Assembly (NCBI RefSeq): GCF_947623445.1
Contig: NC_135246.1
Coordinates: 14,863,856 to 14,927,855, forward strand
Reading direction: 5' to 3'
DNA from: Clavelina lepadiformis
Lineage: Eukaryota > Chordata > Ascidiacea > Aplousobranchia > Clavelinidae
DNA length: 64,000 nt
This document shows, in pieces, positions 1 to 64,000 of the stretch. The first letter of the stretch is position 1, and each line of letters starts with the position of its first letter. Under the pieces are notes generated by a model. That model ran no database searches. It saw only the letters and a program-made list of their open reading frames with translations, and was not told where the DNA came from. The position numbers and the translations under genes are program-made.

Positions 1-1051
1 TGATGAGTGGTAGCGGGCCGCACCGAAAGGAAAGCACACATAGAAATCCGAAAAAAGCGACTAAAAATAATCGTGTTTAAAGTAATAATATAGTACAAAT
101 AAACGACTGCACTCACTTTTATAACAAAATTTGGGCTGGAGCTTCTAGTAACTTGGCTTTCAGTTTTTTTTAAGTTTGAACACAACTTCTATAAAGAAAA
201 TTTCTTACAAAATTTTGTAATTAATCTAACGACATAAACTTCTTTTAAAACCGAAGTTCTGTGCTAATTATGACAATGCGCAAATTTTACTGTTTTCAGT
301 TAAAAAATAATAGAACTGGACTTTACTTCAAACTTTTGAACATGTAGGTGATATAATTTTAGAAAACGTCGCAATTAAAAACCAGCGCTACAAATGAACG
401 GATTGTGTATGTAGCAAAAGAGAAAACTTCAAAATATTTTTCTTTCACAACAATATTACTAAGCAATCCTGTGTTCTGAAGTAACTTTTGAACACGTCAT
501 ATTACAAATCGCGAAGAAAAAGGCGGTTCACTTGTGGTCAAAACAAGTGGTCCGACAAACGTACGGGTGACGTAACATACGAAGGCTACGAACAAAGCGA
601 AGAAGTAACTTTATTTATAACACCGAAATAATCTCAGCCCTACACAAGGGAATATAGCAGCACAAAAACTAAATTTTCTCAAAAATTTCGGCGGTTTTAG
701 ATAATTTTGAAAGTTTGGGTTAGCTTGGGTAATTGTATGGAATAAAAACAAAGAAATTAGGTATTGGTTTGTTGTTACGGAGTTTACATTATTCTGGCGT
801 TAAGATAAAGGTGACGATTTGGTTATAATAGTAAAACTGACAAAACTGCTTGCATCGCTGACAATTGCAGCACTGTCAAGTAACCAGCTCAACATGACAC
901 TGCTGGTCGCAGTTTGGTGACCTCTGTGTTTTCATATAGTATACAATGGTTCCCTGATGAAGGCCGAATAGGCCGTTTTTTAATGAAGAGAATCACAACT
1001 GCAATTCACTGCAATTTTTAAAAGTAAAAACCCTTCACATTAGAAATTAGT
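1..1051. other. spacer, nothing recognised
   Basis: AT-rich sequence with no long open frame, RNA gene or clear repeat that I can support. I see nothing in it. Confidence 0.4.
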
Positions 1052-1456
1052 ATGGACAAGAAAGTACCTAAGAAAAGAAAAAATCTAAAAATTCGCCCGA
1101 CCCCATGTCTATGGCCTGTATAAAATTTGTTGGTTTCCTGGGAAGCGGAAAATAAGTCGGATACAGTCTCTTACAAAAGGCTGTTTAAAATAGTGAGTGG
1201 AAATGGAATCACTACAAGCAAGCCTTTTACTCAAAATCACATGTTAAAAACCATCGTTTCACCGGCAGTGGTTATCAAAATATTACCACATTTGTAACAT
1301 AAATTTGTGTTAATTTTTTCTGTTAATTATCTAGAGAATTTTCACATCAAAGTTTCGTTACTGAAACGGATCATTCATAAAAAATGCCGGAGATTCTGCA
1401 ATCGTGACGTCAACAAGGGTGAATTCTACAAGCATTGTGTGGACTCAATCAACCCT
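1052..1456 (+). pseudogene. decayed coding-like frame
   Basis: One frame starting at an ATG stays open over about 135 codons except for two TAA codons (near 1121 and 1301), unusual in DNA this AT-rich. It begins MDKKVPKKRKNLKIRPTPC and near its end reads CNRDVNKGEFYKHCVDSINP, just before a good donor-like GTAAGT. The end weakly recalls the C-terminal helical segment of PHRF1/SCAF11-like proteins, and about 140 bp downstream a short KVSEVIVLVLR stretch would suit the continuation. I cannot find splice sites that remove both stops, so a decayed gene fragment is more likely than a live gene. The family assignment is weak. Confidence 0.3.
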
Positions 1457-4314
1457 AGTAAGTCTGTAACTTAATCTGTGATATATGGCTAACAGAGAAA
1501 CCAAATTAAATGTTATTAACTTCTTAAATAAGCTTAGTTAATGTTTTTTGTCCATCGTTTAGAATTTTGCTACACCTGCCGTCATGTGTTAAAGTGTCCG
1601 AAGTTATCGTACTGGTCTTGAGATAGAAAGAAGAAAAAAATTGCGTTCCTTTTTAATTTAAAATTTATAGCCTTGATGTGGAGAGACTTTTTTGTTCCCT
1701 TGCACATGCTAACCATTTTACAATTGTTTTATACCCTGCTAATTGTTGTTATGGAGATATTTTTGTAAATTAAATGGTGCAACTTTTACTGTTGGTATAA
1801 GCAAGCCTACATCTTGAACTGGGCTATGACAAAACAAGATTCCTTTCATTTCTGTGAAGTTAATTTTGTGGTTGGTTGATGTGATTTTGTTTAACAAGAC
1901 CACACTGGATTGATTTTACAACTTTGCTAAATAGACAACACTTAATGGAGATCTATTTTACAAGATATTACGTAAAGCGATAATACAATACCGCTGAAAC
2001 GTGAACATTGAGCCTGGAAAGGACAATAATAATAATCGTAGTTTCGTAAGTTGTGATGTGGAACTAAATGTTTTAGTTGGAAGCAATTAGATATATTTTT
2101 CCAAATACGGAAAATGCTGATAAGAAAAACAGTACATGTTAAAGAAAAATTTTCAAAATTTCTTTGTGGTAAAATAGCTTATAGGAAATTTGATTGCGCA
2201 TAGATCAAGTGTTTGTTTGGCACACTCAGCATTTCTAGCAAATTATAGATAGCGTTATCTCTTCAAAGTTCTTTAATTGCATAAAAGTCATCAACATACG
2301 GGAGGTAAACACGGAAAGGTAGAAAGCTTCTAAAGATTCTTTAATATCAAATGTTTTTGTAAAAATTATAAATAAAGAGTACATTGTAGGCTGTAGTTTA
2401 AAATTGTCTTGCAACCCGATAAGCCTATTATAAAATCCTAATTGTCAGGAGTGCTCAAGTTGCATGGCGCGCGGGAAGGGCTTTCGACAATTCTTTTTGT
2501 TACAATACAATTTACTTATTCACGACGAATGAGATCAGAAAACACGCAAGCTATAGGCCTACTGCAATCATCGTATTATGTAAAATAGGTCAATAACCCT
2601 TGTTCTTGTTGTACACGCCTGCATTTAATGTATTTCTCAAATTACCAATAACAACATACTGTACTTTATCATACGAAGCTAGACAACGCTGTTAATAACA
2701 GCCTATTCAACATGTGGTATTTCAAAATTAAAGCGTATGCTATGTGTATAAACACGTAGGCTTACAAGGGAGTTTTGTAGATGAGGACTTCTCAACTGAT
2801 TGAAGTTTGTATTCAAAATGAGACAAAACTTCACAAAAAATTCTGCCGCCGCTCGCCGAGTCCCGTGAAGTAGCCTACGGCTCACAACCAACAAGCTACG
2901 ACAAGACTTAAAATGTTCAGCAAAATTAGGCTCTGGATGACTTCCACGTTCTAAGACCGTAGCTATAGCCTACATTGAGGCACTTATCTCCACAAGATTT
3001 CTGGCAGAAAATATTTTAGTGCTATGCTGCATTTAACAACATACTTAACCGGGGAAATACTTCACATATCTGTCTGGGAAAAAAAATTACCCTGGCTACG
3101 ACCTTGTTCTGTATAATCCTAAACCTTCATAAAAATGAACCTAACCACTTGAATTACGCAGAAGAACCAATTTTAAGGACATTCACACCATAAAGCTTTT
3201 CTGGGTGGGCAAAAAAGAAAAAAAATGTTTATTGAAATATACTGGAGAAGAGCACGCACATACTGCACAATGGAAGTCATATACACAAATGAACACCGTC
3301 CCACATCACGTGATCATAATTTGAGGTGGATCACGAACATCGCGCCATGACACCTTGCCAACATCATTCACAAGCATAGAAAGGACTACACCCGGATGCG
3401 TGGAACATAAAATTCACAAAAAATACGTTGCGGAAAAGTTTACCTGTCTCCTTCTAACATTTAAGTTTTCACAACTATTTGAGTATTAAGGCAATTTTTC
3501 AATACAACCACGATGAATGAAACTTTCAAACACTTCCCAAACCGTAGGTATGTTTCTACAAGAATCTGATCATGGGTAGTCAGACTGGTCGTAACGGATA
3601 AAATCAAACAATGAAGAGCGCTTTCATAAAGCTAATACAGGAACACAAAATAAAATACTATCGCCTTTCTTGGCAGTCGGTAAAAACGTTCGGACATTCA
3701 CCACCGTTACGTCAATGGCATCACTTGCACTTTGGCACTAAAACACTTCGGACATAAAAGCCTCATAAATGCGTCATCACGAAGTAAAAGATCGCTGTCA
3801 TCATTGTGAACTGCATTTAAACTTCTTCACAACATTGCAGAAAGTATACGAATTTCTAAGCCCAATAGAGGCAGCAATTTTTTCTCGATTGTCGCATGTA
3901 ATGGAGCAGTTTTGCAAAAAATCTTTTGTGAGAGGGGCTTAAGTAAACGCATTTGTTCACTTCTGAAGCAATTAGAAATCTGCACGGATTCTAGTGAGCA
4001 CTTGTGCTTTCTTGCGATTCGGTGCACAGAAAGAAAGCGGTTCATAAAGTTTCAAATGCTTAAGGATTAAACAACAGTATACTACACATGTTTGCTACAA
4101 GTATAAAAAATCCATGATAACAAATTGATATGCATTAAAAGTTTAAAACCCGTGATTGGGAACAACAAAAAGGAACGAAATGCTAAGGAACTGGGAATAG
4201 ATCAATTCAGTGTTATTTGAATGATGCCAGGGTCGGTACAAAGTGTTTGTCATTTTCCCTTGCAGCTGCTAAAACAACAACAATGGTTGCCTAGCAAAAG
4301 AGAGTATGTTCTTG
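1457..4314. other. spacer and probable EGLN 3' flank
   Basis: No convincing coding exon. Short frames at 2703-2894 and 3827-4045 show no motif. The right-hand part presumably includes the 3' untranslated region of the minus-strand EGLN gene, but no polyadenylation site stands out. Confidence 0.4.
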
Positions 4315-6782
<2,468 letters not shown>

Positions 6783-7674
6783 GGTATGCTATATAAAAAT
6801 TATATCACAAGTCATGCATGACGAGGCCTGTTAGAAAACACAAATTTATAACATAAGTAATAGTAATGCGGGTATTTCATAACAAAATAGCCATTTTGTT
6901 TTCTTATTTCAAATTGACTGACCGCTGAACCAGTATTGAAAAATAATTATAAAATAACTAAAACCTACCGTTGCTGGAATATAGCTTAGTTTACCAGACT
7001 GCAGAGCATGGTAAGAGCACACCAGTGATTTTTTTCTCAAAAACGGCATTGCACACCATGAAAAATCGGTGTCTCCAAAAATAAAAAATAAAAGGAGACA
7101 CTAAATTTAGTTCCGATTTCAACATCAAACTTAGTGTTAAAAAACGAGAAACACTCAATTTTAAAAGGCCACATCCTTGGCTACACAAACGCCGGTTAGC
7201 CTTGGGCCACGAGTCATAGTGTAAAACAGCTGTTGCCTTGCACACCGGAATTTTGCCTCTGCATCCGCGAGATCTGAGCGAAAACTGCCATACTCTGCAG
7301 ACCGGCTAGTTTATTGTACCTTAAGTTTAACAAAATTGATGTGGGTATAGTTAGCCTAATACGTTTGGCCTAAGGAATTCATCAACAGTATTCCATTAAG
7401 TGAGTCAGCATTACAGTAACTCAAACATCAAGCAATCCTTCGCAACAGGCTAGCCTAGTAAACAACACCAGACACATGTGAATTTGTAAACGTGCACAAC
7501 ACGATGAAGATAATGGCTGTACGATAGGCAATTGTTTGGCCTTCGTGGTGACAATAGTCGAATGTCATAGACATCTCATACAAACAAATTTGTACATGAT
7601 TTTTTTACTCTAAGCTCAGCGACATTAGTCATTTCATTACCAACATAGAAGCCTGATCACTTTAGCGTTATAAC
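6783..7674. other. EGLN 5' flank
   Basis: Upstream of the minus-strand EGLN start codon. It presumably holds the promoter and 5' untranslated region, but I see no clear TATA box or hypoxia-response cluster. The 84-aa minus frame at 6991-7245 has no recognisable motif. Confidence 0.35.
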
Positions 7675-7682
7675 GACTAGAG

Positions 7683-8419
7683 TAGGGTTACCATATTTGA
7701 TAATGAGCAGTTCCTGACAAGTTTACCTCAGTTGCATTGACCAACTTTAGAATATTACCAAAGTACATTGCTTTTTTGTGAAAGAAGGATATATACAGTA
7801 TTTCGTGTATATTATACACGAAACAATACCAAAACAGCAAATAATTGTTGCATTGCAATACACGAATGCAAGTTATCTTCTAAACAGTAACATTTATGAA
7901 AACGAAAACTAGCACAGAATTTTTACAAAATACAATCCAAGATAATTATTAGTAATGAAAGTATAGCAGTTTATAACCCACACTCTGCTCCCCCTCATAC
8001 CAATCGTACGTATCCAAAGATCTGATTTTTTGAACAAGCTCTTGTTGGACTTCAAAACACATAAAAATCCCCACAAAACATGCTTTTGAAGTTGCACTGA
8101 AGTGTTAAAACTTCTTTCATTGTCTCAATGGTCATCTTTTTCTTTCTTAAAAATCTTAAATGTTATCTTAAAAGGTAGTAAACAACTTACGTCATAAACG
8201 AGTTGCAGGCAGATTTAAAGCAGACAGCTTTGAGAAGCTGAGAATGTTCGCGACCTAGAAAAAGTTGGAAAAAAAATGACAACCTAGAAAAACTTGGACT
8301 AAAATACAATTTTTAAAAATCCTGGACTTTTAAGCACATTTTAGCATTTCTCCCTGACGCAGACTTGAACACTAAATTCCCTGACATGTCAGGGAAAGTC
8401 CTGACGTATGGCAACCGTA
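7683..8419. mobile_element. non-autonomous hAT-like element, 737 bp
   Basis: The ends are inverted repeats, TAGGGTTACCATA on the left and TATGGCAACCGTA on the right (11 of 13 match once inverted). The element is flanked by a perfect 8-bp duplication GACTAGAG (7675-7682 and 8420-8427). The 8-bp duplication is typical of hAT transposons. No transposase frame is visible. Confidence 0.75.
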
Positions 8420-8427
8420 GACTAGAG

Positions 8428-8745
8428 TCACATTTTTTATGACTCGACTTGACTGGATTCAAATTCTAACATTACTCGAGTCACGTCATGACAACTGTAA
8501 CGGCAAGAAAGACCAGTTTAGATAACAAAAACGGATATTTTCCTGAACATTTACTACTTGCTGTAGACAGCATCAACCAGACTAATTTGTAGACATCGAT
8601 GACTTTGTAGCAGTATGATCTCAGGAATTAAAGGCATTGACAAATTTGACTTGACTTGAATCCAGTCAGCATTGAAACCGACTTGACTTGGTTCGAAATA
8701 CAGCTTAAATTGACTCGACGTGACTCAAGTTACAAGTTTGTTAGT
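8428..8745. repeat. copy of a GACTCGA/GACTTGA-rich repeat
   Basis: Dense short motifs GACTCGA, GACTTGA and CGAGTCA in both orientations, the same vocabulary as the outer parts of the hAT-like element at 53436-55079. The terminal CAGTG repeats are not seen here, so it is a partial or older copy lying directly beside the 737-bp element. Confidence 0.5.
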
Positions 8746-10641
8746 TACAGTTTGAATCTTTTACAAATGTTAAGCGTTTTCATGGAAAAGCCTCAAGGTT
8801 TTAGAAGGTTATCTCGGTGTCTCGAAAAAGTTTGATAGGTTCGTAAAATCTCAAGGTTAGGTTATTGCAAAGAAAACGAAAAGAAAAAAAAAGAAATTGT
8901 TTATAGCCAATGTCACCATTTTCGTCAAGAAATTGCAAGCTAAAGATTTAGCCTCATAGCCAACATGCATAAAATTAGAGGATTTTGTTCAAATATTGTT
9001 CATATAATATACTCAGAAATACAGGCGCCAACAAACAGCTTGCACGGCAGTGAGATTTATGACGGATAAATGACACCGTAAAGTCCGCAAAAACTTTTTA
9101 TTATACAGGCTACATTTCAAGGTACACTCGTAACCCTGTTGTAATTAAGTCCGCTTCGTTATGAAAAACCTTACATAAAGAGTTATTCCTTACTAAATTT
9201 TAATTATATCACCTTGTTATTTCCACACTTACTACATAGCAGTCGGCACTTGGCATGTAGGCTATCGTTAATTAACCCCAAAAGTTGTTGGTTGGCTGGG
9301 TGCCAACAGAGTGTCTTGCTGGTAAAATCACCGCGCGTAGGCTACTGAATAACAAAATTTATTGTGAAAACCTTATTCAAACATAGAAATACAATACACA
9401 GCGCAACAGGGCATGAAAGCACGGTGTCGCACTTAGTATACAGAGTTATCGACCGCATTATAACGTAAAAAAGCCTACTTATGCCGGTGATCAGGTCAAA
9501 TATAAGATTCTCACTCATAACTATGGGATGGACAGTATATTCTATATACTATATAGCACTTGCTCTTTCGGGCTGTTTTTTTTTTGTATTTTTACTGTAT
9601 GTGTTTATTGTGAGCTTCAGCTTTACGTTTCGTTACATGTATTTATATTTTGTAATAAAGTAAACAGTTTAGAAAATAAATTAAGTTTGGCCAATTTACA
9701 TTTTTCGCTTCTACAACTTTTTGCCAAAAATACAATTGCTCAAATATCAAAATTTATTAACTATGGGATAATTTGCCCGTTTCTGTTGTTATTGCAATGC
9801 ATCATGCGTCAATATTGCACAAATTTCTCGCAGTTATACAGAATACATGATGAATCTTATCGTTATATTATTTTGATACTAAAAGCAACCGATAACGTTA
9901 GTGTTATGAGTTGAAGAAAGATTATTTGCAGTTTTCAATTCATTTTCAGTTTATATTTCAAAAATTGATAAACGTTTAAGTTACTTGATTTAAATTCATT
10001 CTGTTTAATTTCCTATCAAATATAGCTTGCTGAATTGACGATTTAAATATATACATTTTGCATTCCTTCTCTGAGCTAAATATGGTTTGGTTTGGTAACC
10101 ACTATGGTTTTCGCTGTAAACTATGACACTTTTTCGTCCACAAAAATATATTTATTGTAAAGTTACAAGACAAAGTTTTACCAATTTTTCATTCCTAAAA
10201 AAAAAAACTGCTTGGTTAAAAATGTCAATTGTTTTAATTGTTTAGTAGAAGTAAATTAATCTATTTGAAGGTCTACTAAATAAGATCTAACAAATGTTTG
10301 TTTTTGAAGCAAGTGACGATATAAAATGTAGTTTAAATAACAAATGCTCAAACAAACTTAACAAATATTGTTCTGATATGATGCAGCTGACGTAATCGTC
10401 TAAATATACGTCACAACCAGAAACTCTTTTTTGATTTTTGAAGATCGGCGAAACGAAAAGGTTCGTTAAATAAATGAAGTTATTAACGGGTATAAAGATT
10501 TCGGAAGGAAATTGTTTGTTTCGGGATGTATTCGGAAATGTCTGCGTGAAAAGAAAGAGATATGACGTCCTATCAGCAATACTTCATCACGTGCTGGCAG
10601 AAAATGAAACGTCGCCGCGGTATGCAAACAAGCGTTTCCTT
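8746..10641. other. spacer, nothing recognised
   Basis: AT-rich DNA. The overlapping plus-strand frames at 9481-9914 are hydrophobic low-complexity translations of T-rich sequence with no family signal. Confidence 0.35.
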
Positions 10642-10712
10642 GAAAAAGAAAGAAAACAGCAAGTAAAATTTCCATCAAACGTTTTTTTGTTAAACAAATG
10701 GTTGTATATAAG
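10642..10712 (+). promoter_or_regulatory. candidate promoter of gene A: ISRE-like motif plus TATA box
   Basis: GAAAAAGAAA (10642-10651) fits the GAAANNGAAA core bound by interferon regulatory factors and continues into GAAAAC. TATATAAG follows at 10705-10712, about 110 bp before the start codon of gene A, a normal distance for a core promoter plus a short leader. The upstream frame at 10474-10776 overlaps this region and is probably not a gene. Confidence 0.45.
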
Positions 10713-10821
10713 TCGAGAGCACAACAGTACCCCATCATCATATAGTGATTGCAATTACATCTATCGTATACATTGAAACAGTAAATATCTTTTCGCTGTC
10801 AAAGAAACGATTAATACGAAA

Positions 10822-12223
10822 ATGAGATTCAGAAGATATATTTTCTTGGTATTCCTCTTTGCATTCTGTCTTTCAACATTTGCATCAAGTAAAAAGCATA
10901 GAAATAAAAATAAAAACAGCAAAAAGGATTATAAGAGTTTTAAACTGCCAGCACTCTTAGAAAATGATCTTGATGACATTAGACAGGCTTTTAACAAAGA
11001 CAGCAACAGCACAGAAGACAACCAATCCGCACTTCGATTTGATTGCAAGGTGCAATATAATAATGATCTTCAGATATTGTCGTATGCTATAATGTATCCT
11101 TTTGCATTAATCTGATATTTTTACAATCATTTTTATTTATTAGGGAAAAGGCTTGAAGCGTTACAAACCTTCTCGAAAAACATTAATGAAAGTATGGCAG
11201 ATTAAGAAGAACAAGGACCAAAAAACACCTATGAAAACGTTACAGAATAAACATGGAAGCAGGGCTCTATTTTTGGTACAAGCATACAAGCTATCTCAGT
11301 GGGCCAAAGCAATGATGGTAGGAATGATTACTGCGTCCAATGCGTACTTTTAATGCTTATACCATTTATAGTGTGTGTACTTAATACTTTGCGATAACTT
11401 TCAACTTTTTTTTGTGTGTACGTTTTATTTTTTAAAATTATTTGCTTTGAATTATTCCGACTAATAGATCGTTTTATTTTGCAGCAAAATACCACGGTTG
11501 ATTGTAAGAAACGTCGTAAAAGCCAGGTATTAGGCATTATTATTATTATGTATTATTATTACAACACTGTAATTGTAAAGAATTTAAACATATGCAAACT
11601 TCGGAAGTATAGTTTGTGTTTTAGTAATTATATTAAGGTCAGTTTTAATTTTTTTCTGTAGCTTTACTGGTTCAGTTTTTTATTACATTGCATCTAAACT
11701 ATTAATTTTGTCAGAAAACAATGGGGTCGCACTGTCCAGGTAAAGTTATTGTGGATCAGGCATTATTGCAAAATCTTCAAAGTGAAAGTTTGAAATTAGC
11801 CAGCCGCCTCGCGGGAATTAACCCAGACAATAATAAAGACTCATGGGAAAAGGTAAAGGATGAAGTTGTGATAATTAAGTAAATTACATTGCTCAGAAAT
11901 ATTTACGAATCCGCTTTTTGGCATTAAAACGTTTTGAAGCTTTTTGTGTGCTGCGATTAATTGGAATCGTCTTTGTAAAACACGATTTAAGATCATACTC
12001 TAAATTGAAAACTAACAGTGTAATGTTATGACTTGCCATTAATTTACAGAAAATTGAAGTGAAAATGGACATGATAAAGAAAACAAAATACATGAAGAAG
12101 AACTTGCCGCGTTTCAGACAAAAACTACCTTGTGTAATATTTTCCGAAGAAATAAATAAATATTTTGCAACGTTACTGAAAAACACCATGGAAGAATGTA
12201 AAAGGAAGAAGAATTCCTGCTGA
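10822..12223 (+). CDS. gene A: small secreted helical, cytokine-like protein (251 aa)
   Basis: Exons 10822-11049, 11144-11317, 11485-11526, 11715-11852 and 12050-12223; every junction has GT/AG sites and every intron is phase 0. The protein starts with a clear signal peptide (about residues 1-23, ending STFASS) and is lysine-rich and mostly helix-forming. Features shared with B-D are a cysteine at the end of exon 1 (FDCK), an ALFLVQAYKLSQWAKAM helix in exon 2, a 14-residue exon 3 with one cysteine, HCPG and LLQNL in exon 4, and LPCVIFS in exon 5. I recognise no named family. Five exons with phase 0 introns, secretion and the helical pattern match the general architecture of class I/II helical cytokines, but this is inference; another rapidly evolving secreted ligand or an antimicrobial protein is possible. 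The first donor (GTGCAA) is weak. Confidence 0.75.
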
Positions 12224-14779
12224 TAAAACCTTTTATTGTGTATTCCTTGATATTTTTCTTTATTGTTCATATTATTTATCAAATATTTATAACATAAATG
12301 GTATTTACGTTATCGTTATGTTACGTCGCTATGCTACAATTGTTTTATACTGCAATTAACTTATTCATACACATACGCCCGCGCTCAGTAGTGACCATCC
12401 AAATTTGTATTTTGACAAAAACACTTTTTTGGTGACAAAATCTTTGCGTAAATATTGCCCGACGTATTAGCTATTTGTCCATGCCAACAATTTAGTTAAA
12501 TACATTTTTATATTTATTAAGAATCATATTTTGCTAATGTATTGTGCATATATGGATTTCTATTTTTTGTTCGACGCGTAAATAAAATATTTCTTATAAA
12601 GTATACATAATATAGTGGGCGTAAAGTTTAGTTGAAGTCGTGCAGCGTCACTTGGTTGTGTAATGTAGTCTACGTCAAACTTATATACCTATAAAAGATA
12701 ATGTTGCTATGCCTTTTTCCGGTATCAATTTTACCTTTTAGAAACATGACAAGTTTATAAATAGAAGTCAACGATGGAAAAAAATTGATTTAGTGCACGT
12801 TACATCCTTAATCGCTCTAAAATATGTTGATCACCAAATGGTTAGGTTATTATCTAAACATTGTGGACCCTATAATAACTGACGATCTAACACTTTCATC
12901 GATTCAAGAATACAAGCAAAAACGACTGCAGAATGTATTAGTTGATCTTGGGTAATCCAAATTTATTAAGATTGATAAATATTTGTTAACTATATCAACC
13001 TAAATTTATACAAAAATTAAGCAAACATCCGATTGACAAAAATTATTTGTTTGGTAGAGACAAGGAAATCCCAGCTTTTTCCAAAAATACCTACAGATCT
13101 ACATAAACAGATCAGTAATTCCATCAAAATGTAAAATTTTATGAATCTAAAACACGAGATATTCGTTTAGATTTGTAATAAGTTGACTTGCGTGTCGAGA
13201 CTGAAATGGGGATTTCCCACCAGGTGTTTAAAATCGATATCGTGACAAATTCTGTAACCGGGAAAAGTAGAAAGAAAGAATTGCGGTCCAGGTGTGGTCA
13301 TTATGGTTTTGGTTCGGTTACTCGATTGGAAATAAGTAGGCCTATGTCCTATAGCCAAGCTACTGCATTTGAATAAAGTGAATGCCTATAAACATGTATT
13401 GTAAAGCACATACTCGATGCTTTCGTTATTTTTTCTTTCTTCGAATTTTTAGTTAATTTTAATCTAAGTTAATTAAATGTTAATCGGTTGCTCTTCCCTA
13501 TGAATACTTCCGACTACAAGCGTTCTATAATATACGAGAAACACCAAAGTATTCCGTTCATTGGAAAAAGATGTTTTTTAGTAGTTTGCAAGTTTTGGAA
13601 CCATCAACTCAATTAAAAACTTGCCACATATACCTATAAAATATATGTTTTTTATGTATTTTAATTGTTCCAGAGGATATTATTTTGTCAAATTTTGAAT
13701 GCCTATTGACGATTTTGATTCCATATTTATGCATATAACCATATAGGCCTACATGAGAGGTATGAGTATGGCCATGAAATAGGAAGCTGGTTGTTTGTAG
13801 AATTATGCTGTTCATTCATGTTGCGTAGATCCGGCCGTCAAGAAATAAAATATTAAACTGAAATTAATTTCTATTTTGATAAAAATAAATTTTCCGCATT
13901 CACGGAAATAGAAAACAATCACATCCTGATTGCATGATGACTTTTCCAAATATAAAATTAGAACAGGCAATTTTAAAAAAGGAAACATTCAGACAAATAA
14001 ATAAATAAGTTGAAAGAAGAAACCCTTTCTGTCTGTATAAGGTGCTGAGCAACAACCAATATTTCAGTTTCCATATAACGTGAAATATATTTGTATATGT
14101 CGTGTATCTTCTATTTTAAGCTCTTGCCTGTCTCAGTCTGATATGTTCATACAGCTCATTACCAATATAATATCCCGGTACACTAGTACTTATGGTGATG
14201 GCGGAACATCACGCATCACGCAGTACGGCGTAAGCGTTAAAAGACGTCAACGTCAGAGGTTTCCCCGAAATTGGGAATCTTTGAAAGGTTAATAAAAGAT
14301 ATGTAAATAACGAATCCCTTCACAATTCATCGCGGCAGGACAATAAGTCAATGGTGGCAATCTTGGCGTTATTACGGCATCGTGCTCAGAAGCTATATTG
14401 ATATACTGAAGGCAAATGGCAACCAAAACCTAAATATTCTATTGCAATTGAAATAATCAGTTTATGGGCCAGGTATTTATTTTGAAGATATTTCTAAATA
14501 CGAAATAATTTTGTTTATTGAAAAACATAAGTTCACTTGCTGTGGAAACCATATACCTATAATAATGTATTGTAACCTATTTTTAGCACACGCTTCGTTA
14601 GCACACTATAACACACTTCCGTATGGAAAATTTTTAAAATTTGGCCAATGACAGAATTATTTGGTAAATTAAAGACGTAAGTTCACCTACAATTGAAAGA
14701 GCCGACAGGAATCTATTCAACCTTTTTTAACAAAATTTACATTGGCGGATAGATTCGCAGAAGGTATAACGTGAAGAAC
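12224..14779. other. spacer between A and B
   Basis: Contains the 3' flank of A, with an AATAAA signal near 12580, and the upstream region of B. A block at about 13798-13898 is repeated upstream of gene C. No further coding exon is supported. Confidence 0.4.
13798..13898 (+). repeat. duplicated upstream block, copy 1 (near gene B)
   Basis: About 100 bp including TTGCGTAGATCCGGCCGTCA, closely repeated at 17599-17702. The copies lie about 1.1 kb and 0.8 kb upstream of the first exons of B and C, as expected if B and C arose by a roughly 3.7-kb tandem duplication. Confidence 0.7.
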
Positions 14780-14808
14780 GAAATAGAAAGCAAAGCTTGT
14801 GTATAAAA
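14780..14808 (+). promoter_or_regulatory. candidate promoter of gene B: ISRE-like motif plus TATA box
   Basis: GAAATAGAAA (14780-14789) fits the GAAANNGAAA interferon-regulatory-factor core and lies only 12 bp before TATAAAA (14802-14808). The start codon follows about 120 bp later. The arrangement matches that of gene A. Confidence 0.5.
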
Positions 14809-14927
14809 CCACGCTACCGGACGCTTTCATTATAATGATATTCTTGTAACAACCAAGAAAGCATAAACGTATAGAACCGAAGGTTAAAAAGGCAATTGCA
14901 ATTTGCAATTGTGATATAGACCTATAA

Positions 14928-16403
14928 ATGATGAAGATCTTTGAAGTTTGTTGTGTATTAGCAGCTGTTCTGTTGTTGGCGTCAAATTTTTCAAGTGCAA
15001 AGAAGCAAAACAAACCATGTTTGCAAAATTTATTTAAAAATTTTACTTTGGAGGAAAATATTGAAATATTTCAAAAAAAATATAACAAACACAAAGACGA
15101 ATATTTTTTTCATTGTTCGCATACAAAAGTAAGTATATATTTCTGCAGGCAATTTGCTGTAACGGCTTCGAACTTGTTTGTGAATTATATATACATTCTG
15201 GAGTTGTAGATTTGTAGAAACAGCGACTTACACAATCGAGCTAAACGTAAATTACTGACTTCAATGCTTACCTTTCTGGTTGTTCTTGTTGCAGTGCAAT
15301 AAAAACATGAAAAAATCGAAGACGTTTCTGAAGTCACGCGTATGGTTGAAGAAAAATAAGACTAGTATGATTGAAGGAAAGTTAGGAAACTCTGGAGTCA
15401 TTCTCATTGACATTATTCGCTTGGAATCTTGGTTTATTTATCTCCAAAACCGAATCAAAGCCAATGTAGGATTAAAACATATTTTTAGAATAAGTTCAAA
15501 TCTTTACTATGATTTAATTCAAATTTTAAAAGGGTTTAATTTTGTTTCTATGGTAGTTGATCTAATTCCTATAGTCGTTGATTTTGCTATAAACTTGCTT
15601 GTTTGATTTTTGCTCGTATAAATGCATATGGATAAATGCACTATACCAGCAAAAGTGCAGCATCAATACGCGCAATTATATACTTAATTATAATATAACG
15701 TACTTAATATTTTGCTGACTTAATTTTTTGACAAGGGGTCGTTTTAGTATTACCTTGGTTTTAATCTGGTAAGCTTTATAGAATTGTTGAATTATTTCAT
15801 TTCGAAAAGATTTTGGAACACTCTTATTTTATACGTATTATTTTACAGGAGATGGTTGATACGCATTGCTTCCACCCAACTTCAGAATCAGTTTGCAAAT
15901 GCAAGCAGGTAATATTATTCCAGTTGTGATAACACGCACGTATAAATAATTAGATTTGTTCAACATTCATGTGTACAACATTCTTGCGGTTAAAAAATTA
16001 GATTGTCTGTAGTTTTGATTTAAAATTTGTTAATGTCTTTCAACAGGAAACTACATGCCAGCCATGTAAAATCGACCAAGTTTTTATTCAAAATTTGAAA
16101 AAGTTCACTCAAGATCTGTGGCATACTCTTCTACCCGGAAAGGTACTAAAAGCTGAAGATTAATTTATTTTATACTGAACAAAAGCCAACTTATAAAAAT
16201 TACTTGGTTTTTAGAACAACCTCAAAAATCAAATCGAAAGGTTTTTAATGAAGTCGTTAAAGTTGTCGAGGAAAAAAGTTAAAAAAATGTTGAAATTTAA
16301 AATGAACCGAAAAGCAAAGTTTCCTTGCGTGGTATTCACAGGAGCGATACTTCTTCATTTTGACAAATTGCTTGGCAAACAGAGACAGCACAAAAAGCAC
16401 TAG
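14928..16403 (+). CDS. gene B: small secreted helical, cytokine-like protein (238 aa)
   Basis: Exons 14928-15128, 15295-15465, 15849-15908, 16047-16142 and 16215-16403, all introns phase 0 with GT/AG ends. Two ATGs sit side by side; the second (14931) aligns with the lost start of paralogue C, so either may be used. The signal peptide (about residues 1-24) ends at SNFSSA. Exon 2 has ILIDIIRLESWFIYL, exon 3 four cysteines' worth of HCF and VCKC context (three cysteines), exon 4 CQPCKIDQVFIQNLKKF, and exon 5 FPCVVFTGAILLHFDKLL. The closest relative is C (CQPCKID shared); A and D are far more diverged. No domain is recognised; it is interpreted as a candidate helical cytokine as for A. A TATA box and ISRE-like motif lie upstream. 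Confidence 0.8.
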
Positions 16404-18436
16404 TTTGGATAAAAATGAAAGCCCAAGTCTTGTTGGCTTTGTCTGATGTTTCAACCGACATTCAACTGTATTCTTACTTTTAAATGCTATTTATTGTGTA
16501 CTCAAGAGCGTTGTATACTTGTCTTCATTTCATATCATTAATTTGTCTGTGTACTGTGATATTTTGATACAAATAACTTATAAGGACAACTATATATCTG
16601 TGTCTTAAACAATAAATTTACTGTATTAAATTATAGTTATCTGTCATAATACAGTGTTTTTATAGATTTGCTTTGTTTATTTATTTGTTTGTCTGTTTGT
16701 TTGTTTGTGGGTATAAATTACTATTCTGTTGTGTTATATACAATTCATTTGAATACAACACGTGTAAATGGCTGATTTCAGTTGATGCGTGAAATGATTA
16801 CGTATACAGTATTCCCACAGAAAAGGCAGAATTAAGTCCACATATATGAAAGCAACAGAAAGTAGGTCGTGTGTAACAGTTAAAATCGTATTTGACAAAC
16901 AACAAAACGACCAATGATGCGTTATTTGCGATGAAACGCAAATAATAAAATATTGATTTGTAGATTTCCATATTACCTTTCGTACGTAGGACTAGTTAGA
17001 GATTTAATGAAGTTCTAAGTATATATATATATATGGTAATAACAATGACATAGTCTAAAACCTTTTCAATAATGAGTTTTAGCAGATTTTCAAAAATTTT
17101 GCATACCAAAGAAACGAAGTCATTCATCAAAAGCTCGCGAAGGAGAAACTTTTGAGTATGGCGCGGAAGAGAAAACCGCAACCCATAATATATCCGACTG
17201 TTCTATCTACCAAATTCCTACTCAATGCATGGCATGCGAGTTTTGGATGCAAGCACAACCCAGCGGCTTCCCAACATCTGGTCCGGGGGTAGTCGAACAG
17301 CATCTATTATTAATTATTATTATTATTAATTTATTAATTAACATCTATCATCGTTTACACGAAGAAGAAGTTATATTTAATCGGTGCTGCAGACCATGCA
17401 GCTTGCCATGGAGACACAGCATCTTCGGTAAAGACACTTTAAGTTATCAGCGGCTTGGTTTTTTGTTTGCTTCATCAAAAATTAATGCTTTAAAGGTAAA
17501 ATTACTTCAGATGAAATAGACACAAATCTTTCTGCAAGTGCTTGATAAAAACTGAAAGTGTATTGTGGATGACGAAAGCGGCTGAGAAAGCCACCTATTG
17601 TTTGTAGAATTACGTTGTTCATTTATGTTGCGTAGATCCGGCCGTCAAGAAATAAGATATCAAACTGAAATTAATTTCTATTTTGATATAAACAAATTTT
17701 CCACCACCACGGAATACAAATGTAATTCCTATCTCGGTTTCATGACAAATTTTCTAAAAATAACAATCAAAACGGATGATTATTTAAAATTTCATCTTTT
17801 ATTTCGAACTAAATAAACAAAAAAAATACCTTCTCATATTTACAAGTCGTTAAAAGAAACCGAGATATTGAGTTTCTAAAAACGTTGAATATATTCGCAT
17901 ATTCTTTTTCCTCTAGATTTTTACTTTAAACTTAATCACCTATTTTGCAGTTGGAAAAATTAGCTATAATTGTAAATTAGTTAAAGTTAGTGAAAGTTTA
18001 TTAGTTATTGTCAGTTAGACAGTTATTCACTAACAAGCATTTGTTAAATAATTACTGTATATATCAGTTCATCGCTTGCTAAAACAGAACAATCTCAGTG
18101 ACGTTTTCGCGGAATTGCATACCTGTGAAAGGTAAACGTCATTATAGAACGAATATGTAAATATCACATTCCATCCAACACTGGACAACAGACCGATTGC
18201 AAGCGAAAGTAGCCAACGTAATATTTATCCGTTCCACTGAAATCACCGATTTCGTGTTTTTTTTTAATTAAAAATGAAGTGGGAAAAATAAAAGTAAATA
18301 TTCTCCAATTTATATATATATAATAAATCAGTTTGTATAGTATCATTACAACCAAACTGATTTAAAGAGCCGTAATAATATTAAGAAATTCGAGAAGAGT
18401 GCACTCGCATGTTACAAGAAACATTCAACCAATCAG
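16404..18436. other. spacer between B and C
   Basis: Holds the 3' flank of B (AATAAA near 16612) and the second copy of the duplicated upstream block at 17599-17702. A frame at 17229-17519 crosses an ATT-rich simple stretch and is not convincing as a gene. Confidence 0.4.
17599..17702 (+). repeat. duplicated upstream block, copy 2 (near gene C)
   Basis: Second copy of the block at 13798-13898, with scattered substitutions that suggest the duplication is not recent. Confidence 0.7.
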
Positions 18437-20557
18437 ATAAAAATTTTTACAGTTCTTGTTCTAGGGATAATTCTTGCGTTGTTGTCATCAAAACCGACGC
18501 TGGGAAGAAGATGGAAAGCAATTAATTGAGAAGAGGACTGGAAAATTTGAAGCAAAATTGGTGAAAAGCGAAAATAGTCACAGCTTCGATTGCTCTAACT
18601 TCAACAGAAAAGTAGGTTTTATTTCCACCCATTTATCTTAACGAAGTATTTGGTTCTGCTAATGATTGTTTCAGGGGTAATCTTAAATATCTGAAAATAG
18701 GCATTTATGGTATAGTTAGCAATTAGTTTTAGAATGTAAAACAAAGCTGACTGTCTTTTGCCAGCTTTGCAACAAAAGTCTGCTTATATATAATTTCATG
18801 TAATATTTGTTTCAAGCTGTAAAGCTGTTGTAGAAATGAAATGTTTTGACTGTTATCGTTAATTCACTGCATATGTATTTACAGCAAGTACTTCTTTCCA
18901 ACAAAGAGTTGAAAAATCTCGACAGTTTTTAAGGCGGCGTGTTTTACTGAAAAGTAACAAGAGAGCTATCTTTAAAAGACTGTTGAGTAAACCTGGCCTT
19001 TTGCTGATTGACACATACCGTTTGGGATTATGGTTTAACTATCTTCTGCATAACAATGTATGATTTTGCTCACAATCTTAGACAGACAATCATGTTTGCT
19101 ATGTTTGCCATGTTTGCTATGTTTGCTATATAATGTGTAGATAACTGTAGGAAAATATATTTCACAATGGTGGCTTATACTATATACCAGTGGATCCCAA
19201 CCTTTTTGTTACATTCCCTTCTTTGCCCACTTTTGAACTTTTCTTTCCCCCCATAACACAAAACAGATAAAATAAATGTGCTTGCTAGCATATGTGCTTC
19301 ATTGCACGTGCACTTGATGCAAGATTACGAGATCAGCTGTCAAAATATTTATGAGATAACAATGTTGGACAATATGGGTGTTGCGTAAACACTTAATGGA
19401 ATGTAAATATAAACAGTTAGTGAAACAATATCAAAGTATAGGTGTGATTCTACGCTCAAATATAAAGTGGAAATTCCTCCCTTGCAACCATGAAATTCCT
19501 CACCGGTTGGGAAACTCTGGTATATACCATAGTTCTATATATTACAGCATGATTTTTTTATCACTTTATATACTTTTATTGCAGTATTAACGTTAGAAAA
19601 ACTCATTAAAAATGCAAGGTATAAATTTACATAACATAATTTACCGACGACCCTAAGATTGTAATGTGTAACAATGTACTAACCTAATAAAACTCTTGTA
19701 ATACCAAACCATGTTTTTATAGGTGACTGCTGGAATACGATGCTTCAAACACCATTCGGAATTACACTGCAGTAAACAGGTAAAGTAACAAAAATCCAGA
19801 TAACAATCCAGTTTAGAAAATATGTTTGAAATTATACATAAACGTGCAGCTTGCAATTAACAGCAATATTCAAATCTTCATTTTTCCGATTAATATATTG
19901 CTATTTTCTGGTATATCTTGAACAGGAAGTTAGATGCCAACCTTGTAAAATTGACAAGGCTTCTCTTCAAAACCTGGAGAAGTTTTTTTTTGGACTTACT
20001 GCAAACTCTTCTACCCAAAAAAGTACAACCATTTCAAATTGAATAGTGATATATATATAGATTGTAGATATGTGTTGGAATCCAGCTATATGTATATTTT
20101 AATTTGTCGTCGAATGGCAGTGATATATGGTTCGGTTCGGACAGACCAGTAGAAACTGAAGCTAAATATAAGTTAAATCGTACTGTGTATAAGCTATAGA
20201 CTGACAGTAAATATCTACGCTACGTCCCTATACAAGCCCTTGCTTGTATCCAAATTTCATAATAATATCTCGAACTATGAGTAATATTATGGCGGGTATA
20301 ATCTGACCAACTAAACAGGAAATGAAAGTTAACCGAAGGTACAAGAATCCGCGCATTAAAGCAAGAAAAATGTTGAAGAAGAAATTGGTAAAGATCACCG
20401 GAGAATCGGAAGATTACGTTGCGAAGGAAGTCAGAAAGTTTTGAAATTAAATTTCGAGACACATGACAACCGAGAAAATTTGCCTTGCTCAATATTCTCA
20501 GGAGACATACCCCGCCATTTTCATAAGTTCTTTCCGAAACGACTCTCAACGAAATAA
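18437..20557 (+). pseudogene. gene C: decaying paralogue of gene B
   Basis: All five exons can be found by similarity to B: about 18437-18611, 18885-19057, 19723-19779, 19926-20022 and 20319-20557. The signal-peptide exon would read KIFTVLVLGIILALLSS, but the expected ATG is ATA. The frame shifts inside exon 1 (around 18524), exon 2 opens in a different phase from its relatives, exon 4 shifts at a run of nine T (about 19983), and exon 5 has TGA/TAA before returning in another frame to NLPCSIFSGDIPRHFHKFF. Family landmarks remain: LLLIDTYRLGLWFNYLL, CQPCKIDKASLQNLEKF and the PCSIFS motif. With several independent lesions this is most likely a pseudogene, though the T-run shift alone could be a sequencing error. 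A hAT-like element sits in intron 2. Confidence 0.75.
19188..19519. mobile_element. hAT-like MITE in intron 2 of gene C, 332 bp
   Basis: Starts CAGTGGATCCCAACC and ends GGTTGGGAAACTCTG, imperfect terminal inverted repeats of a type common in hAT elements. Flanked by 8-bp duplications CTATATAC and GTATATAC that differ at one base. No coding capacity. Confidence 0.7.
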
Positions 20558-22393
20558 TATTGACGACAGAAGAGCTATGATGATGTTTTGATATTTATTT
20601 TACGTAATTGTTTGCTCAAAAGTGTAAGTTTGTATTTATAAGTTTATGTTTTGCTTACTTAAATATTTATTCAATTGCTGTGGCTTTATCTACACATGAA
20701 TGTATTGCTGTATTTATTTGCTTGTCGTATTTATGCTGGTTTGTCATCGCTTTCAAAACAGATTTGGATTTCAGATTTACATACACATTGTCACGTAAAC
20801 ATAAACAGAGGTGCAATCTTTGCATTACTCGACATAATCCATGCACTTGTCAAATTAATTCGATTAACAAAGAATACAATGTATATTTTATGAAAGGGAT
20901 CTTTGAAAAAATAAATATAAAAAATTAAGTTATGAGCATTTACGATGTCGCTTCTCACACAGCGTGTGCAAATGGTGTGCCAAAAAGATTCGGATTTGTG
21001 GGAATAAAAATGATAGATTTTGATATCCGTACAGATCTAAATCCGATAAACTTAGCTCATTTCGCGTCATCGCAAAATACCTGCTGATGGTAGGCAAGGG
21101 CTCCGTGTTTACTACAAACATTTCATCTTTTTGGTATATTGTAGTGATGAGAAAAAGCCTGCTTTCCACTTTTGCGAGACTAAATATACAAATATTTCAG
21201 TAAATATTTCATCTATCTGTTTTAAGTTGCAGTAAATCATACAAAAAATGCTCAGCCGATTCGCTACATTGTTTTCTTGCTTTCTGCAAAAAAAAAAAAT
21301 CAGCCCAAATGTATGCTTGCAAGACCCGTATCGGCGAGAAACACAAAAGTGACTGATTTTTATGGGTGATGTTTAAATTTTGTTTGATTTGTCCCATATC
21401 TTCTTATTTACTAAACCGCCCAAGACAAACTTCTTGCAACGGGAATGTGTCCTACCCCCATGTTGATGAAGTTGTTTCTAAAAACTAAACCATCGTAGAA
21501 CGAAATAATTCTGTATTTGCAGTCAGACAGATTGAAGTATAGGAAAAATAAGCGTATATAGTGTGACTATTGGGCTATAATGACACTATTTTAAGCTTGC
21601 GCTTAAATGTATTATATTCTATACAAATTCTTCTGATGTCAACACACGTGACGTCGAATAATGTCAAAAAGACGAAAGGTTTATTATGGGCAAATGAACA
21701 TTTGGATAAGATCGTTTTGTATATAACGTTTGACGTGTTATGAATGGATAGTACGCAATGCGTTTACAATTATCTAAGCCGCATTCTTTCATACTTTAAC
21801 TGTTTCCAACCTTCGTCGTTATATGATATGGTATCCCAAACTATGTTGACATTGTGACGTATGCAGCTATGTGTGCGGCCAATGTATACGGTTGTAAAAA
21901 ATAAATATTTGGACACATTTTAAGCTAAAACAAAGTGTTTAAATACATCGCATAATCCTTTCCTGTTTCCTTCCAATAACAATTGTCACATAGGCGTATA
22001 TAGATTTCCTCTAAACGATTTTGTTGCAATTCGACCGAAACTTATTGTCCTTCAAAAAATAAAACCTAGCAAGAGACAAAGGAAATCGACGTATTTGATA
22101 GAGTGGGGTTTTCCCGTCGGACGCGATTTCAAAATAATGGAAAATTTTATTTGCGTTTCGCCGGAACAGGTAATTTTGGAACGGTATAATAGATTGTAAA
22201 ATTATATTGGCGATTGTTGCAACGGTGCGGTCATACACACAACACAACACAAAAAGTGTATAAATAAATTTTTGGCAAATAAATACGTCGCTGATGTATA
22301 GTATAGGTTTTTACGTTACAAATTATTTATACTTAATAATGCTCAAAATTTATTTATTGTCGGAAAAACACGAAATTGATTTTATTCAAAACC
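20558..22393. other. spacer between C and D
   Basis: No supported exon. The overlapping 72- and 106-aa plus frames at 20608-20928 and the minus frames at 20930-21397 show no motif or splice context. Confidence 0.4.
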
Positions 22394-22560
22394 GAAAAAG
22401 AAAATGACTGAAAGTCAGATGGATAAGCTCAAATGTGCTTTAAAGAAAGTTGTAAAACAGCGGAAAATTTCTGTATTTCTGTTATGTTATATATCTCTTG
22501 CTTGGAGTAAAATTTAACAACCAAATCGTGATTCGTAAACAACAATGCATTCTTATAAAA
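22394..22560 (+). promoter_or_regulatory. candidate promoter of gene D: ISRE-like motif plus TATA box
   Basis: GAAAAAGAAA (22394-22403) fits the same GAAANNGAAA core found upstream of A and B. TATAAAA lies at 22554-22560, 80 bp before the start codon. The motif is farther from the TATA box (150 bp) than in A or B. Confidence 0.4.
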
Positions 22561-22640
22561 GACGCACGTTCCTACCAACCAACACCATACACTGATCTCA
22601 GTACATATCGTCCTACTCTTGCAAAGTCTTCGAAGAGAAA

Positions 22641-24136
22641 ATGAGAAAGACAATGATTTTAGTCCTGGTTGTGATTAATTTCTCCACATTCTTGTGCCCA
22701 GCCGAATCCAGGTCCAGAAGAAGATCATATCGCCAACATATCTTTGAAATTCCAATTCAAAATATAAGAAGATTTCGAAAAAGTTTTATCAAGACCTGTA
22801 AGTTGACACGTTGGGAGAAAAAATGCCCAAGTAAAGAGGTGGGTTAATTAGAAAAAAATCTGGATGCTAGAAGAAAATATTTGGTTTTGAGCGATAAATA
22901 ATCATGTGTATTTAAGCTGTATTGAGTATATATGATTGAACATCGATCGATTGCAGGAACTAAGCGGAATTTAAAAAAAAAGAACAGAGCAATTATAATT
23001 CAAAAAAATATTTCAAATTTAAGAGCTCAAAGATTTACAAAACTTATTTTCATGTTTGTTTTTTAGATTTTACCCTGTTCCGAGAAGTGTGCCAGTAAAT
23101 TAAACAAAATATGGAGGCCTGAGGTCGAGTCTGAAGAGCCCAAGTGCGCGCTGTTACTTGATATGTTCCAACTCTCCCTATGGTTGGAAAACCTCACTCT
23201 ACCAGAGGCAAGTATAACCGATAACTACATTTATCAGATTTTGTATACTTGTCATGCAATAGTCATCGGCGATATTTGATTGAGGTATAATGAGACGATT
23301 GCGTGAGAATGTCAAGTAAGCGTTTCATTTTTCAGAACGGATGCTTTTTTCAAAGTAAACAGCGCCGCAATAGACCCCTTTTAGAGGAGGTAAGTAACCG
23401 ATTATTTGTCCTAAGTAAATAAACCGAAAGGGCAAACTACAATATACGACGATGCACATACAAAAAGAGGTCAACGATATGTTATACACAATATATAAGT
23501 AAAACACCATATTTTACAGGAACGGCATCGGAAAAACTCGCAAAACAAGCTTAACCTTTGGAGGCAAAAAGTTTTTTTGCAGGAATTGAAAAAAGACGTA
23601 GGAAACTTATTAGACACTCTCACAGGAACAAAAGGTCGCGACAGTGATAACAAACGAATGAGGGTGAGTATGAGCTCGCTGCTTTATAAATATAAAATCC
23701 CCTCATATTTCTAAACCTCAGCATAGATGAGTTCAAGAAATTATTTTCGATTGAAAGCTTTGTTATAATGTTTGCTGAGACAGAATTAGAACGTACGTCA
23801 AAAAGTAAATACTTTGAAAATCGGTCTCTTCGCTATAGCTGCGGCATTCAGTGGAAGCTGGAATATTACATAAATTCTTTCAATGGCAGTTGTCTCGTTC
23901 ACAATTTTAAACTTTCTTTTTTTCTTATGTACTTTTGCAATTTTAACTATTGGTACTGTATACTTACCCAACAGATATCTCAAAGAAAAGCCAGAAAGTG
24001 TTTAAGAAGACAGCACTCGAAAAAGTGGTCAATTCCAGAAACTGAAGGTTCTCAGTGTTCGTGTGTTATTTTCAGCCGAGTAATATCGAGACACATCAGT
24101 GATATGCTCATCAGCGCAACAAAACAAAGCTACTAA
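22641..24136 (+). CDS. gene D: small secreted helical, cytokine-like protein (232 aa)
   Basis: Exons 22641-22838, 23067-23207, 23336-23389, 23520-23663 and 23975-24136, all introns phase 0. Intron 2 uses a GC donor (AG then GCAAGT), the commonest non-GT donor in animals. A signal peptide (about residues 1-22, ending LCPAES) is followed by an arginine-rich stretch. Exon 2 carries CALLLDMFQLSLWLENL, matching the LLxDxxxLxxW pattern of B and C; exon 3 is 18 residues with one cysteine; exon 4 has VFLQELKKDVGNLLDTL, close to VFIQNLKKFTQDLWHTL in B; exon 5 has CSCVIFSRVISRHISDML. It is the most diverged member, recognisable mainly by exon order, phase and these motifs. Function unknown; cytokine-like by inference. 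Confidence 0.75.
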
Positions 24137-24534
24137 GTAAAAAGGGACGATTCCTCTTATTGGATATTTTATGCCGCATTTCATTTGAGGTCGTGTATCT
24201 TTGTTGTTGTTCATTGTGATGCAGTAAAATTGTTCTGTTATTTTTGATGCTATATTTATTTCATTTATTTATCTGTCTGCGACCTTTGAAAAAATAATTA
24301 AAACCTTTTATGTAAGGAATTGAGGGTATATATGCAATAACTCGTAAAAGTACGTTCATAAGCTGCTATTGTGTTTTCGTATAACACATCTATACAACGT
24401 ATCTTATTCATAGTCGATTCTTTATAATTTATTGTTTGTTCTTGTTAAATATACCCGCTGCTTATCTTTTAACTTATTGCTTTTCAGTTATAATCGTGTA
24501 AATGTGTTGAACCTTATATGCTGTAAGTTCATTA
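24137..24534. other. 3' flank of gene D up to the array breakpoint
   Basis: AT-rich; ends where sequence homologous to the esterase array starts abruptly inside a first exon. I see no gene in it. Confidence 0.4.
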
Positions 24535-24801
24535 TCACCTTCGTCTTTTTCGGTAATCTAGCAAAATGTCATTAAAAAACAAGTCCCGTGACTTATTGTG
24601 TTTATTTACAACCCAAGTTCCGCTCGTCAGGTTAAGCAAAATGTTGTCGCAGTTTAATTTTAATCCATCTGCTGGTGCCATGATCTTTTCAAAAGCCGAA
24701 ATAGATTGCCTGTTTGCCCAGTAGAGTAGGCTAATTACTGTAAAACTCAGCAGCACTGCAAGTACTGTTTGGTAAGAGGCAATGGACAGCGTTGCAACCA
24801 A
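24535..24801 (-). pseudogene. E0: truncated orphan first exon of the esterase family
   Basis: Minus-strand sequence matching exon 1 of E1-E7 (membrane anchor, LNCDNILLNLTSGTWVV, HNKSRDLFFNDILLDYRKR). The part encoding the conserved GILQEPVR...CGYK end is missing, and the ATG conserved in most siblings is ACG here. No second or third exon follows; gene D lies there instead. It is therefore the left edge of the array, cut by a rearrangement. The 400 bp to its right still match the normal spacer between units. Confidence 0.85.
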
Positions 24802-25254
24802 ACAGCAAACGATTTTTATTTAGAACAATCTTTACATCTTCGTTGACTTTCTGCTAAATACATAAGCAACTTCTATATTAGTTGGCTAAATACAATAGAA
24901 TTAAATCTATTTTATGCAATGCGGTCAACTACATACTGCGTTATCACATTAATCCTCTACAGACACATCTAATCTAGCCTTGTACTGTAATGATAATTAC
25001 TAAAAATTTGTAATTATGTAGTAAAACCGATTCAAGTAGAGCAGGTTTCTGCAAAGTCCGTCTGCCTCGAGGCGACGGAGTCACGCTTTATAAATTGAAG
25101 TTGAATTTAGTTTAAAAGGAAAGGTTAGGTTAAAATTAATCTGTTCAACTAAACAAAGCAAATTACACTGTAAACGCTAAAATGAGAATACGGAATCAAA
25201 ACACTCTACACAATACTTGAAACAGGTAAAGAAATTTTCTTTCAATGTGATAAC

Positions 25255-26173
25255 TAGGGCAAGTTTTTGTTGCACTAAAAACGTGAGAAAGTTGCACTCA
25301 ATTTTAACAAAAGTTGCAGTAAAAAGTTGCATTTATGCACAGGTTTTTGAGAGCATTAGGGTATGAGATACTCGAAAGGATCCGTTGTATAACCCAACAG
25401 TTTAAGATTTGCAGGGTGTCTGCTTGTTCCGTTTCTTTCTTCGCTATACAATCGATCATGCATACATTTTTATGTTTTATATCTACAGGTTTGAAATCTA
25501 CATGACAGCATATCGCTGTACTTTCCCATTTCACGGACGGCCTGGCGAGACCGCCAAAAATAGCATTTTTCCGGTACGCAGCAAGAAAATAACGCAATGC
25601 GGAAATAATGTTTCGCAAAAAGCCAAACAGCAAAGCGTTAACCCATCCCTCCCCCCAAAACAAGTCAAATACCACACCCCAAACCCCCTAAGTCTGCAAC
25701 TAACTAAGCTATCTCAACAAAAATTGAACTCGAAAGACTAGACACAACCTGTTTCCATTTGTGCGGGCTTGGCCTAAAGCCAAGTCATACTTCCACTTCT
25801 AATTTTGTTTGGGCACTGTCGTGCTTGGCTGGGGTTGATAAACTTCTAGCTTGCAATACAAGTGTTGCGTCATACATAACATTGAGATACAGCTAATCCA
25901 ACACATATCTCTTTGTTATGCCAAGCAAAGAGAATAGAAACATACTAGAAAAAATTTCATCACATGTTTTTTAAATCACTCCTTTACATTTTGCACAATA
26001 CTTAATAAAAGTTGCAGTAAAAAGCTGCATGAAAAATAGAAAAAAGTTGCAATATAAAATTCTTACAAACAGCTTAAAACATCATACTGCAGTATTGCAA
26101 CATGCATACCGAGCATTTAGGAAGCTGCCAGAAACTGTAAAAAAAGATGCAAAAGTTGCAAAAACTTGCCCTA
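25255..26173. mobile_element. hAT-like element, 919 bp, downstream of E1
   Basis: Ends are perfect inverted repeats TAGGGCAAGTTTTTG and CAAAAACTTGCCCTA; flanking 8-bp sequences are GTGATAAC and ATGATAAC. AGTTGCA-type motifs recur in the interior. Other units lack this element at the same place. No transposase is recognised, so it is non-autonomous. Confidence 0.8.
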
Positions 26174-26309
26174 ATGATAACATTTGCTGCAAAATGTTTT
26201 AGAAAGAACTTCGTCAGGTTTTAATTGTGCTTCAATTGTGTGCAAAAGATAAACAAGCATTTTCTAATCGTAAATAAACCAAGGAAGTATTCTGGCTCAA
26301 GACTTGAAT

Positions 26310-29087
26310 TTACAGTGAATCGAGATAATTTAACAAGATTTGGTTTTTCATGAGATTCACCCCCAACCCATAATGAGTTCCATCAAAGCTATGAACGTGC
26401 TTGCCAAGCGCGCGAAAATCGAAAACAGGTATGTCGCGATCTTTGCAATACTTTGTGATCTCAATCGCAAACTTTCCTATCTTCACATCATTTTGCAAAC
26501 TCAGGAACTGAAGAGGTTTCAAAAGCCCAGTTGGCATCGGAATAACGAAAAATATTCGTGGCCAACGAGGTCCAGAAAGTTTATTCGAAGTGTAGTAATG
26601 ACCAATGACACTTAAAGCCGGATTTAGAAAATGATCGATCACCTGATTTGCAAGGCAACTCATGTGAAAACCAACACCTAGGACAATTAAAGATCCCTTT
26701 TTGCCAGCCAGTCTTTGGGCCAAATCAAGAAATTCATCTTTTGACTTGACGTTAAAGTACTTTTTTATTTTAAAACTAAATCTAGGATATCTTCCTCCAC
26801 ACAGCGATCCTGGATCGGCAGCATCATTCATGTCACTTATGATATTCCTGCATGCCTTCCAGAAGTACATCTGACCAGACATACAAAGATCTTTTTCTTT
26901 TTCCGTCATCTGTTTCGGCCATGATCCACGCACAGGATCACCAGCTAACAGCATGAGCATTGTCATAAACATGTTACGCATGAATGAATCTCCAACGTAA
27001 TAAATGTCATTGAACGGAGACTGCTCTATGACGTGACAAGCTTCTATGGCGCTGTAATTCCTCCACCAGCATCGGGGGTCATCCAATTCCCAAGAAGATA
27101 ATTCTGCGTGCTTGTAAACTCGCATATCGATGCAACTGATCAAAAATTTAAAACATTTTTTAAATTGATTTTGTTGAATTAATTATTTAATTTATGTTAA
27201 CATTTCGTTTTAGCAAAATACAAGCAAAGTGAACACAACTTGGAATCAACCGACCGTGTATTATAGTTTCGTGGAGGACGTTTCCCTGGCAATTATTGCC
27301 AATAAAGCTGAAGACGTAAGGCCCTTTCGCAAACTATCGTTTATTGGTTTGAAATGTAAAAAGACCTGGTACGTCGTTTTCAGAAAATCAAAATACATGC
27401 TATACGAAGCAAAAAGCTGTAGTCAGGGTATACTGTAGATGCAAATACTGCACGTTTCTATTAAGTTAGGTTTTTTAAACTATATTTATAAAACTTATTA
27501 CTTATTAATACTTAAAAGTAGAATTATAAGTCTGGATATACTCTGGCTTTAGCCTGTTTTGTTTCGTCTGCACAATGCACATGCTTGTCGCGTTACCCAG
27601 ATGTAACTTTACTCCGCACGAAAGCAGTTTGTAGAAACATGAAACTATTAAACATGTTGATACCCCAAAACTATTACTCATTCAGTTGTGATTTGTGTTT
27701 GATATTATTGTACAGGAATAACAAGAGAACGGTACAAGTTTCCAGGCCAGGTCAACTCAATCACGATCATTGCAAATCCGGTCAACTCCTCTTTTATGAA
27801 CTTGCCTAACTATATGATTTTATTCATTACGAAACCAAATTGACCGACCAGCACTTATTTTATTATTTTTTGTCGGAATACGAAATGACTACAGGGGCAT
27901 AATCAACCTACCTCTTGCATTTGCATTCAAACTTTTCGCTGGTTGACACGCAGACACCTCCTTGCTGGTTGCTGCAGCATGGTTTGCTGCTATACGCGTC
28001 ACACAAGCTTCCAACGTCTTTCCAAGTGCTGTTCACTGGTTTCTTTGAGAGACTGGTATAAAAAAGTAATGATATGTGTGCAATACGTCAAAGTAAACAA
28101 CACAAAGAATAAAAGTGCTTCTTAAACCATCGACACTTGTACAGAGATCTAAGACCAAGGTATACCCTGGTGTATTGCGGTATAGTCAAGCAAAAATCTA
28201 AATGTTTAGTTAAGCCCACAATATATAGGCTACGTCGGATATATTCTGAGAACAGGCTGTTTCAGATGGTATAAAAAACATTTCAAAACAGCTGCGTCCA
28301 TAATAATTACGAATAACATTCATTTGAAACACATTAACCAGGAAACTGGAAATCCCGAACGTTGACAAATGTTTACAATATTTTTATATTGTCTGAAAGT
28401 TAAAAGTATCCGGCCTATTTCCGGACATCCTATATGGGAACTACCTTTTACGGGAAATTTTGTTTCAGGAAATGTGGTGGCTTATGACATTCATCTGAAC
28501 ATAATTGTAAACAATTCAACCAGTATTAATACGTCAGATAATTTTCACTTAAGCTGTTGCAACAAGGGCGTACCTGACATTCTAAAACTAAGGTTAATGC
28601 GTTGTCATCATAAAAACATTAGCATTCATAAACATAAGCTTTACCGAAACGAAAGAAAGTAATGATGCATAAGAATTGCTATTCTACTTTATTTTACACA
28701 TTTAAGCGCCACAGCGCACTCTTATGGAAAAACAATTTTATAGTAAGACGGCAATCTTGTGCCAGAAAAAAGTGAGTCCAGATTAACTTACTGCTTGTAT
28801 CCACAAAAACCGTCCATTCGTACAGGTTCTTGCAAAATACCTCGCCTTCTCCGGTAATTTAGCAAAATGTCATTAAAAAACAAGTCCCGTGACTTATTGT
28901 GTTTATCGACAACCCAAGTTCCGCTCGTCAGGTTAAGCAAAATGTTGTCACAGTTTAATCCATTTGCTGGTGCCATGATCTTTTCAAAAACCCAAATAGA
29001 TTGTCTGTTTTCCCAGCAGAGTAGGCTAAGAACAATAAAACTTAGAAGCACTAAAACTACTATTTGGTAAGAAATAATGGACAGCAT
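26310..29087 (-). CDS. E1: type II membrane PC-esterase / TBL-CASD1-like protein with EGF-like exon (420 aa)
   Basis: Exons 29087-28792, 28052-27912 and 27135-26310, introns phase 2. I start at ATG 29087; no upstream ATG is in frame. Residues 8-24 form a membrane anchor near the N-terminus (type II, lumenal catalytic part). Exon 1 also holds SGTWVVDKHNKS, like the GxWVxD block of TBL O-acetyltransferases. Exon 2 adds a cysteine-rich module (C...PCCSNQQGGVC...FECKCK), EGF-like. Exon 3 is the PC-esterase fold: WWRNYSAIEAC, YVGDSFMRNMF with nucleophile S196, then FDGTHYG supplying D397 and H400. N-glycosylation sequons are frequent. Known relatives modify glycans by O-acetyl transfer or removal in the Golgi (CASD1, plant TBL); the substrate here is unknown. 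The central segment is the FKIKKYF (type I) version. Confidence 0.9.
27214..27438 (+). other. short frame on the opposite strand inside intron 2, repeated in units E1, E2, E3 and E5
   Basis: A good splice acceptor (TTTCGTTTTAG) opens a plus-strand frame of 74 codons containing YYSFVEDVSLAIIANKA and CKKTWYVVFRKSKY. Counterparts lie at 31057, 34908 and 42674, the last running slightly further to TARFY; the copies in E4 and E6 are broken. The spacing VEDV...FRKLSF...TWYVVF is loosely like half a beta/gamma-crystallin domain. No partner exon was found, and recent duplication alone would keep the frame open, so this may be an exon relic rather than a gene. Confidence 0.25.
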
Positions 29088-29691
29088 CGCAACCAAATAG
29101 CAAGCAATTTTTATTCAGAACACTCTTTACATATTCGTTATCTTTCTGCTAAATGCATAAGAAAATTCTATATTAGTTGGCTAAATATAACAGAATTAAA
29201 TCAATTTTATGCAATGCGGTCAACTACATAGTGTGCTGTCACAATCCTCCGCAGAAACATCTGATCTATAGCCTTTCTAACCATCGCTTTCTTCAGGCTA
29301 AACAAATGTAGATTTATTTTAACAACATTTTTCAGCTGTATGGCTAGGTCTAAAAATATTTATTGGGAAAAAATTATACAAAAGCCTACATCAAAGTTTG
29401 TTATATTTTGTTCAGCATAAACTGCAGAGATAGTTTTTAGTGTCAACTGACCGATTTAGTTTCAAGCATGGTCATTTGTACTAACGATTTGTAATTATGT
29501 CACAAAACCAATTCAAGTAGAGCAGGTTTCTGCACAGTCCGTCTGCCTAGAGGCGACGCTTTATAAGTTGAAGTTGAATTTATTTTAAAAGGAAAGGTTT
29601 GGTTAAAATTAATCTGTTCAACTAAACCAAGCAATTTACCCTGAGAATGCCAAAATGAGAATACGGAATCAAAACACTCTACAGTCTACAC

Positions 29692-29972
29692 CAGCGTGGT
29701 CCAATTTCTTTTCATCGCGGGCCAAAATCAGGAAATTTTTTTATCTTGCGGGCCAATGTTTTTAAATTAGAACTGAAAAACAATTTGACATTGATATTAG
29801 AACTGAAATTAGAATAGTTCAAAATGTAGCTATTAAATGCTGATCAATGTGACATCTGCGGTCGAGGTTCTTCCTTGACAATAGCGACTATCAAAGCTGA
29901 CTATCAGTTGGCGGGCATGCATGCACTATCAGTTATCACTTTGGCCCGCGGGCCTGCAGTTGGACCACGCTG
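29692..29972. mobile_element. spacer MITE (hAT-like), copy between E1 and E2
   Basis: 281 bp with inverted ends CAGCGTGGTCCAA and TTGGACCACGCTG. Flanks are GTCTACAC and GTTTGCAC, an 8-bp duplication that is perfect in the copy at 41284. A GGGCC-containing motif lies near each end. Non-coding. Confidence 0.85.
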
Positions 29973-30152
29973 GTTTGCACAATACTTGAAACAAGTAAAG
30001 AAATTTTATTTCAGTGTAATAGCATTTGCTGCAAAACATTTTTAGAAAGACCTTCGACAGGTTTTAATTGTGCTTCAATTGTGTGCAAAAGACAGACAAG
30101 TATTTTCTAATCGTCAATAAACCAATGAAGTATTCTGGCTCAAGATTTGAAT

Positions 30153-32938
30153 TTACAGTGAATCGAGATAATTTATTAAGATTTGAATTTTCATGAGATT
30201 CACCCCCAAGCCATAATGAGTTCCATCAAAGCTATGAACGTGCTTACCAAGCGCACGAAAATCGAAAACAGGTATGTCGTGTTCTTTGCAATATTTTGTG
30301 ATCTCGATCGCAAACTGTCCCATCTTCACATCATTTTGCATGCCCAAATGTTGAGGAGGTTTCAAAAGCCCGGTTGGCATCGGAAGAACGAAAAATATTC
30401 GTGGCCAACGAGGTCCAGTAAGTTTATTCGAAGTGTAGTAATGACCAATGGCACTTAAAGCCGGATTTAGAAAGTTATCAATCACCGGCTTTGCTAGGCA
30501 ACTCATGTGATAACCAACACCTAACATGATTAAGGTCCCATTCTTGCCAGCGAGTGTGTTTACTAAATTGATAAATTCGTCTTTGTAATCATTGCTATAA
30601 TATGTCAACACTTTAAGATTAAAACTCGGTGATTTTCCTCCACACAGCGATCCTGGATCGGCAACATCGTTCATGTCACTTATGATTTTCCTGCAAATAG
30701 GTAACTTATACATCTGGCATGACATGCAGAGATGCTTTGCCTCCTCCGTCATCTTCTTCGGCCACGCTCCACGCACAGGATCAGCAACTAACAGCATGAG
30801 CGTTGTCATAAACATGTTACGCATGAATGAATCTCCAACGTAATAAATGTCATTGAACGGAGACTGCTCTATCACGTGACAAGCTTCTATGGCGCTGTAA
30901 TTCCTCCACCAGCATCGGGGGTCATCCAATTCCCAAGCAGATAATTCTGCGTGCTTGTAAACTCGCATATCGATGCAACTGATCAAAAATTTAAAACATT
31001 TTTTAAATTGATTTTGTTGAATTAATTATTTAATTTATGTTAACATTTCGTTTTAGCAAAATACAAGCAAAGTGAACACAACTTGGAATCAACCGACCGT
31101 GTATTATAGTTTCGTGGAGGACGTTTCCCTGGCAATTATTGCCAATAAAGTTGAATACGTAAGGCCCTTTCGCAAACTATCGTTTATTGGTTTGAAATGT
31201 AAAAAGACCTGGTACGTCGTATTCAGAAAAGCAAAATACATGCTATACGAATCAAAAAGCTGTAGTCAGGGTATACTGTAGATGCAAATACTGCACGTTT
31301 CTATTAAGTTAGGTTTTTTGAACTATATTTATAAAACTGATTACTTATTAATACTTAAAAGTAGAATTATAAGTCTGGATATACTCTGGCTTTAGCCTGT
31401 TTTGTTTCGTCTGCACAATGCACATGCTTGTCGCGTTACTCAGATGTAACTTTACTCCGCACGAAAGCAGTTTGTAAAAACATGAAACTATTAAACATGT
31501 TGATACACCAAAACTATTACTAATTCAGTCGGGATTGGTGTTTGATATTATTGTACAGGAATAACAAGAGCACGGTACAAGTTTCCAGGCCAGGTCAACT
31601 CAATCACGATCATTGCAAATCCGGTCAACTCCTCTTTTATGAACTTGCCTAACTATATGATTTTATTCATTACGAAACCAAATTGACCGACCAGCACTTA
31701 TTTTATTATTTGTTGTCGGAATACGAAATGACTACAGGGGCATAATCAACCTACCTCTTGCATTTGCATTCAAACTTTTCGCTGGTTGACACGCAGACAC
31801 CTCCTTGCTGGTTGCTGCAGCATGGTTTGCTGCTATACGCGTCACACAAGCTTCCAACGTCTTTCCAAGTGCTGTTCACTGGTTTCTTTGAGAGACTGGT
31901 ATAAAAAAGTAATGATATGTGTGCAATACGTCAAAGTAAACAACACAAAGAATAAAAGTGCTTCTTAAGCCATCGACACTTGTGCAAAGTGCCAAGACCA
32001 AGGTATACCCTGGTGTATTGCGGTATAGTCAAGCAAAAATCTAAATGTTTAGTTAAGCCCACAATATATAGGCTACGTCGGATATATTCTGAGAACAGGC
32101 TGTTTCAGATGGTATAAAAAACATTTCAAAACAGCTGCGTCCATAATAATTACGAATAACATTCATTTGAAACACATTAACCAGGAAACTGGAAATCCCG
32201 AACGTTGACAAATGTTTACAATATTTTTATATTGTCTGAAAGTTAAAAGTATCCGGCCTATTTCCGGACATCCTATATGCCTATATGGGAACTACCTTTT
32301 ACGGGAAATTTTGTTTCAGGAAATGTGGTGGCTTATGACATTCATCCAAACATAATTGTAAACAATTCAACCAGTATTAATACGTCAGATAATTTTCACT
32401 TAAGCTGTTGAAACAAGGGCGTACCTGACATTCTAAAATTAAGGTTAATGCGTTGTCATCATAAAAACATTAGCATTCATAAACATAAGCTTTACCGAAA
32501 CGAAAGAAAGTAATGATGCATAAGAATTGCTATTCTACTTTATTTTACACATTTAAGCGCCACAGCGCACTCTTATGGAAAAACAATTTTATAGTAAGAC
32601 GGCAATCTTGTGCCAGAAAAAAGTGAGTCCAGATTAACTTACTGCTTGTATCCACAAAAACCGTCCATTCGTACAGGTTCTTGCAAAATACCTCGCCTTC
32701 TCCGGTAATTTAGCAAAATTTCATTAAAAAACAAGTCCCGTGACTTATTGTGTTTATCGACAACCCAAGTTCCGCTCGTCAGGTTAAGCAAAATTTTGTC
32801 ACAGTTTAATCCATTTGCTGGTGCCATGATCTTTTCAAAAACCCAAATAGATTGTCTGTTTTCCCAGCAGAGTAGGCTAAGAACAATAAAACTTAGAAGC
32901 ACTAAAACTACTATTTGGTAAGAGATAATGGACAGCAT
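30153..32938 (-). CDS. E2: PC-esterase family unit, intact (420 aa)
   Basis: Exons 32938-32643, 31895-31755 and 30978-30153. Same layout and catalytic residues as E1 (VGDSFMRNMF, DGTHYG). The central part of exon 3 is the other version (type II): CQMYKLPICRKII and FNLKVLTYYSNDYKDEF in place of QMYFWKACRNII and FSFKIKKYFNVKSKDEF. No disabling change is seen. The promoter presumably lies in the 33.0-33.5 kb spacer. Confidence 0.9.
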
Positions 32939-33542
32939 CGCAACCAAATAGCAAGCAATTTTTATTCAGAACACTCTTTACATATTCGTTATCTTTCTGC
33001 TAAATGCATAAGAAAATTCTATATTAGTTGGCTAAATATAACAGAATTAAATCAATTTTATGCAATGCGGTCAACTACATAGTGTGCTGTCACAATCCTC
33101 CGCAGAAACATCTGATCTATAGCCTTTCTAACCATCGCTTTCTTCAGGCTAAACAAATGTAGATTTATTTTAACAACATTTTTCAGCTGTATGGTTAGGT
33201 CTAAAAATATTTGTTGGGAAAAAATTATACAAAAACCTACATCAAAGTTTCTTATATTTTGTTCAGCATAAACTGCATAGATAGTTTTTAGTGTCAACTG
33301 ACCGATTTAGTTTCAAGCATGGTCATTTGTACTAACGATTTGTAATTATGTCACAAAACCAATTCAAGTAGAGCAGGTTTCTGCACAGTCCGTCTGCCTA
33401 GAGGCGACGCTTTATAAGTTGAAGTTGAATTTATTTTAAAAGGAAAGGTTTGGTTAAAATTAATCTGTTCAACTAAACCAAGCAATTTACCCTGAGAATG
33501 CCAAAATGAGAATACGGAATCAAAACACTCTACAGTCTACAC

Positions 33543-33823
33543 CAGCGTGGTCCAATTTCTTTTCATCGCGGGCCAAAATCAGGAAATTTTTTTATCTTGC
33601 GGGCCAATGTTTTTAAATTAGAACTGAAAAACAATTTGACATTGATATTAGAACTGAAATTAGAATAGTTCAAAATGTAGCTATTAAATGCTGATCAATG
33701 TGACATCTGCGGTCGAGGTTCTTCCTTGACAATAGCGACTATCAAAGCTGACTATCAGTTGGCGGGCATGCATGCACTATCAGTTATCACTTTGGCCCGC
33801 GGGCCTGCAGTTGGACCACGCTG
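33543..33823. mobile_element. spacer MITE (hAT-like), copy between E2 and E3
   Basis: Same element and same insertion point as the copy at 29692; inherited by duplication rather than inserted anew. Confidence 0.85.
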
Positions 33824-34003
33824 GTTTGCACAATACTTGAAACAGGTAAAGAAATATTATTTCAGTGTAATAGCATTTGCTGCAAAACATTTTTAGAAAG
33901 ACCTTCGACAGGTTTTAATTGTGCTTCAATTGTGTGCAAAAGACAGACAAGTATTTTCTAATCGTCAATAAACCAATGAAGTATTCTGGCTCAAGATTTG
34001 AAT

Positions 34004-36793
34004 TTACAGTGAATCGAGATAATTTATTAAGATTTGAATTTTCATGAGATTCACCCCCAAGCCATAATGAGTTCCATCAAAGCTATGAACGTGCTTACCA
34101 AGCGCACGAAAATCGAAAACAGGTATGTCGTGTTCTTTGCAATATTTTGTGATCTCGATCGCAAGTTGTCTCATCTTCACGTCATTTTGCATGCCCAAAT
34201 GTTGAGGAGGTTTCAAAAGCCCGGTTGGCATCGGAAGAACGAAAAATATTCGTGGCCAACGAGGTCCAGTAAGTTTATTCGAAGTGTAGTAATGACCAAT
34301 GGCACTTAAAGCCGGATTTAGAAAGTTATCAATCACCGGCTTTGCTAGGCAACTCATGTGATAACCAACACCTAACATGATTAAGGTCCCATTCTTGCCA
34401 GCGAGTGTATTCACTAAATTGATGAATTCGTCTTTGTAATCATTGCTATAATATGTCAACACTTTAAGATTAAAACTCGGTAATTTTCCTCCACACAGCG
34501 ATCCTGGATCGGCAACATCGTTCATGTCACTTATGATTTTCCTGCAAATAGGTAACTTATACATCTGGCATGACATGCAGAGATGCTTTGCCTCCTCCGT
34601 CATCTTCTTCGGTCACGCTCCACGCACAGGATCAGCAACTAACAGCATGAGCGTTGTCATAAACATGTTACGCATGAATGAATCTCCAACGTAATAAATG
34701 TCATTGAACGGAGACGTCTCTATCACGTGACAAGCTTCTATGGCGCTGTAATTCCTCCACCAGCATCGGGGGTCATCCAATTCCCAAGCAGATAATTCTG
34801 CGTGCTTGTAAACTCGCATATCGATGCAACTGATCAAAAATTTAAAACATTTTTTAAATTGATTTTGTTGAATTAATTATTTAATTTATGTTAACATTTC
34901 GTTTTAGCAAAATACAACCAAAGTGAACACAACTTGGAATCAACCGACCGTGTATTATAGTTTCGTGGAGGACGTTTCCCTGGCATTTATTGCCAATAAA
35001 GCTGAAGACGTAAGGCCCTTTCGCAAACTATCGTTTATTGATTTGAAATGTAAAAAGACCTGGTACGTCGTATTCAGAAAATCAAAATACATGTATACGA
35101 AGCAAAAAGCTGTAGTCAGGGCATGTACTGTATAGATGCAAATACTGCACGTTTCTATTAAGTTAGGTTTTTTAAACTATATTTATAAAACTTATTACTT
35201 ATTAATACTTAAAAGTAGAATTATAAGTCTGGATATACTCTGGCTTTAGCCTGTTTTGTTTCGTCTGCACAATGCACATGCTTGTCGCGTTACCCAGATG
35301 TAACTTTACTCCGCACGAAAGCAGTTTGTAAAAACATGAAACTATTAAACATGTTGATACACCAAAACTATTACTAATTCAGTCGGGATTGGTGTTTGAT
35401 ATTATTGTACAGGAATAACAAGAGCACGGTACAAGTTTCCAGGCCAGGTCAACTCAATCACGATCATTGCAAATCCAGTCAACTTTTTTTTTTATGAATT
35501 TGACTAACTATATGATTGTATTCATTACGAAACCAAATTGACCGACCAGCACTTATTTTATTATTTGTTGTCGGAATACGAAATGACTACAGGAGCATAG
35601 TCAACCTACCTCTTGCATTTGCATTCAAACTTTTCGCTGGTTGACACGCAGACACCTCCTTGCTGGTTGCTGCAGCATGGTTTGCTGCCATACGCGTCAC
35701 ACAAGCTTCCAACGTCTTTCCAAGTGCTGTTCACTGGTTTCTTTGAGAGACTGGTATAAAAAAGTAATGATATGTGTGCAATACGTCAAAGTAAACAACA
35801 CAAATAATAAAAGTGCTTCTTAAGCCATCGACACTTGTGCAAAGTGCCAAGACCAAGGTATACCCTGGTGTATTGCGGTATAGTCAAGCAAAAATCTAAA
35901 TGTTTAGTTAAGCCCACAATATATAGGCTACGTCGGATATATTCTGAGAACAGGCTGTTTCAGATGGTATAAAAAACATTTCAAAACAGCTGCGTCCATA
36001 ATAATTACGAATAACATTCAATTGAAACACATTAACCAGGAAACTGGAAATCCCGAACGTTGACAAATGTTTACAATATTTTTATATTGTCTGAAAGTTA
36101 AAAGTATCCGGTCTATTTCCGGACATCCTATATGCCTATATGGGAACTACCTTTTACGGGAAATTTTGTTTCAGGAAATGTGGTGGCTTATGACATTCAT
36201 CTGAACATAATTGTAAACAATTCAACCAGTATTAATACGTCAGATAATTTTCACTTAAGCTGTTGCAACAACGGCGTACCTGACATTCTAAAACTAAGGT
36301 TAATGCGTTGTCATCATAAAAACATTAGCATTCATAAACATAAGCTTTACCGAAACGAAAGAAAGTAATGATGCATAAGAATTGCTATTCTACTTTATTT
36401 TACACATTTAAGCGCCACAGCGCACTCTTATGGAAAAACAATTTTATAGTAAGACGGCAATCTTGTGCCAGAAAAAAGTGAGTCCAGATTAACTTACTGC
36501 TTGTATCCACAAAAACCGTCCATTCGTACAGGTTCTTGCAAAATACCTCGCCTTCTCCGGTAATTTAGCAAAATTTCATTAAAAAACAAGTCCCGTGACT
36601 TATTGTGTTTATCGACAACCCAAGTTCCGCTCGTCAGGTTAAGCAAAATGTTGTCACAGTTTAATCCATTTGCTGGTGCCATGATATTTTCAAAAACCCA
36701 AATAGATTGTCTGTTTTCCCAGCAGAGTAGGCTAAGAACAATAAAACTTAGAAGCACTAAAACTACTATTTGGTAAGAGATAATGGACAGCAT
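34004..36793 (-). pseudogene. E3: PC-esterase unit with a nonsense codon
   Basis: Exons 36793-36498, 35750-35610 and 34829-34004. Nearly identical to E2 (type II centre), but the conserved tryptophan at residue 218 (RGAW) is TGA at 34613-34615, just after the GDS motif, so the predicted product lacks the DxxH end. It is a single G-to-A change and may be a young null allele or polymorphism. The rest of the frame is intact. Confidence 0.85.
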
Positions 36794-37397
36794 CGCAACC
36801 AAATAGCAAGCAATTTTTATTCAGAACACTCTTTACATATTCGTTATCTTTCTGCTAAATGCATAAGAAAATTCTATATTAGTTGGCTAAATATAACAGA
36901 ATTAAATCAATTTTATGCAGGGCGGTCAACTACATAGTGTGCTGTCACAATCCTCCGCAGAAACATCTGATCTATAGCCTTTTTAACCATCGCTTTCTTC
37001 AGGCTAAACAAATGTAGATTTATTTTAACAACATTTTTCAGCTGTATGGCTAGGTCTAAAAATATTTATTTGGACAAAATTATACAAAAACCTACATCAA
37101 AGTTTGTTATATTTTGTTCAGCATAAACTGTATAGATAATTTTTAGTGTCAACTGACCGATTTAGTTTCAAGCATGGTCATTTGTACTAACGATTTGTAA
37201 TTATGTCACGAAACCAATTCAAGTAGAGCAGGTTTCTGCACAGTCCGTCTGCCTAGAGGCGACGCTTTATAAGTTGAAGTTTAATTTATTTTAAAAGGAA
37301 AGGTTTGGTTAAAATTAATCGGTTCAACTAAACCAAGCAATTTACCCTGAGAATGCCAAAATGAGAATACGGAATCAAAACACGCTACAGTCTACAC

Positions 37398-37704
37398 CAG
37401 CGTGGTCCAACTTCTTTTCATCGCGGGCCAAAATCAGAAAATTTTTTTATCTTGCGGGCCAATGTTTTTAAATTAGAACTGAAGAAATGTGAAATTAGAA
37501 CTGAAAAACAATGTGACATTGATATATATTAGAACTGAAATTAGAATAGTTCAAAATTTAGCTATTAAATGCTGATCAATGTGACATCTGCGGTCGAGGT
37601 TCTTCCTCGACAATAGCGACTATCAAAGTTGACTATCAGTTGGCGGGCATGCATGCACTATCAGTTATCACTTTGGCCTGCGGGCCTGCAGTTGGACCAC
37701 GCTG
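37398..37704. mobile_element. spacer MITE (hAT-like), copy between E3 and E4
   Basis: 307-bp version with an extra AGAACTGAAGAAATGTGAAA-type duplication inside, shared with the copies at 41284 and 45573 but not with those at 29692 and 33543. Confidence 0.85.
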
Positions 37705-37884
37705 GTCTGCACAATACTTGAAACAGGTAAAGAAATTTTATTTCAGTGTGATAGCATTTGCTGCAAAACATTTTTAGAAAGACCTTCGACAGGTTTTAAT
37801 TGTGCTTCAATTGTGTGCAAAAGACAGAAGAGCATCTTCTAATCGTCAATAAACCAATGAAGTATTCTGGCTCAAGACTTGAAT

Positions 37885-40679
37885 TTACAGTGAATCGAGA
37901 TAATTTATTAAGATTTGAATTTTCATGAGATTCACCCCCAAACCATAATGAGTTCCATCAAAGCTATGAACGTGCTTACCAAGCGCACGAAAATCGAAAA
38001 CAGGTATGTCGCGTTCTTTGCAATACTTTGTGATCTCGATCGCAAGTTGTCTCATCTTCACGTCATTTTGCATGTCCAAATGTTGAGGAGGTTTCAAAAG
38101 CCCGGTTGGCATCGGAAGAACGAAAAATATTCGTGGCCAACGAGGTCCAGTAAGTTTATTCGAAGTGTAGTAATGACCAATCGCACTTAAAGCCGGATTT
38201 AGAAAGTTATCAATCACCGGCTTTGCTAGGCAACTCATGTGATAACCAACACCTAACATGATTAAGGTCCCATTCTTGCCAGCGAGTGTATTCACTAAGT
38301 TGATGAATTCGTCTTTGTAATCATTGCTATAATATGTCAACACTTTATGATTAAAACTCGGTGATTTTCCTCCACACAGCGATCCTGGATCGGCAACATC
38401 GTTCATGTCACTTATGATTTTCCTGCATATAGGTAACTTATACATCTGGCATGACATGCAGAGATGCTTTGCCTCCTCCGTCATCTTCTTCGGCCACGCT
38501 CCACGCACAGGATCACCAACTAACAGCATGAGCGTTGTCATAAACATGTTACGCATGAATGAATCTCCAACGTAATAAATGTCATTGAACGGAGACTGCT
38601 CTATCACGTGACAAGCTTCTATGGCGCTATAATTCCTCCACCAGCATCGGGGGTCATCCAATTCCCAAGCAGATAATTCTGCGTGCTTGTAAAATCGCAT
38701 ATCGATGCAACTGATCAAAAATTTAAAACATTTTTTAAATTGATTTTGTTGAATTAATTATTTATTTTAGGTGAACATGTTCGAAGCTCGCTGTGAAGCA
38801 GCGGCCACTTCGTTTTAGTAAAATACAAGCAAAGTGAACACAACTTGGAATCAACCGACTGTGTATTATAGTTTCATGGAGAAAGTTTCCCTAGCAATTA
38901 TTGCTAATAAATCCGAATACGTAAGGCCATTTAACAAACCTAAAATGAAATGATAGTAAATAAAACTGGCATGTCGTATTCAGAAAATCAAAATACGGGC
39001 TGTATGAAGCAAAAAGCTGTAACCAGGGCATATTGTAGATGCAAATACTGCACGTTTCTAGTAAATTAAAAGTTTTTAAACTATATTTATAAAACTTATT
39101 GAAGTAGAATTATATCTCTGGATGTACTCTCACTCTGACCTGTTTTGTTTCGTCTGCACATGCTTGTCCCGTTACCCAGATGTAACTTTACTTCGCACGA
39201 AAGCAGTTTGTAGAAACATGAAACCGTTAAACATGTTGATGCGCCAAAAACATTACTAATTCAGTTGTGATTTGTGTTTGATATTATTGTACAGGAATAA
39301 CAAGAGCATGGTACAAGTTTCCGGGCCAGGTCAACTCAATCACGATCATTGCAAATCAGGTCAACTCCTCTTTTATGAACTTGCCTAACTATATGATTTT
39401 ATTCATTACGAAACCAAATTGACCGACCAGCACTTATTTTATTATTTGTTGTCGGAATACGAAATGACTACAGGAGCATAATTAACCTACCTCTTGCATT
39501 TGCATTCAAACTTTTTGCTGGTTGACACGCAGACACCTCCTTGCTGGTTGCTGCAGCATGGTTTGCCACCACATGCGTCACACAAGCTTCCAACGTCTTT
39601 CCAAGTGCTGTTTACTGGTTTCTTTGAGAGACTGGTGTAAAACAGTAATGATGTGTGTGCAATACGTCAAAGTAAACAACACAAATAATAAAAGAGCTAA
39701 TTTATGCCATCGGCACTTGTACAGAGATCTAAGACCAAGGTATACCCTAATCAACCCTGGCGTATTGCGGTATAGTCAAGCAAAAATCTAAATGTTTAGT
39801 TAAGCCCACACACTATATATGCTATGTCGGATATATTCTGAGAAAAGGCTGTTTCAGATGGTATAAAAAACATTTCAAAACAGCTGCGTCCATAATAATT
39901 ACGAATAACATTCATTTGAAACACATTAACCAGGAAACTGGAAATCCCGAACGTTGACAAATGTTTACAATATTTTTATATTGTCTGAAAGTTAAAAGTA
40001 TCCGGCCTATTTTGGAACATCCTATATGGGAACTACCTTTTACGGGAAAATGGGTTTCAGGAAATGTGGTAGCTTATGACATTCATCTGAACATAATTGT
40101 AAACAATTCAACCAGTATTAATACGTCAAATAACTTTCACTTAAGCTGTTGCAACAACGGCGTACCTGACATTCTAAAACTAAAATTAATGCGTTGTCAT
40201 CATAAAAACATTAGCATTCATAAACATAAACTTTACGGAAACGAAAGAAAGGAATGATGCATAAGAATTGCTATTCTACGTTATTTTACACATTTAAGCG
40301 CCACAGCGCACTCTTATGGAAAAACAATTTTATAGTAAGACGGCAATCTTGTGCCAGAAAAAAGTGAGTCCAGATTAACTTACTGCTTGTATCCACAAAA
40401 ACCGTCCATTCGTACAGGTTCTTGCAAAATGCCTCGCCTTCTCCGGTAATTTAGCAAAATGTCATTAAAAAACAAGTCCCGTGACTCATTGTGTTTATCG
40501 ACAACCCAAGTTCCGCTCGTCAGGTTAAGCAAAATGTTGTCATAGTTTAATACATCTGCTGGTGCCATGATCTTTTCAAAAACCCAAATAGATTGTCTGT
40601 TTTCCCAGCAGATTAGGCTAAGAACAATAAAACTTAGAAGCACTAAAACTACTATTTGGTAAGAGATAATGGACAGCAT
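37885..40679 (-). CDS. E4: PC-esterase family unit with a lost cysteine (420 aa)
   Basis: Exons 40679-40384, 39631-39491 and 38710-37885, full open frame, type II centre, GDS and DxxH kept. Cys46 of the conserved LNCDNIL in exon 1 is tyrosine, which may unpair a disulphide partner. Intron 2 is a different version (with GTGAACATGTTCGAAGC near 38770) that is shared only with E6. Whether the product folds is unclear. Confidence 0.85.
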
Positions 40680-41283
40680 CGCAACCAAATAGCAAGCAAT
40701 TTTTATTCAGAACACTCTTTACATATTCGTTATCTTTCTGCTAAATGCATAAGAAAATTCTATATTAGTTGGCTAAATATAACAGAATTAAATCAATTTT
40801 ATGCAATGCGGTCAACTACATAGTGTGCTGTCACAATCCTCCGCAGAAACATCTGATCTATAGCCTTTCTAACTATCGCTTTCTTCAGGCTAAACAAATG
40901 TAGATTTATTTTAACAACATTTTTCAGCTGTATGGCTAGGTCTAAAAATATTTATTGGGAAAAAATTATACAAAAACCTACATCAAAGTTTCTTATATTT
41001 TGTTCAGCATAAACTGCATAGATAGTTTTTAGTGTCAACTGACCGATTTAGTTTCAAGCATGGTCATTTGTACTAACGATTTGTAATGATGTCACGAAAC
41101 CAATTCAAGTAGAGCAGGTTTCTGCATAGTCCGTCTGCCTAGAGGCGACGCTTTATAAGTTGAAGTTGAATTTATTTTAAAAGGAAAGGTTTGGTTAAAA
41201 TTAATCTGTTCAACTAAACCAAGCAATTTACCCTGAGAATTCCAAAATGAGAATACGGAATCAAAACACGCTACAGTCTACAC

Positions 41284-41590
41284 CAGCGTGGTCCAATTTC
41301 TTTTCATCGCGGGCCAAAATCAGAAAATTTTTTTATCTTGCGGGCCAATGTTTTTAAATTAGAACTGAAGAAATGTGAAATTAGAACTGAAAAACAATGT
41401 GACATTGATATATATTAGAACTGAAATTAGAATAGTTCAAAATTTAGCTATTAAATGCTGATCAATGTGACATCTGCGGTCGAGGTTCTTCCTCGACAAT
41501 AGCGACTATCAAAGCTGACTATCAGTTGGCGGGCATGCATGCACTATCAGTTATCACTTTGTCCCGCGGGCCTGCAGTTGGACCACGCTG
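41284..41590. mobile_element. spacer MITE (hAT-like), copy between E4 and E5
   Basis: 307 bp; here both flanks are GTCTACAC, the clearest case of the 8-bp target duplication. The other copies carry one- or two-base changes in the right flank. Confidence 0.9.
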
Positions 41591-41770
41591 GTCTACACAA
41601 TACTTGAAACAGGTAAAGAAATTTTATTTCAGTGTGATAGCATTTGCTGCAAAACCTTTTTAGAAAGACCTTCGACAGGTTTTAATTGTGCTTCAATTGT
41701 GTGCAAAAGACAGAAGAGCATCTTCTAATCGTCAATAAACCAATGAAGTATTCTGGCTCAAGACTTGAAT

Positions 41771-44700
41771 TTACAGTGAATCGAGATAATTTAACAATAT
41801 TTGGTTTTTCATGAGATTCACCCCCAAACCATAATGAGTTCCATCAAAGCTATGAACGTGCTTACCAAGCGCACGAAAATCGAAAACAGGTATGTCGCGA
41901 TCTTTGCAATATTTTGTTATCTCAATCGCAAACTGTCCCATTTTCACGTCATTTTGCAAATGCAGGAACTGAGGAGGTTTCAAAAGCCCGGTTGGCATCG
42001 GAAGAACGAAAAATATTCGTGGCCAACGAGGTCCAGAAAGTTTATTCGAAGTGTAGTAATGACCAATGACACTTAAAGCCGGATTTAGAAAATGATCGAT
42101 CACCTGATTTGCAAGGCAATTCATGTGAAAACCAAAACCTAACACAATTAAAGATCCCTTTTTGCCAGCCAGTCTCTGGGCCAAATCAAGAAATTCATCT
42201 TTTGACTTGACGCTAAAGTATTTTTTTATTTTAAAACTAAATCTAGGATATCTTCCTCCGCAAAGCGATCCTGGATCGGCAACATCATTCATGTGGCTTA
42301 TGATATTCCTGCATGTCTTCCAGAAGTACATCTGACCAGAAATACAAAGATCTTTTTCTTTTTCCGTCATATGCTTCGGCCACGCTCCACGCACGGGATC
42401 ACCAGCTAACAGCATGAGCATTGTCATAAACATGTTACGCATGAATGAATCTCCAACGTAATAAATGTCATTGAACGGAGACTGCTCTATCACGTGACAA
42501 GCTTCTATGGCGCTGTAATTCCTCCACCAGCATCGGGGGTCATCCAATTCCCAAGCAGATAATTCTGCATGCTTGTAAACTCGCATATCGATGCAACTGA
42601 TCAAAATTTAAAACATTTTTTAAATTGATTTTGTTGAATTAATTATTTAATTTATGTTAACATTTCGTTTTAGCAAAATACAAGCAAAGTGAACACAACT
42701 TGGAATCAACCGACCGTGTATTATAGTTTCGTGGAGGACGTTTCCCTGGCATTTATTGCTAATAAAGCTGAAGACGTAAGGCCCTTTCGCAAACTATCGT
42801 TTATTGGTTTGAAATGTAAAAAGACCTGGTACGTCGTATTCAGAAAAGCAAAATACATGTTTTACGAAGCAAAAAGCTGTAGTCAGGGCATGTACTGTAT
42901 AGATGCAAATACTGCACGTTTCTATTAAGTTAGGTTTTTTAAACTATATTTATAAAACTTATTACTTATTAATACTTAAAAGTAGAATTATAAGTCTGGA
43001 TATACTCTGGCTTTAGCCTGTTTTGTTTCGTCTGCACAATGCACATGCTTGTCGCGTTGCCCAGATGTAACTTTACTCCGCACGAAAGCAGTTTGTAAAA
43101 ACATGAAACTATTAAACATGTTGATACACCAAAACTATTACTAATTCAGTCGGGATTGGTGTTTGATATTATTGTACAGGAATAACAAGAGCACGGTACA
43201 AGTTTCCAGGCCAGGTCAACTCAATCACGATCATTGCAAATCCGGTCAACTCTTTTTTTATGAATTTGACTAACTATATGATTGTATTCATTACGAAACC
43301 AAATTGACCGACCAGCACTTATTTTATTATTTGTTGTCGGAATACGAAATGACTACAGGAGCAAAATCAACCTACCTCTTGCATTTGCATTCAAACTTTT
43401 CGCTGGTTGACACGCAGACACCTCCTTGCTGGTTGCTGCAGCATGGTTTGCTGCCATACGCGTCACACATGCTTCCAACGTCTTTCCAAGTGCTGTTCAC
43501 TGGTTTCTTTGAGAGACTGGTATAAAAAAGTAATGATATGTGTGCAATACGTCAAAGTAAACAACACAAATAATAAAAGTGCTTCTTATGCCATCGACAC
43601 TTGTGCAAAGTGCCAAGACCAAGGTATACCCTGGTGTATTGCGGTATAGTCAAGCAAAAATCTAAATGTTTAGTTAAGCCCACAATATATAGGCTACGTC
43701 GGATATATTCTGAGAACAGGCTGTTTCAGATGGTATAAAAAACATTTCAAAACAGCTGCGTCCATAATAATTACGAATAACATTCAATTGAAACACATTA
43801 ACCAGGAAACTGGAAATCCCGAACGTTGACAAATGTTTACAATATTTTTATATTGTCTGAAAGTTAAAAGTATCCGGCCTATTTCCGGACATCCTATATG
43901 GGAACTACCTTTTACGGGAAAATGGGTTTCAGGAAATGTGGTAGCTTATGACCTTCATCTGAACATAATTGTAAACAATTCAACCAGTATTAATACGTCA
44001 GATAATTTTCACTTAAGCTGTTGCAACAAGGGCGTACCTGACAATCTAAAACTAAGGTTAATGCGTTGTCATCATAAAAACATTAGCATTCATAAACATA
44101 AACTTTACCGAAACGAAAGAAAGGAATGATGCATAAGAATTGCTATTCTACGTTATTTTACACATTTAAGCGCCACAGCGCACTCTTATGGAAAAACAAT
44201 TTTATAGTAAGACGACAATCTTGTGCCAGAAAAAAGTGAGTCCAGATTAACTTACTACTTATATCCACAAAAACCTTTCATTCGTACAGGTTCTTGCAAA
44301 ATGCCTCGCCTTCTCCGGTAATTTAGCAAAATGTCATTAAGAAACAAGTCCCGTGACTTATTGTGTTTATCGACAACCCAAGTTCCGCTCGTCAGGTTAA
44401 GCAAAATGTTATCACAGTTTAATCCATCTGCTGGTGCCATGATCTTTTCAAAAACCCAAATAGATTGTCTGTTTTCCCAGCAGAGTAGGCTAAGAACAAT
44501 AAAACTTAGAAGTGTAACCAAACTTTCTCTACCAGGTAAGCTCCCCGCTTAACGGCTAGTCGAATAGCCAGACTGTCTCATATCTACAAGTCTTTCTTAG
44601 ATAAAAACAAGGGTCTTCACTTTATTAAAACCAAACGTAGACTGCCTTCACTCGCCCAGCCGAGCGCGACACCTCACAAAACACAAATTCCACGTAATCA

Positions 44701-44968
44701 AAGAATCAACGTGGGACGCTGAATACTAACTAAGCGCTCGGGGTAGCGAGACGAGACGTCACTAGTGAAAAAATACGTGTACACATAAACATGTAAAATA
44801 TAGCAGAACGTGAACATGCACGAAGAGACAATACGATGCAAATAAAACGGTGTATAAAACGTGATGGTGATAATGCGAATAAAAACGAATAAAACGTGAC
44901 GGATATAAAAATAATTCTCGTGACAGAAGCACTAAAACTACTATTTGGTAAGAGATAATGGACAGCAT
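41771..44968 (-). pseudogene. E5: PC-esterase unit whose anchor exon is interrupted by an LTR
   Basis: Exon 3 is 42596-41771, exon 2 43516-43376, and exon 1 is split into 44968-44930 and 44512-44256 by a 413-bp insertion between residues 14 and 15, inside the membrane anchor. The remaining exons are open and catalytic motifs intact. Exon 3 is the type I version, like E1, although its neighbours are type II. A normal membrane-anchored product is unlikely; a shortened protein from a downstream start cannot be excluded. Confidence 0.85.
44513..44925. mobile_element. solo LTR-like element, 413 bp, in exon 1 of E5
   Basis: The element starts TGTAAC and ends GTGACA, the TG...CA ends usual for long terminal repeats, and is flanked by GAAG on both sides (44509-44512 and 44926-44929). 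No internal coding region is present, so it looks like a solo LTR left after recombination. It is found only in this unit, so it is younger than the array amplification. The exact LTR family is not determined. Confidence 0.7.
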
Positions 44969-45572
44969 CGCAACCAAATAGCAAGCAATTTTTATTCAGA
45001 ACACTCTTTACATATTCGTTATCTTTCTGCTAAATACATAAGCAACTTCTATATTAGTTGGCTAAATATAACAGAATTAAATCTATTTTATGCAATTCGG
45101 TCAACTACATAGTGTGCTGTCACAATCCTCCGCAGAAACATCTGATCTATAGCCTTTCTAACCATCGCTTTCTTCAGGCTAAACAAATGTAGATTTATTT
45201 CAACAACATTTTTCAGCTGTATGGCTAGGTCTAAAAATATTAATTGGGACAAAATTATACAAAAACCTACATCAAAGTTTGTTATATTTTGTTCAGCATA
45301 AACTGCATAGATAGTTTTTAGTGTCAACTGACCGATTTAGTTTCAAGCATGGTCATTTGTACTAACGATTTGTAATGATGTCACGAAACCAATTCAAGTA
45401 GAGCAGGTTTCTGCATAGTCCGTCTGCCTAGAGGCGACGCTTTATAAGTTGAAGTTGAATTTATTTTAAAAGGAAAGGTTTGGTTAAAATTAATCTGTTC
45501 AACTAAACCAAGCAATTTACCCTGAGAATTCCAAAATGAGAATACGGAATCAAAACACGCTACAGTCTACAC

Positions 45573-45882
45573 CAGCGTGGTCCAACTTCTTTTCATCGCG
45601 GGCCAAAATCAGGAAATTTTTTTATCTTGCGGGCCAATGTTTTTAAATTAGAACTGAAGAAATGTGAAATTAGAACTGAAAAACAATGTGACATTGATAT
45701 ATATTAGAACTGAAATTAGAATAGTTCAAAATTTAGCTATTAAATGCTGATCAATGTGACATCAGCTGCGGTCGAGGTTCTTCCTCGACAATAGCGACTA
45801 TCAAAGCTGACTATCAGTTGGCCGGCATGCATGCACTATCAGTTATCACTTTGGCCCGCGGGCCTGCAGTTGGACCACGCTG
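45573..45882. mobile_element. spacer MITE (hAT-like), copy between E5 and E6
   Basis: 310-bp version like those at 37398 and 41284, plus a 3-bp insertion (ATCAGCTGCGG). Same insertion point. Confidence 0.85.
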
Positions 45883-46062
45883 GTCTGCACAATACTTGAA
45901 ACAGGTAAAGAAATTTTATTTCAGTGTGATAGCATTTGCTGCAAAACGTTTTTAGAAAGACCTTCGACAGGTTTTAATTGTGCTTCAATTGTGTGCAAAA
46001 GAGAAACAAGCATTTTCTAATCGTCAATAAACCAATGAAGTATTCTGGCTCAAAACCTGAAT

Positions 46063-48859
46063 TTACAGTGAATCGAGATAATTTATTAAGATTTGAATTT
46101 TCATGAGATTCACCCCCAAACCATAATGAGTTCCATCAAAGCTATGAACGTGCTTGCCAAGCGCACGAAAATTGAAAACAGGTATGTCGCGTTCTTTGCA
46201 ATACTTTGTGATCTCGATTGCAAGCTGTCCCATCTTCACGTCATTTTGCATGTCCAAATGTTGAGGAGGTTTCAAAAGCCCGGTTGGCATCGGAAGAACG
46301 AAAAATATTCGTGGCCAACGAGGTCCAGTAAGTTTATTCGAAGTGTAGTAATGACCAATCGCACTTAAAGCCGGATTTAGAAAATGATCGATCACCTGAT
46401 TTGCAAGGCAACTCATGTGATAACCAACACCTAACATGATTAAGGTCCCATTCTTGCCAGCGAGTTTATTCACTAAATTGATGAATTCGTCTTTGTAATC
46501 ATTGCTATAATATGTCAACACTTTAAGATTAAAACTCGGTGATTTTCCTCCACACAGCGATCCTGGATCGGCAACATCGTTCATGTCACTTATGATTTTC
46601 CTGCATATAGGTAACTTATACATCTGGCATGACATGCAGAGATGCTTTGCCTCCTCCGTCATCTTCTTCGGCCACGCTCCACGCACAGGATCACCAACTA
46701 ACAGCATGAGCGTTGTCATAAACATGTTACGCATGAATGAATCTCCAACGTAATAAATGTCATTGAACGGAGACTGCTCTATCACGTGACAAGCTTCTAT
46801 GGCGCTATAATTCCTCCACCAGCATCGGGGGTCATCCAATTCCCAAGAAGATAATTCTGCGTGCTTGTAAACTCGCATATCGATGCAACTGATCAAAATT
46901 TAAAATGTTATTTAAATTGATTTTGTTGAATTAATTATTTATTTTAGGTGAACATGTTCGAAGCTTGCTCTGAAGCAGCGGCCACTTCGTTTTAGTAAAA
47001 TACAAGCAAAGTGAACACAACTTGGAATCAACCGACCGTGTATTATAGTTTCATGGAGGACGTTTCCCTAGCAATTATTGCTAATAAATCCGAATACGTA
47101 AGGCCATTTAACAAAGGTAAAATGAAATGATAGTAAATAAAACTGGCATGTCGTAATCAGAAAATCAAAATACGTGCTGTATGAAGCAAAAAGCTGTAAC
47201 CAGGGCATATTGTAGATGCAAATACTGCACGTTTTTAGTAAATTAAAAGTTTTTAAACTATATTTATAAAACTTATTGAAGTAGAATTATATCTCTGGAT
47301 GTACTCTGACTTTAGCCTGTTTTGTTTCGTCTGCACATGCTTGTCCCGTTACCCAGACGTAACTTTACTCCGCACGAAAGCAGTTTGTAGAAATATGAAA
47401 CCGTTAAACATGTTGATGCGCCAAAAACATTACTCATTCAGTTGTAATTTGTGTTTGATATTATTGTACAGGAATAACAAGAGCATGGTACAAGTTTCGA
47501 CGCCAGATCAACTCAATCACGGTCATTGCAAATCCGGTCAACTCCTCTTTTATGAACTTGCCTAACTATATGATTTTATTCATTACGAAACCAAATTGAC
47601 CGACCAGCACTTATTTTATTATTTGTTGTCGGAATACGAAATGACTACAGGGGCATAATCAACCTACCTCTTGCATTTGCATTCAAACTTTTCGCTGGTT
47701 GACACGCAGACACCTCCTTGCTGGTTGCTGCAGCATGGTTTGCTGCCATACGCGTCACACATGCTTCCAACGTCTTTCCAAGTGCTGTTTACTGGTTTCT
47801 TTGAGAGACTGGAGTAAAAAAGTAATGATGTGTGAAAAATACGTCAAAGTAAACAACACAAATAATAAAAGTGCTAATTTATGCCATCGGCACTTGTACA
47901 GAGTGCCAAGACCAAGGTACACCCTAATGTACCCTGGTGTTTTGCCGTATAGTCAAGAAAAAATCTAAATGTTTAGTTAAGCCCACAATATATAGGCTAC
48001 GTCGGATATATTCTGAGAACAGGCTGTTTTAGATGGTATAAAAAACATTTCAAAACAGCTGCGTCCATAATAATTAAGAATAACTATCATTTGCAACACA
48101 TTAACCAGGAAACTGGAAATCCCGAACGTTGACAAATGTTTACAATATTTTTATATTGTCTGAAAGTTAAAAGTATGCGGTCTTTTTTGGAACATCCTAT
48201 ATGGGAACTACCTTTTACGGGAAATTGGATTTCAGGAAATGTGGTAGCTTATGACATTCATCTGAATATAACTGCAAACAATTCAACCAGTATTAATACG
48301 TAAGATAATTTTCACTTAAGCTGTTGCCACAATTAAAGGGCGTACCTGACATTCTAAAAATAAGTTTTATGCGTTGCCATCATAAAAACATTAGCATTCA
48401 TAAACATAAGCTTTACCGAAACAAAAGAAAGGAATGATGCATAAGAATTGCTATTCTACCTTATTTTAAACATTTAAGCGCCACAGCGCATTCTTACGGA
48501 AAAACAATTTTATAGTAAGACGGCAATCTTGTGCCAGAAAAAAGTGAGTCCAGACTAACTTACTACTTGTATCCACAAAAACCGTCCTTACGTACAGGTT
48601 CTTGCAAAATGCCTCGTCTTCTCCGGTAATCTAGCAAAATGTCATTAAGAAACAAGTCCCGTGACTTATTGTGTTTATTGACAACCCAAGTTCCGCTCGT
48701 CAGGTTAAGCAAAATGTTGTCACAGTTTAATCCATCTGCTGGTGCCATGATCTTTTCAAAAACCCAAATAGATTGTCTGTTTACCCAGTAGAGTAGGCTA
48801 AGAGCGGTAAAACTTAGCAGCACTGCAACTACTGTTTGGTAAGAGGCAATGGACAGCAT
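46063..48859 (-). CDS. E6: PC-esterase family unit, intact (420 aa)
   Basis: Exons 48859-48564, 47808-47668 and 46888-46063. Catalytic GDS and DxxH present. Exon 3 is type II but carries a short type I patch (LANQVIDHF, where type II units read LAKPVIDNF), a sign of gene conversion. Exon 1 is closer to E0 and E7 (YWVNRQS, TWVVNKHNKS) than to E1-E5. Intron 2 is the E4 version. The usually conserved aspartate in VFDFRALG is asparagine here. Confidence 0.9.
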
Positions 48860-49634
48860 TGCAACCAAATAGCAAATAACTTTTATTTAGAACACTCTTT
48901 GCATACTCGTTATGTTACTGCTAAATACATAAGCAACTTGCTTATTGTTTGACTAAATATAACAGAATTAAATCTATTTTATGCAATGTGGTCAACTACA
49001 TACTGTGCTGTATTAATCCTCCGCAGACACATCTAATCTAGCCTCTGTAACCATCACTTCCCTCAGGCTAAACAAATCTAGATTTATTTCAACAACATTT
49101 TTCAGCTGTATGGCTAAGTCTAAAAATATTATTTGGGAAAAAATTATACAAAGACCTACATCAAAGTTGGTTATATTTTGTTCAGCATAAACTGTATAGA
49201 TGGTTTTTAGTGTCAACTGACCGATCCAGTTTCAAGCATGGTCACTTCTACTAAAAATTTGTAGTTTTGTCACAAAACCGTATCAAGAAGAACAAATTTC
49301 TGCAAAGTCCGTCTGCCTCGAGGCGACGGAGTCACGCTTTATATTTTGAAGTTGAATTTAGTTTAAAAAGAAAGGTTAGGTTAAAGTTAATCGGTTCAAC
49401 TACACAAAGCAAATTACACTGTGAACGCCCAAATAAGAATACGGAATCAAAATACTCTACACAATACTTGAAACAGGTAAAGAAATTTTCTTTCATTGTG
49501 ATAACATTTGCTACAAAACGTTTTTAGAAAGACCTTCGTCAGGTTTTAATTGTGCTTCAATTGTGTGCAAAAGACAGACGAGCATTTTCTAATCGTCAGT
49601 AAACAAATGAAGTATTCTGGCTCAAGACTTGAAT

Positions 49635-52600
49635 TTACAGTGAATCGATATAATTTAACAAGATTTGGTTTTTCATGAGATTCACGCCCAAACCATAATG
49701 AGTTCCATCAAAGCTATGAACGTGCTTGCCAAGCGCACGAAAATCGAAAACAGGTATGTCGTGTTCTTTGCAATATTTTGCTATCTCGATTGCAAGCTGT
49801 CCCATCTTCACATCATTTTGCATACCAAAATGTTGAGGAGGTTTCAAAAGCCCGGTTGGCATCGGAAGAACGAAAAATATTCGTGGCCAACGAGCTCCAG
49901 TAAGTTTATTCGAAGTGTAGTAATGACCAATCGCACTTAAAGCCGGATTTAGAAAGTTATCAATCACCGGCTTTGCAAGGCAACTCATGTGATAACCAAC
50001 ACCTAACATGATTAAGGTCCCATTCTTGCCAGCGAGTTTATTCACTAAGTTGATGAATTCGTCTTTGTAATCATTACTATAATATGTCAACACTTTAAGA
50101 TTAAAACTCGGTGATTTTCCTCCGCACAGCGATCCTGGATTGGCAACATCATTAATATCGCTTATGATATTCCTGCAAATAGGTAACTTATACATCTGGC
50201 ATGACATGCAGAGATGCTTTGCCTCCTCCGTCATCTGCTTCGGCCACGCTCCACGCACAGGATCACCAGCTAACAGCATGAGCGTTGTCATAAACATGTT
50301 ACGCATGAATGAATCTCCAACGTAATAAATGTCATTGAACGGAGACTGCTCTATCACGTGACAAGCTTCTATGGCGCTATAATTCCTCCACCAGCATCGG
50401 GGGTCATCCAATTCCCAAGAAGATAATTCTGCGTGCTTGTAAACTCGCATATCGATGCAACTATGATCAAAAACAAAGAAAAAAATGTCGAAGCAGCATT
50501 TTACTATTTAATTATATTTCACTTGATTGTGGATCGATGTTTTAAAAATACAAAGTAGCAAAGAATCATCAAAACTGACAATCTTTTATTAAAGCAGCTG
50601 GCGGTAAACTTAGTAAACTTAGTAAACTTAGTAAACTTAGTAAACTTAGTAAACTTAGAAAACTTAGTAAACTTAGTAAACTTAGTAAACTTAGTAAACT
50701 TAGTAAACTTAGTAAACTTAGTAAACTTAGTAAACTTAGTAAACTTAGTAAACTTAGTAAACTTAGTAAACTTTAGTAAACTTAGTAAACTTAGTAAACT
50801 TAGTAAACTTAGTAAACTTAGTAAAGCAACCAGTAAGCTGTTATTGCAAGCAAGACACCTATCTACTGTATATAGTTTAAGTGAGAATTATGATATTATA
50901 AAAAGTTTTTTATTTCGTCATTCAGACGCCACATTTCCTTCTTCGAAAATGTTGGAAAAACTTTGAAATTGGCAAACTTTTAACCAATCACACCAGATTC
51001 TTGTTTTTATTGCTGTTACCGTAGATACTGTAAATGAAATTTTCATGGTTCCAATTCAATTTATTTTATACCATTTATGTCATTGTATCGTATCGGTTAT
51101 TGTATGCTTCTGACATAAGAAGCTCAGAAATGGTGCTAAACTTGTTGTGGCATAAAGAAAACACAAGTATGCTCAAAAAAGCAATAGTTTATCTGGTTTA
51201 GTGGCCGTGCTAGTTGTTATCAGCACATTAATACCATCCGTATTTCTATGCACGTTTAAAACCTTTTAGACTTGTCAGCTTTTCTCCATGCGTAAACACA
51301 TGCTATTAACAACTATATAGTAGTGATGTTTCGTCCTCACTAGCCAACCCTGGAGTGACGAAAAATTAACTGATTGATTTAACGAACGGTAAACAAGCGG
51401 CAAAACCTCGAAGACTTAAAACAAGCAAGTTGTTTACTATCATATGTTGTAGTGCTGTACTATAACGAAAAGGTTGACGCGGCCACGAAGCCTAATACTG
51501 TATAAGTAATATAAGTAGCATATGCCTACTACCCAACATAATACTGCCTAATACCCAACTATATAGACTATACCAGTGCTTTTCAAACTTTTTGATGGGG
51601 GTTCGAACTTTTCAGTGTTACGAAAATCTGATCCGCACGTGATACTGTCCAAGATGTAAAACGTGGTGTACCGACACTTAATCACGCGACACTTAATCAC
51701 GCGACGCTTAATCACCGACACATAATCACTAGGACACTTAATCACGCGACACATAATCACTAGGACATTTAATCACGCGACTTGGATACTTAATCACGCG
51801 ACATTTAATCACGCGACACATAATCACTTGGATGTCGGAAAAGCGTGAGGAAAATTCAGTAATTCAAGCTCGTGTGCATCTCTCTGTGGGGATGGCGATG
51901 TGGATTGCTTGTAAGGTTGGCCTAAAGCCAAAGGCTATTAGTCTTTCTTTTAGAACTCCCCGACAATTGTCTTTGACTCCGTTGCGCCGGCTTTCTCTAT
52001 AATGTTTCTTTAAATCAACACCAGCTTCATAAAGTCTAATTGTTATATTGTCCGAAGTAAGTTGTATCACAATAGAAACATTTTCATCATCTTTTCACAT
52101 TTAAACAAAACTATAACTCCAATTCAGTAATGAACAGTCTAGAAGGTAAAACTGATATTATGTGTAGTGACAAGAAGGGGAGATTTTAACCAAACCTTAG
52201 TTTTTATACAAACACATTAGCCAATCAGGAAATAACATGTCATTTTGCATTGCTACGTATAACCTATGTAATATCTAACATTATTCTATTGTCACCGAAG
52301 CTCTTGACCAAAGTACCATCAAAACGTTACACCGTAAAATACAATGTTAGTTGCATGTAAATATGCATGTACTTGTTACAATGTAAATTGTAAATGTGTG
52401 ATTATGTGTCGCGTGATTAAACGTCCTAGTGATTATGTGTCGGTGATTAAGCGTCGCGTGATTAAGTGTCGCGTGATTAAGTGTCACCAAACCGTAAAAC
52501 GTTTGGCAGGCTGGCGATTTCGTCGTTCGTTCACTTTTTCTTGGTACTAATTGAAACTAAACATTCTACAAAACACTCCGTACCAGAATCCGTTTATGTG

Positions 52601-55600
52601 TAAGCATTGTAACCTCAGTTCAATCCGTACGGAAACAAATTACAGCACACTTAACATAGTCTTGAAATGTTACGTGAGAGTTTTACTTTCTTTTAAGCGC
52701 ACTTTACGTCTGGGTTAAACTACCAAAAACCAAATGCGAACCGGATTCGATTTTCATTTGCTGTATGCCATTGTATTTCCCTTGAGCAAGGTATGAACGA
52801 AGCTTACTTTTTTTTGTTCAGTGGTCTTGATAAACAGTTCCAAATTTAGATAACACAGAAAATCAAAAAAATGATAAAAGATGTGTGTATCTATCGGAAC
52901 TTGCACGAAGACAAGAACGTTAGCCGAGGCTCGAACAATGAGGAACCATCGCCCAGTTTAAATTGTGGAAAGACTTTCCTCAGTCCAAGAAAAACGTTTG
53001 TGATACCATACCGTACTTTGTCTGTCGGGCAACATTTTTATGCCATTCATGTTACCGTTGTTAGGCCCAACCTGGTTAAAGACTTCTTTGCCGATTTTTT
53101 GGATTTGTGCAATGATCTGTATACAAGCAAACGGAGTGTTACATAACCAACACAGTTAAAAATATAAAAGTTTTTTTTCGAAAATCAGATTGACGAATTT
53201 CACCCGGACCGTTTTCGTCATCCGCACTAGATTTTTTCTACAGTATACACACTAGCGCGCACAGTCTCAAAGGTTGAAAAGCACTGGCCTGTAGAGTATT
53301 TCAACTACTTCTGTGAACTTGGCCATTTATCGATTTATATATCAGAGCGTTTGTTGAACTGATGCTTGACATATGATGACGCAATACCAAACGATAACAG
53401 GAGCTGAGAAGCATAATAACTGGACTGGCCTCTTGCAGTGTTGTAATGACTCGAGTCGATGACTTCACTTAAGTCGACTTGAGTCACGTTTTTAAATTTC
53501 TTGACTTGACTCGAGTCAATGCTTGAAATGACTTGACTTGATTTGAGTCTCAGAAAGTAACTTGACGCAAGTCATTAAATCTTAGTTGTTAATGTATTGA
53601 TCAACTGAATTACAGACTTTCGATTTCGTTGCGAACGATCGGTTAAAGTAGTGGTTCCCAAAGTATGGGTCTCGATCCAAACAAGGGTTGCGAAGAGTCA
53701 AAAAATGGGTAGCACCAAGGCGATGCAAACCCATATTGGTAATAAAATACATTGTTCCATAGTGAGTGGATCAGATTACCACTTCTTGTCTGCTGTGTCT
53801 GTCTGTAGCGTAGGCCCATAAGTGCTTGAGAAAAGAGTAGATTGCTGACATTGCAACTTAGCTACTGCACAAAAATCATCCACACAATCGTTATTTTTTC
53901 GTGTTAAAATACGATGTTTGAAGCTTGGGCCGCGAGATGTTCACCAAGCTCAAGTTTGGGTCGTGCTCAAAAGAGTTTGGTAACCACTGGGTATAGCGGC
54001 TATACATATTATATGTAATACAGGGCTACTCAACTGGCGGACCGCGGTCCGAATGCGGACCTTTTATGTGTTGAATCCGGACCTTATTTGTCTCAGTATT
54101 TACGCAAATGAAATCGTTCATCATTAGTTTTGTTATTCCTGCTTATTCAATTAAGCAGCGAGTGTGTAAGTGGTAGCTCAAACTAGTCTTCTAGCGGTTT
54201 TTGGTAATAGGTCGTTTGTCAATCGGGGCAGCCGGCGTATTGCGTTTCCACTAAGGAGATGTAGCCTTCGACAGCGCTGTTTCTGGGTAAAGCCCATCAT
54301 CAGCAAGGCGCTAATTGCAACCCATAAAGAAACTTTATGAAGTCACAATGATATTTGTGACTTCATAAAGGACACCAGTTTTTTAACAAAACCAAATCCA
54401 TTATTGTTGATTTACAAAAACAAAAAAACAGCAGAAAATAGCACAATTTCAAATAAATCAAACAAGCCTTGTTGACGTCACAATGCACAAGAACATGAAC
54501 TTCATAAAAAATAAATTTCGCATCTGTATGACCAATGAAACCCTTCACCACTGCCTTCGACTCGCTCTCACTACTTTAGAACCAAGATTTAAAGAACTAG
54601 CAAGAAATAAGAAATACCAATTCTCCCACTAGCTGTAACTAACAGAACAATAAATAAATTTCGCTTATTGCTTTTGCCAATACCGCTTTACCGGATTTTG
54701 TATATACCGTATTTCATGTGTTGTGTTAAAAAATCTAGAGAATTTAATATTTTGAAATCCAGAGATGTTAAAATTAAATTAATACCCATCCAGAAAATTA
54801 TATTATTTTATATATCGTATTTTAATACATTTGTATGACTGTAAATTATTTCATGAGAGTTATAACGGACCTAAGCAAATTTTCAACTTTTATAACTGGA
54901 CCTTAGTAAAAAATAGTTGAGTAGCTCTGTAATTAGCCAAAGATATAACTTGTTTGACTTGGATTATATTTTAACTTGACCTGATCCAAATAGTAATTTG
55001 TCTCGACTTGACTTAAGTTAACTTCCCAAATAACTTAACTTGACTCGAGTCTGAAAAAAATGACTTGGTTACAGCACTGACCTCTTGCATTTGCAATCAA
55101 ATGTCTTATTGGTGTCTAAGCAGACACCACCTTGCTGGTTGCTGCAGCATGGTTTGGGGCCATTCCCTTCGCACAAGCTTCCAACGTCCGGCCAATCGCT
55201 GTTATCTGGTTTCTTTGAGTGACTGAAACAAAAAGAAAACAGTTTCTGTGTCAGCATTGTTAAGTTAACTTTTTTCCTGAATTATGAAAAAGTAAAATAT
55301 GTATACGCCTTCGATCTTATGATGTTAGGACAATTACTTAGTAGGAAAAGCTATTTGTGTTAAATGTTTGCACATGCTGTAATTATATTGCATTTCAAAG
55401 GCAAAAAAGGTTTTGCTTTGTAAACTTCTGAGTGAATGAGAAATACCAAAAATGAATTAAATCTATTAAAGTAGCTTAATTAAAACAACGTACACATCAC
55501 ACGTATAAATCTCTATATTAAAGTTTCACCACCAGTGCTCGAACAAGATGAATTGTACGTTTACTTCTGTCAATTAATATTGGGTATATCCGAATTTGTT

Positions 55601-58089
55601 CATTTATATTAATGAATTAAGGATAAATTTAAAAGATTACACTGCCCAACAAAAAAAATTTTTTTTTGAGGTGCCAGCGATGTTTCAACGGATTTAGGGT
55701 AATTTGAGGTCGCTGATTCTGAATTTTGCATTGGTTTTGCTGAATTGGTTCTAGTTTTCGAGATATAGTCATTTTCTTTATTTCAGCATTTTTCACTATT
55801 TCTGGCATTAGTGACAGTGTTTTAGCTATCACGTCATTGTTTTCGTTTCGGTTGAAACCTCAGAATAGACTCAATTGTGATTCTAATTAAATAAACCTGC
55901 CTTATTTGTTGATGTACTGATAAAAATGCGCTAATTTTTCCTGATTTCTTGAAATTTTTAATGCACTGAAGGCAAGAATCGCTGACCTTGAACAAGTTTG
56001 CTTCTTTCGAGTTGCAGGTGTATAAAGCCTTACTCTTCTTAAAACTAGTTAGTAAGGCGACCGGTTGAGCACTGCAAAAGCATTCCCGTACCTGCGTTTA
56101 CATCAGTACCAGATTTTCAAGAAACAGATATTGAGGAAAAGCATGAAAGGAAACATAGTGAAGAAAATGGTGACAGTTTTATTAATTACAAAGAAAGCTC
56201 TTCCACTCTCGAACAGTTCACACAAAAGGAATTTATCAGAGACCGTAACTTATCAAAAGAAGCATCTGAGGTTTCAGCTTCCAGACTGAAGGAGAAGAAC
56301 TGTCTAAAGGCGGATGCAAAGATAACAGCTTACCGGACTAGAGAAGAGGAACTCCTTCCTTCTTCAGTCAAGATGCAGACCTTGTATATTGAAATGATAT
56401 AACTGGACTTCTCCTCTAAATGAAAATTCCTAGACTACAAACAAGAAGACTGGCGATTGTTTATAGACAGCTCTACCAGAAGTTTGAAATGCATTCTGTT
56501 GCATAATGGCAACTGCTATGCATCTTTACAAAACTGAAAGAAGAATATGAAAACGTCAAATTAGTTGTACGGAAGATCTGCTATGCTGAGCACCAGTGGT
56601 CGATTTGTGTTGACTTAAAGATGGTGAAATTTTTTGCTTGGGCAGCAAAGTGGATAAACTAATTATCCCTGCTTTATGTGCTTGTGGGAAAGCAGGGCAA
56701 AAATCCAGCACTGGGTAAAAAAGGCATGGTTCACAAGAGAAGACCTGAAAGTAGGTAAAGCAAATTTGATTAAAGAACCTTTGTTTCAAAGAAAGAAGAT
56801 CATTTTACCACCTCTCCATGTCAGGCAAATGTGATTGTTGTAAAAGTTTTTGTAGACGTTTTCCAAAACTGACAATCGAAAAATTGAAAGCAGGCATTTT
56901 TGATGGGCCTCAAATTCGCAAATTAATCAATCATTCAAATTTGGAACAAGCATGAACAATCTGGAATTCAAAGCTTGGTCTTGTTTTGTGTCTGTGGCGA
57001 AGAACTTTTTGGGCAGAAAACTATCCAGAGCTGGTGAAAAATATGCTCGAGGCCTACCAACAGGTAGGGGCAAATATGAGCATTTAAGTGCACTATCTCC
57101 ACAGCCATTTGGATAAATTTCCTGACAATTTGGGAGATTTTTCTGAAGAACAAGGGGAGAGATTTCATCAGGACATAAAGGTGATGGAAGAAAGATACCA
57201 GGGCAGATGGGAGAAAAACATGATGGCAGACTAATGTTGGTGTTTTCAGCATTTTTGTACTGACGTCCGCCATAAAAGAAAGTCATACAAAAAGCGATTC
57301 ACCAGCAACTATATATAAAAATAGACTTATTACGCACTGATTGATTTAGTATTGTGATATTTATGCATTTGACTATATTACTGGCTATTGTCCAAGTGTA
57401 TTACAGTTGGCTGAGACCTGAAACCTAGTATTGCGTTATGTGTGATATGAGTGGAATTTCCGAAAGTGAAAAATCTAAATATCTCAAAAACTAGAGCCAA
57501 TTGAGAAAAATGATTGCCATTTTTGAAATCAGCGACCCCAAATTAGCCTAAAATCGTTGTCAAATCTTTGGCATAAAAAATCGTGTTGACCAGTGTTATC
57601 AAAGCTCTTGCTTTACTTAAATTAAAAGAAGTTAACTATACTTTTCACGTTTGTGATAAGTTACTTATGGAAAAGTAAACAGGACAGTCCCTTCATGGGC
57701 AGATATCGATGGTGTCATGACCACAAGCAAATTTAAAAACCAAAAAGTGACTGACTAACTCACTGTTTATATCCACACAAGTCGTCGCTACGCACTGGGT
57801 CTTGCAAGATGCCCACCTTTCTCCTGTACTCCAGCAGAATGTTGTCATAATATAATTCTAGAGACTTGTTATGTTTGTGAACAACCCAGCTGCCACGACT
57901 GACGTTTAACAAAATGTTGTCACAATGTAATCTGTCTGTTGTATCACCGTGTGCCATGTTATACTGTGTCATGATTTCATCAAAAATAAAAAATCTTTGT
58001 CTGTTGGCCCAGTAGATTACAGTGAGAAAGGTAACTCCCAAAAGCACTGCAAGGGCTTTTCGGTAAGAAAATGACGACATGTTTACCAT
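49635..58089 (-). CDS. E7: outermost PC-esterase unit with transposon-filled introns (430 aa)
   Basis: Exons 58089-57764, 55222-55082 and 50460-49635, phases as in the other units. Exon 1 is the most diverged (MVNMSSFSYRKALAVLL) and carries seven extra codons around TQYNMAHGDTTDR. Exon 2 keeps all cysteines (PCCSNQQGGVC). Exon 3 is a near copy of the type II version, so it may have been converted by array members. Intron 2 is about 4.6 kb and contains a minisatellite, a fold-back element and nested hAT-like insertions; intron 1 holds a decayed DNA transposon. All splice sites still read GT/AG, including the exon 2 donor lying at a transposon junction. No spacer MITE lies downstream of it. Confidence 0.85.
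50604..50826. repeat. 9-bp minisatellite in E7 intron 2
   Basis: About 24 copies of GTAAACTTA with very few variants (one GAAAACTTA, one with an extra T). No interspersed spacers, so not a CRISPR-like array. Confidence 0.95.
51673..52485. mobile_element. fold-back element with tandem TTAATCACGCGAC subrepeats, 813 bp
   Basis: The left arm is built of repeated CACTTAATCACGCGA-type units (roughly 51673-51835), and the right arm (52398-52485) is their inverse complement, starting from the same GACACTTAATCACGCGACAC at each outer end. ACC flanks both sides and may be a 3-bp target duplication. The arms are so alike that the same peptide frame (CRVIK..., SVIKRRVIKC) can be read on both strands. No transposase is visible; it is a non-autonomous fold-back-type element. 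Confidence 0.75.
53650..53989. mobile_element. nested hAT-like MITE
   Basis: Begins AGTGGTTCCCAAAG and ends TTTGGTAACCACTG, imperfect inverted repeats inside the larger element. The target duplication is not clean. Confidence 0.5.
54021..54929. mobile_element. nested hAT-like element with CAGGGCTACTCAACTGG ends
   Basis: Left end CAGGGCTACTCAACTGG; right end ATAGTTGAGTAGCTCTG reads as its imperfect inverse. About 909 bp, no transposase frame. Target duplication unclear. Confidence 0.6.
55640..57595 (+). mobile_element. decayed autonomous DNA transposon in E7 intron 1
   Basis: Terminal inverted repeats of roughly 150 bp (CACTG at one end, CAGTG at the other, both containing a GAGGTCGCTGATT-like core) and TTA on both outer sides. 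The interior, read on the plus strand in several frames, gives fragments such as EDWRLFIDSSTRSLKCILLH and EHQWSICVDLKMVKF, which I recognise from a transposon-borne protein widespread in invertebrate genomes. Many stops and frameshifts interrupt it, so it is inactive. Confidence 0.65.
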
Positions 58090-60239
58090 TGCTACCGCTC
58101 AGGTTATAAGCCAATTACTTACACCCTTTAAAAAAAATAGCATACTACTGTACAACTGGCTTACAATTGAAGGACTGACCAACAACTGCACAGCAACTTA
58201 AGAGAGCTCATTCATAAGTTTTTCTGCTAAACTATCTGTTTTTGACAATAATCTTCAGATATAAAAGCACGCTGATAGACAATAAGTAATTTATAACTTC
58301 ATTTGAGAATAATTTTTTTGATAATAATTTTTTTGATTTTGAAAGACGTTTGTTGAACATCGCGATTCAGTGATGAAAAACCTATCGACTGTGATTTTCC
58401 TTTTTTGCTGTAAATTCAGAATGGTATAGCATATCAGAATCCTGAGATAGCAGTACTGAAATATTATACTACAGAAATGTAAATCTTAGTTTGAAAGAAG
58501 AAAATTTAATATAAACCTTTTGAAAGCTTTTGCTCTGTTTGCTCATTATAAAACGACGTCCGTGGACAAATATCGTGAATTTCGACGTTTGTTTGCCATG
58601 TTGGGTTGTGCATGTAGCACACTGTTTGTAGAAGTTTTAGCGATCATTATAATGTCTTACGAAACATCTTTCAAAAATTGGATTTGTCGTCGTAAAATAT
58701 CTCAGGTGACTCTGTCTTGTTATCTTTCTTTTCACTTGCTATTTACTTTTAAGTTTCTTCATTCTTTATTTTACTTGCGCAGATGACAGAAAGAGGATCC
58801 TAAAACTCTAAAAGGAAAGAACATTCCCGATAATAGTGACGACCCATCATTTTTAATGTGCCACGTTCAGTGGAAAAATTATTACTGGTGATTCTAATGC
58901 TGGCTCGAACAGTTAGGTTAAGTAACTAGTACTGTATATAAAAATCTAGGAAAACACAGCGATAGGTCAGCAAACACAAAATAGTTTGGCGTCAAACAAT
59001 TTAAAAGAAAATATCCGTCAGCCAATCAGCGCTTTATGTACTAGATGGGGAAAATCCTGCAAGCCAGCACCCAATTATAAGGGTGAGAAAAAATAAACTT
59101 TCTTCTTCCAACTTAATTGGCTTTCTCTGCGCAAACGAACCACAGTAGGATAAGAGTTTCGTTTTGCCCTTATGGTTATGACCTAAAACATACGTTACTA
59201 GTTCCCTTAGATAGATTTAGGCAGAAGCCTGTACCTTCCACATTGACCTTCCTTTAAGCCTAAAGGTTATATTGCGTCAAATATTTACAAATGTGGCTCT
59301 TCAAGCAAAATATAATGGGCCGTATATTGTATCGTGTAACCTGTAAATGTGTAACCTGTCAGAGCTTTTTCCTATTAACCTCGTTAACTTGGAGCGCTAA
59401 CAATCCACTTTTTGATGTTTTTTTCCATCTTAAGTAAAGGTTAACTACAGCCATAACGGCAAACGTCTGGAAAACACAACCAGTAACTACCTACTCACAT
59501 AGCGGTAATCGTTACTTCATATTGAAAATCCAAGCCTATTTTTATTTATAGCGCTAATCCTTCACTTCCCTAGGAACTGATTGCTATATTCAGCTAGCCG
59601 CTAGTGGAACTTCAACCTACGCTCTCATAAACCAATGCACGTTTTAGTTTCTAGGCCGCAATACAACTAAATATTAGTGATGCGAGTGTAGTTTCATTTG
59701 CTAACTGTCTGTTAATTGCAGGTTACCGTATATTGCTAAAACCTGTGGAAAGCACGTAACTAGATTAAAATTTAACTAAACTTATCGTAATAGCTTCAAA
59801 AAATAATGTCTACTGCGACAAAGAGAAAAGCACATTAAAATTGTAATTATTAATGAGCTAGTAATATTTACTCCATTAAGTATATTTCGCATTTAACGTT
59901 GGGCCTTCATTTACTAATGAAGTGAAAATTTGGGGCATCGTAATAAAAGTTCGCCGACCACTGGTATAGAGCTACAGACAGACGGTACTGTGAAAGCATA
60001 TTGCCGGTACCGTCATGTGCCACTGTTTCACAAAAGTAGTTTGATACATTATATTATTATCAATGCTCGATACCGATAACTTTTTCTTCCGTTTTAAGGA
60101 ACAGAATAGAGCTGTACAAATGTTTATTTGAAAACCATTGAGTTACTTTCGGTTGCTTGCAGTTCTTAAAAAGGTTTTATACAATAAACGCAGATGTCTT
60201 AAATTTTGTACTTTTTTGTGGATCATGAGACAAAGTGGT
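58090..60239. other. spacer right of E7
   Basis: Includes the probable promoter of E7 at its left edge. The plus frame at 58520-58786 has no recognised domain. No other feature is supported. Confidence 0.35.
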
Positions 60240-60364
60240 GGGTGCCTAGCTCAAAAACTTGACGTGATAGAGAAACTGATGTCATTTTTGGAATCAGCGC
60301 CCAAAAGTTAGTTAAAACAATTGTTAGATCGAAGTCAACAAAAATTGTGTTCCCTTGTGTTATC
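60240..60364. mobile_element. single end of a transposon related to that at 55640
   Basis: TCAAAAACTTG...ATTTTTGGAATCAGCGCCC...GTCAACAAAAATTGTG resembles the right terminal repeat at 57470-57595, but no partner end or coding part is nearby. Similar ATCAATNCTCGNTACCGATAA sequences lie on both sides (60059 and 60362). Confidence 0.5.
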
Positions 60365-61259
60365 AATACTCGGTACCGATAAGTTTTCCTTAAGCATATC
60401 TCGTTGTAGGTCAAGTGTTGGCAGCTCATGGCAATTAACCCAATCTTGCCTTCTTTACGGTTTTAGTACCGATATTAGCTGCTATGTGCTAACGTTGCTA
60501 CTGGTCTGTATCCAAACAATCCATCGATGTAAATAAGCCAAGGTATGCACAATTTTTTTCGTGTGTAGACTTTAAGTTACAGCGATTGGTTAGTAAAAAC
60601 TAGTTGCATACGTTGTGCTATGCAGCAGTCGTAATTTTTCTCCAGACCGATGTATCGTCCTTCAAGAACAAATTCCAAAATTCCTTCTTCTTTCTATTAA
60701 ACTTTCATACCAGCACTTAAAAAAATTGGCAATATCTGGCCAATTGATTGACTATTATTTGTTTTCAGATGTAAAACGCCATATTATGTCGAATTATTAT
60801 TATCAGTGGAATGAACCTTCGCCGGTGCCGCGAGGCAGCGTGTTGCCAACCAAATGGTTCCATTAGTAATATATATTTGACAGGTTAGTTAGCAAGTTAC
60901 TTTTTTGCGAGCAAATTAGATAACAAAAAATTAAACTTGTAAATTTCCCAACTTTAAATGTTACAAGCTTGAATTAATAAAGCTGATAAACTTGAAGTTT
61001 CGTTTAAAATAAACAGATCATAAAATGTTAAATTTGAAAAACTTCCTTCACTTAGAGTCACGTGATCATAATCATCTCATCACGGATGGTGGTAAATAGA
61101 GTTACAACTTTATCCAATGCGTGTTTAGCAGCAGATTCCATCGCGGCCACACTGTCGCGATATTTTATATGATAAGAATGACCTGATCCAGGGTGTCAAT
61201 TTATAGAAAATTATTATTATCATTCTAATATTCAAGTTTTTTGCAGAATAACTCTCCTT
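60365..61259. other. spacer, nothing recognised
   Basis: AT-rich, with no exon or element I can support. The 83-aa plus frame at 60615-60866 shows no motif. Confidence 0.3.
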
Positions 61260-61520
61260 CATTTATCGGGGACTTTTATCAAGCAGAATGTCATTACAAC
61301 AGAAGTCGAGAGATTCATTGCGCTAATCAACAACCCAATTTCCGTTTGTCCACGATGTCAGCATAGATAAGCAAGATGCTGTCACAGTTTAATCGATATG
61401 CTGCCTGGTCGCAAGTGGTGTTAAAAAGCCCTGACCGGTTGCCTATATTTGTTGTGCAGAACAAGGTTAATAAAATAAAGCTCAGCAGCATCGCTTTCGC
61501 GGCTTGGAAGTAACCGATAG
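61260..61520 (-). pseudogene. E8: relic first exon of the esterase family
   Basis: Minus-strand similarity to exon 1: AMLLSFILLTLFC (membrane anchor), YRLNCDSILL, and, after frame changes and stops, a SRD...CNDILLDK stretch matching SRDLFFNDILLDY. It is much older than the array copies and has no second or third exon to its left before E7. It marks a former right-hand extension of the family. Confidence 0.75.
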
Positions 61521-63236
61521 ATGTTATAGCAAATACTTATAAGAACACTCTCCATCAGATAATTGCTAATCTTTGCGTTAACAGACAGCACAAGGAAACT
61601 TGCACACATCAGTAAAACAATACCGTTGATCACACTGTGTTTAGAAATAACTGTATAATACGTGGGTACAATTTTTGACCCGTAGCTGTACCGCACACAA
61701 TATACAATAATATCACCCGATTTCTTTTTGGCCACTTCTAGCTGCTTTTAGCATGCTTATGAAAACATAGTTAAGTTAATGAAATAAATTTATGACAACG
61801 TTTACACCAACAAATACGCTTTTACTTGTCGTCAATGCAACGACTACTTTTAGTTTATTTCATCTCCTCTAGTTTATAATTATCAGATTGACTGCAACAA
61901 ACGTTTTTGTGTCTATTTTTTAACCGCAATGCTGCCGATACGTGATTCATTTTATACTTATGTCTTTCACAGAACGCTTTCTATGCGGAGGTCGCAAACG
62001 TAGTACGGTACAAAGTGCAGTGAAGCGTAGCGTTGAATCCTTTGATTTATTTGCGCTGTTCGGATGCATACTGAGAATTTGTACAGTAGTTGATATTTAC
62101 GAAGAAAGAAATCCTATTTCTTTGAAAACTGTACCTTTCGTATTAAATTTGTGTATTTACTGTAAACAAAAATGCTTTAAATTGAAGATCATTTATACAA
62201 AACATTGGCTCATAGTGCTATGTTCTTAATTTCAACTTTACCGTGCTTTAACATTTTGCTGCACGATATCGGTACTTGGCAGCATTTTAATATTATTTTA
62301 GTATTTTAGCAGTAGTTAGTATATTAGCTGCTGGGCAGTATTTCAGGTTTTAACACTGACCAAAACAGAACGAAACTTGACCCAGAATTGTAAGTTTAAC
62401 TTGTTTTAAAACTTATTGAATTAACCACTGCAAGCAACCGTTTGCTGCTGTAAGTTCGTCACTTTTAAACGTCATTTTATCACGCCCGCTATCATATGAT
62501 TGACAGCAATAGTCAAACTCTTGTTCAGCTGCGCGTGTGACGTCATAAGATGATAGTGTAGCTTGCCAGTCGACCTAACTTGCAGATAGCAGCTGATAAC
62601 CGCAATCTATAGTATACTCAGTTCGTTATAGTTTAGGTTAAATATCAAACAGTTGTGAAAAGCGAAGTTTTACCATGGATTATCCTGGCAAACTTTTTGC
62701 TTATTATGTAGTTTTCAAGTTCACTTTCGAAGATGTTTTCTACTGTTTTGCATTTTGTTTCTTTATGTCCGAGTTTTGTAGAAAGAGTTAGTTTCGTGTT
62801 GCTTGTCATGAAATTATTTTGTTAGCAAGAAAATATTGAGATATGTAGAAAGTGCAAGTCTTTCTTAAAATTCACAAGCACCCGAATCAAAGCTACCATG
62901 ACGTAAGCAAGTCGCGTCTATTTCTAATTTGTTTCAACTACCATGCTAATAGAACGCCGTTTACTTTTCAAAAGCGGTTTGTTGCATGTTAGATATGAAT
63001 TTAAAGCCTGAACGTTTATCAAATTAGCAAAGCTCTTTGTTAGGTTATTGCTTGGTTTTAGTGCTTGCTTCATTGCTAAATTTGAGTAGTTTACAGGGGT
63101 CAGATTTTATAGCTTTGCGAAGAAAAGTGTTACCACGTTTGCAAAAGAATTTGCAGCTCTAGTCGCTAAATAATGAACATCGTTTCATCCTCTATTAGCC
63201 TCGCTTTCGAATAGCATTAATGGTACATGTACTAAC
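61521..63236. other. spacer and 5' flank of the ankyrin gene
   Basis: No supported coding exon. The 95-aa plus frame at 61942-62229 lacks motifs. The right end presumably holds the promoter and leader of the downstream ankyrin gene. Confidence 0.35.
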
Positions 63237-63904
63237 ATGTCTTTTAACCCAGATTTAGAGAGTTTTCTGGTAACTGCAATCAAAATGCTTGACCAATCGC
63301 TAAATGCCGATTTTCCGCAAAACGACACTAGAGAGCAATTGGCAATAAAAAAATTTAACATCGCCTCAATGTTGGCCAAACCATTTCAAGGTCTGACGAT
63401 GGCGGTAGAGAGCAACCTCCACATAGCATGTCGGACGGGAAACTGCACATGGGTTGGTGAACTGGACGTATACTTTTAAAACACTTGTTTTAATAAGTTT
63501 AATAAGGAGTTGTATTGTTTGATGAAATTTTGTTTTGAAAATTTGCATCCTTAAAAATTCTTAAATTCTATACCGTATTAACTTTGTTTTGTCAAATAAG
63601 TTTAATTTTTGATTCTTATATTTCAAATTTTTACTGATCCCAGATACTGAAATATTAGTTTTAAAGCGTGTTTTAACCGAACTCTACTCAATTCAACGCC
63701 TTTGTAGATGAAAAACATCCTCGATGGTTGCTCGGTTTTTTATCCACCGATTGGCACACACCTCGATGTCATCCGCACAAAACAAACAAAACCGATAAAA
63801 GAATTAATCAATGAGAGGAACAGGTTAGGGGCTTCCCCGTTGTGGTTGGCTGCTGTCATGGGACACGAAGAGGCGGTTGAATTGCTGGTGGATTATGGAG
63901 CTGA
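63237..63904 (+). CDS. ankyrin-repeat protein, first two exons (gene runs off the window)
   Basis: Exon 1 63237-63452 (72 codons, phase 0 donor GTTGGT) and exon 2 63708-63904 (donor GAGTAAGC, phase 2). The join creates an ankyrin repeat across the junction, SNLHIACRTGNCTWMKNILD, and exon 2 ends with a second one, GASPLWLAAVMGHEEAVELL followed by VDYGAE. An unusual stretch of about 35 residues separates them. Ankyrin repeats bind protein partners; nothing visible gives a specific role. The rest of the gene lies beyond 64000. Confidence 0.8.
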
Positions 63905-64000
63905 GTAAGCGGGAAATGTTCGACGAATTCATTTATACTGATTTCACACTTTTGTCTAAAGTTTTCTGAAGTATATGTATCTGTACTTTGTAGGTACTGA

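Follow-up and report, generated by a model that had tools for sequence, protein, structure and literature searches.

A tandem cluster of secreted, helical-cytokine-like proteins in the ascidian Clavelina lepadiformis as candidate interferon relatives

A tandem cluster in the ascidian Clavelina lepadiformis comprises three intact genes (A, B, and D) and one pseudogene (C), and we read the intact genes as encoding secreted, fast-diverging class II (interferon/IL-10) helical cytokines, or a direct analogue of these, with a probability of about one in two. The cluster lies in the window, by which we mean the whole 64,000-nucleotide stretch of contig C7 (NC_135246.1) that was analyzed. A sequence-only reading of this DNA had suggested a helical-cytokine-like family; that suggestion is still the best single reading and is here narrowed to a class II, interferon-like one. 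In its favor are IRF-like sites in all three live promoters, the placement of cysteines, and the presence in this genome of STATs, IRFs, a clear class II cytokine receptor gene, and a probable second one. It is not proven: none of the sequence or profile searches led to a cytokine, and relative to the helices assigned here, two of the four introns lie elsewhere than in IL-10/IFN-lambda genes.

Gene structure and relatedness of the copies

With splicing read from the DNA sequence alone, genes A, B, and D each have five coding exons (Table 1). All 12 introns are in phase 0, acceptors are uniformly AG preceded by a mostly pyrimidine- or T-rich stretch, and donors are GT with the sole exception of D intron 2 (GC). 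Five exons with phase 0 introns, a tiny third exon (14, 20, and 18 aa in A, B, and D), and signal peptides had all been claimed for these genes and are borne out, the last by inspection of the hydrophobic, signal-peptide-like N termini. The joined products (A, 251 aa; B, 238 aa; D, 232 aa) have masses of 25 to 27 kDa and net charges of +25 to +33 from residue counts, and they carry three (A), two (B), and one (D) N-glycosylation motifs. Their pI of 10.0 to 10.3 is high for an interferon and counts against that reading. Phase 0 is the commonest intron phase in animals and the four introns are common to the copies by descent, so by themselves such introns carry little weight. IFN-upsilon was discovered by looking for five coding exons with phase 0 introns, a signal peptide, and multiple helices (PMC8863823).

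Table 1 Features of the cluster (positions in the window)
Feature	Position	Strand	Evidence
IRF-element-like GAAAATGAAA, followed by C (ISRE-like), upstream of A	10600..10609	+	promoter scan
IRF-element-like GAAAAAGAAA, upstream of A	10642..10651	+	promoter scan
TATA-box-like site of A	10705..10711	+	promoter scan
Gene A exon 1 (signal peptide, putative helix A, terminal Cys)	10822..11049	+	splice model, leave-one-out profile
Gene A exon 2 (two predicted helices)	11144..11317	+	splice model, exon 2 motif, AlphaFold
Gene A exon 3 (14 aa, one Cys)	11485..11526	+	splice model
Gene A exon 4 (QxL, putative helix D)	11715..11852	+	splice model, leave-one-out profile
Gene A exon 5 with stop (PCVIFS, last helix)	12050..12223	+	splice model, leave-one-out profile
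IRF-element-like GAAATAGAAA, upstream of B	14780..14789	+	promoter scan
TATA-box-like site of B	14802..14808	+	promoter scan
Gene B exon 1	14928..15128	+	splice model
Gene B exon 2	15295..15465	+	splice model, leave-one-out profile
Gene B exon 3	15849..15908	+	splice model
Gene B exon 4	16047..16142	+	splice model, leave-one-out profile
Gene B exon 5 with stop (two predicted helices)	16215..16403	+	splice model, AlphaFold
Pseudogene C, exons 1 to 5 recognizable, frameshifts and stops	18401..20560	+	frame reading, genome search, profiles
IRF-element-like GAAAAAGAAA, upstream of D	22394..22403	+	promoter scan
TATA-box-like site of D	22554..22560	+	promoter scan
Gene D exon 1	22641..22838	+	splice model
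Gene D exon 2 (GC donor)	23067..23207	+	splice model
Gene D exon 3	23336..23389	+	splice model
Gene D exon 4	23520..23663	+	splice model, leave-one-out profile
Gene D exon 5 with stop	23975..24136	+	splice model, leave-one-out profile

Copy C is a pseudogene. By frame reading, the signal-peptide-like part and the remainder of its exon 1 lie in different frames, exon 4 has a frame shift close to a T-run, and exon 5 contains stops and one frame change. What had been described as a tandem family of four is thus three live genes and one frameshifted relic. A genome search with B as the query matched C exons 2 and 4, and at the DNA level B and C align significantly in a single block only, in exon 4 (70.6% across 109 columns).

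The copies share sparse motifs. The motif common to exon 2 is L-x5-L-x2-W, in place of the LxxDxxxLxxW first proposed, whose D is Q in A. QxL in exon 4 is present by eye in all four copies, and the exon 5 motif, proposed as PCxIFS, is restated as [PS]-C-x-[IV]-F-[ST]. We ran 15 leave-one-out profile tests, covering exons 1, 2, 4, and 5, against 4255 reading frames from the window and its 30-kb flanks, after removal of the other cluster genes; C exon 4 entered the exon 4 alignment with only part of its range. The left-out exon ranked first in 9 of the 15 tests, second to fourth in 5, and ninth in 1, a resemblance among the exons that is more than chance. Exon 1 is the weakest exon (ranks 3, 4, and 9; E = 0.73, 0.53, and 2.6) and D the weakest gene (ranks 9, 2, 1, and 1; E = 2.6, 0.82, 0.026, and 0.08), and homology across the cluster is best demonstrable in exons 4 and 5. 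Single-sequence searches found no further members in the 209-Mb genome, and the profiles found none in the window and its 30-kb flanks, where the best other match (exon 1 profile) had an E value of 0.089.

Promoters and signaling components in the same genome

An IRF-like GAAANNGAAA motif lies within 250 bp before the ATG of all three live genes (four sites, each in the orientation of its gene) and occurs in 3.4% of the other 250-bp intervals of the window, both figures being for a motif chosen after the sequence had been read. Among 16 dyads of equal composition, GAAANNGAAA alone occurs in all three promoters. GAS-like sites are found in two of the three promoters, and NF-kB-like sites in none of the three (400 bp).

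The same genome encodes candidate receptors. R1 (L030; contig C2, about 5.3755 to 5.3767 Mb) is, by its sequence matches, a clear class II cytokine receptor gene: the joined exons match Tissue_fac (1.3e-12) and Interfer-bind (4e-4), and the best PDB matches are IFNAR1 (1.8e-5) and IL10RB (7.2e-4), followed by IL22RA1, IL10RA, IL20RA, and IFNGR1. Its first four introns have phases 1-2-1-0, as do the first four in the 1-2-1-0-1-0 series typical of class II receptors (PMC8863823). R2 (L031; contig C7, about 13.873 to 13.874 Mb) matches Tissue_fac below the cut-off (2.8e-4) and is probably a second such gene. The membrane-proximal motifs of the two receptors are IPEEL/IPKEL. A genome-wide Tissue_fac search gave seven matches, three of them at the two receptor loci, where the exons taken singly fall below the cut-off. 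The sole match above the cut-off (L019), with its neighbors, and two others (L022 and L023) resemble fibronectin-repeat proteins in their open reading frame listings, and another (L020) lies inside a 5790-aa open frame; all four of these loci were set aside. A PF09294 search gave 12 matches, 7 of them above the cut-off and none at the two receptor loci. STAT_bind gave five matches on C9, C6, and C1, four of them above the cut-off, and IRF gave 15 exon matches in about eight loci.

The receptor genes and the cluster are connected only by their common genome. Human EGLN1 and EGLN2 lie on the same chromosome arms as the IL10 and IFNL clusters; five RyR matches, sought as markers of the human EGLN block, fall on C6 and not on the window's contig C7, so they lend no support from synteny.

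On the class II reading, IRF factors made active by infection would act at the GAAANNGAAA sites just upstream of the TATA-box-like promoters, and the A, B, and D proteins would then be secreted. Each would fold with helix A from exon 1, helices B and C from exon 2, a short loop from exon 3, helix D from exon 4, and helices E and F from exon 5, and a disulfide would join the cysteine after helix A to that at the start of helix F. The ligands would bind class II receptor chains of the same genome, R1 and probably R2, at whose IPEEL/IPKEL motifs JAK would dock, followed by STAT, and the role of the proteins would presumably be antiviral. That this amounts to a complete invertebrate interferon circuit (IRF to tandem class II cytokines to class II receptors to STAT), with a pre-vertebrate interferon and an intron-rich ancestral gene of different exon-to-helix layout, is a possible but tentative extension.

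Fold, cysteines, and competing readings

The cluster proteins have no match above the cut-off in Pfam and no sequence match in the PDB. In a profile comparison with 14 human cytokines (60 shuffles each), the best were IL-6 and IL-2: for either, 2 of 60 shuffles scored as high, scarcely an improvement on the 3 of 60 of the ferritin control; for IL-10, IFN-alpha, IFN-beta, and IFN-lambda, 33 to 53 of 60 shuffles reached the score. Maxima in a helix-periodicity scan were not above the shuffled median except in B (0.65 versus 0.64). AlphaFold, given single-exon alignments of exons 2 and 5 only and folding each alone, predicted two helices in exon 2 (H11-26 and H40-57; mean pLDDT, 66.1) and two in exon 5 (H2-35 and H43-60; mean pLDDT, 76.5).

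Introns of IL-10 and IFN-lambda genes fall between helices A|B, B|C, D|E, and E|F. On our helix assignment, the cluster introns fall at A|B, twice between C and D, and at D|E, so that two of the four differ. IL-10/IFN-lambda-type introns lie at analogous positions (PMC2654155). Chance alone would give four shared phase 0 introns to a few percent of genes with five exons. The lack of homology in the Pfam, PDB, and cytokine profile searches, the half match of intron positions to class II genes, and that few-percent base rate would all suit secreted helical proteins of an unrelated family restricted to this lineage, with a reproductive, allorecognition, or other fast-evolving function, its five phase 0 exons and promoter motif being coincidental. 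We consider this unlikely, as IRF-like sites in three of three promoters would seldom arise by chance (0.034 per 250-bp interval; four sites on the strand of their genes, for a motif chosen after reading).

In all three intact genes, one cysteine comes after putative helix A, close to where exon 1 ends, and another opens the predicted last helix of exon 5; D has two candidates for the first place. These places would fit a disulfide from the AB loop to helix F, which among class II cytokines is confined to type I and III interferons (PMC4034011). The C-terminal CAW(E) motif of type I interferons is absent, and [PS]Cx[IV]F[ST] stands in its place.

The strong basic character of the proteins (pI and charge as above), their fast divergence in tandem, and IRF sites that would suit any immune-induced gene could also describe cationic host-defense proteins with antimicrobial or heparin/nucleic-acid-binding activity, working on the microbes themselves with no receptor involved. 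IL-26 is a cationic IL-10-family member with antimicrobial action, showing that the two roles can coexist. We nevertheless find a purely host-defense role quite unlikely: a length of 209 to 230 aa, N-glycosylation motifs, the pair of helices predicted in each of exons 2 and 5, and the conserved L-x5-L-x2-W favor a protein folded as a bundle over a lytic peptide.

Class I helical cytokines of the growth hormone (GH)/prolactin or IL-6 type could signal through STAT and a receptor of the gp130-like or CLF-3-like kind, the two class I receptors present in Ciona (PMC1963337). The profile comparison placed IL-6 and IL-2 at its head. GH, like type I and III interferons, has a disulfide between the AB loop and the last helix, and the exon 2 helix of D (LLLDMFQLSLWLENL) resembles GH helix B around its tryptophan. 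We regard class I membership as quite unlikely, since those profile scores hardly exceed the ferritin control, EpoR_lig-bind (the only class I receptor family searched) gave a single subthreshold match in the genome (E = 1.99), the IRF sites fit interferons better, and GH and IL-6 genes have a first intron that lies inside the signal peptide and is not in phase 0, whereas cluster exon 1 takes in both the signal peptide and putative helix A before a phase 0 intron.

Significance and comparison with known systems

Interferons have been traced back to fish or early vertebrates (PMC5127012; PMC2654155; PMC8863823), and the word interferon has zero occurrences in a review of tunicate immunity (PMC5465252). 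An invertebrate class II receptor gene raises the question of its ligand, for which the cluster is a concrete candidate. If its products are interferons, the interferon system predates the vertebrates; confirmation would date that system and show how far ligands can diverge while the layout of their genes and the logic of their promoters are kept.

Class I long-chain cytokines (GH/PRL and IL-6) resemble the cluster in the up-up-down-down bundle proposed for it, in the putative AB loop-last helix disulfide as in GH, and in a tryptophan in the second core helix; they differ in the placement and phase of their first intron, and no convincing sequence signal links the two. The IL-10 family (IL-10, IL-19/20/24, IL-22, and IL-26) shares five coding exons and phase 0 introns and, on our putative assignment, would share six helical elements, but IL-10-type disulfides are not evident in the cluster, the exon-to-helix layout differs, and the profile comparison gave no sequence match. 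Oyster CgIFNLP and arthropod Vago, invertebrate proteins proposed to be interferon-like and under IRF control (PMC8218723; PMC4602278), are like the cluster invertebrate, IRF-linked candidates, although we claim no kinship; CgIFNLP is about 15 kDa (PMC8218723), compared with 25 to 27 kDa here. Intron-containing type I, III, and IV interferons (fish IFN-phi, IFN-lambda, and IFN-upsilon) differ from the cluster in that it lies outside the vertebrates, shows no detectable sequence similarity to them, lacks CAW(E), has two of four introns placed differently on the helices we assign, and has a pI of about 10. They resemble it in their five coding exons, phase 0 introns, signal peptide, length of about 200 aa, tandem arrangement, and fast evolution, in a cysteine after helix A and another at the start of the last helix (type I and III), and in IRF-site promoters with a class II receptor, STAT, and IRF in the same genome.

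An intact three-gene cluster and its dead copy

The sequence-only reading had described a tandem family of four five-exon genes for secreted proteins, and this description holds for three of them. Read from the sequence, genes A, B, and D are intact and each has five coding exons, exclusively phase 0 introns, a hydrophobic leader, and a tiny exon 3 of 14 to 20 aa; splice sites are canonical, with one GC donor in D as the sole exception. The fourth copy, C, has the same exons and is a pseudogene, since these carry frameshifts and stops. In the genome search, B matched C at exon 2 (E = 9.6e-6) and exon 4 (E = 0.104).

We assessed homology among the copies with leave-one-out profiles of exons 1, 2, 4, and 5, run against 4255 reading frames with the other cluster genes set aside. 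The omitted exon ranked first in 9 of 15 tests, with exon 5 recovered at E of about 1e-6 in A, B, and C. Recovery was poorest for exon 1 (ranks 3, 4, and 9 only). For D, with ranks 9, 2, 1, and 1 for the four exons, the per-exon signal is weak, but the order is collinear. Single-protein searches of the 209-Mb genome (G000) with A, B, and D found no member outside the cluster, a search that distant members could escape, and a profile search of the window plus 30-kb flanks found no extra member (best other E, 0.089).

The same reading had placed an EGLN gene alongside, and the MYND zinc finger exon near the cluster is consistent with EGLN. Seven tandem copies, closely alike by eye and spaced about 3.6 to 4.3 kb apart, also occupy the window; each has an open stretch of 278 to 290 aa, shortened to 202 aa in one, which carries GDSFMRN and GTHYGLGVN. 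A Pfam search of two of the copies, run to E of 10, gave no match.

Locations of the features discussed (window positions unless a contig of G000 is named)
Feature	Location	Strand	Remarks
MYND zinc finger exon	6612-6782	-	8.8e-11
Genes A, B, and D	10.6-24.2 kb	+	
Seven tandem copies	26310-50507	-	
Tandem array	50604-50825		9-bp unit GTAAACTTA, 24.6 copies, 98% matches
Exon with membrane anchor	57760-58098	-	may begin a gene of the seven-copy kind
Receptor gene R1 (L030)	G000:C2, about 5.3755-5.3767 Mb		
Probable receptor gene R2 (L031)	G000:C7, about 13.873-13.874 Mb		about 1 Mb from the window, same contig

Promoter sites

The motif GAAANNGAAA occurs 13 times in the 64 kb, counting both strands (shuffle mean, 7.1; at least 13 in 3 of 100 shuffles). 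Four of these sites sit within 250 bp before an ATG (two in A, one each in B and D), all on the gene strand, and the remaining nine are scattered across the window. Elsewhere, the motif is found in 3.4% of 250-bp intervals on either strand and 1.6% on the same strand (5.0% and 2.3%, respectively, for 400-bp intervals). It was spotted during reading, six patterns were tested, and the 250-bp limit was set afterwards; because motif and limit were thus chosen post hoc, the product of the three promoter frequencies is not a clean p-value. Among 16 dyads with the same letters, GAAANNGAAA is the only one common to all three promoters. No site lies in the 400 bp ahead of C, whose start is approximate. 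TATA-like sites stand 87 to 126 bp ahead of the ATG in all three genes, and such sites are frequent in this AT-rich window (178 in total).

Class II receptor, STAT, and IRF genes in the genome

Tissue_fac gave seven genome matches. The sole locus over the cut-off (with its neighbours), L019, resembles a fibronectin-repeat protein and was rejected. The receptor exons are individually sub-threshold (E = 0.008 to 0.12), and two adjoining matches on C2 belong to one gene, R1. Its exons encode a class II ectodomain with two domains, as well as a membrane span with an IPEEL motif close to the membrane. Its joined ectodomain matches Tissue_fac at 1.3e-12 and Interfer-bind at 21.1 bits (cut-off, 21); in PDB it matches IFNAR1 and IL-10RB best, and class II receptor chains make up 11 of 13 matches up to E of 1, among the matches listed. 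The first intron phases of R1, 1-2-1-0, are shared with the start of the class II receptor pattern, 1-2-1-0-1-0, as given in PMC8863823. On sequence grounds, R1 clearly reads as a class II cytokine receptor gene; used as a query, it retrieved no close paralogue in the genome.

A second class II receptor gene is probably present at R2, where stretches resembling D1 and D2 accompany a membrane span followed by IPKEL; its scores are under the Pfam cut-off. The computed acceptor for its exon 2 produced a frame clash, and a phase-2 acceptor, picked by eye, was preferred. Among the matches listed in the open-access literature, no title or abstract opening reported a cytokine or receptor of class II from a tunicate; R1 and R2 may be receptors already known, and we do not claim their novelty. 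STAT_bind has matches on C9, C6, and C1, and the IRF DNA-binding domain has 15 exon matches on C1, C4, C7, and C9, grouped into about eight loci, several of which crowd on C4 near 18.9 Mb. Ciona is reported to have nine IRF-like genes (PMC2885996).

Candidate identity of the encoded proteins

Sequence comparison with known families was silent. Pfam searches at E up to 10 returned only sub-threshold, mutually inconsistent matches, and PDB had none for B or for the A/B/D profile. That profile, compared with 14 human cytokines and two control proteins with 60 shuffles apiece, yielded nothing convincing: scores were reached by 2 of 60 shuffles for IL-6 and IL-2, the best cytokines, 3 for the ferritin control, 7 for IFN-gamma, 19 for IL-22, 22 for the globin control, 26 for IL-20, 33 for IL-10, 35 for IFN-beta, 44 for IFN-alpha, 53 for IFN-lambda, and 20 to 53 for the remaining five cytokines. 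Helix periodicity was not above shuffles in A, B, or D, the value for B being a marginal exception.

Folded alone, exon 2 (A plus three relatives) is predicted to form two helices (mean pLDDT, 66.1), the second bearing L-x5-L-x2-W in a stretch with pLDDT of about 83 to 84. Exon 5 (B first) is predicted to form a long basic helix and then a second helix that begins a few residues past a conserved cysteine (mean pLDDT, 76.5). These predictions lend weak support, because lysine-rich exons in isolation readily turn helical. In the putative layout, helix A would lie in exon 1, B and C in exon 2, a short loop in exon 3, D in exon 4, and E and F in exon 5. All three intact genes have one cysteine past putative helix A and another where the last helix starts; gene D offers two candidates for the former, and two alignments pick different ones. 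Each intact gene also carries a cysteine in exon 3, as does the C piece. Within class II cytokines, an AB-loop to helix F disulfide is confined to type I and III interferons, according to PMC4034011.

We give roughly even odds (about 0.5) that A, B, and D are class II-like helical cytokines. An unrelated family is unlikely, cationic defence proteins that act directly are slightly less likely still, and class I helical cytokines are the least probable reading. No test is decisive by itself, and five phase 0 coding exons are, taken alone, weak evidence for cytokine identity. The class II-like reading rises above coincidence because separate lines agree: the sites in the promoters, the placement of the cysteines, the helices predicted for single exons, a class II receptor that calls for a ligand, and fast evolution in tandem. 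The initial suggestion of cytokine-like proteins gains from the first four of these, and is weakened by the silent sequence comparison and by intron positions, which agree with those of IL-10/IFN-lambda at two of four, given the helix assignment inferred here. That same layout would match the long-short-long connections of helical cytokines and would have the same count of helical elements, six, as class II cytokines (PMC7689341).
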